Shown: positions 1 through 64,000 of the stretch, piece by piece
How positions within the stretch are numbered: the first letter of the stretch is position 1
Layout: each line of letters opens with the position of its first letter
NCBI RefSeq assembly: GCF_900102875.1
Contig: NZ_FNGH01000006.1
Location: 1 to 64,000, forward strand
Reading direction: 5' to 3'
Source of the DNA: Franzmannia pantelleriensis
GTDB taxonomy: Bacteria > Pseudomonadota > Gammaproteobacteria > Pseudomonadales > Halomonadaceae
Length of the DNA stretch: 64,000 nt
Made by a program: the position numbers and the translations under genes
The notes under the pieces: generated by a model
What the model was told of the DNA's origin: nothing
Database searches by the model: none
What the model saw: only the letters and a program-made list of their open reading frames with translations

Positions 1-1
1 G

Positions 2-175
2 ATATATAGCCATCGAATGTCAGTGGTGGAGCCGGTATTCGGCAACATCGGCACCACGAAACGTTTGAACCGATTCGGGCTTCGTGGCAAGAAGAAGGTA
101 CAGGGTCAGTGGCAGTTATACTGCTTAATACACAACATTGAGAAGCTCGCCAATTATGGTCGGTTAGGCACGTGA
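2..175 (+). mobile_element. 3' end of an IS1182-type DDE transposase gene (cut by window start)
   Basis: The frame is open from the window edge to TGA at 173-175 and encodes the last 57 residues of a transposase. It contains VEPVFGNI, then RFGLRGK, QWQLYCLIHNIEKL and a short tail. This is the conserved C-terminus of IS1182/IS5-like DDE transposases, where the Glu of VEP is the third catalytic acid. The N-terminal part lies outside the window, so I cannot tell whether the element is intact. A short inverted match (AAGGGGC near 178, GCCCCTT near 264) could belong to its right end, but no terminal repeat can be confirmed without the left end. Confidence 0.75.
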
Positions 176-375
176 TAAAGGGGCTACAAGGCCTAAATGT
201 GGCCGCCAAATGCTTGTGATGAGTGACTTTGACATCATCCAGGTACCGAGATGGTCAGCTAGGCCCCTTGACCCAAAAAATTTGTCTATTTGGTGGGCGG
301 TACACAAAATCAGAAAACAGGCGGTGGGGAGGACTCAGAATCGAGTTTTTCTACAGCCTCGTTATGAGGATTAAC

Positions 376-801
376 ATGATCCGTGATTTTATCGCTTCAG
401 ATATGGATAGTGTGCTTAGTATCTGGCTAGAATCCTCGGCCGAGGCGCACGACTTTGTCGACCGCGCATTCTGGGAATCCAAGCTGGATGATATGAGAAA
501 CATCTATATACCAGCCTCAGAGACTTACGTGTACAAATCGGGCAGTGAGGTGAAAGGCTTTTTCTCGCTGCATGGCGATACGCTGGCGGCTATCTTCGTG
601 GCGCCTGGCTGCCAGGGAGAAGGCATTGGTCAGGCTCTGATGGCAAAGGCAAAATCGCTGCGTGAGCGTATTACATTGGATGTCTACAAAGAGAATAAGA
701 AGACCGTGGACTTCTATAAGCGTTGCGGCTTTCGGGTAGTGTCCGAAAAAGCGGACCCACATACAGGTTGCGCTGAGTTGGTCATGGTGTTCAACTCGTA
801 A
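376..801 (+). CDS. GNAT family N-acetyltransferase, YiaC-like
   Basis: A 141-residue single-domain GNAT protein. The N-terminus (MIRDFIASDM, then IWLESSAEAHDF near 17-27) resembles E. coli YiaC/YjaB. The acetyl-CoA pyrophosphate loop is QGEGIGQA at 80-87, and the family's C-terminal FYKRCGF is at 113-119. YiaC-type enzymes acetylate amines, including protein lysines; the substrate here is unknown. The frame stays open upstream to 223, but homology starts at the ATG at 376, and the ATG at 364 is a second candidate. Base composition is lower in GC than the genes after 1.9 kb. With the adjacent transposase remnant this suggests recent acquisition. Confidence 0.8.
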   Translation: MIRDFIASDMDSVLSIWLESSAEAHDFVDRAFWESKLDDMRNIYIPASETYVYKSGSEVKGFFSLHGDTLAAIFVAPGCQGEGIGQALMAKAKSLRERITLDVYKENKKTVDFYKRCGFRVVSEKADPHTGCAELVMVFNS

Positions 802-887
802 AACAACCATGGGGTCATAATATTTCGTGTGTCAGACCTGGTTATGCTTGGCATTTATGGCTGGCGCTATGCGCAAAAGGGGGAGGC

Positions 888-1355
888 TTGCATCAAGCAG
901 CAGTACAATGGATCGTGGCGTTACTGAGAGATAGGAACATTCCTTTTCTGATTTGCGGGGGGCTCGCCGCAAAGGGATACGGCTCTGAACGTGTTCTGAA
1001 CGACATTGATCTCTTCGTTCCCGGCGAATATTTTTCGTCAGTGGTTTTGGCTGGCCAAGAGTATGTGTCCAAGGCCGCTAGGCACTACCGGGAGGAAGGC
1101 TGGGATCTAACATACGTACAATTCATGTATGGGGGTATCAAAGTGGAGGTAGGTAACGCTGATGGCCCGCGAATCTTTGATATATATAGTCAAATTTGGG
1201 TTCCGCTAGACATAGATTTTTCTCGCCATAAAATAGTGCAGTTGCTAGGTGTGGATTTGCCCCTTATGCTTAAGGAAGATCTGGTAAGATATAAATTGGC
1301 GCTCTCAAGGCCAGTAGATATCGAGGACATTCATGCTATTCGTCAGAGTACATGA
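888..1355 (+). CDS. nucleotidyltransferase-fold protein (MNT-like)
   Basis: A 155-residue protein with the start of a polymerase-beta-like nucleotidyltransferase fold: a GG pair at 24-25 followed by NDIDLF (Asp39, Asp41), the usual metal-binding DxD. The C-terminal part (DLVRYKLALSRPVDIEDIHAI) resembles the end of small nucleotidyltransferases of the AbiEii/MNT/LinB type. No HEPN partner is adjacent, so a toxin-antitoxin role is not supported. The start is uncertain: TTG at 888 sits directly after GGGAGG, which is too close for a good ribosome site. The composition is AT-rich (gatatatatagt runs), unlike the rest of the window. Confidence 0.55.
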   Translation: MHQAAVQWIVALLRDRNIPFLICGGLAAKGYGSERVLNDIDLFVPGEYFSSVVLAGQEYVSKAARHYREEGWDLTYVQFMYGGIKVEVGNADGPRIFDIYSQIWVPLDIDFSRHKIVQLLGVDLPLMLKEDLVRYKLALSRPVDIEDIHAIRQST

Positions 1356-1449
1356 TCAAGCCATGTACCGGATGCGAAAACCTCTGCTTTGCGCCGTTTT
1401 TGCCATCGGTGATGGCGGGTATTAAGCCAAATCAGTCACGGAGGAGCCT

Positions 1450-1869
1450 GTGAAAGTCAAGTGCATTGCCGGTTTTGCTTCCATAACAAAAGATCCGGCA
1501 GCAAGTGCGTCCTTGTACCAGAAGGCACTGGGTCTGCCGCTTGAGGCGATGGACGATTATCGTTTCATGGATAATTTTCCTGGAGCGCACCATTTTGGAG
1601 TATGGCCCTTATCAATGGCCGCGCAGTCCTGCTATGGGCAGGATGAATGGCCAGAGAGTGTTCCTGAGCCCACGGCTACGATTGAGTTCGAGTTGGAAGA
1701 TGCCGCTGCTGTGGAGGCGGCAGTGCAGGAAATGAAAGAGAATGGTCAGGCCTTCATCCACGAGGCCCGGACAGAGCCGTGGGGGCAGACCGTCGCAAGG
1801 TTCATGAGTCCCGAGGGTGTACTGGTGGGGCTGAGCTATGCGCCATGGCTTCATGTAGAACGTTCGTAA
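1450..1869 (+). CDS. VOC (glyoxalase/bleomycin resistance) family protein
   Basis: A 139-residue VOC-fold protein. It opens with a beta strand and helix containing ASASLYQKALGLPLE, typical of the first VOC half. The second half has ATIEFEL, VEAAVQEMKENG, then EPWGQTVARFMSPEGVLVGLSY, the usual C-terminal beta-alpha-beta-beta-beta pattern (EPWGQ...DPEG). These proteins are metal-dependent lyases, dioxygenases or drug-binding proteins; the substrate cannot be assigned. The start is GTG at 1450 with an excellent GGAGGAG site just upstream. It is the last of the three small genes before the leucine operon and is followed by a terminator. Confidence 0.75.
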   Translation: MKVKCIAGFASITKDPAASASLYQKALGLPLEAMDDYRFMDNFPGAHHFGVWPLSMAAQSCYGQDEWPESVPEPTATIEFELEDAAAVEAAVQEMKENGQAFIHEARTEPWGQTVARFMSPEGVLVGLSYAPWLHVERS

Positions 1870-1892
1870 CTCCTGGAATGATAGTTACTCTA

Positions 1893-1930
1893 GCCCTCGA
1901 GCCGTTCACCTGGCTCGGGGGCTTTTCGTT
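1893..1930. terminator. bidirectional rho-independent terminator between VOC gene and liuE
   Basis: An 11-bp stem GCCCTCGAGCC / GGCTCGGGGGC (one imperfect pair) with an 8-base loop, followed by TTTTCGTTTTT. It lies between the stop of the plus-strand VOC gene and the stop of the minus-strand HMG-CoA lyase gene, so it can serve both. Confidence 0.75.
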
Positions 1931-1942
1931 TTTACCATCTGA

Positions 1943-2842
1943 TTATTTCGCCGCCAGCGCCACGCCTACCTTCGAGCGGTTCGGTCGGCCGATGGTCTGG
2001 GTGATCCAGGTGCCGGTCTCGGCGAGCGTGTTCAGGTCGATGCCGGTCTCAATGCCGAGGCCGTTGAGCAGGTAGACGACGTCTTCGCTGGCGACGTTGC
2101 CGGAGGCGCCCTTGGCGTAGGGGCAGCCGCCGAGGCCGGCGACGGAGCTGTCGACTACGCCGACGCCTTCTTCCAGTACGGCGTAGAGGTTGGCCAGCGC
2201 CTGGCCGTAGGTGTCGTGGAAGTGAGCGGCGAGTTGGGCCATGGGGATGTCCCTGGCCACGGCCTCGAGCATGCGCTTGGCCTTGAGCGGGGTGCCGACG
2301 CCGATGGTGTCGCCGAGCGAGACTTCGTAGCAGCCCATATCGAACAGCGCCTTGCTCACCTCGGCCACCTTGGCCGGGGCGATTTGGCCTTCGTAGGGGC
2401 AGCCGAGCACGCAGGAGACGTAGCCGCGCACGCGTACGTTGGCTTCTCTGGCTCGCTCCAGCACGGGGGCGAAGCGCTCCAGGGATTCGGCGACGGAGCA
2501 GTTGATGTTCTTCTGCGAGAAGGCTTCACTGGCCGCGCCGAATACCGCCACTTCTTCCACGCCGCACTCCAGCGCCGCTTCCAGCCCCTTGAGGTTGGGG
2601 GTTAGGGCGGCGTAGGTCACGCCCTGGCGGCGCTTGAGACCGGCCATCACCCCGCGATGGTCGGCCATCTGCGGTACCCACTTGGGCGAGACGAAGCTGG
2701 CCGCTTCGATATACTTGAGCCCGGCGGCGCCCAGGCGGTCGATCAGCTCCAGCTTGGTGGCCGTGTCGATCGGGTTGGGCTCGTTTTGCAGCCCGTCGCG
2801 GGGGCCGACCTCGACCAGGCGGACGTGTGTTGGGAAGGGCAT
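1943..2842 (-). CDS. liuE: hydroxymethylglutaryl-CoA lyase
   Basis: A 299-residue TIM-barrel lyase that splits 3-hydroxy-3-methylglutaryl-CoA into acetoacetate and acetyl-CoA, the last step of leucine degradation. The N-terminal [11 protein letters not shown] (11-21) carries the catalytic Arg-Asp. HFHDT at 206-210 holds metal-binding histidines. [14 protein letters not shown] (235-248) is the active-site cysteine loop that defines this family. Length is normal for bacterial MvaB/LiuE. It is the last gene of the minus-strand liu operon, 81 bp after liuD; that gap contains a REP-like half-site. A second, more divergent lyase of this family lies at 44.9 kb. Confidence 0.93.
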
Positions 2843-2890
2843 GGCGGCCTCCTGGTAACTGGCTTATGACGGGCAGCGCTGCGCGCTGCA

Positions 2891-2913
2891 ATCGCGAATG
2901 AATTCGCTCCCAC
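2891..2913. repeat. single REP-like arm between liuD and liuE
   Basis: ATCGCGAATGAATTCGCTCC plus CA. This is the reverse complement of the outer arm of the repeats at 5784-5976 (GGGAGCGAAT..ATTCGCGAT), so the same REP-like family occurs twice inside the operon. Confidence 0.55.
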
Positions 2914-2923
2914 AAAGGGGGGG

Positions 2924-4951
2924 TTACCCGCTTGGTGTGAACTCGAGGAGCACATCCCCTTGGCCGACGGTATCGCCGGCGGCGAAGTGGAAGCTTGCCA
3001 CCTGGCCGTCGGCGGGGGCGGTGAGGGTGTGTTCCATCTTCATGGCTTCCATGACCATCAGCGGCATGCCTTTCTCCACCGGCTGGCTTGGCTCCACCAG
3101 CAGCGCGACCACGATGCCGTGCATGGGCGCGGTGAGGGTCGATTCGACTTCGTGGTGGCCATGGTCGATGGCGTCGATGCGCCGCCAGAGCAGGCGGGTT
3201 TCGCCGGCGGGATCGACCATGACGATGATATGACGCTCCCCCTCCCCAACCAGCCGTGCCTGCAGGCGGCGGCGATGGCCATCGAGGGTTATCGCCACGG
3301 CGTCGCCTTCCAGTGGCTGCAGGCTGGCGGTGAGGGTCTCGCTGCCGATGGTGAGGCACCACGGGTCGGCGTCGCTCTCGCGGGTGCCCTCTACCACGAC
3401 GGCGCTGGCTTCATCCTGCCGGTCGCACAGGGCGATGCGGATGCCGTGCGGAGCGTTGAGGCGGAAGCCGTCGTGGCGGTCCCAGGGCGAGTCGCTTTCG
3501 CGTTCGCGGCCCAATTGGTCCAGGGCGATCAGCGCGGCGCTGGCGTACTCGTCGATGCTGCAGGGCGTGGCGGCGAACAGGGTGGCGTGGTGGCGCTCGA
3601 TAAAGCGGGTATCCAGCTCGGCGGCCTTGAACGCTGGGTGGGTGGCCAGACGCTGCAGGAAGGCGCGGTTGGTCACCACGCCCTGTACGTCGAGCGCGGC
3701 CAGCGCTCGGTTGAGGGTGGCCAGGGCCTGATCGCGGTCGTCGCCGTGGGCGATCAGCTTGGCGAGCATCGGGTCGTAGTGCATGGACACGACGTCGCCA
3801 CTCTCCACGCCGCTATCCAGGCGCACTCGCTGAGGGTCGAGCCCGGCGCCTTCGAGGTCCATGGCGAAGCGCGCCAGGGTGCCGGTGGCGGGCAGGAAGT
3901 CCTGGTCCGGGTCTTCGGCGTAGAGCCGCGCCTCGAAACTGTGGCCGCTGATGGTCAGTTCGTCCTGGGTGCAGGGCAGGGCTTCGCCCATGGCCACCCG
4001 CAGCTGCCACTCGACCAGGTCCTGGCCGGTGATCATCTCGGTGACGGGATGCTCCACCTGCAGGCGGGTATTCATCTCCATGAAGTAGAAGGCTCCGCTC
4101 GCATCCAATAAAAACTCGACGGTGCCGGCGCCCACGTAGCCGATCTCCTGGGCGGCGCGCACCGCGGCGTCGCCCATCTCGCGGCGCAGTTCGGCGGTCA
4201 TGCCGGGGGCGGGGGCTTCCTCGAGCACCTTCTGGTGGCGGCGCTGCACCGAGCAGTCGCGCTCGAACAGGTAGACGCCGTTGCCGTGGCGGTCGCAGAA
4301 CACCTGGACCTCGACGTGACGCGGCTGGATCAGATACTTCTCGATCAGCATACGGTCGTCGCCGAAGGCGGCGCGGGATTCGCGGCGGCAGCTGTCTAGC
4401 GCGGCCTGGAAGTCGGCGCTGGACTCCACCACCCGCATGCCCTTGCCACCGCCGCCGGCACTGGCCTTGAGTAGCACCGGGTAGCCGATCTTGTCGGCTT
4501 CGCGACGCAGCAGGACGTCGTCCTGGTCGTGCCCGTGGTAGCCGGGCACCAGCGGCACCCCGGCGTTGGCCATGCGCGCCTTGGCGGCGGACTTGTCGCC
4601 CATGGCGGCAATTGCCGCGGCGGGCGGGCCGACGAAGACGATGCCGGCGGCGTCCAGCGCTTCGACGAAGGCGCCATTCTCGGAGAGGAAGCCGTAGCCG
4701 GGGTGAATGGCGCCGGCGCCGCTGCGCCGGGCGGCCTCCACCACCGCCTCGATGTTGAGGTAGCTGTCGCGGGCGGCGGCGGGGCCGATGCGTACGGCTT
4801 CGTCGGCCTCGCGCACGTGGCGGGCATTGGCGTCGGCATCCGAGTAGACGGCCACGGTGCGCAGGCCCATGCGGCGAGCGGTGCGCATCACGCGGCAGGC
4901 GATCTCGCCGCGGTTGGCCACCAGCAGGGTATCGAAGCGGGCGGTGGTCAT
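2924..4951 (-). CDS. liuD: methylcrotonyl-CoA carboxylase, biotin-containing alpha subunit
   Basis: A 675-residue acyl-CoA carboxylase alpha chain. An N-terminal biotin carboxylase domain (LVANRGEIACRVMRTARRMG at the start, ATP-grasp glycine-rich KASAGGGGKGMR, then EMNTRLQVEHPVTE) is followed by a C-terminal biotinyl domain with EAMKMEH, biotinylated Lys about residue 638. It carboxylates biotin for the beta subunit to make 3-methylglutaconyl-CoA from 3-methylcrotonyl-CoA. The frame is open 10 codons further upstream. I chose ATG at 4951 because it overlaps the liuC stop as ATGA, indicating translational coupling. Confidence 0.93.
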   Translation of the reverse strand: MTTARFDTLLVANRGEIACRVMRTARRMGLRTVAVYSDADANARHVREADEAVRIGPAAARDSYLNIEAVVEAARRSGAGAIHPGYGFLSENGAFVEALDAAGIVFVGPPAAAIAAMGDKSAAKARMANAGVPLVPGYHGHDQDDVLLRREADKIGYPVLLKASAGGGGKGMRVVESSADFQAALDSCRRESRAAFGDDRMLIEKYLIQPRHVEVQVFCDRHGNGVYLFERDCSVQRRHQKVLEEAPAPGMTAELRREMGDAAVRAAQEIGYVGAGTVEFLLDASGAFYFMEMNTRLQVEHPVTEMITGQDLVEWQLRVAMGEALPCTQDELTISGHSFEARLYAEDPDQDFLPATGTLARFAMDLEGAGLDPQRVRLDSGVESGDVVSMHYDPMLAKLIAHGDDRDQALATLNRALAALDVQGVVTNRAFLQRLATHPAFKAAELDTRFIERHHATLFAATPCSIDEYASAALIALDQLGRERESDSPWDRHDGFRLNAPHGIRIALCDRQDEASAVVVEGTRESDADPWCLTIGSETLTASLQPLEGDAVAITLDGHRRRLQARLVGEGERHIIVMVDPAGETRLLWRRIDAIDHGHHEVESTLTAPMHGIVVALLVEPSQPVEKGMPLMVMEAMKMEHTLTAPADGQVASFHFAAGDTVGQGDVLLEFTPSG

Positions 4952-5763
4952 GGGGTGTCGTCCTGTGGCGGGCGCCAGCACGGGGCGCGCTTGTCGAAGA
5001 AGCTGGCCAGGCCCTCCTGGCCTTCGTCGCTTACGCGCAGCTCGCTGATCACGCGGCAGCTGTGCTCGCGGGTGGCATCGCTGTCGGGCTCGCGGGCGAC
5101 CTCGGCGAGCAGCGCCTTGGTGGCACGCTGGGCTTGGGGAGAGCCGGCCAGCAGCGTGGTGAGCATCGCGTCGATCTCGTCATCCAGGTCGTCATGGCCC
5201 ACCACCTGGTGCACCAGACCGAGGCCTAAGCTGGTGGCGGCGTCGATCTCCTCGGCGCTGAGCGCGAAGCGGCGCATCTGGCGCGGGCCAATGGCGCGCT
5301 GCACGTAGGGGCTGATGACTGCCGGCGAGAGGCCGATCTTGACCTCGGAGAGGCAGAATCTGGCCTGCTCGGAGGCGATGACGATATCGCAGCAGGCGGC
5401 CAGGCCAACGGCGCCGCCGAAGGCCGCTCCCTGCACCCGGCACACGGTGGGGCAGGGCAGGGTGTCGAGGCGCTGCATCATCTCGGCGAGCTTGCGCGAA
5501 TCGGCCAGGTTGGCTTCGATGTCGTACTCGACCATGCGCTGCATCCAGCCAAGGTCGGCGCCGGCGGAGAAGTGCTTGCCTTCGGAGCCCAGCACCACCA
5601 CGCGCACCTCGCCGCGGGTGGCGGCCTCATGCAGGTGTGTCAGGTGCGCGTTGAGTTCGGCGATCAGGCGGTCGTCAAAGGCGTTGTGGACCTCGGGGCG
5701 GTTCAGCGTTAGCCAGGCGACGCCGCGTTCGTCGATGATCATCTGGGAATAAGACGTTGCCAT
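4948..5763 (-). CDS. liuC: enoyl-CoA hydratase family, methylglutaconyl-CoA hydratase
   Basis: A 271-residue crotonase-fold enzyme, by context the hydratase making HMG-CoA from 3-methylglutaconyl-CoA. Visible crotonase features are LNRPEVHNAFDD, the oxyanion-hole segment GKHFSAGADLGWM, and GAAFGGAVGLAACCDIVIA with a downstream Glu (SEVKIGL). The start is ATG at 5763, where homology begins and where AGGAGGG precedes it; the open frame further upstream runs into the 103-bp repeats. It lies between liuB and liuD, with an ATGA overlap to liuD. Confidence 0.9.
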   Translation of the reverse strand: MATSYSQMIIDERGVAWLTLNRPEVHNAFDDRLIAELNAHLTHLHEAATRGEVRVVVLGSEGKHFSAGADLGWMQRMVEYDIEANLADSRKLAEMMQRLDTLPCPTVCRVQGAAFGGAVGLAACCDIVIASEQARFCLSEVKIGLSPAVISPYVQRAIGPRQMRRFALSAEEIDAATSLGLGLVHQVVGHDDLDDEIDAMLTTLLAGSPQAQRATKALLAEVAREPDSDATREHSCRVISELRVSDEGQEGLASFFDKRAPCWRPPQDDTP

Positions 5764-5783
5764 GGTGAAATATCCCTCCTGTA

Positions 5784-5976
5784 TGGGAGCGAATTTATTC
5801 GCGATGGGGTGTTTGCCCGGTAGGGCTACTACGCCCTGCATCGCGGTTGAAACCGCTCCCACATTTGCCTCGGCACCATTCCCCTGTGGGAGCGAATGTA
5901 TTCGCGATGGGGTGTTTGCCCGGTAGGGCTACTACGCCCTGCATCGCGGTTGAAACCGCTCCTACATTTGCCTCGG
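5784..5976. repeat. two tandem ~103-bp REP/BIME-like units
   Basis: Two nearly identical units lie head to tail (about 5784-5886 and 5887-5976). Each begins TGGGAGCGAATnTATTCGCG, continues through GTTTGCCCGGTAGGGCTACT, and ends with ATCGCGGTTGAAACCGCTCC. The outer arms are inverted relative to each other, so each unit can fold into a long imperfect hairpin. The tandem fills the liuB-liuC intergenic gap. The type resembles REP/BIME elements of pseudomonads and halomonads; family assignment is inference. Confidence 0.8.
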
Positions 5977-5978
5977 TG

Positions 5979-7586
5979 CTACATCCTGAAAACACCAAAT
6001 TTGGTGTCTTCTATCTCGGCGTTCATGGCGGCGGCGAGCGCGAGCCCCAGCACGTCGCGAGTCTGGGCCGGGTCGATCACGCCATCGTCCCATAGCCGCG
6101 CGCTGGCGTAGTAGGGGTGCCCCTGGTGCTCGTACTGCTCGCGGGTGGGCTGCTTGAAGGCTTCCTCATCTTCGGCGCTCCACTCGCGGCCCTCGCGCTC
6201 GTGCTGCTCACGCTTGACCTGGGCGAGGACTCCGGCGGCCTGCTCGCCACCCATCACCGAGATGCGCGCGTTGGGCCACATAAACAGCAGGTTGGGCTCG
6301 AAGGCGCGGCCGCACATGCCGTAGTTGCCGGCGCCGAAGCTGCCACCGATCAGCACGGTGAACTTGGGCACCCGGGCGCAGGCTACGGCGGTAACCAGCT
6401 TGGCGCCGTGCTTGGCGATGCCTTCGTGCTCGTACTTGGAGCCGACCATAAAGCCGGTGATGTTCTGCAGGAACACCAGCGGAATCTTGCGCTGGGCGCA
6501 CAGCTCGATAAAGTGCGCGCCCTTGACCGCGGATTCGGAGAACAGCACGCCGTTATTGGCGACGATGCCCACCGGGTGGCCGTGAATATGCGCGAAGCCG
6601 GTGACCAGGGTGTCGCCGTAGTAGCGCTTGAACTCGTCGAAGTCGGAGTCGTCGACGATGCGCCCGATCACCTCGCGCACGTCGAAGGGCTTCTTGAGGT
6701 CGGTGCCGACGATACCGTAGAGCTCGGCGGGATCGAGGCGCGGCGGCTTGGGAGGCTGCATGGCGAGCCGGCCGCGCTTCTGCCAGTTGAGCCGCGCCAC
6801 GCAGGCGCGGGCCAGCTGCAGGGCGTGGGCGTCGTTCTCGGCGTAGTGGTCGGCCACGCCGCTGAGCTTGGCGTGGACGTCGGCGCCGCCCAGCGCCTCG
6901 GCGCTGATGCTCTCGCCGGTGGCGGCCTTCACCAGCGGTGGGCCACCGAGGAAGATGGTGCCCTGCTCGCGGACGATGATCGACTCGTCGGCCATGGCAG
7001 GTACGTAGGCGCCGCCGGCGGTGCAGGAGCCCATCACCACGGCGATCTGCGGGATGCCCTCGGCAGAGAGGGTGGCCTGGTTATAGAAGATGCGGCCGAA
7101 GTGGTCGCGGTCGGGGAATACCTCATCCTGAAGGGGCAGGTAGGCGCCGCCGGAGTCGACGAGATAAATACATGGCAAGCGATGCTTGCGGGCGATCTCC
7201 TGGGCGCGGAGGTGCTTCTTCACCGTGAGCGGGTAATAGGTCCCGCCCTTGACGGTGGCGTCGTTGGCGACGATCACGCACTCCACGCCCGAGACGCGGC
7301 CGATGCCGGTGACGATGCTGGCAGCGGGCACCGCATCGTCGTAGACCTCATGGGCGGCCAGGGCCGAGAGCTCGAGGAAGGGCGAGCCCTCGTCGAGCAG
7401 GTGGTCGATGCGGTCGCGCACGAATAGCTTGCCGCGAGACTCGTGGCGGGCGCGGGCCTTGTCGCCGCCGCCCCGGCGGATCGCCGCGCTCAGCTCGCGC
7501 AGCGCCAGCACCTCCCGGCGCATGGCCGCCTCGTTGGCCTGGAACAGTTCGCTGCGCGGATTGATCTGGGTTTGCAGAATAGCCAT
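5979..7586 (-). CDS. liuB: methylcrotonyl-CoA carboxylase, carboxyltransferase beta subunit
   Basis: A 535-residue acyl-CoA carboxyltransferase with both crotonase-like halves. The N half has the [22 protein letters not shown] and [16 protein letters not shown] segments; the C half has [31 protein letters not shown] and the [14 protein letters not shown] oxyanion region. It accepts the carboxyl group from biotin on LiuD and transfers it to 3-methylcrotonyl-CoA. The start is ATG at 7586 ([14 protein letters not shown]), where homology to LiuB begins; a much longer open frame upstream is only a shadow of the dehydrogenase gene. Confidence 0.93.
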
Positions 7587-7656
7587 CTCTCGGTTCCTTG
7601 GCTGACTCGCGTGGCACGGCACATGAGGTGCTGGGATTTGGCAAGGGTGAAGAGAG

Positions 7657-7733
7657 AAGACGGCACTTCGTGCCTGGAAGAGGGAAGAAAAGCGCTTCCT
7701 TACTTCCCTCTTCATTCTTCGTTCTTCCGTCTT
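7657..7733. repeat. nested inverted repeat (dispersed intergenic element)
   Basis: Outer arms AAGACGG/CCGTCTT (7657-7663 and 7727-7733) enclose a hairpin GGCAC-TTC-GTGCC (7662-7674) and inner arms AAGAGGGAAG/CTTCCCTCTT (7678-7687 and 7703-7712). It lies between liuA and liuB. A related copy with the same GGCACTTCGTGCC core and purine-rich flanks is upstream of trmJ near 58.87 kb. Confidence 0.6.
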
Positions 7734-7735
7734 GT

Positions 7736-8905
7736 TCAGGCCGATTCGTTGAAGATTTCGCGACCGATCAACATCCGCCTTATCTCGCTGGTGCCAGCGC
7801 CGATCTCGTAGAGCTTGGCGTCGCGCAGCAGGCGGCCGGTGGGATACTCGTTGATATAGCCGTTGCCGCCGAGCAGCTGGATGGCGTCGAGCGCCACCTG
7901 GGTAGCCTTCTCGGCGCAGTAGAGGATCACCCCGGCGGCGTCCTTGCGAGACACCTTGCCGCGGTCGCAGGCGCCGGCCACAGCGTAGAGGTAGGCGCGG
8001 CAGGCGTCGAGGGTGGTGGCCATGTCGGCGACCTTGCCCTGCACCAGCTGGAACTCGCCGATCGCCTGGCCGAACTGCTTGCGCTCGTGGATATAGGGCA
8101 CCACCACGTCCATGGCGGCCTGCATGATGCCGATGGGCCCGGCGGCGAGCACGGTGCGCTCGTAGTCCAGGCCGCTCATCAGCACCCGCGCGCCCTTGTT
8201 CACTTCGTCCAGCACGTTCTCGGCCGGCACCTCGCAGTCCTGGAACACCAGCTCGCAGGTGTTGGAGCCGCGCATGCCAAGCTTGTCGAGCTTCTGGGCC
8301 GTCGAGAAACCGGGCATGCCTTTCTCGATCAGGAAGGCGGTGATGCCCTTGGCGCCGGCGCTGGGGTCGGTCTTGGCGTAGACCACCAGCACGTCGGCGT
8401 CGGGGCCGTTGGTGATCCACATCTTGCTGCCGTTGAGCACGTACGTGTCGCCGCGCCTGTCGGCGCGTAGCTGCATGGAGACCACGTCGGAGCCGGCGCC
8501 GGGCTCCGACATAGCCAAGGCACCCACGTGCTCGCCGCTGATCAGTTTGGGCAGGTACTGGGCCTTCTGCTCGGTCGAGCCGTTGAGGGCGATCTGGTTG
8601 ACGCACAGGTTGGAGTGGGCGCCAAACGAGAGCGCCACCGAGGCGCTGGCGCGGGAGATCTCCTCCATGGCGATGCAGTGCGCCAGGTAGCCCATGCCGC
8701 TGCCGCCGTCGGCTTCCTGCACGGTGATGCCGAGCAGGCCCATGTCGCCGAACTTGCGCCACAGGTCGGCCGGGAAGTCGTTGCTGGCGTCGATCTCGGC
8801 GGCGCGCGGGGCGATCTCGTTGCGGGCGAAGGCGTTGACCTGGTCGCGCAACATGTTGAGCTCGTCGTCGAGGCCGAAATCGAGAGGCGTGTAGGGGCTA
8901 TGCAT
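7736..8905 (-). CDS. liuA: isovaleryl-CoA dehydrogenase
   Basis: A 389-residue acyl-CoA dehydrogenase, first gene of the liu operon. It oxidises isovaleryl-CoA to 3-methylcrotonyl-CoA and passes electrons to ETF. FAD and substrate segments are visible: [10 protein letters not shown] (131-140), [12 protein letters not shown] (157-168), and [13 protein letters not shown], where Glu249 sits at the catalytic position characteristic of isovaleryl-CoA rather than medium-chain dehydrogenases. The C-terminus has [13 protein letters not shown] and [17 protein letters not shown]. The order liuA-B-C-D-E is the standard one; the MerR-type liuR that often precedes it is absent here. Confidence 0.93.
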
Positions 8906-8950
8906 GGCGGGCTCCGAAAGCGTCTGGTGCTGGCTGTCAGCCTAGGCAAA

Positions 8951-8968
8951 GTTGACGTTGACGTAAAG
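8951..8968. promoter_or_regulatory. candidate LiuR-type operator upstream of liuA
   Basis: GTTGACGTTGACGTAAAG, about 45 bp before the liuA start; on the coding strand it reads CTTTACGTCAACGTCAAC. Known LiuR boxes of gammaproteobacteria are built on this TTTACGT-n-ACGTnAA pattern. This is a match by eye. The regulator gene itself is not in the window. Confidence 0.45.
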
Positions 8969-9163
8969 TGCACGTGGCGAGGGTTAGACGAAAGGTCCAG
9001 AACAATGTCAGTAGCGAACGCGAGGTGACGATGGACGAAGGCTGCTACTACTGATGGTGTGAGAGAACGTCACGAAAACGATGGTGGGCACCTGCGGGTC
9101 GCTCGCCCGTTGGCGTTGCCGCTTGGCGGCGACGCCTTGGTTCCGTCATGCGGAGAGACCGTC

Positions 9164-10048
9164 ATGAATCAGACTGGACAACCCGCCAGCGAATATGTCG
9201 AATTCTGGAACGATACCTTGGCCGAGAAGTTTACTCGCTACCAGGACATCCTGATGAACGGCTTGAGCTATCACAGCCGTGTCCCCCTCGAACACCTGGA
9301 CGTGCCCGCTGGCGCAGGCATCCTCGATGTCGGCTGTGGCTGGGGTGACACTGCCATCGCACTGGCGCGCAAGGCCGGCCCCGAGGGGGAGGTGCTGGGG
9401 CTGGATTGCGTCGAAGAGTTTCTTGAGGATGCGCGACGACGGGCCGACGAGGCCGGCGTCAGCAATGTGCGCTTCGTGACCGCTGACGTCGAGCGCTACC
9501 CCTTCGAGCCGCTATACGACCTGTGCTTTTCGCGCTTTGGCATGATGTTCTTCGAGCATCCGGTGGTGGCCATGCGCAACGTGTACAAGGCACTGCGCCC
9601 CGGCGGGGAGCTGATGTTCATCGTCTGGCGCGATATCCAGGACAACCCCTGGCTCGGCCTGCCCAAGCAGGTGGTGCTGGACTTTCTGCCGCCGCCGGGG
9701 GAGGACGCCCGCACCTGTGGCCCAGGCCCCTTCTCGATGGCCAATCCCGAGGTGGTGACCCAGCAGCTGGAGATCGCCGGCTTCGAGGAGGTGGCCTTCG
9801 AGCGTAACGATGGCCCGGTGGAGGTGGGCGATTCAGTCGAGAATGCCATGCGTTTCCAGCTCGCGCTGGGGCCGGCGGGGGAGGTATTTCGCGAAGCCGG
9901 GGAGGAGGCGGAGCGGCAGCGACCCCAGATCGAAGCGGCGCTGCGTGACGTCCTGGCGCCCTTCGAGCAGGATGGCAAGATCGTCATGGACTCCAGCTCC
10001 TGGACCATCACGGCGCGCAAGCCGGCGGCGCCAGCGATGGCCGGCTAA
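9164..10048 (+). CDS. class I SAM-dependent methyltransferase
   Basis: A 294-residue methyltransferase with a Rossmann-like SAM domain. Motif I is ILDVGCGWGDTA, followed by the acidic VLGLDC loop, then VRFVTADVERYPF, and the LRPGGELMFIVWRD strand-helix of the Methyltransf_11/25 group. The C-terminal 100 residues are helical and lack an obvious extra domain. The start is ATG at 9164 with GGAGAG upstream; the frame runs open further upstream but without homology. It converges on the SbtA-like gene with a 4-bp overlap. The substrate is unknown. Confidence 0.8.
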   Translation: MNQTGQPASEYVEFWNDTLAEKFTRYQDILMNGLSYHSRVPLEHLDVPAGAGILDVGCGWGDTAIALARKAGPEGEVLGLDCVEEFLEDARRRADEAGVSNVRFVTADVERYPFEPLYDLCFSRFGMMFFEHPVVAMRNVYKALRPGGELMFIVWRDIQDNPWLGLPKQVVLDFLPPPGEDARTCGPGPFSMANPEVVTQQLEIAGFEEVAFERNDGPVEVGDSVENAMRFQLALGPAGEVFREAGEEAERQRPQIEAALRDVLAPFEQDGKIVMDSSSWTITARKPAAPAMAG

Positions 10049-10986
10049 CTCGTCACTAACTGGATCAGTCCTTGGTAGAGGGGGATCCCCACGATCACGT
10101 TGAGGGGGAAGGTAAACCCCAGCGCAGCGAGCATCGCCAGGCCGATATTGGCCTCGGGGATGGCGCTGCGCATGGCCGCCGGGGCGGCGATATAGGAGGC
10201 ACTGGCGGCAAGCGCGGTGAGGATCAGCAGCGAGCCGCTGGGCAGGCCCAGCAGCAAGCCGACGCCCAGGCCGGTCATGGCCAGCAGCGGCGGGGCGACC
10301 AGGGCGAAGGTCAGCAGCCGCCAGTGGAACCAGGGGATGGGGCGCAGGGTTTCGGCGGCGGTCAGGCCCATCTGCAGCAGGAACAGCGCCAGCACCGCAT
10401 GGAAGGCGGTGGTGAACAGCTCGGTGACGTTGCTGCCCTGGGCGGGGCCGTACATGGCGCCGATCACCGCGCCGCCGGCCAGCAGGATCACCCCGCGATT
10501 GGTCAGGGTCTCGTGCCAGATGCCCTGCAGGGCCTGGCTGGAGTCGCTGCCCTTGTAGCGGCGGTAGAGGGCGATGGCGACCATGATCGCCGGCAGCTCC
10601 ATCATCACCAGGTAGAGGGTGACTTCTGCACCGATCGCCAGGCCGCGCCCCTCGGCGAAAGCCAATGCCACGGCGAAGGTGCCGGCGCTCACCGAGCCGT
10701 AGTGGGCGGCGATGCTGGCGCTGTCGGCGGGTGACAGGCGCACCAGGCGCCGCAGTAGCGGCATCAGTGCCAGGGGAATCAGCGCCCCCAGGGCGGCCAC
10801 TGCGAGCAGCTCGGGCAGCAGTGACCAGCCCAGGTTGCCGTACAGCGCCATGCCGCCCTTGAGGCCGATGGTCAGCATCAGCAGCAGGCTCAGGGTGTCG
10901 TAGGCGGCCTTGGGGATGGCCAGGTCGGATTTCACCACGCCGGCCAGCAGGCCAAGCAGGAAGAACATCACCACGATATCGGGCAT
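10045..10986 (-). CDS. SbtA-like (DUF897) sodium-dependent bicarbonate/anion permease
   Basis: A 313-residue inner-membrane protein made almost entirely of hydrophobic helices (about ten). It matches the DUF897/SbtA family: the IGLKGGMAL segment after the first helices, SASIAAHYGSVSAGTFAVA in the middle, and the repeat-related ASASYIAAPAAMRSAIPEAN near the C-terminus. Cyanobacterial SbtA is a sodium/bicarbonate symporter; heterotroph members are mostly uncharacterised. The start is taken at MPDIVVMFF. It is divergent from a LysR gene whose operator lies between them, so it is probably that regulator's target. Confidence 0.8.
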   Translation of the reverse strand: MPDIVVMFFLLGLLAGVVKSDLAIPKAAYDTLSLLLMLTIGLKGGMALYGNLGWSLLPELLAVAALGALIPLALMPLLRRLVRLSPADSASIAAHYGSVSAGTFAVALAFAEGRGLAIGAEVTLYLVMMELPAIMVAIALYRRYKGSDSSQALQGIWHETLTNRGVILLAGGAVIGAMYGPAQGSNVTELFTTAFHAVLALFLLQMGLTAAETLRPIPWFHWRLLTFALVAPPLLAMTGLGVGLLLGLPSGSLLILTALAASASYIAAPAAMRSAIPEANIGLAMLAALGFTFPLNVIVGIPLYQGLIQLVTS

Positions 10987-11070
10987 CAGGACATCTCGGG
11001 CTGGGAGAAGGTGCTGCGCATTCTGCAAAGGTAAGGCTATTGCGGCTAATCAAAATTTGAGCAATCCTTT

Positions 11071-11086
11071 ATAGATATTTATCTAT
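11071..11086. promoter_or_regulatory. palindromic LysR-type operator between sbtA-like gene and lysR
   Basis: ATAGAT-ATTT-ATCTAT is a perfect inverted repeat in the 112-bp divergent gap. It lies just before the regulator start and within reach of the permease promoter, a placement usual for LysR autoregulation and divergent activation. Confidence 0.5.
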
Positions 11087-11098
11087 ATGGGGGCTGGG

Positions 11099-12082
11099 AT
11101 GAATATCCGCCATCTCACCTTCCGCCTGCTGCAGGTGTATGTCGCCGTGGTCAGGAGCGGCACCATGAGCGAGGCGGCGCGGCGACTCCACCTCACCCAG
11201 CCGACGGTATCGATGCAGCTCAAGCGGCTGAGCGAGGCGGTCGGCGAGCCGCTGCTGGAGAGCCGCCAGGGGCGCTTGCTGCCCACCGAGGCGGGTAGCG
11301 AGCTCTATCGCGCCAGCCGCGAGGTGCTGGGACGCTTCGACGACTTCGATGACTACCTCGCGGCGCTGCGCGGCGGCGAGCGTGGCCGCTTCTCGATTGC
11401 CCTGGTCAATACCGCCCAGTACGTGCTGCCGCGGCTGCTGGGGCCGCACAGTCAGGCATTTCCCGAGGTCGAGATCACCGTGCATATCGGCAACCGCCGC
11501 CAGATGCTGACCCGCTTCGAGCGCCAGGAGGATGACCTCTACGTGTTCAGTCATCCGCCGTCGCTGGCCCACGCCCAGGCCGGGCGCTTTCTGCGTAATC
11601 CACTGGTAGCGGTGGCGCCGCGGGGCCATCCGCTAGCCGGCCGTGAGCGCATCGATATGAGCGAGCTGCTCGGCGAGCGCATGCTGCTGCGCGAGCCGGG
11701 TTCGGCCACTCGCATGCTGTTCGAGAGCTGGCTGCAGGAGCAGGGGCTGACGCTCGGGGCGACCCTGCAGATGGCCAGCAATGAAGCGATCCGCGTCGGC
11801 GTGGCGTCGGGGCTGGGCCTTGCCGTGCTATCCGAGCATGTGCTGCCGGCGGAGCACCCGGATATCGTCATCCTGCCGGTGACGGGGCTACCCATCGAGA
11901 GTCACTGGCAGTTCATCGTACGCCGCGACCGGCGACTCTCCCATGCGGCGCTGGGCTTTCTGCACTTCGCCGCCGGCCACCTGGACGAGTGCGTCGAGCC
12001 GCGCTTCTTGAGCAACGAGCTGGAAGGGCTGCTGGCGCGACTCGCGGAAGTGCGCCCGGAGCTTGACGACTCGGCGAACTGA
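11099..12082 (+). CDS. LysR family regulator (CmpR/CbbR-like)
   Basis: A 327-residue LysR protein. The N-terminal winged helix (MNIRHLTFRLLQVYVAVV...SEAARRLHLTQPTVSMQLKRLSE) resembles CmpR/CbbR-type regulators of carbon uptake and fixation. The substrate-binding domain follows, with FSIALVNTAQYVLPRLL and the conserved GVASGLGLAVLSEHVL. Position 11099 is preferred over ATG 11087 because homology starts at MNIRHL, though neither has a strong ribosome site. Divergence from an SbtA-like permease fits control of bicarbonate or a similar anion. Confidence 0.85.
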   Translation: MNIRHLTFRLLQVYVAVVRSGTMSEAARRLHLTQPTVSMQLKRLSEAVGEPLLESRQGRLLPTEAGSELYRASREVLGRFDDFDDYLAALRGGERGRFSIALVNTAQYVLPRLLGPHSQAFPEVEITVHIGNRRQMLTRFERQEDDLYVFSHPPSLAHAQAGRFLRNPLVAVAPRGHPLAGRERIDMSELLGERMLLREPGSATRMLFESWLQEQGLTLGATLQMASNEAIRVGVASGLGLAVLSEHVLPAEHPDIVILPVTGLPIESHWQFIVRRDRRLSHAALGFLHFAAGHLDECVEPRFLSNELEGLLARLAEVRPELDDSAN

Positions 12083-12096
12083 GCCATAGTAAAGAG

Positions 12097-12112
12097 TAGA
12101 CCGGTCGGTCTA
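12097..12112. promoter_or_regulatory. NemR-type operator upstream of the TetR gene
   Basis: TAGACCG-GT-CGGTCTA is a perfect 16-bp inverted repeat, 12 bp before the TetR start. It matches the NemR consensus TAGACC-N4-GGTCTA. A second copy precedes the haemoglobin gene. Confidence 0.7.
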
Positions 12113-12124
12113 CGGGGAGCGTGC

Positions 12125-12715
12125 ATGACGGCTGAAGCTAAGGAAATGTCCACCAAGGATCGCCTGCTCGAGGCGGGACTCGCCATGTTATTGAAACAAG
12201 GCTACAACCACCTGGGTATCCAGGCGCTGCTGGCGGAAACGGGGATCCCCAAAGGGTCCTTCTACCACTATTTCCGCAGCAAGGAGGATTTCGCTCTGCA
12301 GGTAGTGGACCGCTATATGCAGCAGGTTCACCAGGGGCTGGATATGAGCCTGGGCAATCGTGCCCTGCCACCTCTGCAGCGGGTGCGTCGTTTCTTCGAG
12401 CTGTCGCGGGAGAAGTACCGCAGCGAGGGTTACCTCGGCTGCCTGTTGGGTGGGCTTGGCCAGGAACTGTCCGGGGTCAGCGACACCTTTCGGCACAAGA
12501 TCGAGGGCTGTTTCAACCTGATCGCCGAGCGGATTACCGACTGTCTGGAGGAGGCACGCCAGTGCGGGGAGCTGGCGGCGGAGCAGGACCCACGCCAATT
12601 GGCGGACCGGCTGCTGGACTGCTGGGAGGGGGCTGCGCTTCGCAGTCGCCTGCGTCGTGACCCCGGCCCGCTGGGGGCCATGCTCGACTTCTATTTCGCG
12701 GCCGCAACGCGTTAA
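12125..12715 (+). CDS. TetR family regulator, NemR-like
   Basis: A 196-residue TetR protein. The N-terminal HTH contains IPKGSFYHYFRSKEDFALQVV (about 41-61), nearly identical to the NemR/AcuR recognition helix. Cys106 in the segment YLGCLLGG aligns, from memory of NemR, with the redox-active Cys106 of E. coli NemR. NemR is a repressor released by electrophiles and reactive chlorine. Matching operators lie before this gene and before the downstream truncated haemoglobin, so the likely regulon is autoregulation plus globin. The effector is inferred. Confidence 0.85.
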   Translation: MTAEAKEMSTKDRLLEAGLAMLLKQGYNHLGIQALLAETGIPKGSFYHYFRSKEDFALQVVDRYMQQVHQGLDMSLGNRALPPLQRVRRFFELSREKYRSEGYLGCLLGGLGQELSGVSDTFRHKIEGCFNLIAERITDCLEEARQCGELAAEQDPRQLADRLLDCWEGAALRSRLRRDPGPLGAMLDFYFAAATR

Positions 12716-12736
12716 GCGTTTTTTTGCGCCGAGGGG

Positions 12737-12752
12737 TAGACCGACCGGTCTG
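12737..12752. promoter_or_regulatory. second NemR-type operator, upstream of the truncated haemoglobin
   Basis: TAGACCG-AC-CGGTCTG is the same palindrome as at 12097 with one end base changed. It lies 71 bp before the globin ATG. A hairpin (GGACGGCT-GCC-AGCCGTCC, 12757-12775) follows in the leader. Confidence 0.65.
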
Positions 12753-12823
12753 TTCCGGACGGCTGCCAGCCGTCCCTCACGAGTGGCAAGGGTCGGCTCC
12801 ATGACCGGCCCGGGAGGTATCAG

Positions 12824-13201
12824 ATGACAACCACAAGCCTCTACCAGCGTCTGGGCGGCGAGCAGGGCATTGCCTTGCTGGTCGACGATATTGTCGAGGC
12901 GCATATGCAGAACCCGACGGTTCAAGCCCGCTATCTGCCCGCGCTGGACGATCCAGAGCATCTCGAGGAGTTGAAAGGGCACCTGCGGGACTTCCTCTCC
13001 GCCGGCAGTGGCGGCCCTGCGGAGTACCGCGGCAAGAACATGCTCGAGGCGCATCGCGGCATGAACGTCGGCGAGGCCGAGTACATGGCCGTCATGGATG
13101 ACATCCTCGGCGTGCTCGATCGTCACGGCGTCGATCCACAGACCCGTCAGGAGATGCTGGGCATCGTCTACTCACTGAAGGAGGAGATACTGCACGTTTG
13201 A
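12824..13201 (+). CDS. group 1 truncated haemoglobin
   Basis: A 125-residue 2/2 globin of usual length. It begins SLYQRLGGEQGIALLVDDIV, the typical N-terminal helices. The central glycine-rich turn is followed by the F-helix segment MLEAHRGM with proximal His77, then helix G/H (EYMAVMDDILGVLDRHGV). Truncated haemoglobins bind oxygen or nitric oxide and are often linked to nitrosative or oxidative stress. A good GGGAGG ribosome site precedes ATG 12824. A NemR-type operator upstream ties it to the adjacent TetR gene. Confidence 0.88.
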   Translation: MTTTSLYQRLGGEQGIALLVDDIVEAHMQNPTVQARYLPALDDPEHLEELKGHLRDFLSAGSGGPAEYRGKNMLEAHRGMNVGEAEYMAVMDDILGVLDRHGVDPQTRQEMLGIVYSLKEEILHV

Positions 13202-13221
13202 GCCAACGAGAAGGCGGAAAG

Positions 13222-13252
13222 CGCAGACGTCCGGCAGGCCCGGACGTCTGCG
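13222..13252. terminator. strong hairpin between globin and tctA
   Basis: CGCAGACGTCCGG / CCGGACGTCTGCG, a perfect 13-bp stem with loop CAGGC, between two convergent genes. There is no clear T-tract, so its role as terminator is inferred from position. Confidence 0.55.
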
Positions 13253-13304
13253 ATGGTGCTGTTGGTTGGATAATCTCGGCGAGGGCAGCGCTACTTGCTC
13301 GTCC

Positions 13305-14795
13305 TTACGAATGCTGTTGGGAACGCCAGGCCCTCCACGCCTGGGAGAACAGCACCGCGGTCAGCAGCGCCACGATGCCCAGTGAGATCGGTCGGCTGAA
13401 CAGCACCGTCCAGTCGTTCTGGTAAATCAGCATGGACAGGCGCAGGTTCTGCTCGGCCATGGGGCCCAACAAGACACCGAGCACCACGGGCGCGAGTGGA
13501 AAGGCGAGGCGGTTGAGCAGATAGCCGAGCATGCCGAAGGCCAGCATTACGTAGAGGTCCACCACATTGCCGTTGACGGTGTAGATGCCAATGGCCATCA
13601 ACACCAGGGTAGTGGGTACCAGCAGCGCGGTAGGCATGCGCAGTATCTGGGCGAACAGGCGAGTGGCGATCATGCCACCCAGCAGCAGTAGCAGCATGGC
13701 CGTCAACAGCAGCTGCCACATGAAGCCGAACACCACGTCCGGTGAGCGGGTGAACAGTTGTGGACCGGGCTGCAAACCATGGATCATCAATGCGCCGAGC
13801 ACCAGGGCAGCAATCAAGTTGCCGGGAATACCCAGCGTGAGCGAGGGAATCATCGCCGAGGCATTGTCGGCACTGTTGCCGGATTCTGCCGCGGCGACGC
13901 CGACGGGGTTGCCGGTGCCGAAGCTATCGGGATCGGACGCTCTGCGCTTGGCCTCGTTGTAGCTCAGCAGAGCTGCCAGATTGCCGCCTGCTCCGGGCAG
14001 GATGCCGACACAGACACCGGTCAGCGATGAGCGGGCCCAGGTCGGCCAGTAGCGGCGTATCAGCCCGAAGCCACCATCGCCAGCCGAGACACGAAAACTG
14101 TCGGCATTGAAGTAGGAGGCATTGGGCTTCTCCGCCATCTCCAGCACCGGTGGTATGGCATACAGGCCGATCAGCACGATCAGCAGTTCGAAGCCACCCA
14201 CCAGATAGAGGGTGCCGAAGGTATAGCGCTCGGCGCCACTGATGGCGTCGACGCCGACCAGACCGATGATGACCCCGAGCAGGGCACTGAGCATCCCCTT
14301 GCTAGCCTCCTTGCCCACCAGCACGGCAATGCTGACCAGGCCGAAGACCGCCACCCAAAAATACTCCGAGGGGCCGAAGGCCAGGGTCACCTTGGCCAGC
14401 ATCGGGGCTAGCGTCATCAAGGCCAGTGCACTGACGATCCCGCCGATGGCCGAGGACCAGCATGCGGTTTTGAGGGCGAGGCCGCCCTGTCCCTTACGCG
14501 TCATCGGGTAGCCATCGAAGGTGGTGGCAATGGCCGCTGGCGTGCCCGGGATATTGAGCAGAATGGCTGGAATGGAGCCGCCGTACATGGAGCCGTTATA
14601 AATGCCAGCCACCAAGCCCAGGGCGATCACTGGGTCGAAGCCATAGGTCAGCGGCAGCATCAGGGCGATCGCCATGACCGGGTTGAGCCCCGGCAGAGCA
14701 CCAATCAGAATGCCGACCAGGGTGCCAACCACGAGGCTGACCAGCGATCCGAGTTGCAGCGCTACCGGGAGCGCATTCAATAGTGATTCGAACAT
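13305..14795 (-). CDS. tctA: tripartite tricarboxylate transporter, large permease TctA
   Basis: A 496-residue membrane protein with about 11-12 helices. It shows the TctA signature GALPGLNPVMAIALMLPLTYG near residues 33-53, NGSMYGGSIPAILLNIPGTPAAIATTFDGYPM after it, and the mirrored repeat LTGVCVGILPGAGGNLAALLSY in the second half. It forms the transport channel of a TTT system for tricarboxylates or other carboxylates. It is the last gene of tctC-tctB-tctA on the minus strand, 12 bp after tctB. Confidence 0.92.
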   Translation of the reverse strand: MFESLLNALPVALQLGSLVSLVVGTLVGILIGALPGLNPVMAIALMLPLTYGFDPVIALGLVAGIYNGSMYGGSIPAILLNIPGTPAAIATTFDGYPMTRKGQGGLALKTACWSSAIGGIVSALALMTLAPMLAKVTLAFGPSEYFWVAVFGLVSIAVLVGKEASKGMLSALLGVIIGLVGVDAISGAERYTFGTLYLVGGFELLIVLIGLYAIPPVLEMAEKPNASYFNADSFRVSAGDGGFGLIRRYWPTWARSSLTGVCVGILPGAGGNLAALLSYNEAKRRASDPDSFGTGNPVGVAAAESGNSADNASAMIPSLTLGIPGNLIAALVLGALMIHGLQPGPQLFTRSPDVVFGFMWQLLLTAMLLLLLGGMIATRLFAQILRMPTALLVPTTLVLMAIGIYTVNGNVVDLYVMLAFGMLGYLLNRLAFPLAPVVLGVLLGPMAEQNLRLSMLIYQNDWTVLFSRPISLGIVALLTAVLFSQAWRAWRSQQHS

Positions 14796-14807
14796 GGGGA
14801 CACCCTG

Positions 14808-15266
14808 TTACGAAGCGAGGAAGAACTCGACGGGCAAGGGGCGCCTCAACACCATGGCGAACAAGCCATATAGCAGGGTGATGAAGACCACGGTAATACC
14901 CACGACGACCTTGGGGCGCCTTTCTCCCAGCACCGCGGCCAGCACCAGGACGAACACCGCACTGGTGGTATAGAAGCCGATGTGTGGCAGGGTCACGTAA
15001 TAGACCAGGCAGCAGCCAAGCGTGGCCAGGAAGCGACCGGGGTGATCCACCAGCGCCGTTGCCACGGCCTGTCCCCCGGGGCTCCCGACCAGCAGGCGTC
15101 GCGAGCTTCGCCAGATAAGCGGCAGTGCGAACAGGCTCATCAGGCTGCCTGCCCCAAGGGGGACATAAGCGGCATCGTCATAAAAATCCTTCCCCATCCA
15201 GGCGGTGATGGCGCCGATGATGAGGAAGGCGAGGCCAGAGAAGAGGTCTCTGTAAGTCATTGACAT
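14808..15266 (-). CDS. tctB: tripartite tricarboxylate transporter, small permease TctB
   Basis: A 152-residue membrane protein with four predicted helices (LAFLIIGAITAWMG, GSLMSLFALPLIW, a segment near FLATLGCCLVYYVTLPHIGFY and VVVGITVVFITLLYGLFAMVL), the pattern of TctB. Weak sequence conservation is normal for this subunit; its place between tctC and tctA decides the call. Confidence 0.85.
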   Translation of the reverse strand: MSMTYRDLFSGLAFLIIGAITAWMGKDFYDDAAYVPLGAGSLMSLFALPLIWRSSRRLLVGSPGGQAVATALVDHPGRFLATLGCCLVYYVTLPHIGFYTTSAVFVLVLAAVLGERRPKVVVGITVVFITLLYGLFAMVLRRPLPVEFFLAS

Positions 15267-15289
15267 GATGGCTCCCCTGCAGACGCGGG

Positions 15290-16252
15290 TCAGTGTTGCT
15301 TGAGGCCAAGCCCTTCCAGGGTCTCGCCAATGGCCTGCGCTTCCTGCTGCAGACGCTCGCGTAGCGCTTCTCCTCGCACCAGATTGAGGGTTTCGCCCTG
15401 GTCGGCGAGGAACGCCTGGAACTCCGGATGCTTTACGGCACGCGCCACGGCGTCGGCAATCACCTCGGCGCGTGCTTCATCCATGCCCTCAGGCCCGAGC
15501 ATCATGCGCCATAGCACGGTTTCCAGCTCCGCATGGCCCAGTGCGGCGAGCCCGGATGCCTGGGGCAGGGCATCGTTGTCATCGGCGGAGGTCACCAGCA
15601 GGCACTTGGCCTGGCCGTCCTCGACATACGGCAGCACAGGCGTGATGGAGCCGCCGTAGATGTCTACGTGGCCACCGAGAAAGTTCTGCAGGGTCTCGCC
15701 GGCACCGCCGAACGGAATCGGGCGGGCGGTGATGTCGAAGGCATCGAAGATCCGTTCGGCGGCCAGGCGCATGGTGCCGCCGACGCCATCGTTGCCGTAG
15801 GTGTAGCGACCGGGATTGGCCTGCAGTTCGGTGAGTAGCTCCTCGGCGTTGTCTGCCGGGAAATCAGGCGATACGCAGAGGGTATAGGCACTCTGCGAGG
15901 TGCTGGTAATCGGGGTCAGCGTCTCGTAGGAGTACTGCACGCGCTGCATATGCGGCACCGTGGTGATGGGGCTGTTCCAGGTCGACAGCAGGGTGTAGCC
16001 ATCGGCGCGTGAACGCGCCAACTGGTTGACCCCGATGGCACCACCGCCACCGGCGACGTTGAGTACCGCGGCGGCCTGCCCGAGCTCCTGCTCGAGATAT
16101 TGATTGAGCATACGGGCGACGTTGTCGGTGCCGCCGCCGGCGGGGGCCGGCACGATGATCTCGATGGGGCGGTTGGGGTAGTCGCTTGCCAGGACGGGAG
16201 CGAAAGCCGCGGCGGACATGGCAGTGGCAGTAATGAGCAGCGTGGTTTTCAT
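15290..16252 (-). CDS. tctC: tripartite tricarboxylate transporter, periplasmic binding protein TctC
   Basis: A 320-residue Bug-family receptor with an N-terminal Sec signal peptide of about 22 residues (MKTTLLITATAMSAAAFAPV, cleavage near ALAS). The mature start YPNRPIEIIVPAPAGGGTDN is the conserved Bug ligand-binding beginning. VNQLARSRADGYTLLSTW and the downstream GNDGVGGTMRLAAE segments also fit. It is the first gene of the tct operon, 23 bp before tctB, and is preceded by a GntR regulator on the same strand. Confidence 0.9.
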   Translation of the reverse strand: MKTTLLITATAMSAAAFAPVLASDYPNRPIEIIVPAPAGGGTDNVARMLNQYLEQELGQAAAVLNVAGGGGAIGVNQLARSRADGYTLLSTWNSPITTVPHMQRVQYSYETLTPITSTSQSAYTLCVSPDFPADNAEELLTELQANPGRYTYGNDGVGGTMRLAAERIFDAFDITARPIPFGGAGETLQNFLGGHVDIYGGSITPVLPYVEDGQAKCLLVTSADDNDALPQASGLAALGHAELETVLWRMMLGPEGMDEARAEVIADAVARAVKHPEFQAFLADQGETLNLVRGEALRERLQQEAQAIGETLEGLGLKQH

Positions 16253-16305
16253 TTGTTGTACCTATCGTTTTACGTCGTTTGGCGTGGTGGCGCTGTGCCG
16301 GGGCA

Positions 16306-17064
16306 TCAGGAGGTGTGTTCACCGAGGTTGACGCGATAACGGAACCGCTCGGGGCGACCGTGTACGCGGCGGTACTCGATCACGCGGCCCACAGGGTTGC
16401 GCGCAACGCGCTCTATGACGGCGACCGGTGAATCGGCGGGAAGCGCGAGGTGCCTGGCGCTGGCCGACGTGGCGGTACCGAACGAGAGCTCATCGGTGGC
16501 AGACGAGATGAGGATCCCGAGTGTCTGCAGGAATACCGGATAGAGCAGCGGCCCCATCTCCTTGGGATCGAGTGTCATCAGTCCATCGAAGTCGGGTAGG
16601 CGCAGGAATATCTCCTCGAACAGCAGTGGATCTCCTGCCCAGAGACGGACACGTTCCAGCTTGAGGCAGCGTGTGCTGCCATCGTCGCCGAAGGCTTGCT
16701 TGACCGCGGGAGGCAAGTCGACCTCCTGACGCGTCAGGATACGGCTCTCGGGGATCACCGGACGGTCAGGATCCTCGACATCGTGAACATGAAAGAAGCG
16801 GAATAGGTCAGCGCGGAATGCCGGTTGCTTGACGAAGGTACCGGTGCCGCGGCGGCGCTCGAGCAAGCCCTCGTCCACCAACTGCTTAAGGCCCATACGC
16901 ATGGTCGCCAGCGCTACGCCATACTCCTCGGCTAGCCGATTCTCGGACGGCAGCATATCGCCAGGCGACCATTCGCCATTGGCGATACGCGATGCCAGCT
17001 GATCGCGTAGCCGTGCATAGAGCGGTAGACGTCCATCGCTGCGTGGGGTGTGTAGCGCTTGCAT
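16306..17064 (-). CDS. GntR family regulator, HutC/UTRA type
   Basis: A 252-residue regulator. The N-terminal winged helix is typical GntR (PLYARLRDQLASRIANGEWSPGDMLPSE, then a recognition helix ending LLERRRGTGTFV). The C-terminal UTRA ligand domain shows LKLERVRLWAGDPLLFEEIFL and VIERVARNPVGRVIEYRRVHGRPERFRY. It lies just upstream of tctC on the same strand and divergent from an amidohydrolase. A perfect 16-bp palindrome between the divergent genes is its likely operator. Confidence 0.87.
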   Translation of the reverse strand: MQALHTPRSDGRLPLYARLRDQLASRIANGEWSPGDMLPSENRLAEEYGVALATMRMGLKQLVDEGLLERRRGTGTFVKQPAFRADLFRFFHVHDVEDPDRPVIPESRILTRQEVDLPPAVKQAFGDDGSTRCLKLERVRLWAGDPLLFEEIFLRLPDFDGLMTLDPKEMGPLLYPVFLQTLGILISSATDELSFGTATSASARHLALPADSPVAVIERVARNPVGRVIEYRRVHGRPERFRYRVNLGEHTS

Positions 17065-17133
17065 CGGGGGCTCCTGGCAGATTCCGCTGTCTGGTTGATG
17101 TCACTAAAGACCAGTGTATACTTCTAGTCAATC

Positions 17134-17149
17134 AGTTCTCTAGAGAACT
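17134..17149. promoter_or_regulatory. perfect palindrome, probable GntR operator
   Basis: AGTTCTCTAGAGAACT is a perfect 16-bp palindrome, flanked by further partial symmetry (CTAGT before, ACTAG after). It sits in the divergent gap between the GntR gene and the amidohydrolase gene, about 70 bp from each start. Confidence 0.6.
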
Positions 17150-17218
17150 AGACTTATGTCTAATTGGCGTGTCGAGTATGGATGGCGGCTCGCATGGCCG
17201 GAGAGGGAGGAATCCAGA

Positions 17219-18016
17219 GTGACGCTAGGCTTCGACTGTCACGCCCACGTCTATGCGCAAGTGGTTGAGAACAACGGTTCCAATTACCGCCCTTCGCGGC
17301 CGGCGCCACTGCATGAGTGGCAGGCGCACCTGATGGCCTGTGGGCTGCGTGGTGGTGTGCTGGTGCAGCCGAGTTTTCTCGGTCACGACAATCGTGAGCT
17401 GCTGCGGATTCTCGGCCAGCTGGGTGAGGACTACCGCGGAGTGGTGCAGCTTCCCAAGGATACGAGCCTGACCGAGATGCGCCAGCTCGATGCGGCCGGC
17501 ATCGTCGGCGTGCGTTGGAATCTGATCGAGCGGCGCCGCGAACTTCCCGACCTGAACGATCCTCAATGGATCGACTTCCTCGACCGGCTGAAAGTGATGG
17601 CGTGGCACCTGGAGCTGCACCTGGAGGGAAATCGTCTGCCAGAACTCTTGCCCGCGCTGCATGAGCATGGTGTCAACCTGGTGATCGATCACCTGGGGCT
17701 GCCGAACGAGCCACGGCCATCTGCTGATGACGGCTTTCGCCTGCTGTTGCAGACGGCCACGTCCGGTCGCACCTGGGTCAAGCTGTCGGCGCCATATCGC
17801 TCACCAGTGCGCGATCTCAGACCACACGTGGGTGCCCTGCTCAATGAGTTGGGACCAGATCGGCTGGTATGGGGCAGCGACTGGCCCTGGACTCGCCATG
17901 AAGGCAAGCACGATTACCCGGCTACTCTCGACTGGCTGGCTGGCTGGGTCCACGATGACGATGACCGGCGCGTTATCCTGAACGATTCTCCGCGGCGGCT
18001 ATTTCGTCTCGATTGA
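17219..18016 (+). CDS. amidohydrolase-2 family metal-dependent hydrolase
   Basis: A 265-residue TIM-barrel hydrolase of the PF04909 type (LigI, 4-sulfomuconolactonase and 2-pyrone-4,6-dicarboxylate lactonase relatives). The metal motif FDCHAHVY (HxH) is at the N-terminus. LVIDHLGLP and RLVWGSDWPWTRHE (Asp near the C-terminus) complete the site. The frame is open further upstream, but GTG 17219 has a strong GAGAGGGAGGAA ribosome site and begins at the homology. Divergence from the GntR-tctCBA genes suggests the transported carboxylate or its lactone is the substrate; this is inference. Confidence 0.78.
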   Translation: MTLGFDCHAHVYAQVVENNGSNYRPSRPAPLHEWQAHLMACGLRGGVLVQPSFLGHDNRELLRILGQLGEDYRGVVQLPKDTSLTEMRQLDAAGIVGVRWNLIERRRELPDLNDPQWIDFLDRLKVMAWHLELHLEGNRLPELLPALHEHGVNLVIDHLGLPNEPRPSADDGFRLLLQTATSGRTWVKLSAPYRSPVRDLRPHVGALLNELGPDRLVWGSDWPWTRHEGKHDYPATLDWLAGWVHDDDDRRVILNDSPRRLFRLD

Positions 18017-18207
18017 CGATGGTTCGAGAGGGACTAGGGCGGACGAAGACCCCGGTCGCTCTCATCGAGCGGCTGGGGCCGTGGCGTTTCAGGATGCAGG
18101 CGAAGCTGCCGTGCGGTGTTTTTACCTTGGCCAGCCGTGGACGATGGCTCAGGCTCAGGCGTCCAGGCTATCGAATAGCCACGCCAGTCCGAGTGGAAAA
18201 CGAGCCG

Positions 18208-18315
18208 TTAAAAAGAGCCCACCAGCGAGCCCACCAGAATCAGCAGGCGCAAACCGCGATAGGCCAGATATATCAACAGCAGCAGCGCAACGCCGATGGC
18301 CAGAATGCCGCTCAT
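18208..18315 (-). pseudogene. internally deleted GntP permease, 35-codon in-frame remnant
   Basis: The remnant reads MSGILAIGVALLLLIYLAYR, a short bridge, then the ILVGSLVGSF tail and TAA. The first 27 residues match the N-terminus of the full permease at 28486-29931 (one residue differs, S to R). The last residues match its extreme C-terminus. The roughly 450 codons between are gone. The junction lies at CTGATTCTGG (N side) and CTGATCCTGG (C side), which suggests recombination between short repeats. The frame stayed open, leaving a one-helix peptide. Whether it is made is unknown. Confidence 0.7.
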
Positions 18316-18404
18316 GCCGTGTCTTCCTCGGCGTCGGTGCCGGTCACGCCGCCAAACGATATGCTGGCTTTTTCCTTGGTCATGTCAGCTTCTATATCAT
18401 TCAT
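18312..18404 (-). CDS. 30-codon leader-like micro-ORF coupled to the GntP remnant (copy 1)
   Basis: Encodes MNDIEADMTKEKASISFGGV and ends EEDTA. Its TGA overlaps the ATG of the GntP frame (ATGA). An internal ATG at 18383 would give 23 residues. No clear ribosome site distinguishes the starts. The second copy at 29928-30020 differs by one residue (Phe to Leu). It matches no family I recognise and is rich in charged residues at its C-terminus. Confidence 0.4.
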   Translation of the reverse strand: MNDIEADMTKEKASISFGGVTGTDAEEDTA

Positions 18405-18557
18405 GTTGCGATGCAGTATAGCGGTTCGTGTTTGATTTTCCTCCCCTCGGCGAGGATCTCTCGTCGCCTGACTTAAACTAAAGTCTAATCCCGTGCATTA
18501 TGTTGGAAAATATTTCCACTAAATAAAGGAGGCGGTCTGCACGGACCGTTATGACTC

Positions 18558-18692
18558 ATGGCAACTCAACTGCTTACCCTGATCCGCGACCTGCTGGCTA
18601 CACCGCGTAGCGAGGCCGAGGATACCCCGGCCACGAAGGAACGGTTTCCCACCATCTGGGATGTGTCGTTGCCCACCAAGCAGGCAAAGTAA
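18558..18692 (+). CDS. 44-residue micro-protein, copy 1
   Basis: Encodes MATQLLTLIRDLLATPRSEA, continuing to a conserved core ERFPTIWDVSLP and ending TKQAK. An amphipathic N-terminal helix is followed by a polar tail. AAAGGAGG lies upstream, with a small hairpin (CGGTC-TGCACG-GACCG) between it and the start, which could modulate translation. The copy at 30174-30308 encodes the identical protein; the two base differences are both silent (Ala codons). Each copy is followed by a terminator. I do not recognise the family. Confidence 0.65.
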   Translation: MATQLLTLIRDLLATPRSEAEDTPATKERFPTIWDVSLPTKQAK

Positions 18693-18711
18693 GATCGCGC
18701 GGTTATCAATT

Positions 18712-18745
18712 CAGGGCGCCCATGTCGTATGACATGGGCGCCCTG
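18712..18745. terminator. terminator between micro-gene copy 1 and the flavin oxidoreductase
   Basis: CAGGGCGCCCATGTC / GACATGGGCGCCCTG, a perfect 15-bp stem with a GTAT loop, followed by TCAGTTTG. It sits directly at the stop of the convergent oxidoreductase gene and can serve both strands. Confidence 0.7.
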
Positions 18746-20005
18746 TCAGTTTGTGAGGATCGACGGCGACCGCTGGCGCAGAGCCAACTGGGCAACCAGA
18801 TGGGCGCTGAGTTCGGCGGCGTCGTCATCGGCGCCGTGGATGGCGCCCGACTTGCGCCTTCGCATGAAGGGCAGACCCATGGCGTAGAGGCCGGGAGCCA
18901 CCACCCCGCCTTCGTGGCGCAGGCGCCCTCGGGCATCGAACACCGGTACCTGCAGCCAGCGGAAGTCGGGACGAAAGCCGGTGGCCCAGAGCACCGTCTT
19001 GATCTCACCGGCAGCCAGGTCGAGGCCCAGGCAGGGCCGCGGTGGCACCCGGGTGGGCGCCGGGCGCTCCGGGGCGGGCAGGGCCTCGTGCCAGCCGTGG
19101 GCGATGGCCCAGGCGTCCAGGTTGTCGAGCAGCCGCGCCAGCTTGAGATCCGCCGCGGTGCAGTGAACGGCCAGCGAGCCCGAGAACTGCAGGCGGGTGC
19201 CGACCAAGCCGGCCAGACGCCCCACCAGGCGCACGCCACGCTCGCTCAGGGCGTTGAGGTCGAGATCCTCGGGCGTGGCGCTGCCCAGCAATTGCGGCGA
19301 GGGCTGACGCCGGGCGCGGGCGAGATCTTCCACCTCGTCGAAGCGCTGGTCGAGCAAGCCGGCATGCTCCAGCCACCATTGAATGTCACGGCCGCGGTAG
19401 CGCCGCGGCAGGCGCAGGTGCTGCCCCACGGCCAGCGTGACGCTTCGACCGCTGCGCTGAAGCTCGTCGGCCAGCTGCACGCCGGTGGCCGAGGCGCCTA
19501 TCACCAGCACGCCGCCTTCTGGCAGCTGCTCCGGTCGACGGTACGCATGTGGCGTCAGGCTCATGATCCATGGCGGCAGGGCTGCCGCCATGGCAGGCAC
19601 GACGGGAAGCTGGCAGGCACCGGTGGCGATTATCGCCGCGTGGCAGCGCCATTCGCCCCGATTGGTGACGATCCGGTAGCCTCCCTCCACCTGGCGCAGA
19701 GTGAGCACTTCGGTCGCGGTATGCAGCGGGGCCGAAAGGCCCCGTGCATAGTCATCGAGAAAGGCGATCAGCTCCGGCATGCTCATGAAGCCTTCCGGCT
19801 CCGGGCCGGCATAGGACTGCCCGGGCAGGCGACACTGCCAGTTGGGCGTGAGCAGGTGCAGCGACTCCCAGCGCTCGTGGCGCCAGGCGTTGGCCACCTC
19901 GCCGCGTTCCAGCACCACATGGTCGATGCCGTGCCGGGCCAGATGATGGCTCATGGCGAGCCCGGCGTGGCCGGCGCCGATGACCACGGCGGTCACACGC
20001 TTCAT
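18746..20005 (-). CDS. FAD-dependent oxidoreductase, CzcO/flavin monooxygenase-like
   Basis: A 419-residue two-dinucleotide-fold flavoprotein. FAD motif VVIGAGHAGLAMSHHL (8-23); ERWESLHLLTPNWQCRLPG; a second Rossmann motif VLVIGASATGVQLADEL for NAD(P)H; and the C-terminal ATGFRPDFRWLQV typical of CzcO/TrkA-like flavoproteins. These enzymes oxidise or reduce small molecules with NADPH; the substrate is unknown. The start ATG at 20005 overlaps the OsmC stop as ATGA. It is the last gene of the minus-strand arm of the redox module. Confidence 0.85.
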   Translation of the reverse strand: MKRVTAVVIGAGHAGLAMSHHLARHGIDHVVLERGEVANAWRHERWESLHLLTPNWQCRLPGQSYAGPEPEGFMSMPELIAFLDDYARGLSAPLHTATEVLTLRQVEGGYRIVTNRGEWRCHAAIIATGACQLPVVPAMAAALPPWIMSLTPHAYRRPEQLPEGGVLVIGASATGVQLADELQRSGRSVTLAVGQHLRLPRRYRGRDIQWWLEHAGLLDQRFDEVEDLARARRQPSPQLLGSATPEDLDLNALSERGVRLVGRLAGLVGTRLQFSGSLAVHCTAADLKLARLLDNLDAWAIAHGWHEALPAPERPAPTRVPPRPCLGLDLAAGEIKTVLWATGFRPDFRWLQVPVFDARGRLRHEGGVVAPGLYAMGLPFMRRRKSGAIHGADDDAAELSAHLVAQLALRQRSPSILTN

Positions 20006-20562
20006 TTCAGCTCGACCTTCACGTGGGTGGGATTGGTCAGCAGGTCGTACACGGCCGAACGCTTTTGCGATTGGGCGACCAGCGCCTCGATATCCGCGCG
20101 GCTGGCGTCGGCGTCGATCTCGAACGTCACGCGGATGTCGTCGAAGCCGTTGCGCACCTCCGGGTCCATCCCGAGGATGCCCTGGATATCCATGTCGCCC
20201 TCCACCATGGCCTTGACCGAGCGCAGCTGGATGCCGCGATGCTGGGCCACGGCTGCGACACCGGCGGTGAGACAGGCGGCCAGCCCGACCAGCACATACT
20301 CCACCGGAGTGGGGCCTTGGTCTTCGGCGGCGAACACTTCGGGGTGGTCCGCCTGGTAGGTGAAGCGTGAGCGATGCCGCTGTGTTTCGCCGAGGCCGTG
20401 GAAATCCTCGACGGCGATCTGGCTGTGCGTGCCGCGAATCCAGTCGCAGTGAGCGCGCCAGGTGAAGCGGGCGGCCTGCGGTGCCTGGGCCAGCGCTTCG
20501 CGGGCGCCCAGCAGGGCGGTGACGTTGACGCCGTTGTCGATCTGTTGAGTAGTGGTGTGCAT
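20002..20562 (-). CDS. OsmC/YhfA-like family protein
   Basis: A 186-residue OsmC-fold protein, slightly longer than the usual ~140 because of an N-terminal helix. The family core VEYVLVGLAACLTAGVAAVA is visible, with Cys97 on the central helix. I see no second resolving cysteine in the normal place (the only other Cys is 39), so it looks more like the single-Cys YhfA/SoxW-like branch than a two-Cys Ohr peroxidase. The start MHTTTQ has GAGGAG upstream. It is ATGA-coupled to the flavin oxidoreductase. Confidence 0.82.
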   Translation of the reverse strand: MHTTTQQIDNGVNVTALLGAREALAQAPQAARFTWRAHCDWIRGTHSQIAVEDFHGLGETQRHRSRFTYQADHPEVFAAEDQGPTPVEYVLVGLAACLTAGVAAVAQHRGIQLRSVKAMVEGDMDIQGILGMDPEVRNGFDDIRVTFEIDADASRADIEALVAQSQKRSAVYDLLTNPTHVKVELK

Positions 20563-20810
20563 GGAGCTCTCCTCGTATTGTTCTGGAAACACTGCACAAA
20601 TGTCTGCGCGAGCGAATCACTGCGTTGCGCGGTGCTCGGAATCCTCACCTATACCCCATAGGCTCCGGTTCCTGTGCTCCGTGCGCCTTGCGCTTCATCT
20701 CGCTCGTCAATTCGTTCAGCGTTTCCTTTCTCGTCGTGGGTGACCGTCAGCGGTCAGCTGCGAGACTCGCTGGGGCACGTGAGACCCAGCGTGGGAGAGG
20801 GCGTGGTTTT

Positions 20811-21359
20811 TCAGGGCTGCGCCGTGGTATCGGCCGGTGCGATGCGTTGAAAGGCCCAGATGCGGTTGACCGGCATGCCGGCCTGATGCTGGGCCAGGCG
20901 TACCGATTCGGCATCGGGCGCTTGGTAGAGGCAGTGCATGTGCTGCCGGTCGAGGGAGAAGTGGCTGCGCAGGAAACGCACGTGATGGTTGGACAGACAG
21001 GCGGCCCCGGCGTTTTCCAGGGCCTGGATCGCCTCGAAGGTGACCGGGGCGGCGAAGTGACGTTCGACCAGCACGTTGCCTTCCGCCAGCTCTGAGTCTT
21101 TCAGGCCCGGTGCAGCATGCACGGTGCCGCCCCACAGTGAACTGACATCGGCCCCAGCCTGGCGCAGGCCGATACGCGCCGATTCCACGTCGGGCGCCTG
21201 AAAATGACAGACCAGGCGTTGCCCATCTCGTGCCAGCAGGCTTTCCTGCCATTGGATCCGATGCAGATCGAAGCATGGCTGTCCTTCCAGGGTCAGGGCA
21301 CGCACCAACTTCGATCCGAGAGGGCGCGGGAGGCGGCGCTCCAGGAACACGTCGATCAT
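20811..21359 (-). CDS. tandem DUF4242 (SCO4226 nickel-binding-like) protein
   Basis: A 182-residue protein made of two related ferredoxin-like halves. Half one is MIDVFLERRLPRPL to VSSLWGGTVHAA. Half two is VLVERHFAAPVTFEAIQ to VNRIWAFQRIAP. Each half has an HF/YQAPDxESxRxxxxxAG segment (VCHFQAPDVESARIG and LYQAPDAESVRLA). DUF4242 proteins include the nickel-binding SCO4226 of Streptomyces; whether metal is bound here is unknown. The start overlaps the stop of the BTAD regulator gene (ATGA). A 249-bp gap with no gene separates it from osmC downstream. Confidence 0.75.
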   Translation of the reverse strand: MIDVFLERRLPRPLGSKLVRALTLEGQPCFDLHRIQWQESLLARDGQRLVCHFQAPDVESARIGLRQAGADVSSLWGGTVHAAPGLKDSELAEGNVLVERHFAAPVTFEAIQALENAGAACLSNHHVRFLRSHFSLDRQHMHCLYQAPDAESVRLAQHQAGMPVNRIWAFQRIAPADTTAQP

Positions 21360-23620
21360 GCTTCGTCCTCGGCGGCAGGTTGCTCCAATAGCGTGTGACA
21401 GCGTCGCCTGACCCAACCCGCAATGGGCTCTTGCAGCAGACTTTCGGCGGCCTGGGCATGCTCACGCCGTTCGTCTTCGTCACCCAGGCGGCGGGCGCAC
21501 TCGGTCAGCAGGGCGTGGGCCAGCAGCTGCTCGCTGCGACGTTCGAGCACATGGGCATGCTCCAGGGCCTCGCCGGCGCGCTGCCTAGCCGTTTCGGTTC
21601 GAGCGCGAGCGAGATCGAGCCGTGCCGCCTGCAGCAGCAGCGTGGCCAGGCGATGGCGGGCATCGGCGTGGCGCAGGGTGACGAGCGCGACGCCGAAGGG
21701 GGCGGAGTCGTCCTCGAGGGCATACGAACACAGGGCCGCGGCAGCGTCGGCATATGGCGCCTCGCTGCCGTCGCGCAGGCGTTTGCCGAGTTCCTGCAGC
21801 TGGACGCAGCGCTCTTGGGCCTGCTGGTAATCGTCCCGCTCCAGGTCGATCAGCAGCAGCGACTCCTGAGCCTGGAACTCGCCCAGTCGGTCGCCCATGG
21901 CCTTGCACAGGGTACGCGCCTCGCGAAAGTAGCTCGCCGCCTTGTCGAAGCGGTCCTCATGCAGGCTGAGCAGGCCTTGTGCCAGGGGAATGGCGGGATG
22001 GCCGATGTGTTGGCGAGTGGCCCGTTCGCGCGCCTGCTCGAGCAGCTCGGCCGCCTGGCCCAGGTCGCGCTCCAGCATGGCCAGACAGCGCGCGGTTTCC
22101 GCCATGGCGATGACCTGCTCGCGGTCGTCGCCGCAGCGGGTTGCGCGCTCCGCCTGGAGCGTCTGCTCATGGGCGTCGCTCCACTGGCCGTGAGCCCAAC
22201 GGATATGGCTGGCCAACTGATAGCCGAGCCGGGCATGGGCCAGGGCGCCGTGCTCCAGCGCCTGCTCGGCCAGCGCCACCACTGCGCCGACACCGGCCTC
22301 CCAGTCCGCCAGTGGGGCGGCGCTGTAAAGAACCTCGTGCAGTTCGATGGCGAGACAGACACGCCGGGTGCCGGTCATGCCATCGGTCAGGGCCAGGCCC
22401 TGCTGGGCGAAGCGCTGGGCTGCTTCGTTGGCGAAGTTTCGCAGACAGAAGCGCCCGGCTTCGATCATGGCCCGGGCTGCCAGGTCGAGGTCGCCGCTGG
22501 CCTGGGCGTGGTGAACCAGGCTGGTAGCCTGGCACATGTCGTTGAGGTGGCTTGCGGCCAGCCATTCGGCGATGCGCCGGTGCATGGTCTGGCGGCGTAC
22601 CGGGGAAATGGCCTCGTAAAGCTCGGTTGCCATGGCGTCGTGCGTAAAGCGCAGCCCCTCGGCGCTGATGGAGAGCCACTGATGGCGTTCGGCTACTTCC
22701 AGGGCGATACCGAGACGATTGGTATCGAGCCCCGAGACCTGGCCCAGGGTGGTGAAATCGGGATCCGGTGCCAGCAGCGCGGCCCAGCGCATCACTTCCA
22801 GGGTGTCGCCCGTCAGCTCCGGATGGATTTCCCCCGTGCCCACCGCTCCCGAGGCGTGTGGAGTCGCGGTATCGACATTCTCCGGCAGGGGAGGCAGTGA
22901 GGACTTCGGCTCCCGCCAGGCACGCAGCAACTGGCCGTTGAGCGGCAGGCCCGCCTCGCGGATGAGCCGCACGCCCAGTTGCAGCTGCTGCTCGGCCTCG
23001 CGCGGGCGGTGCAACGCCAGCAGCAGACGCACCAGCTGCGCACGCGCCGTTTCATTGAAGGGCGCCAGGCGTACCCAGGCATGGGCGTGGGGCAGGGCAT
23101 GCAGCGGAGAGTCGGCCAGACGCTCGACCAGGGTCGTCAGCAGGGTCGTCTGGGCGCGTACGGCCGCTTCGCGTTCGGCCAGGCACCAGCCGTGGAAATC
23201 ATGAAAGCGGTCCAGCACCAGCCCCTCCAGAAAGGGGCCACGGTAGCGGTTGGCCGTATGATCCAGCGCTTCGATGTCGGCCTCGGCCAGGCCGCCGTTG
23301 CACAGCGCATGCAGGCCGGCCACGTCGATGTCGATGTCGGAGGTATCCAGGCTCACGGCGAGGCGGTCGGCTCGCAGTCGTGGCCGACCTGGTGTGTCCA
23401 CCAGTCGGCGCAGCTTCGACAGGCTCCAGCGCAGCGAGCCCCGGGGATCGTCGGGAAGCTCCCACAGCAGATCGCACAGGTGCTCGCGGCTCAGGGGGCG
23501 CGAATGACGGGCCAGGTAGGCGAGCAGGGCGCGGGTCTTGCGCGAGGGCGGCAGCGACAATACCTGCCCGTCCCGAATGACTTCGAGATCGCCAAGCAGG
23601 TTGAGGGTCAGCGTGTTCAT
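21356..23620 (-). CDS. BTAD-domain transcriptional activator with TPR-like C-terminus
   Basis: A 754-residue regulator. Residues ~1-95 form an OmpR-like winged helix (LNLLGDLEVIRDGQVLSLPP, KTRALLAYLARH, LCDLLWELPDDPRGSLRWSLSKLRRLVD). Residues ~100-240 are the bacterial transcriptional activation (BTAD) domain (YRGPFLEGL, LAPFNETARAQLVRLLLALH). The remaining ~450 residues are helical repeats resembling TPR, with no NB-ARC ATPase motif visible. This is the architecture of small SARP/AfsR-like regulators, uncommon in gammaproteobacteria. It is divergent from the CysK-glutaredoxin gene and heads the DUF4242-OsmC-flavoprotein genes, so it probably controls both arms. Confidence 0.8.
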   Translation of the reverse strand: MNTLTLNLLGDLEVIRDGQVLSLPPSRKTRALLAYLARHSRPLSREHLCDLLWELPDDPRGSLRWSLSKLRRLVDTPGRPRLRADRLAVSLDTSDIDIDVAGLHALCNGGLAEADIEALDHTANRYRGPFLEGLVLDRFHDFHGWCLAEREAAVRAQTTLLTTLVERLADSPLHALPHAHAWVRLAPFNETARAQLVRLLLALHRPREAEQQLQLGVRLIREAGLPLNGQLLRAWREPKSSLPPLPENVDTATPHASGAVGTGEIHPELTGDTLEVMRWAALLAPDPDFTTLGQVSGLDTNRLGIALEVAERHQWLSISAEGLRFTHDAMATELYEAISPVRRQTMHRRIAEWLAASHLNDMCQATSLVHHAQASGDLDLAARAMIEAGRFCLRNFANEAAQRFAQQGLALTDGMTGTRRVCLAIELHEVLYSAAPLADWEAGVGAVVALAEQALEHGALAHARLGYQLASHIRWAHGQWSDAHEQTLQAERATRCGDDREQVIAMAETARCLAMLERDLGQAAELLEQARERATRQHIGHPAIPLAQGLLSLHEDRFDKAASYFREARTLCKAMGDRLGEFQAQESLLLIDLERDDYQQAQERCVQLQELGKRLRDGSEAPYADAAAALCSYALEDDSAPFGVALVTLRHADARHRLATLLLQAARLDLARARTETARQRAGEALEHAHVLERRSEQLLAHALLTECARRLGDEDERREHAQAAESLLQEPIAGWVRRRCHTLLEQPAAEDEA

Positions 23621-23768
23621 GTCCGGACCCGATGTTGTCACGTTAGCAGTATAGTCCGCGCCGAGCGTTCGGTTTCGTCTCTGCGATGCTAAAAACCACG
23701 CTGGCTCACACGCCGGCTTCCTCGGCATGGGGCAATGCTGTCGGCATACCCATCCGAGGAGACTCACC

Positions 23769-25259
23769 ATGACCCGCTACGCCAGCATTCTGGACACCAT
23801 CGGCCGCACTCCGCTGGTGCGACTCGCCCGGCTTGCGCCGCCGACGGTGAACGTGCACGTGAAGGTGGAGGCCTTCAATCCCATGGGCTCGGTCAAGGAC
23901 CGTATGGCGCTGGCGGTGATCGAAGCGGCCGAGCGCAGCGGCGACCTGCGCTCGGGCCAGACGGTCATCGAGGCAACTAGCGGCAATACCGGCATCGGCC
24001 TGGCCATGGTCTGCGCACGCAAGGGCTACCCGCTGGTGGTGACCATGGCGGAAAGCTTCAGCCTGGAGCGGCGACGGCTGCTACGCTTCCTCGGTGCCCG
24101 CGTGGTACTGACGCCGGCCGCCGAGAAGGGCAGCGGCATGCTGGCCAAGGCGATCGAACTGGCAGAGAAGCACGGCTACTTCCTGTGCCACCAGTTCGAG
24201 AACGAAGCCAACGCCGAGGTGCACAGCCGCACCACGGCAAGGGAAATACTCGACGACATGCAGGGCGAGCCGATTCATGCCTGGGTCAGCGGCTTCGGCA
24301 CCGGCGGCACGCTCAAGGGCGTGTCGCGGGTGCTCAAGGCGGCCGATCCGCGTATTCGCATCGTCGTTGCCGAGCCCGACAACGCCCCGCTGCTGGGTAG
24401 CGGCGAGGCGCAACCGGCTGGCACCAGCCATCCGCGTTTCCGTCCGCACCTGATGCAGGGCTGGAGCCCCGATTTCATTTCGCCGCTGACCCAGCAGGCG
24501 GTGGCCGCCGGCATGGTGGACGAGATCGTGCCGGTGGCCGGGGAGGAAGCGCTGCGGCTGGCCCGTGAGCTGGCCCGCAAGGAGGGCATCTTCGTCGGCA
24601 TTTCCGCTGGCGCGACCCTGGCCGCGGCGCTGGAGGTGGCAAGGCGAGCGCCGGCCGGCAGCCATATCGTCTGCATGCTGCCCGACACCGGTGAGCGCTA
24701 CCAGTCCACTCCGCTGTTCGAGGGCATCGAGGACGAGATGAATGAGGAAGAGCTGGCCCTGTCGCGCTCAACGCCCGGCTGTCGTTTCGATGTGCCCGCG
24801 CCACGTCCGGCGGCCGTTGCCGCACCCCGGGCCGTACAGCCGGTGGCTACGGCGTACGATGTCGAGGCCGAGCGATGCCTGGAGGCGTGCCTGGCCCAGA
24901 CGCCGGTGGTGATGTTCTCCCTTGCCTGGTGCGAGTTCTGCTGGGCGGCGCGCAAGCTGTTTGCCCGGCTGGGGGTCGACTACCTGAGCGTGGATCTCGA
25001 TTCACCCGTTTATCAGGCCGACGACATGGGCGTGCGCCTGCGCCCGGAGCTAGCGCGGCGTTGCGGAGCGCCGACCATCCCGCAGATCTTCATCGGTGGC
25101 GAGCCCCTCGGCGGCTGCAGCGAGCTGTTCGAGGCATGGCACGACGGCAGCCTGGGGCGGCGACTCGCCGCCTGCGGCGTCGCCTTTGATGCCGAGGCCG
25201 TCATCGACACCGGGCTGCTGCTGCCGGCCTGGCTTCATCCGCGTTCCGCCACGGCCTGA
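23769..25259 (+). CDS. cysteine synthase-glutaredoxin fusion
   Basis: A 496-residue fusion. Residues 1-~315 are a PLP beta-family cysteine synthase (TIGRTPLVRL, FNPMGSVKDRMA with Schiff-base Lys43, ATSGNTGIG at 69-77, GFGTGGTLKGV, and LPDTGERY near the end). A proline/alanine-rich linker (~340-365) leads to a glutaredoxin-like domain with WCEFC (Cys388, Cys391), GAPTIPQIFIGGEPLGG and a terminal helix. Known cysteine synthases join O-acetylserine and sulfide; an attached disulfide/persulfide reductase domain is not standard. The start ATG 23769 has GAGGAG upstream. It is divergent from the BTAD regulator. Confidence 0.87.
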   Translation: MTRYASILDTIGRTPLVRLARLAPPTVNVHVKVEAFNPMGSVKDRMALAVIEAAERSGDLRSGQTVIEATSGNTGIGLAMVCARKGYPLVVTMAESFSLERRRLLRFLGARVVLTPAAEKGSGMLAKAIELAEKHGYFLCHQFENEANAEVHSRTTAREILDDMQGEPIHAWVSGFGTGGTLKGVSRVLKAADPRIRIVVAEPDNAPLLGSGEAQPAGTSHPRFRPHLMQGWSPDFISPLTQQAVAAGMVDEIVPVAGEEALRLARELARKEGIFVGISAGATLAAALEVARRAPAGSHIVCMLPDTGERYQSTPLFEGIEDEMNEEELALSRSTPGCRFDVPAPRPAAVAAPRAVQPVATAYDVEAERCLEACLAQTPVVMFSLAWCEFCWAARKLFARLGVDYLSVDLDSPVYQADDMGVRLRPELARRCGAPTIPQIFIGGEPLGGCSELFEAWHDGSLGRRLAACGVAFDAEAVIDTGLLLPAWLHPRSATA

Positions 25260-25272
25260 GGGAGAGAGACCC

Positions 25273-25857
25273 ATGAGCTATATCGCAACGACGCCACCCG
25301 AGCAGGCCGAAGGCGAGGTGCAGGCCATGTATCAGCGCCAGCAGGCGCACTTCGGCTACCTGCCCAACTATGCCCGGCTGTTCTGTCATCGCCCCGAGGT
25401 GATGAAGGCCTGGGCGACGCTGATCGCCACCATCCGCCGCCCCATGGAGTCGCGCCGCTACGAGCTGGTGACCGTTGCCGCCGCCCGGGCCCTGGGCAAC
25501 TCCTACTGCTCGTTGGCCCATGCCAAGTTCCTGGCGGAGCTGGTGGGCATGGCGGCCACCCAGGCGATGCTACTCGGTGAGGAAGGCGCGCCCGACCCGG
25601 TCGAGCGCGACATCATGGCCTTTGCCGCCAAGGTGGCCTGCCGCGCCCAGGAGGTCGGCGCCGAGGATATCGAAACACTGCGCGCCCATGGGCTTGCCGA
25701 CGACGACATATTCGACATCGTCGCCGTGGTCGCCGGGCGCGCCTTTTTCACCCGTATTCTCGACGGCTTGGGGGCCGAACCCGATGCCGCCTACCGCGAG
25801 CTGCCCACCGAGCTGAGTGAGGCGCTTTGCGTGGGCAGGCCCATGGCTTTGAGCTGA
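25273..25857 (+). CDS. carboxymuconolactone decarboxylase/AhpD-like peroxidase-related protein
   Basis: A 194-residue all-helical CMD-family protein. The core helix ELVTVAAARALGNSYCSLAHAKFL has Cys79 and His83. The family's AhpD members have CxxC before the His; here only the first Cys remains (C-x3-H), as in peroxidase-related enzymes. The C-terminal AFFTRILDGLGAEPD is also typical. It starts 13 bp after the CysK-glutaredoxin stop with GGAGAG, so the two are likely co-transcribed. It is probably part of the same thiol/peroxide response. Confidence 0.8.
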   Translation: MSYIATTPPEQAEGEVQAMYQRQQAHFGYLPNYARLFCHRPEVMKAWATLIATIRRPMESRRYELVTVAAARALGNSYCSLAHAKFLAELVGMAATQAMLLGEEGAPDPVERDIMAFAAKVACRAQEVGAEDIETLRAHGLADDDIFDIVAVVAGRAFFTRILDGLGAEPDAAYRELPTELSEALCVGRPMALS

Positions 25858-25908
25858 GCCGGTCGTGAGCCAGAATAACGGACACCCCATAGGCATGGAG
25901 GAGATGCC

Positions 25909-26253
25909 GTGAGCGAATACACCGATTCGCTGCGCGACGTGTTCGAGTTGTTCGGCCCCATTACCGTGCGGCGCATGTTCGGCGGCCACGGCATTTATCA
26001 CGATGGCCTGATGTTCGCGCTGGTGGCCGACGAGACGCTCTATCTCAAGTTCGATGAGTACAACCTGGGCGACTTCGAGCGCGAGGGGCTCGAGCCGTTC
26101 GCGTACGACAAGGGCGGCAGGGTGGTGCAGATGTCCTATTACCAGGCGCCGGAGGAGCTGTTCGAGGACCGCGAGCTGGCCGCAGCCTGGGCACGCCGCT
26201 CCTTCGAGGCCGCCCTGCGCGCTCAGGCGGGCAAGCGCAAGACGAAATCCTGA
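25909..26253 (+). CDS. TfoX N-terminal domain protein
   Basis: A 114-residue protein consisting only of a TfoX-N domain: VFELFGPITVRRMFGGHGIYHDGLMFALV, LYLKFDEYN, then YDKGGRVVQMSYYQAPEEL. The C-terminal TfoX half (competence regulation in Haemophilus) is absent, which is common in many bacteria; the function of the isolated domain is unknown. The start is GTG 25909 after GGAGGAG. It is the third plus-strand gene of the redox module, 51 bp after the CMD gene. Confidence 0.85.
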   Translation: MSEYTDSLRDVFELFGPITVRRMFGGHGIYHDGLMFALVADETLYLKFDEYNLGDFEREGLEPFAYDKGGRVVQMSYYQAPEELFEDRELAAAWARRSFEAALRAQAGKRKTKS

Positions 26254-26270
26254 GGTCTGGCCGGTGGCGT

Positions 26271-26465
26271 TCAGGTGGTGGGCGGCCCCTTGAGTTCGAC
26301 GGTGTTGCCTTCGGGGTCTGCGAGGTAGAGCGAGGGACCCGAACCCTCGGCGCCGTAGCGCTGCACGAGTTCGCCGGCCTCGATGTCGTGCGTGGCCAGG
26401 TGTCGGCGAATCTCCTCCTCGTCGAAGGGCTCCAGCGCTTGAGTCACTTCCACCTGCCACGCCCT
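26271..26465 (-). pseudogene. C-terminal fragment of a VOC-family protein
   Basis: Only the last ~63 residues of a VOC protein are recognisable (AWQVEVTQALEPFDEEEIRR, then GSGPSLYLADPEGNTVELKG). The first half is missing; upstream in this frame the sequence makes no sense. A different reading frame there encodes a hydrophobic peptide. This looks like a gene truncated by a junction near 26.46 kb. Confidence 0.6.
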
Positions 26466-26602
26466 CGCTCCGATACCATGCGGCCGAAGTAGAGCAGGCC
26501 GAAGTTCAGCCAGGCCAGGGTGAGTATCAGCGTGAAGCCAAGAATGGTGGGTGCGCCGAACTGGGCGATGAGCGGCAGCGCATTTGGGTCGCTGCCTGCC
26601 AT
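26444..26602 (-). CDS. possible 52-residue single-helix membrane peptide
   Basis: Begins MAGSDPNALPLIAQFGAPTI, continues with a hydrophobic stretch LGFTLILTLAWLNFGLLYFG, then a basic end (ERGRGRWK). It looks like a genuine small membrane protein, or the truncated N-terminus of one, whose frame then runs into the VOC fragment and stops. No good ribosome site is visible. I do not recognise a family. Confidence 0.35.
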   Translation of the reverse strand: MAGSDPNALPLIAQFGAPTILGFTLILTLAWLNFGLLYFGRMVSERGRGRWK

Positions 26603-26732
26603 GCATTACGTGGTTCAGCTTAGCTGAATTCGGCCACCGTCCAAGGATGCGATACGTTATCCTGTTTCGGTCGTAGCATGCTCGATACGGGACCAGAACC
26701 CATTACCCGACGGTTCTAGAAGCACTACCATA

Positions 26733-27479
26733 ATGCCTGGACATGTCATGGACAGCCCTCTTGTCGAAACCCGCAGCTATCCCGATCGCGAACTGAGCGA
26801 TCGCCACGGTTTTCACCAGTTGCTGCTGGGGCTAGACGGTGCCCTGGAGCTGGAAGCGGCAGGGCGGCTCATTCACGTGACCCGCGGTGTGCTGGCCCCG
26901 GTAGCCAGCGGCGACCTGCATCATTATCTGGCGCCGGGAGACAACCGCGTGCTGGTGCTCGACTTGCCCGAGGGGTGGTGCGAGGCGCTGGTCCTGGATG
27001 GCTTGTTCGAAGGCTCGGCGCGGCGTTTGCCGGAGCCGCTGGTGGCCCAGGGGGAAAGGCTTGGCGGTACCGACCAAGCGCTGGCCCGCTGGCTCGAGCT
27101 GGCGCTTGGAGCCGGTGGGCGTCGGCTGGTGCCGCCGCGGATCAAGCTGCTCGATCTGCTGCCTGCCATGCGCGCCGACCTGGCGCACCCCTGGCGCGTG
27201 GCCGAGATGGCCCGCCGCTGCCACCTGGCCGAGGCCGTCTTCGCCCGCCAGTTCCGCGCGCTGACCGGCCAATCGCCCCACGAGTGGCTGGTGCGGGAAC
27301 GATTGGCACTGGCCCGCGTGCTGCTGTTGAGCGATGCCATTTCGCTGACCGAGCTGGCCCAGACCTGCGGCTTTGCCGACAGCGCCCATTTTTCTAAGAG
27401 TTTCCGCCAGTGGCATGGGGTGTCGCCCGGCGAGTGGCGGCGTAGAGGTCAGGATTCGACAAGCGACAGCCTGGCCTGA
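26733..27479 (+). CDS. AraC family regulator
   Basis: A 248-residue regulator (243 if the ATG at 26748 is used; neither has a clear ribosome site). The N-terminal ~130 residues form a short cupin-like sensor (LDGALELEAAGRLIHVTRGVLAPV). The C-terminal double HTH shows MARRCHLAEAVFARQFRALTGQSPHEWLVRERL and ISLTELAQTCGFADSAHFSKSFRQWHGVSPGEWR, full AraC signatures. It is 42 bp upstream of a YddG-like exporter on the same strand and probably controls it. Confidence 0.88.
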   Translation: MPGHVMDSPLVETRSYPDRELSDRHGFHQLLLGLDGALELEAAGRLIHVTRGVLAPVASGDLHHYLAPGDNRVLVLDLPEGWCEALVLDGLFEGSARRLPEPLVAQGERLGGTDQALARWLELALGAGGRRLVPPRIKLLDLLPAMRADLAHPWRVAEMARRCHLAEAVFARQFRALTGQSPHEWLVRERLALARVLLLSDAISLTELAQTCGFADSAHFSKSFRQWHGVSPGEWRRRGQDSTSDSLA

Positions 27480-27521
27480 ACGGCATGCTGAAGCCTCGAC
27501 GTTGTTGATGAGGCTTGCGCA

Positions 27522-28418
27522 ATGTTATCGCTCTCCCGCCGTCAGGCCACGGTAATCGGGGCCACCACCGTTCTCAACTGGGCATTGCTCGCCACCCTGA
27601 CCCAGCTCTCCGGGCCGGTGCCGCCGTTCCAGCTCACCGGGCTGGCGTTCTGCATTGCCTTCCTGTGCTTTCTTGCCTGGAGCCTGGGGCGACGTGAGTC
27701 GTTCGTCGCGCCGTTGCGCCAGGCGCCTTCGGTGTGGGCACTTGGTGTCGGCGGGTTGTTTGGCTATCACGCGCTCTATTTCGTCGCCCAGCAGAACGCA
27801 CCGCCGGCCAATGCGGGGTTGATCAGCTATCTGTGGCCGCTACTGATCGTGCTGTTCGTCGGCCTGCTGCCGGGGGAGCGGCTGCTGCCTAGGCACGTGG
27901 TGGGTGGGCTGCTGGGCTTTGCCGGAGCGGCGCTGTTGATCGGCGGCGACCTGGGCGCTGGCGGCAGCGTACTGGGCTATGGGGCGGCCTTCGCCTGTGC
28001 CCTGGTGTGGAGCGGCTATTCAGTGCTGTCGCGAACCAAGAAGGCGGTTCCGACCAGCGCCGTGGGCGGTTTCTGCCTGGTCACGGCGCTGTTGGCCTTC
28101 GCCTGTCACGGCCTGTTCGAGGCCACGCGCTGGCCCCAGGGCATCGAGTGGCTGGGTGTGATCGGGCTGGGGTTGGGGCCGGTGGGTAGTGCCTTCTTCA
28201 CCTGGGACATCGGCGTCAAGCACGGCGAGCTGCACCTGCTCGGGCTATTGGCCTACGCCACGCCGCTGCTCTCGACACTGGTGCTGATCGTGGCCGGCTA
28301 CGCCGAGGCCACGCCGTTGCTGGCCCTGGCGGCAGGCGTGATCACCCTGGGCATGCTGGTTGGTAGCGGTGCGCTGGTACGTCGCAAGCGGCGGGAAGTC
28401 CCCGTGCGCTCCGCCTGA
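27522..28418 (+). CDS. DMT/EamA exporter, YddG-like
   Basis: A 298-residue inner-membrane protein with ten helices and two EamA repeats (FGYHALYFVAQQNAPPANAGLISYLWPLLIVLF in the first, GPVGSAFFTWDIGVKHGELHLLGLLAYATPLLSTL in the second). The second-repeat pattern (AYATPLLST) and length match YddG, an exporter of aromatic amino acids. The substrate here is an inference. An AraC gene precedes it. Confidence 0.8.
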   Translation: MLSLSRRQATVIGATTVLNWALLATLTQLSGPVPPFQLTGLAFCIAFLCFLAWSLGRRESFVAPLRQAPSVWALGVGGLFGYHALYFVAQQNAPPANAGLISYLWPLLIVLFVGLLPGERLLPRHVVGGLLGFAGAALLIGGDLGAGGSVLGYGAAFACALVWSGYSVLSRTKKAVPTSAVGGFCLVTALLAFACHGLFEATRWPQGIEWLGVIGLGLGPVGSAFFTWDIGVKHGELHLLGLLAYATPLLSTLVLIVAGYAEATPLLALAAGVITLGMLVGSGALVRRKRREVPVRSA

Positions 28419-28432
28419 GACAGGCGCACGGG
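28401..28432. terminator. hairpin at the end of the YddG-like gene
   Basis: CCCGTGCGC / GCGCACGGG, a perfect 9-bp outer stem spanning the stop codon, with an alternative inner CGCCTG-AGA-CAGGCG. No T-tract follows, so the terminator role is tentative. It lies between convergent genes. Confidence 0.4.
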
Positions 28433-28485
28433 TGAGCGGAGCATTGAGAGCGAGCCGTTAAAACGAGTCGCTCATAACGAACCTC

Positions 28486-29931
28486 TCAAAACGAGCCCAC
28501 CAGCGAGCCCACCAGGATCAGCACAATCAGCGAGATGATCGGCCCCACCACGGCCACCGCGGCGATGTCCAGGTAGGCCTGGCGGTGCGTCAGGCCGCAG
28601 ATCGAGAGCAGGGTGATCACTGCGCCGTTGTGGGGCAGGGCGTCCAGTCCGCCGGTGGCCACCGCGGTGACCCGGTGCAGAAGATCCGGTGAGATGCCGG
28701 CCGCCTGGCCCATGGCCAGGTAGGTGTCGCCGAGGGTGGAGAGCGCGATACTCATACCACCGGAGGCGGAGCCGGTCATGCCGGCCAGCAGATTCACGGC
28801 GATGGCCAGCGAAATGAGCGGGTTGTCGCCGCCAGCGGTGGTCACCCAGGCACTGATGGCGTCGAAGGCCGCCAGCGAGGCGATCACCGAGCCGAAGCCG
28901 ACCAGACTTGCGGTGTTGAAGATCGGCAGCAGCGAAGCACTGGCGCCGCTATCCAGCGAGGCGGTCAGCTGCTGCAGTCGCGGCCAGTTGAGTGCAATCA
29001 GCACGAGTATGGAGAGCACCAGGGCGGAGATCACTGACCATACCCCGCGCACCGATTCGATACTGGTGGCGCCGTAGACCGGGTCCGCCAGGTAGCCGGT
29101 GTCCATGGCCGGAATGACAACCGCGGTGAACAGCAGGTTCAGTGCGATCACCAGCACGATGGGAAGCAGTGCCAGAGGCAGGCTAGGCAGTCCGCCGTGT
29201 GGCTGTGGCTGGACCTCGGCCAGGTCGAAGCCTTCGCCGGCGGCGTGCTCGCGCAGGTGATCGGGGGGCGTGGGATCGCTGTCATGCTTGCCGTAGCCCT
29301 CGCCCGCTGCCCGGGCCTGCCGGGCGCGGTAGCTGAGCCAGGCCTGGCCCAGGCCCAGCATGATCAGCCCAGTCATGATGCCGAGCCCCGGGGCGGCGAA
29401 GGGCGAGGTGCCGAAGAAGGGCATGGGGATGGCGTTCTGGATGGCCGGTGTACCGGGCAGAGCGGTCATAGTGAAGGTGAAAGCGCCCAGGGCGATGGTG
29501 CCCGGGATCAGCCGCTTGGGCAGGTCGGCCTTGCGAAACAGTGCCGCGGCGATGGGAAACACGGCGAAAGCCACCACGAATAGCGACACGCCGCCGTAGG
29601 TCATCACCGCGCAGGAGAGCACCACGGCGAGAATCGCCTGGCTCTCGCCCAGGCGTTGGACGATGGCGCCGGCCAGTACCTCGGCGCTGCCGGAATCCTC
29701 CATCAGCTTGCCGAAGATCGCCCCGAGCAGGAACAGCGGGAAGTATTGGACGATGAAGCTACCCGCCGAGCCCATGAACACCTGGGTGTAGCTGGCCAGC
29801 AGCGGGGTATCCACCGACACCAGCGCCACCAGGGCAGCCAGCGCCGGGGCCAGAATCAGCAGGCTCAAACCGCGATAGGCCAGATATATCAACAGCAGCA
29901 GCGCAACGCCGATGGCCAGAATGCCGCTCAT
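28486..29931 (-). CDS. GntP family permease
   Basis: A 481-residue membrane protein with about 12 helices. It fits the GntP/citrate-transporter-like family (VQYFPLFLLGAIFGKLMEDSGSAEVLAGAIVQRLG, TYGGVSLFVVAFAVFPIAAALF, ALPGTPAIQNAIPMPFFGT, NLLAGMTGSASGGMSIAL, DALPHNGAVITLL). GntP members move gluconate, glycerate, hydroxybutyrate or similar hydroxy acids; the specificity is unknown. The start ATG overlaps the stop of a 30-codon frame (ATGA). Its 5' end and upstream region are duplicated at 18.2-18.7 kb. Confidence 0.88.
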   Translation of the reverse strand: MSGILAIGVALLLLIYLAYRGLSLLILAPALAALVALVSVDTPLLASYTQVFMGSAGSFIVQYFPLFLLGAIFGKLMEDSGSAEVLAGAIVQRLGESQAILAVVLSCAVMTYGGVSLFVVAFAVFPIAAALFRKADLPKRLIPGTIALGAFTFTMTALPGTPAIQNAIPMPFFGTSPFAAPGLGIMTGLIMLGLGQAWLSYRARQARAAGEGYGKHDSDPTPPDHLREHAAGEGFDLAEVQPQPHGGLPSLPLALLPIVLVIALNLLFTAVVIPAMDTGYLADPVYGATSIESVRGVWSVISALVLSILVLIALNWPRLQQLTASLDSGASASLLPIFNTASLVGFGSVIASLAAFDAISAWVTTAGGDNPLISLAIAVNLLAGMTGSASGGMSIALSTLGDTYLAMGQAAGISPDLLHRVTAVATGGLDALPHNGAVITLLSICGLTHRQAYLDIAAVAVVGPIISLIVLILVGSLVGSF

Positions 29932-30020
29932 GCCGTGTCTTCCTCGGCGTCGGTGCCGGTCACGCCGCCCAACGATATGCTGGCTTTTTCCTTGGTCATG
30001 TCAGCTTCTATATCATTCAT
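29928..30020 (-). CDS. 30-codon micro-ORF coupled to the GntP permease (copy 2)
   Basis: Encodes MNDIEADMTKEKASISLGGV, ending EEDTA; TGA overlaps the permease ATG. An alternative ATG is at 29999. Preservation of the frame and coupling in both copies argues for translation, perhaps as a coupling leader for the permease. No homologue is recognised. Confidence 0.45.
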   Translation of the reverse strand: MNDIEADMTKEKASISLGGVTGTDAEEDTA

Positions 30021-30085
30021 GTTGCGATGCAGTATAGCGGTTCGTGTCTGATTTTCCTTCCCTCGGCGAGGATCGCTCGTCGCCT

Positions 30086-30134
30086 GACTTGAACTAAAGT
30101 CTAATATCATGCATTATGTTGGAAAATATTTCCA
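30086..30134. promoter_or_regulatory. promoter and two palindromes upstream of the 44-codon micro-gene
   Basis: GACTT-GAACTA-AAGTC (30086-30101) overlaps a possible -35 TTGAAC (30089-30094), and CATTAT (30112-30117) follows after 17 bp. TGGAAA-ATA-TTTCCA (30120-30134) is a second perfect inverted repeat just after it. The second palindrome is unchanged in copy 1 (18504-18518), while the first has one change there. Confidence 0.45.
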
Positions 30135-30173
30135 CTAAATAAAGGAGGCGGTCTGCACGGACCGTTATGACTC

Positions 30174-30308
30174 ATGGCAACTCAACTGCTTACCCTGATC
30201 CGCGACCTGCTGGCTACACCGCGTAGCGAGGCCGAGGATACCCCGGCTACGAAGGAACGGTTTCCCACCATCTGGGATGTGTCGTTGCCCACCAAGCAGG
30301 CGAAGTAA
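30174..30308 (+). CDS. 44-residue micro-protein, copy 2
   Basis: Identical in protein sequence to the product of 18558-18692. It has the same AAAGGAGG site, leader hairpin and ATG. It is divergent from the GntP permease, so it shares its control region, and is followed by a terminator. Candidate roles include a small regulatory or membrane-associated peptide for the permease; nothing in the sequence proves this. Confidence 0.65.
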   Translation: MATQLLTLIRDLLATPRSEAEDTPATKERFPTIWDVSLPTKQAK

Positions 30309-30357
30309 GATCGCGCGGCAAGCTGACGGTCGTTATCGCGTCGCACAGGTATTAACG

Positions 30358-30394
30358 ACAAGGGGGCCCATGCCATCAGGCATGGGCCCCTTGT
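30358..30394. terminator. terminator between micro-gene copy 2 and tupA
   Basis: ACAAGGGG(G)CCCATGCC / GGCATGGGCCCCTTGT, a 16-bp stem with one bulged G and an ATCA loop, between convergent genes. It resembles the terminator after copy 1 in design but not in sequence. Confidence 0.65.
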
Positions 30395-30432
30395 CACGTT
30401 AGGATGGGCGCCGGACGAGGCGTGTGGGAGCC

Positions 30433-31248
30433 TCAGTGGTGCCCGGCGTTGGGGAAGAACAGCTGCTCGCCGTCGATGGCGTAGCCGGCAATCGCCGCCT
30501 GGCCCTCGTCCGAGACCAGCCACTGGTGCCACTGCTCGGCGAGGTCGTGCTTGAGGTGCGGATGGCGCTCGCGGTCCAGCAGCAGGCTGCCGTACTGGTT
30601 GAACAGCGCTTCGTCGCCTTCGAACAGAATGGCGAGATCCTGGCGGTTGTCGAAGGCCAGCCAGGTGGCACGGTCGGCGAACACATAGGCGTCCATGCCC
30701 GCCGCGGTGTTGAGGGTCGGGCCCATTCCGCTGCCCAGCTCGCGGTACCAGCCGCCGGTGGTATCGACCCCGGCCTCTTCCCAGAAGCGCTGCTCGGCGC
30801 GGTGGGTGCCGCTGTCGTCGCCGCGGGAGGTGAACGGTGAACCGCTGGCGGCGATGCGGCTGAAGGCATCCAGGGCATCGTCGGCGTCGGCGATGCCGGC
30901 CGGGTCGTCGCTGGGGCCGATGAGCACGAAGTCGTTGTACATCACGTCGAGGCGCTCGCTGGCATAGCCGTCGGCGACGAACTGCTCCTCGCCCTGTGTA
31001 TCGTGGACCAGCAAACTGTCGGCATCGCCGCGGCGGGCGATCTCGAAGGCCTGGCCGGTGCCTACTGCGACGACCCGGACGTCGATGCCGGTGGTCTCGC
31101 GAAACTGCGGCACGATATCGGCGAACAACCCCGACTGCTCGGTGGAGGTGGTCGAGGCCAGGGTGATATAGCGCTCGTCATCGGCGGCAAGTGGCGCCGA
31201 AAGGGCGATGCCGAGGGCGAATGTCGAGAGCAGATGGCGACGTTGCAT
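30433..31248 (-). CDS. tupA: tungstate ABC transporter, periplasmic binding protein
   Basis: A 271-residue secreted protein with a signal peptide (MQRRHLLSTFALGIALSAPL, cleavage near AA-DD). The mature start ITLASTTSTEQSGLF is the TupA/WtpA oxyanion motif (STTSTxxSGL). ARRGDADSLLVHD, YNDFVLIGP and SRGDDSGTHRAE are also family features. It captures tungstate (possibly molybdate) for TupBC. It is last in the tupB-tupC-tupA order on the minus strand, 39 bp after tupC. Confidence 0.9.
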   Translation of the reverse strand: MQRRHLLSTFALGIALSAPLAADDERYITLASTTSTEQSGLFADIVPQFRETTGIDVRVVAVGTGQAFEIARRGDADSLLVHDTQGEEQFVADGYASERLDVMYNDFVLIGPSDDPAGIADADDALDAFSRIAASGSPFTSRGDDSGTHRAEQRFWEEAGVDTTGGWYRELGSGMGPTLNTAAGMDAYVFADRATWLAFDNRQDLAILFEGDEALFNQYGSLLLDRERHPHLKHDLAEQWHQWLVSDEGQAAIAGYAIDGEQLFFPNAGHH

Positions 31249-31287
31249 GTGGAACTCCTTGTTGTCGTAGTGATGTTGCTACTGGGG

Positions 31288-32043
31288 TTACCAGGGCAGC
31301 TCGCCGCGCACGAAGGCGGCGGCCTCGCTGCTCTCGGGGGCAGCGAAGAAGCGCTCGGCAGGGCTGTGTTCGAGCAGCCTGCCGGCATTGAGGAACACCA
31401 CGTCGTCGGCCAGGCGCCGCGCCTGATTGAGGTCGTGGGTGGTCATGACGATCTTGGTACCGCTGTGATGGAAGTGATCGACGGCCTCTTCGACGGCGCG
31501 GATCGCGGCGGGATCCAGCGCCGAGGTGGGCTCATCGAGAAACAGCACGTCGGGTGCCAGCAGCCAGGCTCGGGCCAGCGCCAGTCGCTGCTGCTCGCCA
31601 CCGGAGAGTACGGGGGCCGGTCGCTGGGCGAGCTGGGCCAGGCCGAAGCGCTCCAGCGCCGCCTGGGCGCGGGCCTTGCGCTGGCGTCGTGGGCAGCCGC
31701 GGATCGCCAACACGTAGGTGAGGTTGGCCAGGGCGCTGCGCTTGAGCAGTACCGGGCGCTGGAAGACCATCGCCTGGCGTAGTGCCAAGGGCGGATTGGG
31801 CACCCGGCCGTTCCAGCGGATCGTTCCGCTCGTTGGTGTCAGCAGGCCGTGGCAGAGGCGCATCAGTAGGCTCTTGCCGGCGCCGTTGGGTCCCATGATC
31901 AGGGTGCGTCCGGCGCCGAGACGGAGATCGATGTCGTGCAGCAGGTGCTGGCCGCGATGCGCGAAGCCGACGCCCGCAAGGGTCAGCGGCAACATCGGGT
32001 CGACCGCGGTGCGTGGCATGCCGGGCTGGGTCAGGTCGTTCAT
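31288..32043 (-). CDS. tupC: tungstate ABC transporter, ATP-binding protein
   Basis: A 251-residue ABC ATPase. Walker A GPNGAGKS (51-58), Q-loop VFQRPVLL, signature LSGGEQQRLALARA, Walker B VLFLDEPTSALD and the switch His in MTTHDLNQARRLADD. The start ATG 32043 overlaps the tupB stop (ATGA). It energises tungstate import with TupB and TupA. Confidence 0.9.
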   Translation of the reverse strand: MNDLTQPGMPRTAVDPMLPLTLAGVGFAHRGQHLLHDIDLRLGAGRTLIMGPNGAGKSLLMRLCHGLLTPTSGTIRWNGRVPNPPLALRQAMVFQRPVLLKRSALANLTYVLAIRGCPRRQRKARAQAALERFGLAQLAQRPAPVLSGGEQQRLALARAWLLAPDVLFLDEPTSALDPAAIRAVEEAVDHFHHSGTKIVMTTHDLNQARRLADDVVFLNAGRLLEHSPAERFFAAPESSEAAAFVRGELPW

Positions 32044-32744
32044 CCCATCTGCCTCCGCGCGCGTTCGCCGAGCAGGTGGGCGGCCGCGTTGACGCAGGCT
32101 ACCAGCAGCAGCAGCACCAGCCCCAGGCCCAGCGCCAGCGCCAGGTTGCCGCGGTTGGTCTCCAGGGCGATGGCGGTGGTCATCACCCGGGTGACGCCGT
32201 CGATATTGCCGCCCACGATCAGCACTGCGCCGACCTCGGCGCTGGCGCGGCCGAAGCCGGCCAGCACCACGGTGGTGAGGGCCACTCGGGCATCCCACAG
32301 CAGGGTGGGCATCATGCGTGCGCGGCCTAGCCCGAACGAGGCCAGTTGCTCGCGGTACTCGCCAAGCAGCGCTTCGATATGCTGGCGGCTCAGGGCGGCG
32401 ACGATGGGTAGCACCAGTACCACCTGGGCGATGACCATGGCGGTGGGGGTAAACAGCAGCCCCAGCTCGCCCAGCGGTCCTGCCCGTGACAGCATCAGGT
32501 AGACCATTAGACCGGCCACTACCGGCGGCAGCCCCATGAAGGCGTTGAGCACCACGACCACTGCGCCGCGCCCGGGAAAGGCCCATAAGGCCAGCGATGC
32601 ACCCAGCGGCAGGCCGATCAGCGCGGCGATCAGCACTGCACTCAGCGACACTTGTAGCGACAAGCGCACGATATTCAGCAGTGTCGGATCGAGAGTAACG
32701 ATCAAGGTTAGTGCGGTGGCGAAGGCGTTATCGGCGATTGGCAT
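32040..32744 (-). CDS. tupB: tungstate ABC transporter, permease
   Basis: A 234-residue permease with about five to six helices and the ABC inner-membrane loop EYREQLASFGLGRARMM, a cytoplasmic EAA-like coupling segment. NAFMGLPPVVAGLMVYLMLSRAGPLG and GFGRASAEVGAVLIVGGNI are typical TupB/WtpB stretches. It is the first gene of the tup operon and divergent from a HTH regulator. Confidence 0.88.
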   Translation of the reverse strand: MPIADNAFATALTLIVTLDPTLLNIVRLSLQVSLSAVLIAALIGLPLGASLALWAFPGRGAVVVVLNAFMGLPPVVAGLMVYLMLSRAGPLGELGLLFTPTAMVIAQVVLVLPIVAALSRQHIEALLGEYREQLASFGLGRARMMPTLLWDARVALTTVVLAGFGRASAEVGAVLIVGGNIDGVTRVMTTAIALETNRGNLALALGLGLVLLLLVACVNAAAHLLGERARRQMG

Positions 32745-32862
32745 CTCGGGCTCCCTGCAAGCTCTTGCATGATGTGGCGTTATGCGACTCTATGCATCCT
32801 GTGCTGTAATCAATGCAGCCATACGCAGCTGAATGCCACCTTGACGCGCGAGAACGCTTGCC

Positions 32863-33747
32863 ATGACCGCCCACGCCTACCTCACCACCCGCGAGGCTGC
32901 CGACTACCTGCGCCTCAAGGAGCGCAAGCTCTACGATCTGGTGCGCCAGGAGCTGATCCCCTGCACACGGGTCACCGGCAAGCTGCTGTTTCCGCGCCAG
33001 GCGCTGGACCTGTGGCTGATGAATCACCTTGAGGGGGACCAGCGTAGTCGCGCGCCGCTGGCGGCGATCCTCGCCGGCAGTCAGGACCCGCTGCTGGAGT
33101 GGGCGGTGCGTGAGTCGGGCTCGCAGCTGGCGACGCTGTGCCACGGCAGCGGCGACGGCGTGCGCCGGCTGCTGGCGGATCGGGCGTTGGTAGCCGGCGT
33201 GCATCTACTCGATGCCGACACTGGCCGCTACAACGACCCCCAAGCGCTGGGGCTGGGCGGCATGCGTGACCTGGTGGCGATCCGCTGGGCACGGCGCCGC
33301 CAGGGGCTGATGCTGGCCCCGGGCAACCCGCTGGGCATCGAAGGGCTTACCGATTTGGCGCGTCCCGAGGTGGTGCTGGCCCATCGCCAGCCGGACGCCG
33401 GCGCCGAGCGGCTTCTGTCGCTGCTGCTTACGCGCGCAGGGATGCGCCTGGAGACGCTTAACCTGAGCCCCGACGTGGCCTTGAGCGAAGATGACCTGGC
33501 GCTGGCGGTGCGTCGTGGCGATGCCGATGCGGGGCTCGGCGTGGAGGCGGCGGCCCGTCGCCATGGGCTGGATTTCATCGGCTTGCACGACGAGTGCTTC
33601 GACCTGCTGCTGCGCCGTCGCAGCTATTTCGAGGCGCCGCTACAGCGCCTGATGCGCTTCGCCCGGGAGCCGCGCTGCCAGGAGTGGGCGGTGAGGGCGG
33701 GCGGCTACGACCTCAGCGAACACGGCACCGTGGTCTATAACGCCTGA
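32863..33747 (+). CDS. HTH regulator with a periplasmic-binding-protein-like domain (tungstate/molybdate sensor candidate)
   Basis: A 294-residue fusion. Residues ~1-60 are an excisionase/MerR-like HTH (LTTREAADYLRLKERKLYDLVRQELIP...KLLFPRQALDLWL). The rest is a PBP-like domain (LATLCHGSGDGVRRLLADRALVAGVHLLDADTG, GLMLAPGNPLGIEGLTDLAR, GDADAGLGVEAAARRHGLDFI), the same fold as molybdate/tungstate receptors. It lacks a signal peptide, so it would sense intracellular oxyanion. Divergence from tupBCA points to it as their regulator. Confidence 0.8.
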   Translation: MTAHAYLTTREAADYLRLKERKLYDLVRQELIPCTRVTGKLLFPRQALDLWLMNHLEGDQRSRAPLAAILAGSQDPLLEWAVRESGSQLATLCHGSGDGVRRLLADRALVAGVHLLDADTGRYNDPQALGLGGMRDLVAIRWARRRQGLMLAPGNPLGIEGLTDLARPEVVLAHRQPDAGAERLLSLLLTRAGMRLETLNLSPDVALSEDDLALAVRRGDADAGLGVEAAARRHGLDFIGLHDECFDLLLRRRSYFEAPLQRLMRFAREPRCQEWAVRAGGYDLSEHGTVVYNA

Positions 33748-33947
33748 ACTCGGTCAAGCACCACATTGTTTCCATATTCTGGGACCAGAGGCGTGGCGGG
33801 CGTGAGGTATAGTAATTAGTGAACGCTGTTCGAGCCTGCCCGCCCATCAGAGGCGCGGGATGCCCTTGCCGGGCATCGCTGTGATGCAGGCCGAACCGGG
33901 AGCGAAGGGGATAACGGGCATTACCTTTATCCTCATGAGGCAAGACC

Positions 33948-34166
33948 ATGCGACTGTTACCCCTGATGATTGCTGCCGTGGCGCTGACCCTGGCCGGCTG
34001 TAGCTATTCGCCGGCGAGGATCACCCCCGAACCGCTGATCGAAATCGATGGCCGTGATCACCGCCATCATCGTAGTGGCCGCCACAGCCATCACTACTAT
34101 CACTACGACGACCGCCGTCGCGGTGGCTTCTGCCCGCCGGGGCTGCGCAAGCAGGGGCGCTGCTGA
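33948..34166 (+). CDS. small histidine-rich lipoprotein
   Basis: A 72-residue protein with a lipoprotein signal peptide (MRLLPLMIAAVALTLAGC, lipobox LAGC, Cys18). The mature part has a His/Arg/Tyr-rich block (DHRHHRSGRHSHHYYHYDD), then FCPPGLRKQGRC. The His block could bind metal; function unknown. The 200-bp gap before it holds a small hairpin (GATGCCC-TTGCC-GGGCATC, 33859-33877). Confidence 0.75.
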   Translation: MRLLPLMIAAVALTLAGCSYSPARITPEPLIEIDGRDHRHHRSGRHSHHYYHYDDRRRGGFCPPGLRKQGRC

Positions 34167-34182
34167 GAGAGTGACGCCCTGT

Positions 34183-35289
34183 TCAGCGCTGCTGCAGGGC
34201 CTGCTCGAGTATCGCCAGTTGCCCCGGGGCCAGGGCGTTCTCCACTGCGGTGACGCGCAACACGTGGCCTAGCGCCGGGTCGGCAGGGCGGGCAATCAGC
34301 TTGCCGGCTTCGAGCATCTCGCGATGCACGCGTCCGGCGAGTTCGGCGCTGGGCAGGCGCAGGCCGACGAAGTTGGTGGCACTGGGCAGCACGTCGGCGC
34401 CCAGCGCACGGAAGTGCTCGCTGAGCCGTGCGCGGCGCTTACGTACGGCATCGACGTGAGCGGCCGTCTCCCCAGGGGCGTCCAGCACCACCTCGGCGGC
34501 GGCCTGGGTCAGCGTCGAGACCGCATAGTGAATCCGCACCTTCATCAGTACTTCCAGCGTCTGCGGCTCGGCGATGGCGTAGCCGACCCGCAGCCCGGCC
34601 AGACCGTGGGCCTTGGAGAGGGTGCGCAGGCGAATCACCCCGGGCAGTACGCGGCGCCCGAACTCGCCGTCGGCATCCTCGCGGAAGTCGTGGTAGGCCT
34701 CGTCGAGCAGCAGCCAGCAGTCGTCGGGCAGGGCCGCCTGCAGCGACAGGATGGCGTCGTCGCCGTGGAGGTGGCCGCTGGGGTTGTCGGGGTTGGCCAG
34801 ATACACCAGCCGCGCATCGTGGTCGTGGGCGGCGCGGGCCAGGGCGTCGAGATCCGGCGCCAGGCGGCCAGGTCCCTCGTCGTAGGAAACCTCCTCCACT
34901 CGGCAGCCCTGACCGCGGGCAAAATAGCCGAAGGTGGGGTAGGTGCCGGCAGTGCCGACCACGCATTCGCCGGGCATCACGGTGGCCCGCAGCGCCAGGG
35001 CGATCAGGCTGTCGGCACCGGCATCCACCAGCATGGCGTCCAGCGGCATGCCGTGACGAGCGGCCAGGCGCTGGCGAATGCCCAGCGCCTCGGCGTCGCC
35101 GTAGCTGTAGACGTGCTGTGCCATGGCATCGCCGAAGTGCTGGCGCAGCGCTCGATGGGGCATGTCGAGGCCCTCGTTGGAGCCTAACTGGTCGGGGATG
35201 TCTCGGCCCAGGCGGCGTTCCAGCACGCGGACCCCGGGAAAGGGGTTATGGGGGCCGTCGCCGGTCAGGTGTTTGGGGAATCTCGGCAT
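34183..35289 (-). CDS. HisC-like PLP aminotransferase (class I/II)
   Basis: A 368-residue fold-type I aminotransferase with HisC resemblance: YANPDNPSGHLH-type Asn (LANPDNPSG, 164-172), LLLDEAYHDF (193-202) and RTLSKAHGLAGLRVGY with Lys226 as PLP lysine. Such enzymes act on histidinol phosphate or aromatic/branched amino acids. The ATG at 35289 has GGAGGA upstream and homology starts there. It is the last of a seven-gene minus-strand set and lies 14 bp after the exporter. Confidence 0.82.
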   Translation of the reverse strand: MPRFPKHLTGDGPHNPFPGVRVLERRLGRDIPDQLGSNEGLDMPHRALRQHFGDAMAQHVYSYGDAEALGIRQRLAARHGMPLDAMLVDAGADSLIALALRATVMPGECVVGTAGTYPTFGYFARGQGCRVEEVSYDEGPGRLAPDLDALARAAHDHDARLVYLANPDNPSGHLHGDDAILSLQAALPDDCWLLLDEAYHDFREDADGEFGRRVLPGVIRLRTLSKAHGLAGLRVGYAIAEPQTLEVLMKVRIHYAVSTLTQAAAEVVLDAPGETAAHVDAVRKRRARLSEHFRALGADVLPSATNFVGLRLPSAELAGRVHREMLEAGKLIARPADPALGHVLRVTAVENALAPGQLAILEQALQQR

Positions 35290-35303
35290 TGGGTCCTCCT
35301 CCA

Positions 35304-36227
35304 TCATGATGATTTTTGGCCATGTAGCATGACAATGGCGACGGCGGCCAGGGTCAATAGCAGGGCGATCAGGATCCTCGGCGTCAGCGGTTCGCCAAGC
35401 AGCAGGATGGCGCTGGAGACGCCCACCGTGGGAATGATCAGGGTACTGATGGTGGATTGCGCCACGCTCAGCCGTTTTACGTTCATGAACCACAGCATCT
35501 GCGCCAGGCAGATCGAGAACAGCAGATGATAGCCCAGTGCCAGCCAGGTACTGGCCTGCCAGCTGGCCGGCGGGGGCGGTGATTCCAGCGCCAGCATCAT
35601 CACGATCATCGGCAGCGCACAGAGCGCGAACTGCCAGCCGGTCACCACTACCGCGTGGCTCTGCCAGCTGCCGCGCTTTTTGATCAGCACTGTGCCCAGT
35701 GCCCAGGAGAGTGCCGCCCCGAGCATGATCAGCGGCCCCGCCAAGCCCTGCACGCCGCCGGCCAGGGCCGCCGGGCCGAGCAGCAGAAGTAGGCCCGCCT
35801 GGCCGCACGCCAGCCCCCAGCCCTGGCGGCGAGTGACGCGCTGGCCGAGCAGCCACCAGGCCAACAGCAGCGCCCAGCAGGGCATGCTGAAGGCGATGAT
35901 GGCGGCCTGGGAGGTGGGCATCCGCAGTTGGCCGAAGGCCGTGGCCAGGTTGAAGCCGAGAATGGTGAACAGCCCCGTGGCGGCGAGCCAGGGCCACTCG
36001 GCCGCCGGCACCGCCAGCGGCAGGCGTCGCCAGCGCGCCCAGGCCAGCAGCAGCACCGCCCCGGTGGTAAAGCCGATGGCCCTGAGCGTGAAGGGCGGCA
36101 GCTCCATCAGGGCGAAGCGCACCGCCGGCCAGTTGCCACCCCAGAACAGGCCGATCGCAGCGATCAGCAGAACGGCCGCGAGGCGCGGTGAGGCTCGCAG
36201 GCGCGCGCGGGCCAGGGCCAGGCTCAT
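35304..36227 (-). CDS. DMT/EamA family transporter
   Basis: A 307-residue protein with ten hydrophobic helices and two EamA repeats (LFWGGNWPAVRFALMELPPFTLRAIGF in the first, LSWALGTVLIKKRGSW and SICLAQMLWFMNVKRLSVAQSTISTLIIPTVGV in the second). Such proteins usually export amino acids or related metabolites. It overlaps the preceding dehydrogenase by ATGA, indicating a shared transcript. Confidence 0.82.
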   Translation of the reverse strand: MSLALARARLRASPRLAAVLLIAAIGLFWGGNWPAVRFALMELPPFTLRAIGFTTGAVLLLAWARWRRLPLAVPAAEWPWLAATGLFTILGFNLATAFGQLRMPTSQAAIIAFSMPCWALLLAWWLLGQRVTRRQGWGLACGQAGLLLLLGPAALAGGVQGLAGPLIMLGAALSWALGTVLIKKRGSWQSHAVVVTGWQFALCALPMIVMMLALESPPPPASWQASTWLALGYHLLFSICLAQMLWFMNVKRLSVAQSTISTLIIPTVGVSSAILLLGEPLTPRILIALLLTLAAVAIVMLHGQKSS

Positions 36228-37618
36228 CCGCTAGCGTCCATCAGCACCTTGTAGCGGTTGAGCAACCCCAGGGGGTCCATGGCGTGCTTGAGAGTGCGCA
36301 TCAGGGCGAGCTCTTCACGGGTCCGGGAGAGCGGCAGATAATCGCGTTTCTCGATCCCGACGCCATGCTCGGCGGAGATCGAGCCGCCGAGCTCGGCCAG
36401 CGGTGAATAGACGTGCTGTTCCACCGCGCGCCGGGTGGCCGGTGCGTCGCTGCCGACCCCGACGGAGAGGTGCAAGTTGCCGTCGCCGAGATGGCCGAAG
36501 GTGACCACCCGGCCTTCGGGCCAGTCGCGGCGGATCGCCGCCTCGACCCGGTCCACGTAGCCCTCCATGGCGGCGATCGGTAGGCTGACATCGAAGGTGA
36601 ACAGCGGCGCCAGGCCCTGGATCAGTCCTTCGATATCTTCACGAATGGCCCATAGCCCCTGGCGCTGACTGTCGGACTGGGCCAGTACGGCATCGCTGAT
36701 CAGCTCCTGTTCGAGGGCCGTCTCCAGGGCGTGGGCAAACTGGGCGGCATGGCTGTCAGGATCGCTGCCCAGCGACTCGACGATGGCATAGTAGGGCGCA
36801 TCTGGCGCCAGCGGTGGCGCGTGGCGATCGCTGTCCACGGTGAGCAGCCGGAAATGGCTCTGCCACATCGCCTCGAAGGCGGCGAGGCTGCCGCCCAGCG
36901 AGCGTCCGAGGTGGCCAAGCAGGGCGGTCAGGGCAGCAAAACTCGGGCAGGCGACCATGGCGGTCTGCACCGCTGTCGTTGGTGGATGCAGGCGAAGCAC
37001 GGCGCGGGTGACGATGCCCAGGGTCCCCTCGCTGCCGATGAACAGCTGCTTGAGGTCGTAGCCGGCGTTGTTCTTGAGCATGTGGCTCATCGAACTGACC
37101 ACGCTGCCGTCGGCGAGTACCGCCTCCAGCCCCAGCACCTGCTGGCGCATCATGCCGTAGCGAATCACCCGGATGCCGCCAGCGTTGGTGGCGATATTGC
37201 CGCCGATGGTGCAGCTGCCGCGGGCCCCGAGATCGAGGGCAAACTGCAGCCCGACCTGTTCGGCGGCCTCCTGGACTCGCTGCAGCGGCGCGCCGGCCTG
37301 CACGGTGAGTGTCGCGCCCACCGGGTCAAGGGCCTCGATGGCGGTCATGCGCTCCAGCGAGATCACCAACTCATCACTGCCGGCCTCGGCGCCGTGCACC
37401 AAGCCGGTCAGGCCGCCGTGGGTGACCACCGGCTGGTGGGCGGCATGGCAGGCGCGCATCACCGCAGCCAGTTCCGCGGTATCCGCGGGGCGGACGATCG
37501 CCGCGGCCTGACAGGGCGCGCCGGTCATCCAGTCCACCGCGCGGGCAGTGACCGCCTCGCCGGTCAGTACATGGGTGTCGCCGACGATGGCGGCGATCTC
37601 TTCGAGCAGGGCATCCAT
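36224..37618 (-). CDS. FAD-binding D-2-hydroxyacid dehydrogenase (GlcD/DLD type)
   Basis: A 464-residue PCMH-type flavoprotein. FAD domain: PVVTHGGLTGLVHGAEAGSDELVISLERM and GSCTIGGNIATNAGGIRVIRYGMM. C-terminal domain: FGHLGDGNLHLSVG with its His, SAEHGVGIEKRDYL and DPLGLLNRYKVL. Enzymes of this type oxidise D-lactate, glycolate, D-2-hydroxyglutarate or other D-2-hydroxy acids. Homology begins at MDALLEEIAAIVG. It lies between the peptide ABC ATPase and the exporter. Confidence 0.85.
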   Translation of the reverse strand: MDALLEEIAAIVGDTHVLTGEAVTARAVDWMTGAPCQAAAIVRPADTAELAAVMRACHAAHQPVVTHGGLTGLVHGAEAGSDELVISLERMTAIEALDPVGATLTVQAGAPLQRVQEAAEQVGLQFALDLGARGSCTIGGNIATNAGGIRVIRYGMMRQQVLGLEAVLADGSVVSSMSHMLKNNAGYDLKQLFIGSEGTLGIVTRAVLRLHPPTTAVQTAMVACPSFAALTALLGHLGRSLGGSLAAFEAMWQSHFRLLTVDSDRHAPPLAPDAPYYAIVESLGSDPDSHAAQFAHALETALEQELISDAVLAQSDSQRQGLWAIREDIEGLIQGLAPLFTFDVSLPIAAMEGYVDRVEAAIRRDWPEGRVVTFGHLGDGNLHLSVGVGSDAPATRRAVEQHVYSPLAELGGSISAEHGVGIEKRDYLPLSRTREELALMRTLKHAMDPLGLLNRYKVLMDASG

Positions 37619-37637
37619 TCGTTGCGTTGTCTCCTTG

Positions 37638-39260
37638 TCAGGCGTCGGCGAGCTCGTGCTCGCGCCCGGGAATGGCGTCGAGCAGCTCACGCGTGTAGAC
37701 CTCCCGGGGCGCCAGGAACACCTCCCTGGCCGGTCCCTGTTCGACGATGCGGCCGTGCTGCATGACGATGATGCGGTCGCAGATCTGTGCGGCCACCCTC
37801 AGATCATGGGTGATGAACAGCAGCGACAGCGATAGCTTCTGCTTGAGCTCCTCCAGCAGTTCGAGGATCTGCGCCTGGATCGAGACATCCAGCGCCGAGA
37901 CCGCTTCGTCGGCGACGATCAGCTCGGGCTCCATGGCCAGCGCCCGGGCGATGCCGATGCGCTGGCGCTGACCACCCGAGAACTCGTGGGGGTAGCGGTC
38001 GTCGGTCCCGCCCAGGCCCACCAGCGCCAGCAGCTCCTTGGCCTTGGCGAAGGCCTGGGCCTTGGACATGCCGTTGGCCATGGGCCCCTGGGCGATGGCA
38101 TAGCCGACCCGATGGCGCGGATTGAGTGAGGCGTAGGGGTCCTGGAAGATCATCTGCACGCGGTGGCGCTCGCGGCGCAGCGACTCGCCCTGCAGGTGCA
38201 TGAAGTCGGTGCCGGACAGGCTCAGGGTGCCGCTGTCCGGGCGCTCCAGACGCACCACGCAGCGCCCGAGGGTCGACTTGCCGGAGCCCGACTCGCCGAC
38301 GATGCCGATGGTTTCGCCCTTGACCAGCGAGAAGGAGACGTCCTGCAGGGCGTGTACTTCCCGCGCCGATTTGAATAGCCCCCCCTTGGAGCGGAATACT
38401 TTGCTGAGCCCTTTGACCTCGAGCAGCGCGGTATCGGTTTCGGCGCCGCGGGCTTCGGGGATCACATTACTGGGAATCGCCTCGATCAGCGCCCGGGTGT
38501 AGTCGTGCCGCGGGTGCTTGAGCACCTCGTCGGCCTCGCCGAGTTCGACGATCTTGCCGTGGCGCATCACGCAGACCCGGTTGGCGACTTCGGCGACCAC
38601 CCCGAAGTCATGGGTGATGAACATCACTGCCATGCCGCGGCGGCGTTGCAGGTCGCGGATCAGCTCGAGGATCTGGGCCTGGGTGGTGACGTCCAGCGCC
38701 GTGGTGGGCTCGTCGGCGATCAGCAGCTCCGGTTCCAGTGCCAGGGCCATGGCAATCATCACCCGCTGGCGCTGGCCACCCGAAAGCTGGAAAGGGTAGG
38801 CGCGAATCGCCTTGTCGGGCTGCGGGATACCCACTTCGGTGAGCAGCGCCAGGGCCTGCTGCTGGCGCTCCCGGCCGCTGAGCTGGCCGTGGGCCTCGAA
38901 CACTTCGGCGATCTGGTCGCCTACCCGCATCAGCGGATTGAGCGCGGTCATCGGCTCCTGGAAGATCATGCCGATGCGCAGGCCGCGCAGCGTGCGATGC
39001 TGGTGCTCGGAGAGCTTGAGCAGATCCTGGTCATCGAAGATTGCCTCGCCGCCGCTGGCGTATACCCCCTTGGGCAGCAGGCCCATCACCGCATTGGCGG
39101 CCATCGACTTGCCGGAGCCGGACTCGCCCACCACGCACAGGATCTCACCGCGAAACACGTCGTAGCTGACATCCTCCACGGCCAGGGCGCGGTCGGCGCC
39201 CTTGGGTAACGAGATGCTCAGGTGGCGCAGGCTGAGCAGGGGCGTCTGGGTATCGGTCAT
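37638..39260 (-). CDS. peptide/nickel-type ABC transporter, fused dual ATPase (DppD-DppF)
   Basis: A 540-residue protein with two complete ABC cassettes. First half: [48 protein letters not shown]. Second half: [50 protein letters not shown]. In Dpp/Opp systems these are separate genes (D and F); fusions such as YejF are known. It powers the permeases encoded next to it. Confidence 0.92.
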
Positions 39261-39272
39261 GGTGGTGTCCCC

Positions 39273-40109
39273 TCAAGAGCGCTCGCGGGCGAGTTTCGGG
39301 TTCAAGGCATCGTCGAGCCCTTCGCCCACCAGGTTGAGGGCCAGCACGGTGAGCAGGATCGCCACCCCCGGGAAGAAGCTCAGCCACCAGGCCTGGCGGA
39401 TCACGGTGCGCGCCGCGCCGATCATGTAGCCCCACGACATCACATTGGGATCGCCAAGCCCCACAAAGGAGAGCGCGGATTCCAGCAGGATGGCGGTGGC
39501 CACCATCAGCGAAGCCAGCACGATGATTGGCGACAGGGTGTTGGGCAGAATCTGGCGCACGATGATAGTGGCGTTGGACTGGCCGACGAGTCGCGCCGCC
39601 TCGACGTACTCGCGGTTACGCAGCGACATGAACTCGGCGCGCACCAGGCGCGCCACCGGCGGCCAGCTGACGATGGCGATGGCCAGCACGATGGAGGTAA
39701 TGCTGGGCTGCATGATCGCCACCAGCACGATCGCCAGGGCGAAGTTGGGGATGGTCTGGAAGAACTCGGTGAAGCGCATCAGGCCGTCATCGATCAGGCC
39801 ACCGTAGTAGCCGGCAACGGCGCCCAGCGGTACGCCGATCATCAGTGCCACCAGGGTCGAGACCAGCCCGATCATCAGCGACACCCAGGCGCCGTGCATC
39901 AGCCCCGCGGCCACGTTGCGGCCCATGGTGTCGGTGCCCAGCAGGAAGCCGTCGACCTCCATGGGCGGCAAGAAGGGGCGCTGGACCATACGCCAGGGCG
40001 ACTCGGGAAACACCAGCGGTGCCAGGATCGCCATCACAATGATGCCTAACAGAATGATCAGCCCGAACAGGGCGCCGCGGTTCTGGGCGAAGCGAGCGAA
40101 GAAACTCAT
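39273..40109 (-). CDS. peptide ABC transporter permease, DppC-like
   Basis: A 278-residue permease. It has the family's long N-terminal helix (GALFGLIILLGIIVMAILAPLVF), then the periplasmic HxLGTDxxGR-like segment (FLLGTDTMGRNVAAGLMHGA), TMD helices and the EAA loop EYVEAARLVGQSNATIIVRQILPNTL. It is 12 bp before the ATPase gene and overlaps the DppB-like gene by ATGA. Confidence 0.9.
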   Translation of the reverse strand: MSFFARFAQNRGALFGLIILLGIIVMAILAPLVFPESPWRMVQRPFLPPMEVDGFLLGTDTMGRNVAAGLMHGAWVSLMIGLVSTLVALMIGVPLGAVAGYYGGLIDDGLMRFTEFFQTIPNFALAIVLVAIMQPSITSIVLAIAIVSWPPVARLVRAEFMSLRNREYVEAARLVGQSNATIIVRQILPNTLSPIIVLASLMVATAILLESALSFVGLGDPNVMSWGYMIGAARTVIRQAWWLSFFPGVAILLTVLALNLVGEGLDDALNPKLARERS

Positions 40110-41083
40110 GAGCCCTCCTTGATGCGCGGGTCGGCCAGTCCGTAGACGAGATCGGTGATGATGTTGAACACGATCACCAGGGCGGCGGAGAAGAAGAAGA
40201 TCCCCAGCAGCAGGTTGTAGTCACGCTGTTGGAGTGCCTCGAACATCAGCCGTCCGATGCCAGGCCAGGCGAACACCGTCTCGGTGAGGATGGCGCCGCC
40301 CACCATCTGCCCGGCCTGCAGACCGGCCAGGGTGATGATCGGCAGCAGCGCGTTGCGCAGGATATGGCGTCGTTGGATGACGCTATTCTTGAGCCCCTTG
40401 GCGCGGGCGGTCTTGACGAAATCCTGTTGGCTGGCTTCGAGCATCGAGGCGCGGGTCATGCGGGTGTAGATCGCCATGAAGAACAGCGCCAGGGTCGTAG
40501 CAGGCAGGATCAGATGTTTGCCCACGTCGAGCACCAGGGCCAGGCCGGTATGGCCGGCACCCACGGTGTACATGCCGTAGGCGGGGAGCAGGTCCAGGTA
40601 GACCGAGAACAGTACCACCGACATCAGCGCCACCCAGAACAGCGGGGTGGCATAAAACAGCAGCGCCAGGGTCATGATGATCGAGCCGGAAGGCTTCTTG
40701 ACCCGCGCCGCGGCCAGCGAGCCGGCGACAATGCCGAGTGCCAGGGAGAGCACGAAGGCGGTGCCGGTGAGCAACAGGGTCGCCGGCAGACGCGCCAGGA
40801 TCAGGTCGAGTACCGGCACGCCCTGGCGGTAGGAGAAGCCGAAGTCGAGCATGGCGATGCCCGAGACATAGCGCCATAGCTGCACGTACATGGGTTGGTC
40901 GAGGCCGAAACGTTCACGCAGCTGGCGCAAGAACTCTTCATCGGTGGCGCCAGCCTCGCCGGCCAGGATGGCCGCGGGATCGCCGGGGGCAAGCTGGATC
41001 AGCACGAAGTTGAAGATGATGATCATGAACAGCACGACCACGGCCTTCAACAGGCGCATCGTGATCAATCGGAGATAGAGCAT
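40106..41083 (-). CDS. peptide ABC transporter permease, DppB-like
   Basis: A 325-residue permease with an N-terminal helix and the typical LAPGDPA segment, a periplasmic region (LRERFGLDQPMYVQLWRYVSG), five more helices and the EAA loop DFVKTARAKGLKNSVIQRRHILRNALLPIITLAGLQ. It pairs with the DppC-like permease. Confidence 0.9.
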   Translation of the reverse strand: MLYLRLITMRLLKAVVVLFMIIIFNFVLIQLAPGDPAAILAGEAGATDEEFLRQLRERFGLDQPMYVQLWRYVSGIAMLDFGFSYRQGVPVLDLILARLPATLLLTGTAFVLSLALGIVAGSLAAARVKKPSGSIIMTLALLFYATPLFWVALMSVVLFSVYLDLLPAYGMYTVGAGHTGLALVLDVGKHLILPATTLALFFMAIYTRMTRASMLEASQQDFVKTARAKGLKNSVIQRRHILRNALLPIITLAGLQAGQMVGGAILTETVFAWPGIGRLMFEALQQRDYNLLLGIFFFSAALVIVFNIITDLVYGLADPRIKEGS

Positions 41084-41111
41084 GCGAAGGCCTCAGGCTG
41101 GAGGAAACGCC

Positions 41112-41143
41112 TTGCCCCGGGGCGATTCACCGCCCCGGGGCAA
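41112..41143. terminator. stem-loop between binding protein and permease genes
   Basis: TTGCCCCGGGGCG / CGCCCCGGGGCAA, a perfect 13-bp stem with an ATTCAC loop. It lies 16 bp after the substrate-binding protein stop and upstream of the permeases. Such hairpins commonly cause partial termination or 3'-end protection, giving excess binding protein. Confidence 0.6.
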
Positions 41144-41158
41144 TCTGGTGGAGTCGAA

Positions 41159-42712
41159 TCAGCGATCGAGCCAGGTGTCCTTGAACCCGTCGTTGACGCC
41201 CACGCCGGAGGTCACCAGATCCTGGACATCGCAGCGGTAGAGGGTCGGGAAGCCAAGTTCCAGCAACCAGCCCACCGGCACGTCCTCCTGGAGGATCTCC
41301 TGGACCTCGTGGTAGAGCGCTTCGCGCTCTTCGTCGGGGAAGGCCGTGGCCGCCTCGTTGAAGAGTTCGTCGACACGCTCGTTCTCATACCCCTCGACGT
41401 TGTTCCACGGCGAGCCGCGCTCGATGTTGGTGGAGAGGTAGGTACGTGAGATGCCCAGCGCCGGATCGCCGTACTGGAAGAGGTAGGTGAAGGCGAGGTC
41501 ATAGTCCCAATCGCCGAGACGCTGGTTCCAGCCGCCGACGTCGGTGGCTTCGGTGCGCACTTCGATGCCCACCTCGCGCAGGTTCTGCTGTACCGCCTCG
41601 GCCCAGCGCGTCCAGGTTTCGCCGTAGGGCAGCGGCAGCAGGCGCACCTCCTCGCCGTCATAGCCCATCTCGTCGAGCAGCTCACGGGCGCGCTCGGGAT
41701 CGTGGTCGTAAGGATCGAGATCGGGATTCTGGAAGCGCGCGTTGGAGCCGAAGGCGCCCAGCGGCACGTTGCCCAGGCCGTTCCACAGCACGTCACGGGC
41801 GAACTCGCGATCCATGGCATACATCACCGCCTGGCGGAAACGCTTGTCGGCGGTGGGGCCTTCGCGGTTGTTCATCCACAGCATGGCGAAGGGGCTGAAG
41901 TACTCGTGCCCCGCCTCTGTCATGCAGGTGTTGTCGAGCTCGGAAAGACGCGGAATATCGAAGTTTTCGACGGTGCCATAGGGCAGCACGTCGACGGTGC
42001 CATTCTCGTAGGCCACGGCGCGGGAGGCACCGTCGGGGATGATGTGCCAGTTGATGCCGTCGAGATAGGGCAGGTCATCCTCGTAATAGTCGTCGTTGCG
42101 CACCAGTTGGATCACCGTGCCGCGATCCCAGTTCTCGAACTTGAACGGGCCGGTGCCGATGGGGTGGTTGTTGTGCTCGTTGTCGCGGAAATCGGTCCCC
42201 TCGTAGAGGTGCTTGGGGATCATGGTGAAGGTGCCGGCCTCAAAGGAGATCAGGAAAGGGCCGAAGGGCTCGTCGAGGGTGAATTCGACGGTGTAGTCGT
42301 CAATCGCCTCGATGGAATCGATGTGCTGAAGCACGGCACGGGCACTGGGATTGAGTTCGCGATGGAAGACATCGGCGGAGAAGACGACATCGTCGGCGGT
42401 GAACGGCTCGCCGTCGTGCCAGGTCACGTCGTCGCGCAGATGGAAAGTCCAGGTACGACCATCCTCGCTGACCTCCCAGTCCGTGGCGAGCTGCGGCATG
42501 GGCTCGAGATCGGTGGTGTAGCGCAGCAAGCCCTCATAGATATTGCCGGCCACGGTGCGCGTCGGGGCATTCTGGATCATGCCCAGCACCAGACCAGGGG
42601 GCTCGGGCTGGATGATGGTATTGATGGTGCCGCCATGGCGGGGCTCATCGGCATGAACGGCGGAGACGGTTAGTGCCGCGGCGGCAATGGCCAGGGCCAG
42701 AGGAGTTTTCAT
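41159..42712 (-). CDS. peptide ABC transporter, substrate-binding protein (SBP_bac_5)
   Basis: A 517-residue family 5 solute-binding protein with a signal peptide (MKTPLALAIAAAALTVSAVHA). Family markers are NIYEGLLRYTTDLEPMPQLATDWEVSEDGRTWTFHLRDDVTWHDGEPFTADDVVFS near the N-terminus, IPKHLYEGTDF, GTGPFKFENWDRG and DKRFRQAVMYAMDR. Ligands of this family are di/oligopeptides, nickel, or amino-acid derivatives; the ligand is unknown. It is the first gene of the seven-gene operon, with four GTACGTC repeats in its leader. Confidence 0.9.
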   Translation of the reverse strand: MKTPLALAIAAAALTVSAVHADEPRHGGTINTIIQPEPPGLVLGMIQNAPTRTVAGNIYEGLLRYTTDLEPMPQLATDWEVSEDGRTWTFHLRDDVTWHDGEPFTADDVVFSADVFHRELNPSARAVLQHIDSIEAIDDYTVEFTLDEPFGPFLISFEAGTFTMIPKHLYEGTDFRDNEHNNHPIGTGPFKFENWDRGTVIQLVRNDDYYEDDLPYLDGINWHIIPDGASRAVAYENGTVDVLPYGTVENFDIPRLSELDNTCMTEAGHEYFSPFAMLWMNNREGPTADKRFRQAVMYAMDREFARDVLWNGLGNVPLGAFGSNARFQNPDLDPYDHDPERARELLDEMGYDGEEVRLLPLPYGETWTRWAEAVQQNLREVGIEVRTEATDVGGWNQRLGDWDYDLAFTYLFQYGDPALGISRTYLSTNIERGSPWNNVEGYENERVDELFNEAATAFPDEEREALYHEVQEILQEDVPVGWLLELGFPTLYRCDVQDLVTSGVGVNDGFKDTWLDR

Positions 42713-42715
42713 AAG

Positions 42716-42783
42716 GTACGTCCCTTGTTGTTGGTCTTGGTACGTCTAGTTTCTTTTGGTACGTCTTGTTGCTGTTGTACGTC
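42716..42783. repeat. four GTACGTC heptamers upstream of the peptide transporter operon
   Basis: GTACGTC occurs at 42716, 42740, 42759 and 42777 (spacing 24, 19 and 18 bp), the last three preceded by TTG or TTGG. They lie right before the transporter start in the divergent region. The near-constant spacing suggests a protein-binding array or an old tandem duplication. Confidence 0.6.
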
Positions 42784-42830
42784 GATGGCAAATCATCGGT
42801 CGTCTTTGAACATAGCAATGACTCTCTGAA

Positions 42831-42840
42831 CTGTCGACAG
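42831..42840. promoter_or_regulatory. short palindrome, possible GntR site
   Basis: CTGTCGACAG is a perfect 10-bp palindrome, followed by GGTCGACA and ACTGTCATCATAGTAGTGTCA nearby. It lies in the 201-bp divergent gap between the transporter operon and the GntR gene. FCD-type regulators usually bind short symmetric sites, but no consensus is proven. Confidence 0.35.
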
Positions 42841-42913
42841 TCGGTGGTCGACATGGCGCGACGATTGGCCATACTGTCATCATAGTAGTGTCATCCGCGC
42901 CTGGAGCAGGACG

Positions 42914-43654
42914 ATGTCGATGCCAACCGATAGCCCCCCCGCAGCGCCGCGATTGCAGCAGACCAACCTGGTCGAGCAGGTGGCCGACTACCTCACTGAG
43001 GCGATCATTGCGCGCCACTTTGCCCCCGGCGTGCGGCTCTCGGAGGTGCAGCTGTCCCGCGACCTGGGCGTGAGTCGCGCACCCGTGCGCGAGGCGGCAA
43101 GGCTGCTTGAGAGTCGCGGCCTGCTGATATCGCGGCCCCGCAAGGGCTTCTTCGTGCGCGAACTCAACGGCGATGACCTGGCCGACGTCTTCGATCTCAG
43201 GCTCTGCTATGAACGCCACGCTTTCGAACTGCTGGCGGTGCGCTTCGACGAGGCTGCCCATGCCCAGCTGTCGCAGCAGGTGGAGACGATGTGCGAGCTG
43301 GCCAAGGGCAGCGATGACGGGCGCAAGATCGAGGCCGACCTGCGCTTCCATCGCCTGGTATTCGACATGGCCGGCAACCGGCGCCTGCTCAAGGCCTTCG
43401 ACGACCTGTCCCACGAGCTGAGGCTGTGCATGGCGCTGAACGAGCGCACCCACGCCGAGCCCGGACGCATCGCCGCCAATCACTGGCCGCTGATCGAGGC
43501 GCTGGCGAGCGGTAAGGCGCAGCGCTGCCGCGAGGCGGTGGACTACCACATCGGCGTGGCGCGGGACTATGTGATCCAAGGACTTGGGGGCGCTTCAGGC
43601 ACTGAACGCCCGATGAGCGGGGCTGGTGCAACAAGCGAGGAGGGGCGATGTTAA
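42914..43654 (+). CDS. GntR family regulator, FCD (FadR) type
   Basis: A 246-residue protein. The N-terminal wHTH shows YLTEAIIARHFAPGVRLSEVQLSRDLGVSRAPVREAARLLESRGLL and RPRKGFFVREL. The C-terminal FCD domain shows DLRLCYERHAFELLA, DLRFHRLVFDMAGNRRLL and an H-x-x-x-H (DYHIGVA) metal/ligand pattern. Divergent from the peptide transporter operon and overlapping the M20 gene, it probably controls both. Confidence 0.87.
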   Translation: MSMPTDSPPAAPRLQQTNLVEQVADYLTEAIIARHFAPGVRLSEVQLSRDLGVSRAPVREAARLLESRGLLISRPRKGFFVRELNGDDLADVFDLRLCYERHAFELLAVRFDEAAHAQLSQQVETMCELAKGSDDGRKIEADLRFHRLVFDMAGNRRLLKAFDDLSHELRLCMALNERTHAEPGRIAANHWPLIEALASGKAQRCREAVDYHIGVARDYVIQGLGGASGTERPMSGAGATSEEGRC

Positions 43655-44910
43655 GCGATCAGGAACAGCAAGTACTGGCGCAGTGCGATGCCTGCCTGGA
43701 GGAGACGCTCGCCTTGACCGAGACGTTGGTGCGCGAGTACAGCGTGCTGGGTGAGGAGCAGGGCGCGCTATCGGCGATGGAGGCGGCGTTCGAGCGGCTC
43801 GAGCTACCGGTGGAACGGGTGCCCATGGATGATCCGAGCCTGCTATCGCACCCTCGGCACGCGCCGGTACCCTGGTCCGGTGCCGGACGCTACTGCCTGG
43901 TGTCGGCGCTGAACCGTGATGCCCCTGGGCGGCATCTGGTGTTCAACGGCCATCTCGACGTGGTGCCGGCAGAGCCCACCGATACCTGGACCCGTCCTCC
44001 ATGGGAGCCCTGGCGGCAGGATGGCTGGCTCTACGGGCGCGGCGCTGGCGACATGAAGGCCGGGGTGGCGGCCATGATCATGGCCGTGGTCGCGGTGCGT
44101 CGTGCCGGCGTGGCGATCGAGGCGCCGCTGACGCTGCAGACGGTGATCGAGGAGGAGTGCAGCGGTAACGGCGCGCTGGCCTGCGTCAATGCGGGCCACG
44201 GCGGCGATTTCGTGCTGATCCCCGAGCCCTTCGGGCCGCGCCTCTACACTGGCCAGACCGGCGTGCTGCGCTTCAGGATTCGGGTCGACGGAGTGCCGGC
44301 GCATGTGCTCGATACCACCGCCGGCAGCGACGCCATCGAGACCATGCAGCGGCTGATTCCGGCGCTCAAGGCGTTCGAGGATGAACTCAACGCCGAGCGT
44401 GAGCCGCCCTACGACGCCTACGAGCACCCCTTCAACCTCAACATCGGCCGCTTCGAGGGCGGCAACTGGGCCTCCAGCGTGGCGGCTCATGCGGAAATCG
44501 AGGGGCGCATCGGCTTCGCGCCGGGGGTGGCGCCGGAGCAGGTCATGCAGCGCTTCGAGGCCTGCGTCGCACGCGCGCATCGTGAGCTGGCGCTACCCGG
44601 CGCGGCGCCCAACGTCGAGTTTCATGGCTTTCGCTCGCCGGGGCATCTGGTCGATCTCGAGGCGCCGGGTATCGGACTGCTCGATGAGTGCCATCGGGCA
44701 CTGACTGGCCGCGCTCCTGAGCACTATTTGTCGACCTGCATCACCGACCTGTGCGCGTTTCACGTCGCAGGCGGTGTGCCCGGCACCTGCTACGGGCCGG
44801 TGGCGGAACGCATCCATGGCATCGACGAGCGGGTCGAGATCGAGTCGATCCGCGATACCCTCAAGGCCTATGCGCTGTTCGTGTGCCGCTGGCAACGCGG
44901 CTCAGGGTGA
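43648..44910 (+). CDS. M20 family amidohydrolase (ArgE/DapE-like)
   Basis: A 420-residue zinc hydrolase. Metal-site segments are FNGHLDVVPAEPTDTW (His, Asp), WLYGRGAGDMKAGVAAM (bridging Asp) and TVIEEECSGNGALA (catalytic Glu and ligand). A dimerisation insert follows (NIGRFEGGNWASSVAAHAEIEGRIGFAPG). ArgE/DapE-type enzymes remove acyl groups from amino acids; related ones are dipeptidases or carbamoylases. The start overlaps the GntR stop (ATGTTAA). The substrate is likely what the divergent transporter imports. Confidence 0.85.
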   Translation: MLSDQEQQVLAQCDACLEETLALTETLVREYSVLGEEQGALSAMEAAFERLELPVERVPMDDPSLLSHPRHAPVPWSGAGRYCLVSALNRDAPGRHLVFNGHLDVVPAEPTDTWTRPPWEPWRQDGWLYGRGAGDMKAGVAAMIMAVVAVRRAGVAIEAPLTLQTVIEEECSGNGALACVNAGHGGDFVLIPEPFGPRLYTGQTGVLRFRIRVDGVPAHVLDTTAGSDAIETMQRLIPALKAFEDELNAEREPPYDAYEHPFNLNIGRFEGGNWASSVAAHAEIEGRIGFAPGVAPEQVMQRFEACVARAHRELALPGAAPNVEFHGFRSPGHLVDLEAPGIGLLDECHRALTGRAPEHYLSTCITDLCAFHVAGGVPGTCYGPVAERIHGIDERVEIESIRDTLKAYALFVCRWQRGSG

Positions 44911-44931
44911 CCCTGCGGGCTGCTCCCGTTG

Positions 44932-45858
44932 TTAGCGCGTCGGCATGGGATAGCGGCGGTCGGCCTTGCCGGCCTTGACCACCTGGCCCGGTGTCTCGTG
45001 TCCGATGAGGGGGGGCAGGCGGGCAGAGACGTCAAGCAGGGCGTCCAGGTCGACACCGGTGGACACGCCCATCTCCTCGAACATATGCACCAGATCCTCG
45101 GTGCAGACGTTGCCGGTGGCGCCGGGCGCATAGGGGCAGCCGCCGAGTCCACCCAGCGATGCATCGAAGCGAACGATGCCGGCCTGCCAGGCGGCCATGG
45201 CGTTGGCCAGGCCCATGCCGCGAGTGTTGTGGAAGTGCAGGGTGAAGGGGACCTCGGGGAAGCGCTCGAGCACCGCTTCACACAGCCTTGCGACCTGGGC
45301 CGGGTTGGCCATGCCGGTGGTATCGCACAGGCTCACGCCCTGGACCCCCAGGGTGAGCTGCTGTTCCACCAGATCGAGCACCTGCGCCTCGGGCACCTCG
45401 CCCTCGAAGGGGCAGCCGAAGCTGGTGGAGAGCGAGGCGTTGATGAAGACGTCGCGCCCCTGCGGGTGGGCGCGGACGGTGTCAATAATGGCGGCGAACT
45501 GCTCGAGGGACTGCTGCGGTGTCATGCGCAGATTGGCCACGCCGTGGGAATCGCTCGCCGACATCACCAGATTGATCTCGTCCACGCTGCAGGCCAGCGC
45601 CCGTTCGGCGCCTTTGACGTTGGGCACCAGCACGGTGATCCCTACCCCCGGTCGGCGCTGGATCCCGGTTACCACCTCGGCGGCGTCACGCAGCTGGGGG
45701 ATCGCCTTGGGCGAGACGAAGCTCGTCGCCTCGATCCGCGCAAGGCCGGTGGCGGAAAGGGCGTCGATCAGGCCGATCTTGTCGGCGGTGGGCACGAACT
45801 CGGTTTCGATCTGCAGGCCGTCGCGGGGTGCCACCTCGTTGATCTGTAATGAAGACAT
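44932..45858 (-). CDS. second HMG-CoA lyase-like enzyme
   Basis: A 308-residue member of the HMGL-like family, distinct from LiuE: EVAPRDGLQIETEF at the N-terminus, NASLSTSFGCPFEG, TLHFHNTRGMGLANAM and [19 protein letters not shown] with the active cysteine. Its pairing with a family III CoA-transferase argues for a different CoA ester (free HMG after activation, or citramalyl-CoA) rather than leucine breakdown. It lies 15 bp after the CoA-transferase on the minus strand. Confidence 0.88.
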   Translation of the reverse strand: MSSLQINEVAPRDGLQIETEFVPTADKIGLIDALSATGLARIEATSFVSPKAIPQLRDAAEVVTGIQRRPGVGITVLVPNVKGAERALACSVDEINLVMSASDSHGVANLRMTPQQSLEQFAAIIDTVRAHPQGRDVFINASLSTSFGCPFEGEVPEAQVLDLVEQQLTLGVQGVSLCDTTGMANPAQVARLCEAVLERFPEVPFTLHFHNTRGMGLANAMAAWQAGIVRFDASLGGLGGCPYAPGATGNVCTEDLVHMFEEMGVSTGVDLDALLDVSARLPPLIGHETPGQVVKAGKADRRYPMPTR

Positions 45859-45873
45859 GGGAGCTCCTTGGGG

Positions 45874-47079
45874 TCAGATGATGCCGGCGCTACGCAGCTT
45901 GGTGCGGGTCTCGTCATCGATGCCCAGCTCGTCGAGCACCTCGTCGGTGTGCTGGCCAAGTGCCGGGCCGCCATTGCCCAGCCGGCCCGGGGTGGCGCTG
46001 AGGCGGGGCAGAACGCCGGGAACCTTGAGCGGACGACCGTCGGGTCGGGTGATGGACTGGATCATCTCCCGGGCCAGGTAGTGCGGGTCGCTGGCAATGT
46101 CAGCAGCGGTATAGGGGAAGCCGGCGGGCACCCGGGCGGCGTCGAGTGCCGCGAGGATGTCGTCGCGGCCGAGCGTGACGCTCCAGGCTTCGATGGCGGC
46201 GTCGATCTTCGCGGCGTGTTGGCTGCGGCCATCGTTGTGGGCCAGCGCTGGATCCTCGGCCAGGTCGGCGCGGCCGATGACGTCCATCAGGCGCTTGAAG
46301 ATGCTGTCGCCGTTGCCGGCAATCAGCACGAAGTCACCGTCTCGGGTGCGGTAGGCATTCGACGGGGTGATGCCGGGCAGGGCGCTGCCGCCGGGTTCGC
46401 GTACCTGGCCGGTGGCGTCGTACTCGGGCAGCAGGCTCTCCATCATGGCGAACACCGATTCGTAGAGCGCCACGTCGATCTCCTGGCCGAGTCCGCTGCG
46501 TTGGCGCTCTTGCAGTGCCAGCAGGGTGCCAATCACCGCGTACAGGGCGGAGAGGGAGTCGCCGATGCTGACCCCGACTCGCACCGAGGGCTCCCCGGGC
46601 TGGCCGGTGAGGTAGCGCAACCCACCCATGGCTTCGCCGATGACCCCGAAGCCGGGCTTGTCGCGGTAGGGGCCGGTCTGGCCGTAGCCGGAAACGCGCA
46701 CCATGATCAGCCTTGGGTTGAGAGCGGCAAGCGCGTCATAGCCGAGCCCCCAGCCTTCCAGCGTGCCGGGGCGGAAGTTCTCGACCAGCACATCGGCCTC
46801 GCTGACCAGGCGGCGCACCAGGTCCTGCCCCTGGGCGGAACGCAAGTCGAGTGACACCGACCGCTTGGTGCGGCTCTGGACATGCCACCACAGCGAGGTC
46901 CCGTCCTCTATGATTCGCCATTTGCGAAGTGGGTCGCCGGTGCCGGGGGGTTCGATCTTGATCACGTCGGCGCCAAATTCACCCAGCAGCTTGGTCGCGA
47001 AGGGTCCAGCAATCAGCTGACCCAGTTCCAGCACCTTGAGGTCCTCTAGCGGGAGCTGGCGAGTCTCCGCAGTTGTCAT
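45874..47079 (-). CDS. CaiB/BaiF family III CoA-transferase
   Basis: A 401-residue CoA-transferase: LKVLELGQLIAGPFATKLLGEFGADVIKIEPPGTGDPLR at the N-terminus, DVLVENFRPGTLEGWGLGYD, YGQTGPYRDKPGFGVIGEAMGG and RVGVSIGDSLSALYA. Where formyl-CoA transferase has its catalytic Asp (usually GxD before the QA helix) I read Gly; I cannot say from sequence alone whether another acid replaces it. Likely relatives include succinyl-CoA:dicarboxylate CoA-transferases. The start MTTAETRQ has GAGGAG upstream. It is co-directional with the second HMGL-like gene and divergent from a LysR regulator. Confidence 0.87.
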   Translation of the reverse strand: MTTAETRQLPLEDLKVLELGQLIAGPFATKLLGEFGADVIKIEPPGTGDPLRKWRIIEDGTSLWWHVQSRTKRSVSLDLRSAQGQDLVRRLVSEADVLVENFRPGTLEGWGLGYDALAALNPRLIMVRVSGYGQTGPYRDKPGFGVIGEAMGGLRYLTGQPGEPSVRVGVSIGDSLSALYAVIGTLLALQERQRSGLGQEIDVALYESVFAMMESLLPEYDATGQVREPGGSALPGITPSNAYRTRDGDFVLIAGNGDSIFKRLMDVIGRADLAEDPALAHNDGRSQHAAKIDAAIEAWSVTLGRDDILAALDAARVPAGFPYTAADIASDPHYLAREMIQSITRPDGRPLKVPGVLPRLSATPGRLGNGGPALGQHTDEVLDELGIDDETRTKLRSAGII

Positions 47080-47218
47080 GGCAGCACTCCTCGGCAGTTT
47101 GTGTAACAGAATGGCGCCTGGCACAGGGGGGAAACAATTAGGCGATGGGTAAGCCGGGCTTCGTCGTTGGCGAACACTTCGCTAGGATAAGGCTCTACTC
47201 ACCTCCTCGAGAGTCACC

Positions 47219-48888
<1,670 letters not shown>

Positions 48889-49144
48889 TCAGACGTAGTC
48901 GGCCAGTGGATGGCCAGTCGCCCTCCATTGAGATGCGCGCTGATGGCGTTCGGGTATTAATCTTTAGTCGTGTCGAGACGCGCTGGTGGCGGGAAGCCTG
49001 GCTGTCATGGGGTAGGCTCTGACATCGCCATTGACGAAGGCCCCCTTCATCAACGTCGATTTGAGCGTGGCCTGCGCTTGTACCAAGATCGAGTTCACGA
49101 CACGCCATCCTCAACCATAACCACAACATATAAGGGAGAGTCTG

Positions 49145-50122
49145 ATGAAAAAATCACTGCTCGCTACCCTGATCGCTGCCGGCATGCTGGCAGCTGCCCC
49201 CCATGCCATGGCGGATACCATCGAGATCCAGGTCAACAACACCATGAGTGAAGGCGGCTCCGAGAGCGATGCCGTCGAGCGCTTTGCCGAGTATCTCGAG
49301 GAGCATGCCCCTGGCCGTTTCGATGTGCGTCCCTTCCTCGCCGGCTCTCTGGGCGGTGAGAACTCGGTGCTTGAGCTGCTCAATCTCGGCCAGACCCAGA
49401 TATCGATCACCGGCGGCAACTGGCGCCAGCAGTACGCCGAGGAGTATGACGCCATTACCGTGCCGTTCGTCTTCGCGACCTGGGAGGAGGTCGATGCCTT
49501 CATGGAGAGTCCTTCTGGCCAGCGGTTGATCGAGCAGGCCGAGGAGCGAGGCGGGCTGAAGTACTTTGGCACCCAGCACCGCGGGCCGCGCCACATGACC
49601 GCCAACCAGGCGATTCACTCACCGGATGACCTCGATGGATTCCGCCTGCGTCTGCCGTCACTGCCGGTGTGGCTGGAAGTCTGGGAAGAGATCGGCGCCC
49701 AGGTCGTCAATGTGCCGGCACCCGAGATCTACCTGTCGATGCAGACCGGTCAGGTCGATGGCCATGAGAACTCGCTCTCCTCGCCTTACACTCGCCAGCT
49801 GTGGGAGGTGCAAGACCACATCATTCTCACCAGCCATGTGCAGTTCCCCTGGAACTGGGTGGCCAGCAGCCAGTGGTGGGACGGTCTCGACGCTGAAGAC
49901 CAGGAGGTCATTACCGAGGCGATCCATGTCGCCCGCGAGTACGGTACCGAGCGCGAACGCGAACTCGATGAGTACTACCTGGAGCAGCTCGAGGAACGGG
50001 GCATGACCATTATCGAGCCCGATATCGATGCCTTCCGCGATGCCGCCATGCCGGCCATCGAGCGACTGCTCGAAGAGATGGCCGATGGGGTGATGGACGA
50101 TGCCCTCGGCGATGATGCCTGA
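49145..50122 (+). CDS. TRAP transporter, periplasmic receptor DctP
   Basis: A 325-residue TRAP receptor with a signal peptide (MKKSLLATLIAAGMLAAAPH, cleavage at AMA-D). Family features are FLAGSLGGENSVLELLNLGQTQISIT, VPFVFATWEEVDAFMES and LDGFRLRLPSLPVWLEVWEEIGAQVVNVPAPEIYLSMQTGQVDGHEN, where the Arg in RLRLPS usually binds a carboxylate. It is the first gene of a plus-strand run that includes deacetylases and amino acid enzymes. GGGAGAG precedes the ATG. Confidence 0.92.
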   Translation: MKKSLLATLIAAGMLAAAPHAMADTIEIQVNNTMSEGGSESDAVERFAEYLEEHAPGRFDVRPFLAGSLGGENSVLELLNLGQTQISITGGNWRQQYAEEYDAITVPFVFATWEEVDAFMESPSGQRLIEQAEERGGLKYFGTQHRGPRHMTANQAIHSPDDLDGFRLRLPSLPVWLEVWEEIGAQVVNVPAPEIYLSMQTGQVDGHENSLSSPYTRQLWEVQDHIILTSHVQFPWNWVASSQWWDGLDAEDQEVITEAIHVAREYGTERERELDEYYLEQLEERGMTIIEPDIDAFRDAAMPAIERLLEEMADGVMDDALGDDA

Positions 50123-50141
50123 CGCGTTTTCGTCATGACCG

Positions 50142-50176
50142 GCAACAGCGGCGACCCTACGGGGCGCCGCTGTTGC
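50142..50176. terminator. stem-loop between dctP and dctQ
   Basis: GCAACAGCGGCG / CGCCGCTGTTGC, a perfect 12-bp stem with loop ACCCTACGGGG, 19 bp after the dctP stop. No T-tract follows. It probably attenuates or stabilises mRNA so that DctP exceeds the membrane subunits. Confidence 0.6.
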
Positions 50177-50207
50177 ATTGTGAACAACCTCTGAGGAGGA
50201 GTCTGCC

Positions 50208-50750
50208 GTGTCCCGTTCTCCAACGCCGCCCGCCGCCACCGTGGACCGGGTGGCCTTTTATCTTCTGCGGGGGCTGACCTTGGGTTGCGATCTCCTGGGG
50301 GTGCTGCTGCTGGCGGGTGTATTGCTGCTGCTCTCGGGCGCCGTGGTGGCTCGCGATCTGCTCGGTCTGGGGATGCCCTGGTCCGAGGAGGTTGCCTCGC
50401 TGCTGGCTATCTATGCGATCGGATTCGGCTCGCTCTCTGCCTGGGTGCGTGGCGAACATCTGGTGGTGGATCTCTTCAGCCACCGACTCTCCGGCGTGTC
50501 TCGGGGCTTGCAGTATCGGCTCGTGGCGCTGCTTTCCTGCGGCTTCTTCGTGCTCGCCGCCTGGGGGGCCTGGATCATGATGGGCGCCAGCGCCAACAAC
50601 CGCACCGTGTCGCTGGGGATCAGTTTTAGCTATCTCTACCTGGGCATCCTGATTGGCTTCGCCGGTATGACGGTGCTCTCCGCCTGGCAGGTACTGAGAG
50701 GGCCGGTCGAGTGGCGACCCGTGGCGGACATGAACGAGGAGGGTGCCTGA
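50208..50750 (+). CDS. TRAP transporter, small permease DctQ
   Basis: A 180-residue membrane protein with four helices (LLGVLLLAGVLLLLSGAVVARDLLGLGMPWSEEVASLLAIYAIGFGSLSAWVRGEHLVVDLF and two more). The WSEEVA segment and the following GxGxxxAxxxGxH-like stretch are DctQ hallmarks. The start is GTG 50208 after GAGGAGGAG. Its stop overlaps the dctM start (TGATG). Confidence 0.87.
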   Translation: MSRSPTPPAATVDRVAFYLLRGLTLGCDLLGVLLLAGVLLLLSGAVVARDLLGLGMPWSEEVASLLAIYAIGFGSLSAWVRGEHLVVDLFSHRLSGVSRGLQYRLVALLSCGFFVLAAWGAWIMMGASANNRTVSLGISFSYLYLGILIGFAGMTVLSAWQVLRGPVEWRPVADMNEEGA

Positions 50751-52045
50751 TGCTCGAGCTGGTGATCTTTGTCGGCGCCCTGTTGCTGTTGATGGCCATT
50801 GGCCTACCGGTCGTCGTGGCGATCGGGATTACCTCCTTCATTGCCCTGGCAGTGACCAGTGCCACGGGGTTGTCGGTGGAACTGATGTCGCTGCGCATGG
50901 TGCAGACCCTGAATAACTATACCTTGCTGGCGATACCGCTGTTCATCCTGGCGGCCAATATCATGAATTCGGGCTCGACCACCTCGCGGATCTTCGACTT
51001 TGCTACTGCCCTGGTCGGTTTTACCAAAGGCGGGCTGGGGCACGCCAATGTGGTGGCCAGTTCGCTGTTCGCCACCATGTCGGGTACCGCGGTAGCGGAT
51101 GCCGCAGGTCTTGGCAGCGTCGAGATCAAGGCGATGAAGGAGCGCGGCTACGATCTGGGCTATTCGGCGGGGATCACCGCGGCGTCCAGCGTGATCGGTC
51201 CGATCCTGCCCCCCTCGATTGCCCTGGTGGTATATGGCTGGCTGGCCAATGTCAGCATCGGGGCGCTGTTCATGGCCGGCCTGGTGCCGGGTGTCCTGAT
51301 GGCGTTGATGCTGATGGGGTTGACCGTAGGGTTGGCGGCCACCAATCGGGTCAAGATGCCGGCACCGACACCCTTCTCGGGCAGCGAGGTGGTGCGTACC
51401 GGGCGTCGGGCGATTCTGCCGTTGGTGATGCCGGCGATCATCGTCGGCGGTATCTGGAGCGGTTTCTTCTCGCCCACTGAAGCCGGTGCAGTGGCCTCGC
51501 TCTATGCGCTGATCCTTGGCGGCTTGATTTACCGCGACCTGAGTCTGCTCGATGTCTATCGTGCCTTCCGCCGCACGCTGATGTTCAGCGCGGCGATCCT
51601 GCTGATTATCGCGGTATCGAGCTTCTATGGCTGGCTGCTGGTGCGGATAGGCATTCCGCAGGCGTTGGCCGGTGAGGTGGCCGGGCTGGAGGTGTCGACC
51701 CTGGTGCTGCTGCTGGGCTTTGCGCTGTTCTTCCTGCTGATCGGCTGTTTCATGTCGGTGATCGAGAGCATCCTGATCTTCACGCCGATCGTGGTGCCGG
51801 CGGCGTTGGCGGCGGGGCTCGATCCGTTGCACTTCGGTATCGTGATGGTCATTACCCTCTCGGTGGGTGTGGTGACCCCTCCCTTCGGCACGGTGCTGTT
51901 CCTGATGGTGGGGATTACCCGGCTACGCTATGGTCAGGTAGTCATGTCGGTGCTGCCCTTTCTGGTGCCGATTTTCACCACCATCCTGGTCCTGATCGCG
52001 TTTCCCGGACTGGTGACTTGGTTACCGGCGCGATTGGGCTATTGA
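50750..52045 (+). CDS. TRAP transporter, large permease DctM
   Basis: A 431-residue permease with about 12-13 helices. DctM features are LLLMAIGLPVVVAIGITSF, NNYTLLAIPLFILAANIMNSG, GHANVVASSLFATMSGTAVADAAGLGSVEIKAM, GILPPSI-like GPILPPSIALVVYG, and the C-terminal FGIVMVITLSVGVVTPPFGTVLFLMVGI. It overlaps dctQ by TGATG and is followed 12 bp later by a deacetylase gene. Confidence 0.92.
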   Translation: MLELVIFVGALLLLMAIGLPVVVAIGITSFIALAVTSATGLSVELMSLRMVQTLNNYTLLAIPLFILAANIMNSGSTTSRIFDFATALVGFTKGGLGHANVVASSLFATMSGTAVADAAGLGSVEIKAMKERGYDLGYSAGITAASSVIGPILPPSIALVVYGWLANVSIGALFMAGLVPGVLMALMLMGLTVGLAATNRVKMPAPTPFSGSEVVRTGRRAILPLVMPAIIVGGIWSGFFSPTEAGAVASLYALILGGLIYRDLSLLDVYRAFRRTLMFSAAILLIIAVSSFYGWLLVRIGIPQALAGEVAGLEVSTLVLLLGFALFFLLIGCFMSVIESILIFTPIVVPAALAAGLDPLHFGIVMVITLSVGVVTPPFGTVLFLMVGITRLRYGQVVMSVLPFLVPIFTTILVLIAFPGLVTWLPARLGY

Positions 52046-52057
52046 CGAGCGACGTAT

Positions 52058-53092
52058 ATGCAACTCTATTACCACCCTGATCAGGCACGCCACGCGCCGC
52101 CCAGCTTTCTTCTGCGCGGCCGTGCCGTGGCCTCCCCGGAGGGGCCGGTACGCGCCGAGCTGCTGTCAGCGGGTGTGGCGGAGTGTGGATTTACCCTGTC
52201 GGTTCCCGCTGCGGGGGATGGCGAGCGCCTGCGCGAGCGGCTCGCGCGGGTGCACTCGCCACGCTATCTCGAGTTCCTCGAGACCATTCATGCCCGCTGG
52301 CAGGCGCTGCCGGATGCCGCCGAGATCGTTGCGCCCAACGTGCACCCGTGCGGCGGCGGCCACCACTACCCACGCCATGCGGTGGGGCAGGTTGGCTGGC
52401 ACATGCACGACATGGCCTGTCCGATGACCGCGGAGAGTTTCACCGGCATCCTGGCCAGTGCTGCCACCGCCGAGGCCGCCGCCGAGTCGGTACTGGCAGG
52501 CCAGCGCCACGCCTATGCGCTGTGCCGTCCCCCGGGTCATCACGCCGGGCCGGAGCGGGCCGGCGGCTTCTGCTTCCTGAACAATTCGGCGCTGGCCGCT
52601 ACGGTGCTGCGCGAACAGCATGCGCGGGTGGCGATTCTCGACGTCGACCTGCATCATGGCAACGGCACCCAGGATATCTTCTACGCCCGGGGCGATGTCT
52701 GGACTGGCTCGCTGCACGCTGACCCGGCAGATTTCTATCCGTTCTTCTGGGGCGGGGCCGACGAAACCGGTGACGGCGAAGGGGTTGGCGCCAACCTCAA
52801 TATTCCGCTGGCGTTGGGCAGCGACGGGGCTGCCTTCATGGCGGCGCTGGAACGCCTTATCGACGCGATGCAGGCGTTTCGGCCCACCGCGCTGGTGGTG
52901 GCATTGGGGCTCGACGCCCACAAGGCCGATCCGCTGGCCGGTCTGATGCTGGAGACCGAGGACTTCACGCCCCTGGGGCAGCGGCTGGCAGCCATCGACC
53001 TGCCGACGGTGATCGTCCAGGAGGGGGGCTACCCGACCGAATGGCTGGCGGCCAACCTGGCCGCGTTCATGCGCGGCTACTGCCAGTCCTGA
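52058..53092 (+). CDS. HDAC-superfamily deacetylase (acetylpolyamine amidohydrolase-like), first copy
   Basis: A 344-residue arginase/deacetylase-fold protein. Active-site elements are CRPPGHHAGPERAGGFCFLNN (His161, His162), the zinc site DVDLHHGNG (Asp197, His199) and LGLDAHKADPLAG (Asp286), and the catalytic Tyr325 in EGGYPTEW. This family removes acetyl groups from polyamines or lysine-like amines. It starts 12 bp after dctM and is only distantly related to the second HDAC-like gene of the same operon. Confidence 0.88.
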   Translation: MQLYYHPDQARHAPPSFLLRGRAVASPEGPVRAELLSAGVAECGFTLSVPAAGDGERLRERLARVHSPRYLEFLETIHARWQALPDAAEIVAPNVHPCGGGHHYPRHAVGQVGWHMHDMACPMTAESFTGILASAATAEAAAESVLAGQRHAYALCRPPGHHAGPERAGGFCFLNNSALAATVLREQHARVAILDVDLHHGNGTQDIFYARGDVWTGSLHADPADFYPFFWGGADETGDGEGVGANLNIPLALGSDGAAFMAALERLIDAMQAFRPTALVVALGLDAHKADPLAGLMLETEDFTPLGQRLAAIDLPTVIVQEGGYPTEWLAANLAAFMRGYCQS

Positions 53093-53148
53093 TCGTTGTT
53101 TCACCTGGTTGGCCTCGTTGGTCAACCCATCATGAGAGAGCGTCACCT

Positions 53149-53505
53149 ATGAGCATCCAGTATCACGACAGCAATACCCGCATGAGTCAGGCCGCCGTGC
53201 ACAACGGTACCGTCTACCTGGCCGGCCAGGTGCCGGACGATGCCAGCGCCGATATGCGCGGTCAGACCGAGCAGGTATTGGCCAAGATCGAGCGTCTGCT
53301 GGCCGCCGCCGGCTCCTCCAAGGAGCAGCTGCTCAGCGCCCAGATCTGGGTGACCAGCATGGCCGAGTTCGATCAGATGAATGCCGCCTGGGACGCCTGG
53401 GTCGTGCCCGGACGCCCGCCGGTGCGTGCTGCCGTCGAGGCCAAACTGGCCAAGCCCGAATGGAAGGTCGAGATCATGGTCACGGCGGCGATTCCGGAGG
53501 CGTAA
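53149..53505 (+). CDS. RidA/YjgF family enamine/imine deaminase
   Basis: A 118-residue RidA protein: VHNGTVYLAGQVPDDASADMRGQTEQVLAKIERLLAAAGSSKEQLLSAQIWVTSMAEF and a C-terminal RPPVRAAVEAKLAKPEWKVEIMVTAAI with the arginine (R of PPVRAAV) used for substrate carboxylate binding. It hydrolyses 2-enamine/imine intermediates to 2-oxoacids. It lies 1 bp before the cyclodeaminase-like gene, a direct hint that this operon makes imines. Confidence 0.9.
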   Translation: MSIQYHDSNTRMSQAAVHNGTVYLAGQVPDDASADMRGQTEQVLAKIERLLAAAGSSKEQLLSAQIWVTSMAEFDQMNAAWDAWVVPGRPPVRAAVEAKLAKPEWKVEIMVTAAIPEA

Positions 53506-53506
53506 C

Positions 53507-54448
53507 ATGCGCGTGGTATCGGCCGAAGAGGTAGCCGCGTCGCTGCCGTGGCAGGCGCTGGTGGAGCGCCTGGGGCAAACCTTTCGTGACGGTGTGGAAT
53601 CTCCGCCACGTCACCACCACGCCATGCAGCGCCCCGACGGAGAGGCGACGCTGCTGCTGATGCCGGCCTGGGAGAAGGCCGGCTACATCGGGGTCAAGAT
53701 GGTCAACGTCTTTCCCCAGAATGCCGACCATGGCCTGCCCGCTATCGCCGGGGTCTATCTGCTCAGCGAGGGGGCACACGGACGCCCGCTGGCGTGCCTT
53801 GACGGTAGCGAGCTGACCCGGCGACGCACCGCGGCGGCGTCGGCACTGGCGGCCCGCGAGCTGGCCCGTGACGATGCCGAGACCCTGCTGGTGGTGGGGA
53901 CCGGAAAGCTGGCACCGATGGTGATCGAGGCGCATGCCGCAGTACGCCCGATCAAGCGCGTGCGGATATGGGGGCGCAACGTCGACAAGGCCGAACGCTT
54001 GGCGGCCGAGTATGCCGGGCGCTTCGAGACCGCCGCGGTCACTGACCTCGAGGCGGCCACCCGCGAGGCGGATATCGTCAGCTGCGTAACGCTGTCGAGC
54101 GAGCCGCTGATCCGCGGCGCCTGGCTCACTCCCGGCACCCATCTCGACCTGATCGGCGCCTTTCGCCCGAGCATGCGCGAGACCGACGCCGACTGCCTGG
54201 CGCGCAGCGAGGTGTTCGTCGACACCTACGCCGGGGCCAAGGGCGAGGCGGGCGATATTCTCCAGGCCATCGACGAGGGGCGTTTCCAGCTCGATGCCAT
54301 CGGCGCCGAGCTGGCAGAGCTGCTGCGCGGTGAGAAGCCGGGGCGCAGCAGCGACCAGGCGATCACCCTGTTCAAGTCGGTGGGTGCTTCGCTGGAGGAC
54401 CTGGCGGCGGCCATTGAGGTATGGGAACAGCTCGAGGGGCGCGGATGA
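53507..54448 (+). CDS. ornithine cyclodeaminase/mu-crystallin family, probable cyclic imine reductase
   Basis: A 313-residue protein: MRVVSAEEVAASLPWQALVE, the substrate-contact YIGVKMVNVFPQN with Lys64, a Rossmann fold VVGTGKLAPMVIEAHAAVRPIKRVRIWGR, and HLDLIGAFRPSMRETD. Members are ornithine cyclodeaminases, or NAD(P)H reductases of pyrroline-2-carboxylate/piperideine-2-carboxylate (ketimine reductases). The reductase option fits the RidA and DadA-like neighbours better than cyclodeamination, but this is inference. Its stop overlaps the second HDAC start (ATGA). Confidence 0.85.
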   Translation: MRVVSAEEVAASLPWQALVERLGQTFRDGVESPPRHHHAMQRPDGEATLLLMPAWEKAGYIGVKMVNVFPQNADHGLPAIAGVYLLSEGAHGRPLACLDGSELTRRRTAAASALAARELARDDAETLLVVGTGKLAPMVIEAHAAVRPIKRVRIWGRNVDKAERLAAEYAGRFETAAVTDLEAATREADIVSCVTLSSEPLIRGAWLTPGTHLDLIGAFRPSMRETDADCLARSEVFVDTYAGAKGEAGDILQAIDEGRFQLDAIGAELAELLRGEKPGRSSDQAITLFKSVGASLEDLAAAIEVWEQLEGRG

Positions 54449-55548
54449 CGCGGCCCACCGGCTTCTTCTGGCATGAGCGCTGTTTCTGGCACGACCCCGG
54501 TGCGATCGGTGTGTTTTCTGCGCCGGGGGCGTTTCTGCAGCCGCAGCCGGCCTCGGAAAGCCCCGAGAGCAAGCGGCGTCTGAAGAACCTGCTCGAAGTC
54601 TCAGGATTGATCGATGAACTGGCGGTTCGCAAGCCGCTGCCAGCGAGCCGCCAGGACCTCGAGCATTTTCACACCGCTCGCTATCTCGACGCGCTGGAAC
54701 GCGGCGATGCTGCACGCGGCGGCGATGCCGGCGAGGCCGCGCCTTATTCGTACGGCAGTCTGGGGGCGGCCCGCCAAGCGGTGGGGTTGGCCATTGCCGC
54801 GGTCGACGCGGTGGCCAGCGGCGAGCTGACCAATGCCTATGCGCTGTGCCGGCCACCGGGGCACCACGCCGAGCCGGATCGCGGGCGTGGCTTCTGCCTG
54901 CTGGGCAATATCCCGGTGGCGGTGATGCGTGCCCGAGCCGAGGGACGACTCGGGCGGGTGGCGATTCTGGATTGGGATGTTCACCACGGCAACGGCCAGC
55001 AGGTTGCCTTCTACGACGATCCAGACGTGCTGACCATTTCGCTGCACCAGGCTGCCAATTACCCCCTCGAGAGTGGCGGTTTCGACGAGCGGGGTGTCGG
55101 GCCAGGGGTAGGCGCCAATCTCAATCTGCCGCTGCCGCCGGGCTGTGGGATCGGCGCCTACGACTACGCCATGCGTGAGTTAGTGGTGCCGGCCCTCGAG
55201 GCCTTTGCCCCCGAGCTGATCGTGGTGGCGTGTGGCTATGACGCCGGCGCCAAGGATCCGCTGGGCAAGATGCTGCTCAACAGTGCAGCCTTCGCGGCGA
55301 TGACGAACCAGGTCATGGCGGTGGCAGGTCGCGTCTGCGAGGGGCGCCTGGTGATGGCTCACGAAGGGGGCTATTCGGAAGGCTATGTGCCGCTGTGCGG
55401 GCATGCCGTGATCCAGACGCTGGCCGGCAGCCGGATCGGCGTGGCCGACCCGCAGAATGACGAAATCGCCGCCTGGGGGTATCAGGCGCTCCAACCTCAC
55501 CAGCAGGCGCTGATCGACGACTGGCGGCGCCAGGCGATAACGCAGTAG
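54445..55548 (+). CDS. HDAC-superfamily deacetylase (class II HDAH-like), second copy
   Basis: A 367-residue deacetylase. ALCRPPGHHAEPDRGRGFCLLGN (His140, His141), DWDVHHGNGQQ (Asp178, His180), CGYDAGAKDPLG (Asp266) and HEGGYSEGY (Tyr310) give the complete zinc site and Tyr. The N-terminus FFWHERCFWHDPG is typical of bacterial class II HDAH-like enzymes. It is not an obvious recent duplicate of 52058-53092; two different deacetylases in one operon suggest two acyl substrates or steps. The ATGA overlap with the cyclodeaminase-like gene supports co-translation. Confidence 0.88.
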   Translation: MTRPTGFFWHERCFWHDPGAIGVFSAPGAFLQPQPASESPESKRRLKNLLEVSGLIDELAVRKPLPASRQDLEHFHTARYLDALERGDAARGGDAGEAAPYSYGSLGAARQAVGLAIAAVDAVASGELTNAYALCRPPGHHAEPDRGRGFCLLGNIPVAVMRARAEGRLGRVAILDWDVHHGNGQQVAFYDDPDVLTISLHQAANYPLESGGFDERGVGPGVGANLNLPLPPGCGIGAYDYAMRELVVPALEAFAPELIVVACGYDAGAKDPLGKMLLNSAAFAAMTNQVMAVAGRVCEGRLVMAHEGGYSEGYVPLCGHAVIQTLAGSRIGVADPQNDEIAAWGYQALQPHQQALIDDWRRQAITQ

Positions 55549-55601
55549 GCTGGTGGCAGCAAGGCATATCACTATAACAACCAGTGTCGGGGAGAGACGT
55601 C

Positions 55602-56876
55602 GTGGAGATTGCGGTGATCGGAGCCGGGGTGGTGGGTGTGACCACCGCGCACGCGCTGCAGCAGCGCGGTCACCGGGTCACGGTGGTAGAGAGTCACGCT
55701 GCCGCCGGGCTCGAAACCAGCCGCGCCAATGCCGGCCAACGCAGCTATGGCTATGTTTACCCCTGGGCCTCGCCGGCCATGCTCAAGAAGGCCTTGCCGT
55801 GGTTGGTCAAGCGTGACGGGCCACTCAAGCTGCAGCTGCCGCCATCGCGGGATACCCTGCGCTTTCTGGCGGCGACCTGGCGGTTTGCCCAGGCGCCCGG
55901 CCTGTTCGAGGCCAACAAGCGTGCCATGCTGCGCCTTGGTGCCTACAGTCGGCAATGTTTCCAGGCCCTGGAAGACGATGCGACGCTGGCCTTCGACGGT
56001 GGCCACGGCGGACTGATCGATCTCGCCAGCGACGTCGAGTCGCTCAAGGGGCTGCAGGTCAACGCTGGGCTGCTGGACGAGATGGGTATCGAGCATCAGT
56101 TGCTGACCGCCGCTGAGGTTGCCGAGCACGAGCCGGCCCTTGCCCACAGCCAGCCGCTGGTGGGGGGGATCTGGTTGCCTGGTGACGGCACCGGCGACTG
56201 CTACCGTTTCACCCAGGCGCTGGCGGCGGTCTGCCAGGCCCGCGGGGTACGCTTCCTGTTCGATACCCAGGTGACCGGCGCGCAGCGTGATCAGGGGGGG
56301 CATCTGCGAGCGCTGACGCTGGCCGCCAACGACGGCGAGGCGCTTGAGCCGTTGGCCGCCGACGCCTTCGTGCTCTGCGCCGGTACTGCCTCGCATCGAC
56401 TCGGGGAGCTGTTTGGTGCCCGCCTGCCGATCTATCCGGTCAAGGGGTATTCGCTCACCATGCCGCTGCGCGATGCGTCGCGGGCACCCCGCTCGACGGT
56501 GATCGATGATCGCCATAAAGTCGTGGTTACGCGGCTTGGCGAGCGTCTACGGGTCACCGGCTTTGTCGAGCTGGCGGGGCATGATCGTGAGATCCCGAGC
56601 CAGCGGCTGGCGACGCTGCGTCACGCCTTGGCGTCGCGTTTCGACGGGGCCGCCGATTTCGATGCCGCAGAGCCTTGGACCGGGTTCCGACCGATGACCC
56701 CGGACGGGCCGCCGGTGATCGGCGAAGGCAAGCGCAACAACCTGTTTCTCAATACTGGCCACGGCACCTTCGGCTGGACGCTTTCAGCGGCCAGCGCCCA
56801 GTTGATCGCCCAACTGATCGATGGCGATAAACCGGCGCTGGCACTTGAGGCGTTTCGCCCCGGGCGCTTCGGCTAA
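55602..56876 (+). CDS. FAD-dependent D-amino acid dehydrogenase, DadA-like
   Basis: A 424-residue DAO-family flavoprotein. Dinucleotide motif AVIGAGVVGVTTAHAL at the N-terminus, ANAGQRSYGYVYPWASPAMLKKALPWL characteristic of DadA, and C-terminal EPWTGFRPMTPDGPPVIGEGKRNNLFLNTGHGTFGWTLS. DadA oxidises D-amino acids to 2-oxo acids through imines. I prefer GTG 55602 (GGGGAGAG six bases before) over GTG 55584. It lies 53 bp after the second deacetylase gene. Confidence 0.87.
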   Translation: MEIAVIGAGVVGVTTAHALQQRGHRVTVVESHAAAGLETSRANAGQRSYGYVYPWASPAMLKKALPWLVKRDGPLKLQLPPSRDTLRFLAATWRFAQAPGLFEANKRAMLRLGAYSRQCFQALEDDATLAFDGGHGGLIDLASDVESLKGLQVNAGLLDEMGIEHQLLTAAEVAEHEPALAHSQPLVGGIWLPGDGTGDCYRFTQALAAVCQARGVRFLFDTQVTGAQRDQGGHLRALTLAANDGEALEPLAADAFVLCAGTASHRLGELFGARLPIYPVKGYSLTMPLRDASRAPRSTVIDDRHKVVVTRLGERLRVTGFVELAGHDREIPSQRLATLRHALASRFDGAADFDAAEPWTGFRPMTPDGPPVIGEGKRNNLFLNTGHGTFGWTLSAASAQLIAQLIDGDKPALALEAFRPGRFG

Positions 56877-56905
56877 CGGCTCATTCATTTGGCAAGGACG
56901 CGACC

Positions 56906-57877
56906 ATGACGCCCCTTTACGACCGCGACGGATGGATCTGGCAGGACGGTGAATGGTTGGCCTGGCGCGAGGCTACTACCCATCTGTTGAGCCACACCCT
57001 GCACTACGGCATGGGCTGCTTCGAGGGCGTGCGCGCCTACGCAGGCGCAAAGGGGACCCATCTGTTCCGGGCCGCCGAGCATACGCGCCGTCTGCTGGAC
57101 AGCGCCCACTCGCTGGATATGCCGCTGGCCTGGGACGCCGCAACGCTGATCGAGGCACAGCGCGAGTGTCTGCAACGCAACCAGCTCAGCAATGCCTACC
57201 TGAAGCCGACGGTGTTCTTTGGCGCCGAGGGATTGGGGTTGCGTGCCAAGGGCTTGACCACCCACGTGATGATCGCCGCCTGGGATCTTGGCGACTACCT
57301 CGACCCGCGCGCTGCGCGCGTCGGTCTGCGGGCGTTGACCTCCTCCTGGGCACGCCACCACGTCAATATCAGCCTGTGTCGCGCCAAGACCAACGGCCAC
57401 TACGTCAACTCGATTCTGGCGCTGAATACCGCGGTCAAGGCGGGCTTCGACGAGACCATCATGCTCGACCCGGAGGGTTATGTCGCCGAGGCCTCCGCGG
57501 CCAATGTCTTCCTGCTGCGCGATGGCGTACTGCACACCCCGGAGGTCACCTCCTGCCTGCAGGGCATCACCCGCGACAGCGTGATTCAGCTGGCGCGCCG
57601 CGAGCTGGGCCTGGAGGTAGGCGAGCGGCGCATCACCCGCGACGAGCTATATACCGCCGACGAGGCCTTTCTCACCGGTACCGCTGCGGAGATCCTGCCG
57701 CTGCGTGAGCTCGACGGACGGCGCATTGGCGCCCGTGGCGCCGATGCCAACCAGGCCCTTGAGGAGATCGACCCGGAGAGCGTGACGGCGCGCCTGCAGG
57801 GGCTCTATCGACGCCTTACGCGGGGCGAGCTGGCTGGCTACGAGGCGTGGCTGACACCGGTCACACAGAGCCAGTAG
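56906..57877 (+). CDS. ilvE: branched-chain amino acid aminotransferase-like (class IV PLP)
   Basis: A 323-residue fold-type IV aminotransferase: YGMGCFEGVRAYAGAKGTHLFR, the PLP lysine in CRAKTNGHYVNSILALNTA (Lys161), and EASAANVFLLRDGVLHTPEVTSCLQGITRDSVI. Length and motifs fit IlvE. Its location at the end of the deacetylase operon, 29 bp after DadA-like, raises the chance that it works in that pathway (or on another amino acid); the biosynthetic role cannot be excluded. A terminator follows. Confidence 0.85.
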   Translation: MTPLYDRDGWIWQDGEWLAWREATTHLLSHTLHYGMGCFEGVRAYAGAKGTHLFRAAEHTRRLLDSAHSLDMPLAWDAATLIEAQRECLQRNQLSNAYLKPTVFFGAEGLGLRAKGLTTHVMIAAWDLGDYLDPRAARVGLRALTSSWARHHVNISLCRAKTNGHYVNSILALNTAVKAGFDETIMLDPEGYVAEASAANVFLLRDGVLHTPEVTSCLQGITRDSVIQLARRELGLEVGERRITRDELYTADEAFLTGTAAEILPLRELDGRRIGARGADANQALEEIDPESVTARLQGLYRRLTRGELAGYEAWLTPVTQSQ

Positions 57878-57890
57878 CCGTCCAAAGAAA

Positions 57891-57919
57891 ACGCCATGAA
57901 GCCCGACGCTTCATGGCGT
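57891..57919. terminator. terminator after the aminotransferase
   Basis: ACGCCATGAAGC / GCTTCATGGCGT, a perfect 12-bp stem with a CCGAC loop, then ATTCCC. The stem is preceded by AAAGAAA, so it may also act for the minus strand. It ends the long plus-strand run; a second hairpin GGCACC-GTCCG-GGTGCC follows near 57.94 kb. Confidence 0.65.
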
Positions 57920-58062
57920 ATTCCCTCCTCCCTGGGCACCGTCCGGGTGCCATGGCCGTGGCCATTTCCTGTTGGCGCTCCCTGCGCCGTCGCATCCTTG
58001 ACGAGGTAGAAGCAGTGTCCGTTGCGCCCACCCAACCCGTTATAGGCCGGTTAGATGACAGT

Positions 58063-58833
58063 CTAGTCACGATTGCGTGAACTTGCCTTGTCACTGAGCA
58101 AGTCAGCGGGCAAATGCTGCTCCAGTGCGCTGAGCAGGCCACGTAGCAGCGAAAGCTCGCGACGCGAGGGTTGGGCGCGGGCGAATAGCGCTTGCAGCTG
58201 CTGCTCAGTGTTGGCATGGGGCTGGGTCAGGAAACCGCTGGTGGTCATGACCCGCGAGAGATGCGCCTGAAAATGGCCGACTTGCTCGCGGGTCGGTAGC
58301 GCAGCCTGAGGCGGAAGCTGGTAGCGATAATCTCCCGCAGGATGGCGCCGCCAGGCGCGATGCACCTCATAGGCCAGCACCTGCACCGCTTGGGAGAGAT
58401 TGAGGATGCCGTAGTCAGGATTGGCCGGGATGCTGACCTGATGACTGCATAGCCGAATCTCGCCGTTGGTCAGCCCCGAGCGCTCGCGGCCGAAGACCAG
58501 TGCTACCGGCGCCTGGCGAGCGTGCTCAACCACTGCCCCGGCCATGGCGTCGGGTTCATCGTAGTGGGGGAGCGGCAGGCTGCGCAGACGGGCGCTGGCA
58601 CCGACCACCTGTACGCAGTCGCCAAGCGTTTCGCTCAGCTCGTCGACCACCCGGGCGCCGTCGAGTACATCCTCGGCGCCTGCGGCCAGCCGCGAAGCGT
58701 CCGGGTCGGGGTAGCAGCGCGGCCGGACCAGCACCAGGTCGCTTAGCCCCATGGTCTTCATGGCGCGGGCGGCCTGGCCGATGTTGCCGGGATGAAAGGT
58801 CTGGACGAGGACGATGCGGATATTGGAGAGCAT
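58063..58833 (-). CDS. trmJ: tRNA (cytidine/uridine-2'-O-)-methyltransferase TrmJ
   Basis: A 256-residue SPOUT methyltransferase. The N-terminal IRIVLVQTFHPGNIGQAARAMKTMGLSDLVLVRPRCYPDPDASRLAAGAEDVLDGARV matches TrmJ, and ALVFGRERSGLTNGEIRLCSHQVSIPANPDYGILNLSQAVQVLAYEV is the trefoil-knot SAM site. It methylates position 32 of certain tRNAs. The start MLSNIRIV is where homology begins; the upstream open frame is not used. Confidence 0.92.
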   Translation of the reverse strand: MLSNIRIVLVQTFHPGNIGQAARAMKTMGLSDLVLVRPRCYPDPDASRLAAGAEDVLDGARVVDELSETLGDCVQVVGASARLRSLPLPHYDEPDAMAGAVVEHARQAPVALVFGRERSGLTNGEIRLCSHQVSIPANPDYGILNLSQAVQVLAYEVHRAWRRHPAGDYRYQLPPQAALPTREQVGHFQAHLSRVMTTSGFLTQPHANTEQQLQALFARAQPSRRELSLLRGLLSALEQHLPADLLSDKASSRNRD

Positions 58834-58835
58834 GG

Positions 58836-58920
58836 AAGACAAGACGTTAGAGGGAAGATTAAAGACCGGCACTTCGTGCCTGAAAGACGTCATTCTACAC
58901 TGCTTGGTCTTCCTACTTCC
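58836..58920. repeat. dispersed intergenic element, second copy (GGCACTTCGTGCC core)
   Basis: GGCAC-TTC-GTGCC at 58868-58880, flanked by TTAGAGGGAAGA before and CTTCCTACTTCCC after. It shares these parts with the element at 7657-7733, but the arms are more diverged. It lies in the trmJ-groEL gap. Confidence 0.45.
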
Positions 58921-58932
58921 CACAAAATAAAA

Positions 58933-58956
58933 CCCCGCCGGCTGTCACCGGCGGGG
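58933..58956 (-). terminator. rho-independent terminator of groEL
   Basis: CCCCGCCGG / CCGGCGGGG, a 9-bp stem with a 6-base loop. Read on the minus strand it is followed by TTTTATTTT, a good intrinsic terminator 36 bp after the groEL stop. Confidence 0.85.
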
Positions 58957-58991
58957 TCTGTCTCAGGCAGTGCCTGGGGCGGGGGGCTGGC

Positions 58992-60644
<1,653 letters not shown>

Positions 60645-60691
60645 CTAATCTGAGTTCGTGAATCTAGCGCAGTGCAGTAACGGGTATGGGC

Positions 60692-60985
60692 TTAGCCTTC
60701 AACCACGGCGAGAATGTCGGACTCGCTCATGATCAGGACTTCTTCGCCGTCGATCTTCTGCTTCTCGACGCCAAAGCCATCCTTGAAGATCACCGTGTCG
60801 CCGACCTTGACGTCCAGCGGACGCACTTCGCCGTTGTCGAGAATCCGGCCGTTACCGACGGCGAGGATTTCGCCACGAGTCGGCTTTTCCTGGGCATTGC
60901 CCGGGAGCACGATGCCGCCAGCAGTTTTCTGTTCTTCTTCGACGCGACGGACGACGACGCGATCGTGCAAGGGACGGATGTTCAT
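60692..60985 (-). CDS. groS: co-chaperonin GroES
   Basis: A 97-residue GroES, full length: [43 protein letters not shown] with the mobile loop ([11 protein letters not shown]), and [30 protein letters not shown]. Ribosome site GGAGAAC lies before the ATG. It is the first gene of the groES-groEL operon. Confidence 0.97.
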
Positions 60986-61135
60986 TGCTCACGTTCTCCT
61001 GATGGTTTGCTGTGTCGTGATTGTGCACGACGGGTCCATAACAGCTCCGGAAGCGAACTCCCGGGAAGGCGGATGCCTTCATGTCATTGGTGCCGAGGTG
61101 GCCTCGGCAACCGAAGCTCGGCTACTAGCCCCAAC

Positions 61136-61162
61136 AGTGGGGGCTGGAGGAAGCCTTTCAAG
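61136..61162 (-). promoter_or_regulatory. sigma32-type heat-shock promoter of groES-groEL
   Basis: On the minus strand CTTGAAA (61162-61156), 13 bp, then CCCCCACT (61143-61136). This fits the consensus CTTGAAA-N11-16-CCCCATNT. It lies about 150 bp before the groES start. The untranslated leader can form an AGCCCC/GGGGCT hairpin near the -10 region. No CIRCE element is visible. Confidence 0.7.
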
Positions 61163-61197
61163 GCCGCCAAGAAAAAAAATTTACGTTTATCAGCCAC

Positions 61198-61716
61198 TCA
61201 GCGGCGAGCGTCGTCGCGGCTGATGAAATCGCCTTCGATAGGGCCCTGAGTGCTGCCGGTATCGCCGTTCCGATGTGGCTGCCAATCGTCGCTCGGGCGC
61301 TGTCCCGCGGCCTGGTGCCAGTCATCGGGACGCGGTCCCGGCTGCTGCTGAAAGCTGAAGCCGCGAGCCTTGACGCCGACCCGCCCGAAGGCCCGACCAA
61401 GCAGCTGGCGGGTGCCGGGAATCAGGCACATGAATCCCAGCGCATCGGAGACGAAACCGGGGGCCACCAGCAGGGCGCCGCCGAAGATCAAGGCCGCGCC
61501 GGTGATCAGTTCCGCGGAGGGGAGTTCTCCCTGTGCGAAGCGCTGTTGGGCGCGCTGTAGAGTGGCAACGCCCTGGCGCCGTACCAGATGTAGCCCGATG
61601 AAGCCGGTGGCGAGTACCAGCAACAGGGTGGTGAGCAGACCGATCTGGCTGCCCACCGAAAACAGGATGACGAAATCGAGCAGGGCGAAGAGGGTAAAGA
61701 GCAACAGGAAGGGCAT
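61198..61716 (-). CDS. fxsA: FxsA family membrane protein
   Basis: A 172-residue inner-membrane protein: LFTLFALLDFVILFSVGSQIGLLTTLLLVLATGFIGLHLVRRQGVATLQRAQ at the N-terminus, then ITGAALIFGGALLVAPGFVSDALGFMCLIPGTRQLL, and a polar disordered tail. E. coli FxsA alleviates phage T7 exclusion by F plasmid. The position upstream of groES is the conserved gamma-proteobacterial order. The start MPFLLLF has AGGAG upstream. Confidence 0.9.
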   Translation of the reverse strand: MPFLLLFTLFALLDFVILFSVGSQIGLLTTLLLVLATGFIGLHLVRRQGVATLQRAQQRFAQGELPSAELITGAALIFGGALLVAPGFVSDALGFMCLIPGTRQLLGRAFGRVGVKARGFSFQQQPGPRPDDWHQAAGQRPSDDWQPHRNGDTGSTQGPIEGDFISRDDARR

Positions 61717-61986
61717 GATGACTCCTGGTGTAGTTTGATCCTGATATGGAGGTGGCACAGGCGTTTTCAAGTCGAGTGGCAGCTTGGCCGATAACCGGGG
61801 GAGGCGGCGTCGTTTGCGGGCCTTCGCCGATGGTTGGCTGGGCGAAGTCGGCGACTCGTGCTAGGGTACTTTATGTTGCGATGCACAACGGCATCGGTCA
61901 CCTCGGGCCGGGCATGACGAGTGGCGGCGCGAGCGCGCATTTAGCGAGAGGGTCAGGCGCACTGGCCCCATCAGGAGATATCCATC

Positions 61987-62748
61987 ATGCAGTGGAACGA
62001 TTCGGTAGTGGCGATTACCGGCGGGGCGCGAGGACTTGGCCTGGCCATGGCCGCGGTACTGGGGCGCAAGGGCGCACGGATCGCCTTGCTCGATCTCGAA
62101 CGCGAGGCACTCGACAATGCGGCCAACGCGCTGCTTGATCAGGGCGTGCAGGCGACCGGCTTCGTGGTCGACGTGGCCGACGAAACCTCAGTGCGCCAAG
62201 CCTTTGCCGATATTGCCGCACAGTTGGGCCCGGTCAGCGGGCTGGTCAATAACGCCGGTATCACCCGCGACGGCCTGCTGGTCAAGGCTCGCGACGGCAA
62301 GGTGGAAAGTACCCTGTCGCTGGAGCAGTGGCGCCAGGTGATCGATGTCAACCTGACCGGGGTGTTCCTGTGTGGTCGTGAGGCGGCCAGTCAGATGGTC
62401 GAGGCCGGTCAAGGCGGGGTCATCGTCAACATCTCGAGCATTTCCCGCGCCGGCAACATGGGCCAGAGCAACTACTCGGCGGCCAAGGCCGGGGTCGCCT
62501 CGTTGACCGTCACCTGGGCCAAGGAGCTGGCGCGTCACGGTATTCGCGTCGGTGCCGTGGCGCCGGGGTTCATCGAGACCGAGATGACCTCAGCCATCCG
62601 GCCTGACGTGCTGGAGAAGATCACCAAGGGGGTTCCGCTAGGGAGCCTGGGGCAGCCGGAAGATATCGCCGAGAGCGTCGCGTTCATCTTCGATAACGCT
62701 TACTTCACAGGGCGGGTGATCGAGTGCGATGGCGGCTTGCGGATCTAG
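61987..62748 (+). CDS. FabG-like SDR (3-oxoacyl-ACP reductase family)
   Basis: A 253-residue [32 protein letters not shown] (cofactor motif), [50 protein letters not shown] (Ser, Tyr, Lys) and [11 protein letters not shown]. It resembles FabG but is not in a fatty-acid gene cluster, so it may reduce another ketone. Ribosome site GGAGAT precedes ATG 61987. It is separated from fxsA by a 270-bp divergent gap with no gene. Confidence 0.82.
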
Positions 62749-62770
62749 CCTGATGTTTGCCATCAAGAAG

Positions 62771-62797
62771 CCGGGCGCCCCAGATAGGGCCGCCCGG
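62771..62797. terminator. probable terminator after the FabG-like gene
   Basis: CCGGGCGCCC / GGGCCGCCCGG form a GC-rich hairpin in the convergent gap to the ComEA-like gene. There is no T-tract, so confidence is moderate. Confidence 0.4.
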
Positions 62798-62871
62798 TGA
62801 GCTCAGCAGGGTGGGAGGGAGAAAGTCGAGCTCCAAGGCCGGACACACCGGTTAGGTCTTCGCGGTACCTG

Positions 62872-63138
62872 TCAGAAGCTGACCTGGTCGCGGAAACCGT
62901 CTATCGTAGTGGCGCCGATGCCGCTGACTCGGGTCATGTCATCAGCGCTCTCGAAGGGGCCGTTGGCTTCACGCTCTTCCACGATCGCCTGGGCGCGGGT
63001 TTCCCCGATGCCCGGCAACTCTTGCAGCAATTCCGCGTCGGCGGTGTTGACGTCGATGGGGGCCATGTCCTGAGCCAGGGCGGGTAGGGCAAACGTCAGC
63101 AGCAGGCTGAACGCGAGTGCCTTGAAGAGTCCTTGCAT
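62872..63138 (-). CDS. ComEA-like helix-hairpin-helix protein
   Basis: An 88-residue secreted protein with a signal peptide (MQGLFKALAFSLLLTFALPA, cleavage after ALA). The mature part is a single HhH DNA-binding domain: IDVNTADAELLQELPGIGETRAQAIVEEREANGPFESADDMTRVSGIGATTI. Short ComEA forms in gammaproteobacteria bind incoming DNA in the periplasm. It stands alone; no other competence genes are visible nearby except the distant TfoX-N gene. Confidence 0.85.
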   Translation of the reverse strand: MQGLFKALAFSLLLTFALPALAQDMAPIDVNTADAELLQELPGIGETRAQAIVEEREANGPFESADDMTRVSGIGATTIDGFRDQVSF

Positions 63139-63375
63139 GTCGTACTCCTTCTACAGGTATCGAGTGGGTCGTCGCCGCCGGGCGATGATTCTGCCTGGGC
63201 CCTGCGTGCTCCTTAACCATAGGCGGGGGTGAGGACGTTGTGGTGTGAGTCATTTCGCCATTTCCTGTAAGACTTATATAACACGTGATGACAGCCATGG
63301 CTTACCCGCGATAGCTCCCATTGGGCTGATATACTGAGGCCATATTCATCAGCCCGGCCGGAGCCCTACTCGAGC

Positions 63376-64000
63376 ATGTCGACTTCCTCTCCTTTGATCA
63401 TCGCCCTGGACTACGCCTCCCTCGACGCTGCCCTGTGCATGGCCGATCGCCTCGATCCACGTCGCTGCCGGGTCAAGGTGGGCAAGGAGCTGTTTACCCG
63501 CAGCGGCCCCGATGTTCTGGATGCCTTGCACGGCCGTGGTTTCGAGGTGTTCCTGGATCTCAAGTTCCACGACATTCCCAACACCGTGGCCGGCGCCGTC
63601 GAGGCTGCCGCCCAGCAAGGCGTGTGGATGGTCAATGTCCACGCCGGCGGTGGGCGGCGGATGATGGAGGCCGCGCGTGAGCGGCTCGAGGCGGGGCGGC
63701 TGGAAACGCACTTGATCGCGGTGACGGTGTTGACCAGCATGGCCGCCGCCGACCTGTTGGAGGTAGGTATCACGGCCAGTCCTGCCGAGCATGTCGAGCG
63801 GCTGGCGCAGTTGACCCACGCTAGCGGCTTGCACGGCGTGGTGTGCTCTGCCCAGGAGGCCGAGCGGCTACGTACGCTGTGCGGCGAGGACTTTCTCAAG
63901 GTCACCCCAGGCATTCGCCCGGCCAGCGCCGAGGCTGGCGATCAGCGCCGTGTCATGACCCCGCGAGCGGCGATGACAGCGGGTAGTACGCACCTGGTGG
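63376..64000 (+). CDS. pyrF: orotidine 5'-phosphate decarboxylase (3' end outside the window)
   Basis: 208 codons are visible and the frame is open at the window edge. [22 protein letters not shown] at the N-terminus, then [16 protein letters not shown], and the catalytic [11 protein letters not shown] (Asp61, Lys63, Asp66). [19 protein letters not shown] and a phosphate-binding TPGIRP follow. It converts OMP to UMP in pyrimidine synthesis. Confidence 0.93.

Follow-up and report, generated by a model that had tools for sequence, protein, structure and literature searches.

A conserved set of genes in halomonads, encoding two deacetylases (HDAC1 and HDAC2), a RidA-type protein, an OCD-family reductase, an IlvE-like aminotransferase and sometimes a DadA-like oxidase, probably allows these salt-loving bacteria to deacetylate a nutrient or osmolyte derived from lysine and so to yield pipecolate. 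The set was analysed in a stretch of 64,000 nucleotides from Franzmannia pantelleriensis, here called the window, and in related genomes.

Within the window the genes form part of a run of nine open reading frames on one strand, all within 49145-57877 and each scoring above the gathering score of a Pfam family (in order DctP, DctQ, DctM, Hist_deacetyl, Ribonuc_L-PSP (RidA), OCD_Mu_crystall, Hist_deacetyl, DAO and Aminotran_4), which is the arrangement that an earlier note on this DNA had described. The run begins with a TRAP transporter, termed type 1, comprising the substrate-binding protein DctP (49145..50122, plus strand, as are all nine; PF03480, 202.9 bits), DctQ (50208..50750; PF04290) and DctM (50750..52045; PF06808). 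It continues with HDAC1, an acetylpolyamine-amidohydrolase-like zinc deacetylase (52058..53092; PF00850; closest solved structure 3men, phmmer 9.1e-81), a RidA-family imine/enamine hydrolase (53149..53505; PF01042) and an OCD/mu-crystallin-family ketimine reductase of the pyrroline-2-/piperideine-2-carboxylate reductase type (53507..54448; NF004793). HDAC2, an HDAH-like zinc deacetylase (54445..55548; PF00850; closest solved structure 9glb, phmmer 2.3e-112), a DadA-like FAD oxidoreductase (55584..56876; NF001933) and an IlvE-like fold-type-IV aminotransferase linked to HDAC2 (56906..57877; NF005146 and TIGR01122) complete it. The 'several' overlaps claimed earlier come down to two, a TGATG at dctQ/dctM and an ATGA at OCD/HDAC2. 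The remaining spacings are 1 bp (RidA/OCD), 12 bp (dctM/HDAC1), 29 bp (DadA/IlvE), 56 bp (HDAC1/RidA), 85 bp (dctP/dctQ) and, measured from the called DadA start, 35 bp (HDAC2/DadA). Likely true starts are 50750 for dctM, 53149 for RidA, 53507 for OCD and 54445 for HDAC2, and DadA probably starts at 55602, with a purine-rich stretch upstream. Past IlvE stands a strong hairpin (57891..57919; z -6.2), T-tailed and terminator-like on the minus strand; trmJ reads toward it, and trmJ is found near 25 of the 43 HDAC1 loci described below.

Conservation was assessed in 121 genomes of the family, with HDAC1 counted at 66% identity or more and the window-type OCD at 71% or more. HDAC1 is present in 43 of these genomes, which also hold OCD (42), IlvE (38), HDAC2 (37) and DadA (11); at the HDAC1 locus itself the figures are 41 for OCD, 40 for RidA, 38 for IlvE, 37 for HDAC2 and 11 for DadA. 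The genes remain clustered despite several differing gene orders. Across the 121 genomes their co-occurrence exceeds chance, with Fisher p values, uncorrected for shared ancestry, of 5e-24 for HDAC1 with OCD and 1e-30 for HDAC2 with IlvE, the latter pair occurring together in 38 of 39 genomes. The conserved gene set that the earlier note had expected is thus borne out for its core, HDAC1-RidA-OCD-HDAC2-(DadA)-IlvE. That note took a gene order unique to the strain as grounds against a single pathway; the core is not unique, and the order that includes the window's TRAP occurs in five genomes of one genus among the 43 HDAC1 loci. The core set was not found around the HDAC1 homologs of lower identity (38-50%), which make up 52 of the 80 loci examined and show lone partners: a RidA homolog at four loci (L062, L067, L074 and L088), a 32% DadA homolog at L071 and weak TRAP matches at L075, L090 and L091. 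Plasmid searches gave HDAC1, OCD and DadA matches all below 60% identity; with the surroundings viewed for two OCD records, a parallel cluster on plasmids is still possible.

The best clue to function comes from OCD where it occurs in pipecolate clusters without HDAC1. The protein passes the curated model NF004793 (432.6 against a cut-off of 322 bits), in agreement with its earlier assignment as a pyrroline- or piperideine-2-carboxylate reductase; the name of the model is bifunctional, and the five-membered (proline) ring is covered too. Other identities were rejected: the scores are 129.6 against 350 for ornithine cyclodeaminase proper (NF005762), 153.7 against 471.65 for EutC of ectoine use (TIGR02992) and 152.3 against 400 for LhpI proper. 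An ectoine route was set aside as well, the EutC, EhuA and EhuB matches all being below cut-off, and no scanned protein passed an ectoine-specific model.

The window-type OCD is found in 49 of the 121 genomes, seven of them without HDAC1, and in four of these seven it lies within an L-pipecolate (lysine) gene cluster. At three of the loci (L201, L213 and L214) OCD directly adjoins the pipecolate oxidase AmaA, with AmaB, AmaC and HglS nearby. At L140 an OCD-DadA pair adjoins HglS and AmaC, with AmaA and AmaB some 4-9 kb away, and all four Ama and HglS proteins score above their curated cut-offs. At L209 and L210 OCD is located next to trmJ together with genes for an AraC regulator, an NhaC-family transporter and a DAO-family oxidase, and no deacetylase was detected; AmaA was not found in G013, which also has OCD without HDAC1. 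In the tree the pipecolate-linked OCDs nest among the cluster OCDs with support of 92/82, which falls short of the tool's star. AmaA is present in 26 of the 49 OCD genomes against 10 of the 72 others, and in 20 of the 43 HDAC1 genomes against 16 of the 78 others, a modest excess (p 0.004, uncorrected for ancestry). It was not found in the other 23 HDAC1 genomes, a point against the pipecolate reading, as is the cover of the proline ring by NF004793; in those genomes the product would have to be stored or routed elsewhere. HglS, present in 35 of the 43 HDAC1 genomes against 52 of the 78 others (p 0.10) and also in E. coli, gives on its own no support for the pipecolate reading. The window genome carries AmaA, AmaB and HglS above cut-off on the same contig (C16:198871-207972), along with an AmaC recognised by its 79% identity with the L140 protein.

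The RidA protein belongs to PF01042 and fails the archetype model TIGR00004 (51.1 against a cut-off of 106.25). The DadA-like protein passes NF001933 for D-amino acid dehydrogenase (442.2 against 383) and is an optional member, occurring in 14 of the 121 genomes; DadA orthologs without OCD were seen at L141 and L142 in uninformative surroundings. The IlvE-like protein passes both NF005146 (369.7 against 279) and TIGR01122 (341.7 against 245.55). At E<=1e-120 it is found in 39 of the 121 genomes, 38 of which have HDAC1, and in the 39th (G098) it sits beside HDAC2 and RidA. A misplaced housekeeping gene was rejected because the orthologs are found only with the cluster and not in all relatives.

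We put at about even the chance that the core funnels an N-acetylated lysine into L-pipecolate. The substrate would most likely be N6-acetyl-lysine imported from outside, a compound already among the candidates of the earlier note, and it is still a matter of prediction, as is the route. The substrates of the deacetylases and the aminotransferase cannot be read from sequence. The acetyl group would act as a protecting group during the first step, loss of the alpha-amino group through the action of the IlvE-like aminotransferase or, in genomes that have it, of the DadA-like oxidase. This would give 6-acetamido-2-oxohexanoate or its imine, with RidA assisting with the imine. HDAC2 and/or HDAC1 may then strip the acetyl, whichever acts at this point, and the freed amine would close spontaneously to delta1-piperideine-2-carboxylate, which the OCD-family reductase is predicted to convert to L-pipecolate. 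In the window strain L-pipecolate could be burned via AmaA-AmaB-AmaC-HglS, and in strains without AmaA it is possibly retained as a compatible solute.

Such a route would resemble the D-lysine/L-pipecolate pathway of Pseudomonas putida, which runs from piperideine-2-carboxylate to L-pipecolate, 2-oxoadipate and on, and whose lower enzymes AmaA, AmaB, AmaC and HglS are those encoded in the window genome. It would differ in its entry, predicted to be an acetylated lysine handled by two zinc deacetylases and an IlvE-like aminotransferase, and in its reductase, which in the halomonad cluster is of the OCD type, like the OCD-family reductases of NF004793 and distinct from LhpI proper; DpkA of P. 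putida belongs to another family. The later steps of the acetyl-lysine route of yeast lead to acetamidovalerate, not pipecolate. The likeness lies in its first step, in which the acetyl group shields the epsilon amine while the alpha amine is transaminated by the N6-acetyl-lysine aminotransferase cited for a yeast in PMC4685198, where N-acetyl-lysines and pipecolate are also named as compatible solutes. Among the papers listed by searches of open-licence literature, a set exclusive of subscription papers and preprints, no title or abstract opening described the gene set or an acetyl-lysine-to-pipecolate route. It is tentatively suggested, as possible rather than probable, that a so far undescribed pathway for acetyl-masked lysine operates in halophilic bacteria, in which HDAC-family enzymes serve as metabolic deacetylases releasing 6-acetamido-2-oxohexanoate into spontaneous ring closure, and scavenged N6-acetyl-lysine, an osmolyte and protein-turnover product, becomes the osmolyte L-pipecolate or fuel.

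HDAC1 and HDAC2 are relatives of human histone deacetylases, and both keep sequence motifs of acetyl-removing enzymes, in support of their earlier description as zinc deacetylases: RPPGHH and EGGY are invariant in all 44 aligned rows of HDAC1 and all 38 of HDAC2. Graf et al. tie these motifs to acetyl-only removal and report them for the groups of both enzymes (PMC11532494). The same two groups hold the acetylpolyamine deacetylases PA0321 and PA1409 and the HdaH PA3774 of Pseudomonas aeruginosa, the natural substrate of PA3774 being given as unknown in PMC4784309. By its motifs and closest solved members (best phmmer matches 9glb, 9gku, 9gkw, 5li3 and 5g0x) HDAC2 fits the sub-cluster 1b HdaH deacetylases. 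That HDAC1 is instead an acetylpolyamine deacetylase, in a polyamine catabolism locus with OCD and IlvE as bystanders, is very unlikely, even though 3men, the solved protein that it matches best, is an acetylpolyamine aminohydrolase, and an ABC transporter of the SBP_bac_8 type, Pot-like in looks, is encoded at one relative locus (L164). The cluster 4 acetylpolyamine deacetylases are marked by a PIS motif and, where the L2 loop ends, by the polyamine-binding Glu106 or a His106 (PMC11532494). HDAC1, unlike PA0321 and PA1409, lacks both: the position aligned with Glu106, number 109 by a single pairwise alignment, holds V in 30 and I in the other 14 of the 44 rows, and DPLAG (PLA) is read in place of PIS. 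The acetylated polyamines proposed earlier are made unlikely by this loss of the polyamine-binding residue, although polyamines are still accepted by one cluster 4 enzyme that has His106 (PMC11532494) and residue 106 is therefore not decisive alone. Moreover, 42 of the 43 HDAC1 genomes also have OCD, a member of a family whose substrates are 2-imino acids. An unlikely alternative substrate is N5-acetyl-ornithine, one carbon shorter, which would be transaminated, deacetylated, cyclised to pyrroline-2-carboxylate and reduced to the compatible solute L-proline; the bifunctional scope of NF004793 and the 23 HDAC1 genomes without AmaA are in its favour, but the lysine/pipecolate surroundings of OCD in four of the seven genomes without HDAC1 speak against it. 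It is highly improbable that the substrate of the cluster is a different N-acyl diamino acid or a beta-amino acid, such as the known osmolyte N6-acetyl-beta-lysine (PMC4685198), with OCD scavenging a minor imine. The distant locus L062, from a Hoeflea MAG, does combine a class III aminotransferase with a beta-keto acid cleavage enzyme, but no such cleavage enzyme was noticed among the listed genes of the halomonad loci, and the reductase family works on alpha-imino acids.

It is also quite unlikely that all nine genes form a single pathway with a dedicated TRAP importer, as the earlier note had it. The gap between dctM and HDAC1 is 11-12 bp in the window and four sister genomes (5/5 of the genus examined), and a TRAP just upstream of HDAC1 is the rule elsewhere: of the 43 loci, 30 have a second type, 25 with gaps of 7-39 bp, four of 93-1521 bp and one with an overlap extrapolated from a partial match, while type 1 is found in five, all of the window's genus, and eight have none. 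Against this reading, DadA is missing from 32 of the 43 HDAC1 genomes, and a search for the window-type DctP in 293 genomes of the order, few of the 121 family genomes among them, found orthologs of this TRAP in G010 and G033 (L219-L221) with HMG-CoA-lyase, CaiB (82-83% identity) and LysR genes and without deacetylases. Those two genomes carry their HDAC cluster at another site, G010 with TRAP type 2 and G033 without TRAP. Genes of the same three kinds stand upstream of TRAP in the window, encoding an HMG-CoA-lyase-like protein (44932..45858, minus strand; NF004283, 344.5 against a cut-off of 246), a CaiB-family CoA-transferase (45874..47124, minus strand; nearest NCBIfam models all below cut-off) and a LysR regulator (47219..48112, plus strand; 83% orthologs by TRAP in L219-L221) that was not detected in the sister genome L144. 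Hence the TRAP in the window looks to have been swapped in from an HMG-CoA-lyase/CaiB module, if we infer the direction of the move correctly. It may or may not carry the new substrate; the solved relatives of DctP are all remote (best 2.5e-38), and its ligand is therefore not readable from its sequence. No transporter is constant across the clusters, ABC systems being found at L164 and, of the amino-acid type (SBP_bac_3), at the Marinobacter locus L057.

Bacterial HDAC-like enzymes often lack a known natural substrate, and the conserved linkage of two of them, in one operon, with a ketimine reductase that has a pipecolate context gives them a testable small-molecule role. A tight operon can conceal a swapped transporter, and an upstream binding protein need not report the original substrate of a pathway. 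For the halomonads, the operon would connect acetyl-lysine osmolytes with pipecolate in saline habitats.

The window was placed on contig 16 (C16) of a 4.4 Mb genome, and the nine same-strand open reading frames described in the earlier note were recovered in the order claimed (49145–57877), each with its expected Pfam domain. Of the several overlaps also claimed, stop/start overlaps are present at two junctions only, dctQ/dctM and OCD/HDAC2; the remaining gaps measure 1–85 bp. With NCBIfam models, the OCD protein scores 432.6 (cut-off 322) as a pyrroline-2-/piperideine-2-carboxylate reductase, DadA 442.2 (cut-off 383) for the D-amino acid dehydrogenase subfamily and IlvE 369.7 (cut-off 279) as a branched-chain transaminase. 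RidA scores under the Rid archetype cut-off, and neither deacetylase was matched by an NCBIfam model in the scan of the window proteins. The closest solved structure to HDAC1 is 3men, an acetylpolyamine aminohydrolase, and that to HDAC2 is 9glb, one of the HDAH-type deacetylases. With positions mapped through the alignment of HDAC1 to 3men, the polyamine-binding Glu106 is replaced by V or I in 44/44 HDAC1 rows, and an A occupies the position of Glu117, a residue with a role in polyamine binding. The motifs RPPGHH and EGGY are kept in every aligned row of both HDAC1 and HDAC2, a pattern that PMC11532494 reports for acetyl-only enzymes.

The gene set is real and conserved. HDAC1 relatives of more than 64% identity occur in named records of Halomonas, Billgrantia, Vreelandella, Modicisalibacter and Onishia, which marks the window's source as a halomonad. 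A Halomonas elongata strain (L060) also carries the cluster. Among the best 80 loci from an HDAC1 scan of named genomes, 28 exceed 60% HDAC1 identity (26 halomonads and 2 Marinobacter); by ORF clustering, and with several of them on short contigs, these 28 loci carry OCD in 24 cases, IlvE in 22, HDAC2 in 21 and RidA in 20, and 18 have a conserved regulator that is AraC-family by Pfam. The core set was not found in the other 52 of the best 80 (38–50% HDAC1 identity), which have single partners only, such as a RidA homolog in 4. Within 121 family genomes, where orthologs were called by the identity taken from search listings, HDAC1 (at least 66%) is found in 43, HDAC2 (at least 72%) in 38, IlvE (at least 74%) in 39, OCD (at least 71%) in 49 and DadA (at least 67%) in 14; some HDAC1 homolog at E 1e-60 is present in 77. 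HDAC1 co-occurs with OCD in 42 of the 121 genomes and with IlvE in 38, and HDAC2 accompanies IlvE in 38 of 39, all counts that ignore ancestry. More telling than such ancestry-blind counts is that the core is kept together despite varied gene order. The commonest order is AraC-TRAP-HDAC1-RidA-OCD-HDAC2-IlvE, genus g11 has AraC-RidA-OCD-TRAP-HDAC1-HDAC2-IlvE, and both Marinobacter L057 and G012, a sister of the window genome, have HDAC1-RidA-OCD-DadA. Five HDAC1 genomes (G011, G012, G038, G083 and G104) lack both HDAC2 and IlvE, and only G060 has IlvE without HDAC2. The gene trmJ is near HDAC1 in 25 of the 43 family loci. At L181, L039 and L048, HDAC1 lies near trmJ with all other core genes absent; these lone copies may be relics or genes of independent function. 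In G069 (L161:264–6767) a repetitive ORF of 2167 residues, surface-protein-like by eye, sits immediately upstream of the cluster.

The single nine-gene unit envisaged earlier, with the TRAP transporter as its importer, is not borne out, since DadA is present in 11 of the 43 HDAC1 genomes and the TRAP differs at 30 of the 43 loci. These 30 have a second type (35–39% identity to the window DctM and 26–31% to DctP), 5, all in the window's genus, have the window type and 8 have none. Three other loci, those of G010, G033 and Halomonas sp. PA16-9, combine a window-type TRAP with adjacent orthologs (78–83%) of the window's HMG-CoA lyase (44932–45858), CaiB transferase (45874–47124) and LysR regulator (47219–48112). 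A GlcD-like oxidase with 39–41% identity to the gene at 36224 in the window is also present there, and none of the three showed a deacetylase. An HpaI-family aldolase (387.7, cut-off 368.8) and a mandelate-racemase/enolase-superfamily protein adjoin the TRAP in G033, and similar ORFs occur in PA16-9; the aldolase is absent from the G010 locus. The HDAC cluster sits elsewhere in G010 (with the second TRAP type) and in G033 (without a TRAP). On a Phaeobacter plasmid, a DctP of 59% identity adjoins CaiB, acyl-CoA dehydrogenase, MaoC and CoA ester lyase genes. The other home of the window TRAP is thus an acid/CoA module, and the transporter looks to have been grafted onto the core. Yet the dctM end is 11–12 bp from HDAC1 in 5/5 genomes of the window's genus (12 bp in the window) and 7–39 bp in 25/30 loci of the second type, so we read the TRAP as having been exchanged at a site that is transcribed together with the core. 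The dctP–dctQ gap contains a hairpin of high stability (50140–50177; z −4.6 for 50120–50205), which could perhaps allow excess production of dctP.

Other importers accompany the core elsewhere. The Modicisalibacter muralis core (L043 and L164, the same contig) has an SBP_bac_8-type ABC system, and Marinobacter L057 an SBP_bac_3 (amino-acid-type) ABC system whose binding protein falls under the cut-off of its nearest curated model, the Lys/Arg/Orn-binding TIGR01096 (175.7 vs 256.35). Upstream of HDAC1-RidA-OCD-DadA at L057 (4103–13758) lie a class III aminotransferase, 3-oxoacid CoA-transferase subunits and this transporter. In the window, the region upstream of the TRAP encodes, on the strand opposite to the cluster, an Opp-type ABC transporter together with a GlcD-like oxidase, an EamA-family protein and a HisC-like aminotransferase (about 34186–42712), and then, on the cluster's strand, an ArgE/DapE-type M20 deacylase (43648–44910). 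Of the 43 family loci, 7 besides the window's have orthologs of these Opp genes next to the HDAC cluster, as do four named loci (L044, L046, L053 and L055). Among the 52 loci with more distant HDAC1 homologs, 8 have related Opp genes (49–73%) no more than 10 kb away, in Alpha- and Betaproteobacteria (two Azospirillum, Ramlibacter, Polaromonas, Allosediminivita, Thalassospira, Primorskyibacter and Azorhizobium). The Opp transporter might offer acetylated or peptide-bound substrate another way into the cell. A Hoeflea MAG (L062:4944–12491) has an SBP_bac_8 binding protein, an ABC ATPase, a class III aminotransferase, a beta-keto acid cleavage enzyme (488.7 against a cut-off of 430 for NF053538), a GNAT acetyltransferase, an HDAC, a DAO oxidase and RidA in one run, a pairing of acetyltransferase and deacetylase within a single putative pathway.

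The OCD enzyme (53507–54448) is the anchor for reading the function of the core. It occurs without HDAC1 in 7 of its 49 genomes. In G025 (L201), G064 (L214) and G084 (L213) it adjoins the L-pipecolate oxidase gene AmaA, with AmaB/AmaC/HglS around. In G103 (L140) OCD and DadA adjoin HglS and AmaC, and AmaB and AmaA follow at a distance of a few kb, all four pathway proteins exceeding curated cut-offs (689.1/600, 816.9/730, 751.1/650 and 740.3/550). G021 (L209) and G040 (L210) have an AraC-NhaC-DAO-OCD set without deacetylases adjoining trmJ, and AmaA elsewhere; G013 (L211) lacks AmaA and has a DAO gene divergent to OCD. A tree built from 52 OCDs groups the four enzymes linked to pipecolate genes with the cluster OCDs of genus g19, among which they fall, and with a long-branched Marinobacter row (support 92/82), a position that makes them part of the same enzyme lineage. 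The window genome carries AmaA, AmaB, AmaC and HglS at C16:198871–207972, where no OCD or DadA match was found, and the cluster OCD is the sole match in that genome at E 1e-90. On Agrobacterium pAt1 (L222, 6760–16924), a 53% OCD relative right behind a Zn-dependent hydrolase, with an Opp-type ABC transporter nearby, is a possible parallel deacylase–reductase pair.

Our preferred reading of the core is an acetyl-masked branch that feeds the lysine/pipecolate pathway, for which we infer both substrate and mechanism. The α-amino group would leave while the ε-amino group is acetylated, giving a 2-oxo-6-acetamido acid unable to cyclise; charge-masked lysine would be a fitting substrate for an IlvE-like transaminase. 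Deacetylation would then free the amine for ring closure to piperideine-2-carboxylate, which is spontaneous, and OCD would turn this into L-pipecolate. The tight HDAC2–IlvE linkage suggests that HDAC2 acts on the IlvE product. DadA may serve the D-form or replace IlvE, and it occurs without IlvE in G012 and Marinobacter L057. The AraC-NhaC-DAO-OCD version would follow the same idea with free lysine as substrate.

AmaA is missing from 23 of the 43 HDAC1 genomes, a count with which a version leading from ornithine to proline is equally compatible. For a halophile, the benefit could lie in turning an osmolyte that it scavenges into a different one, and this would also account for these 23 genomes.
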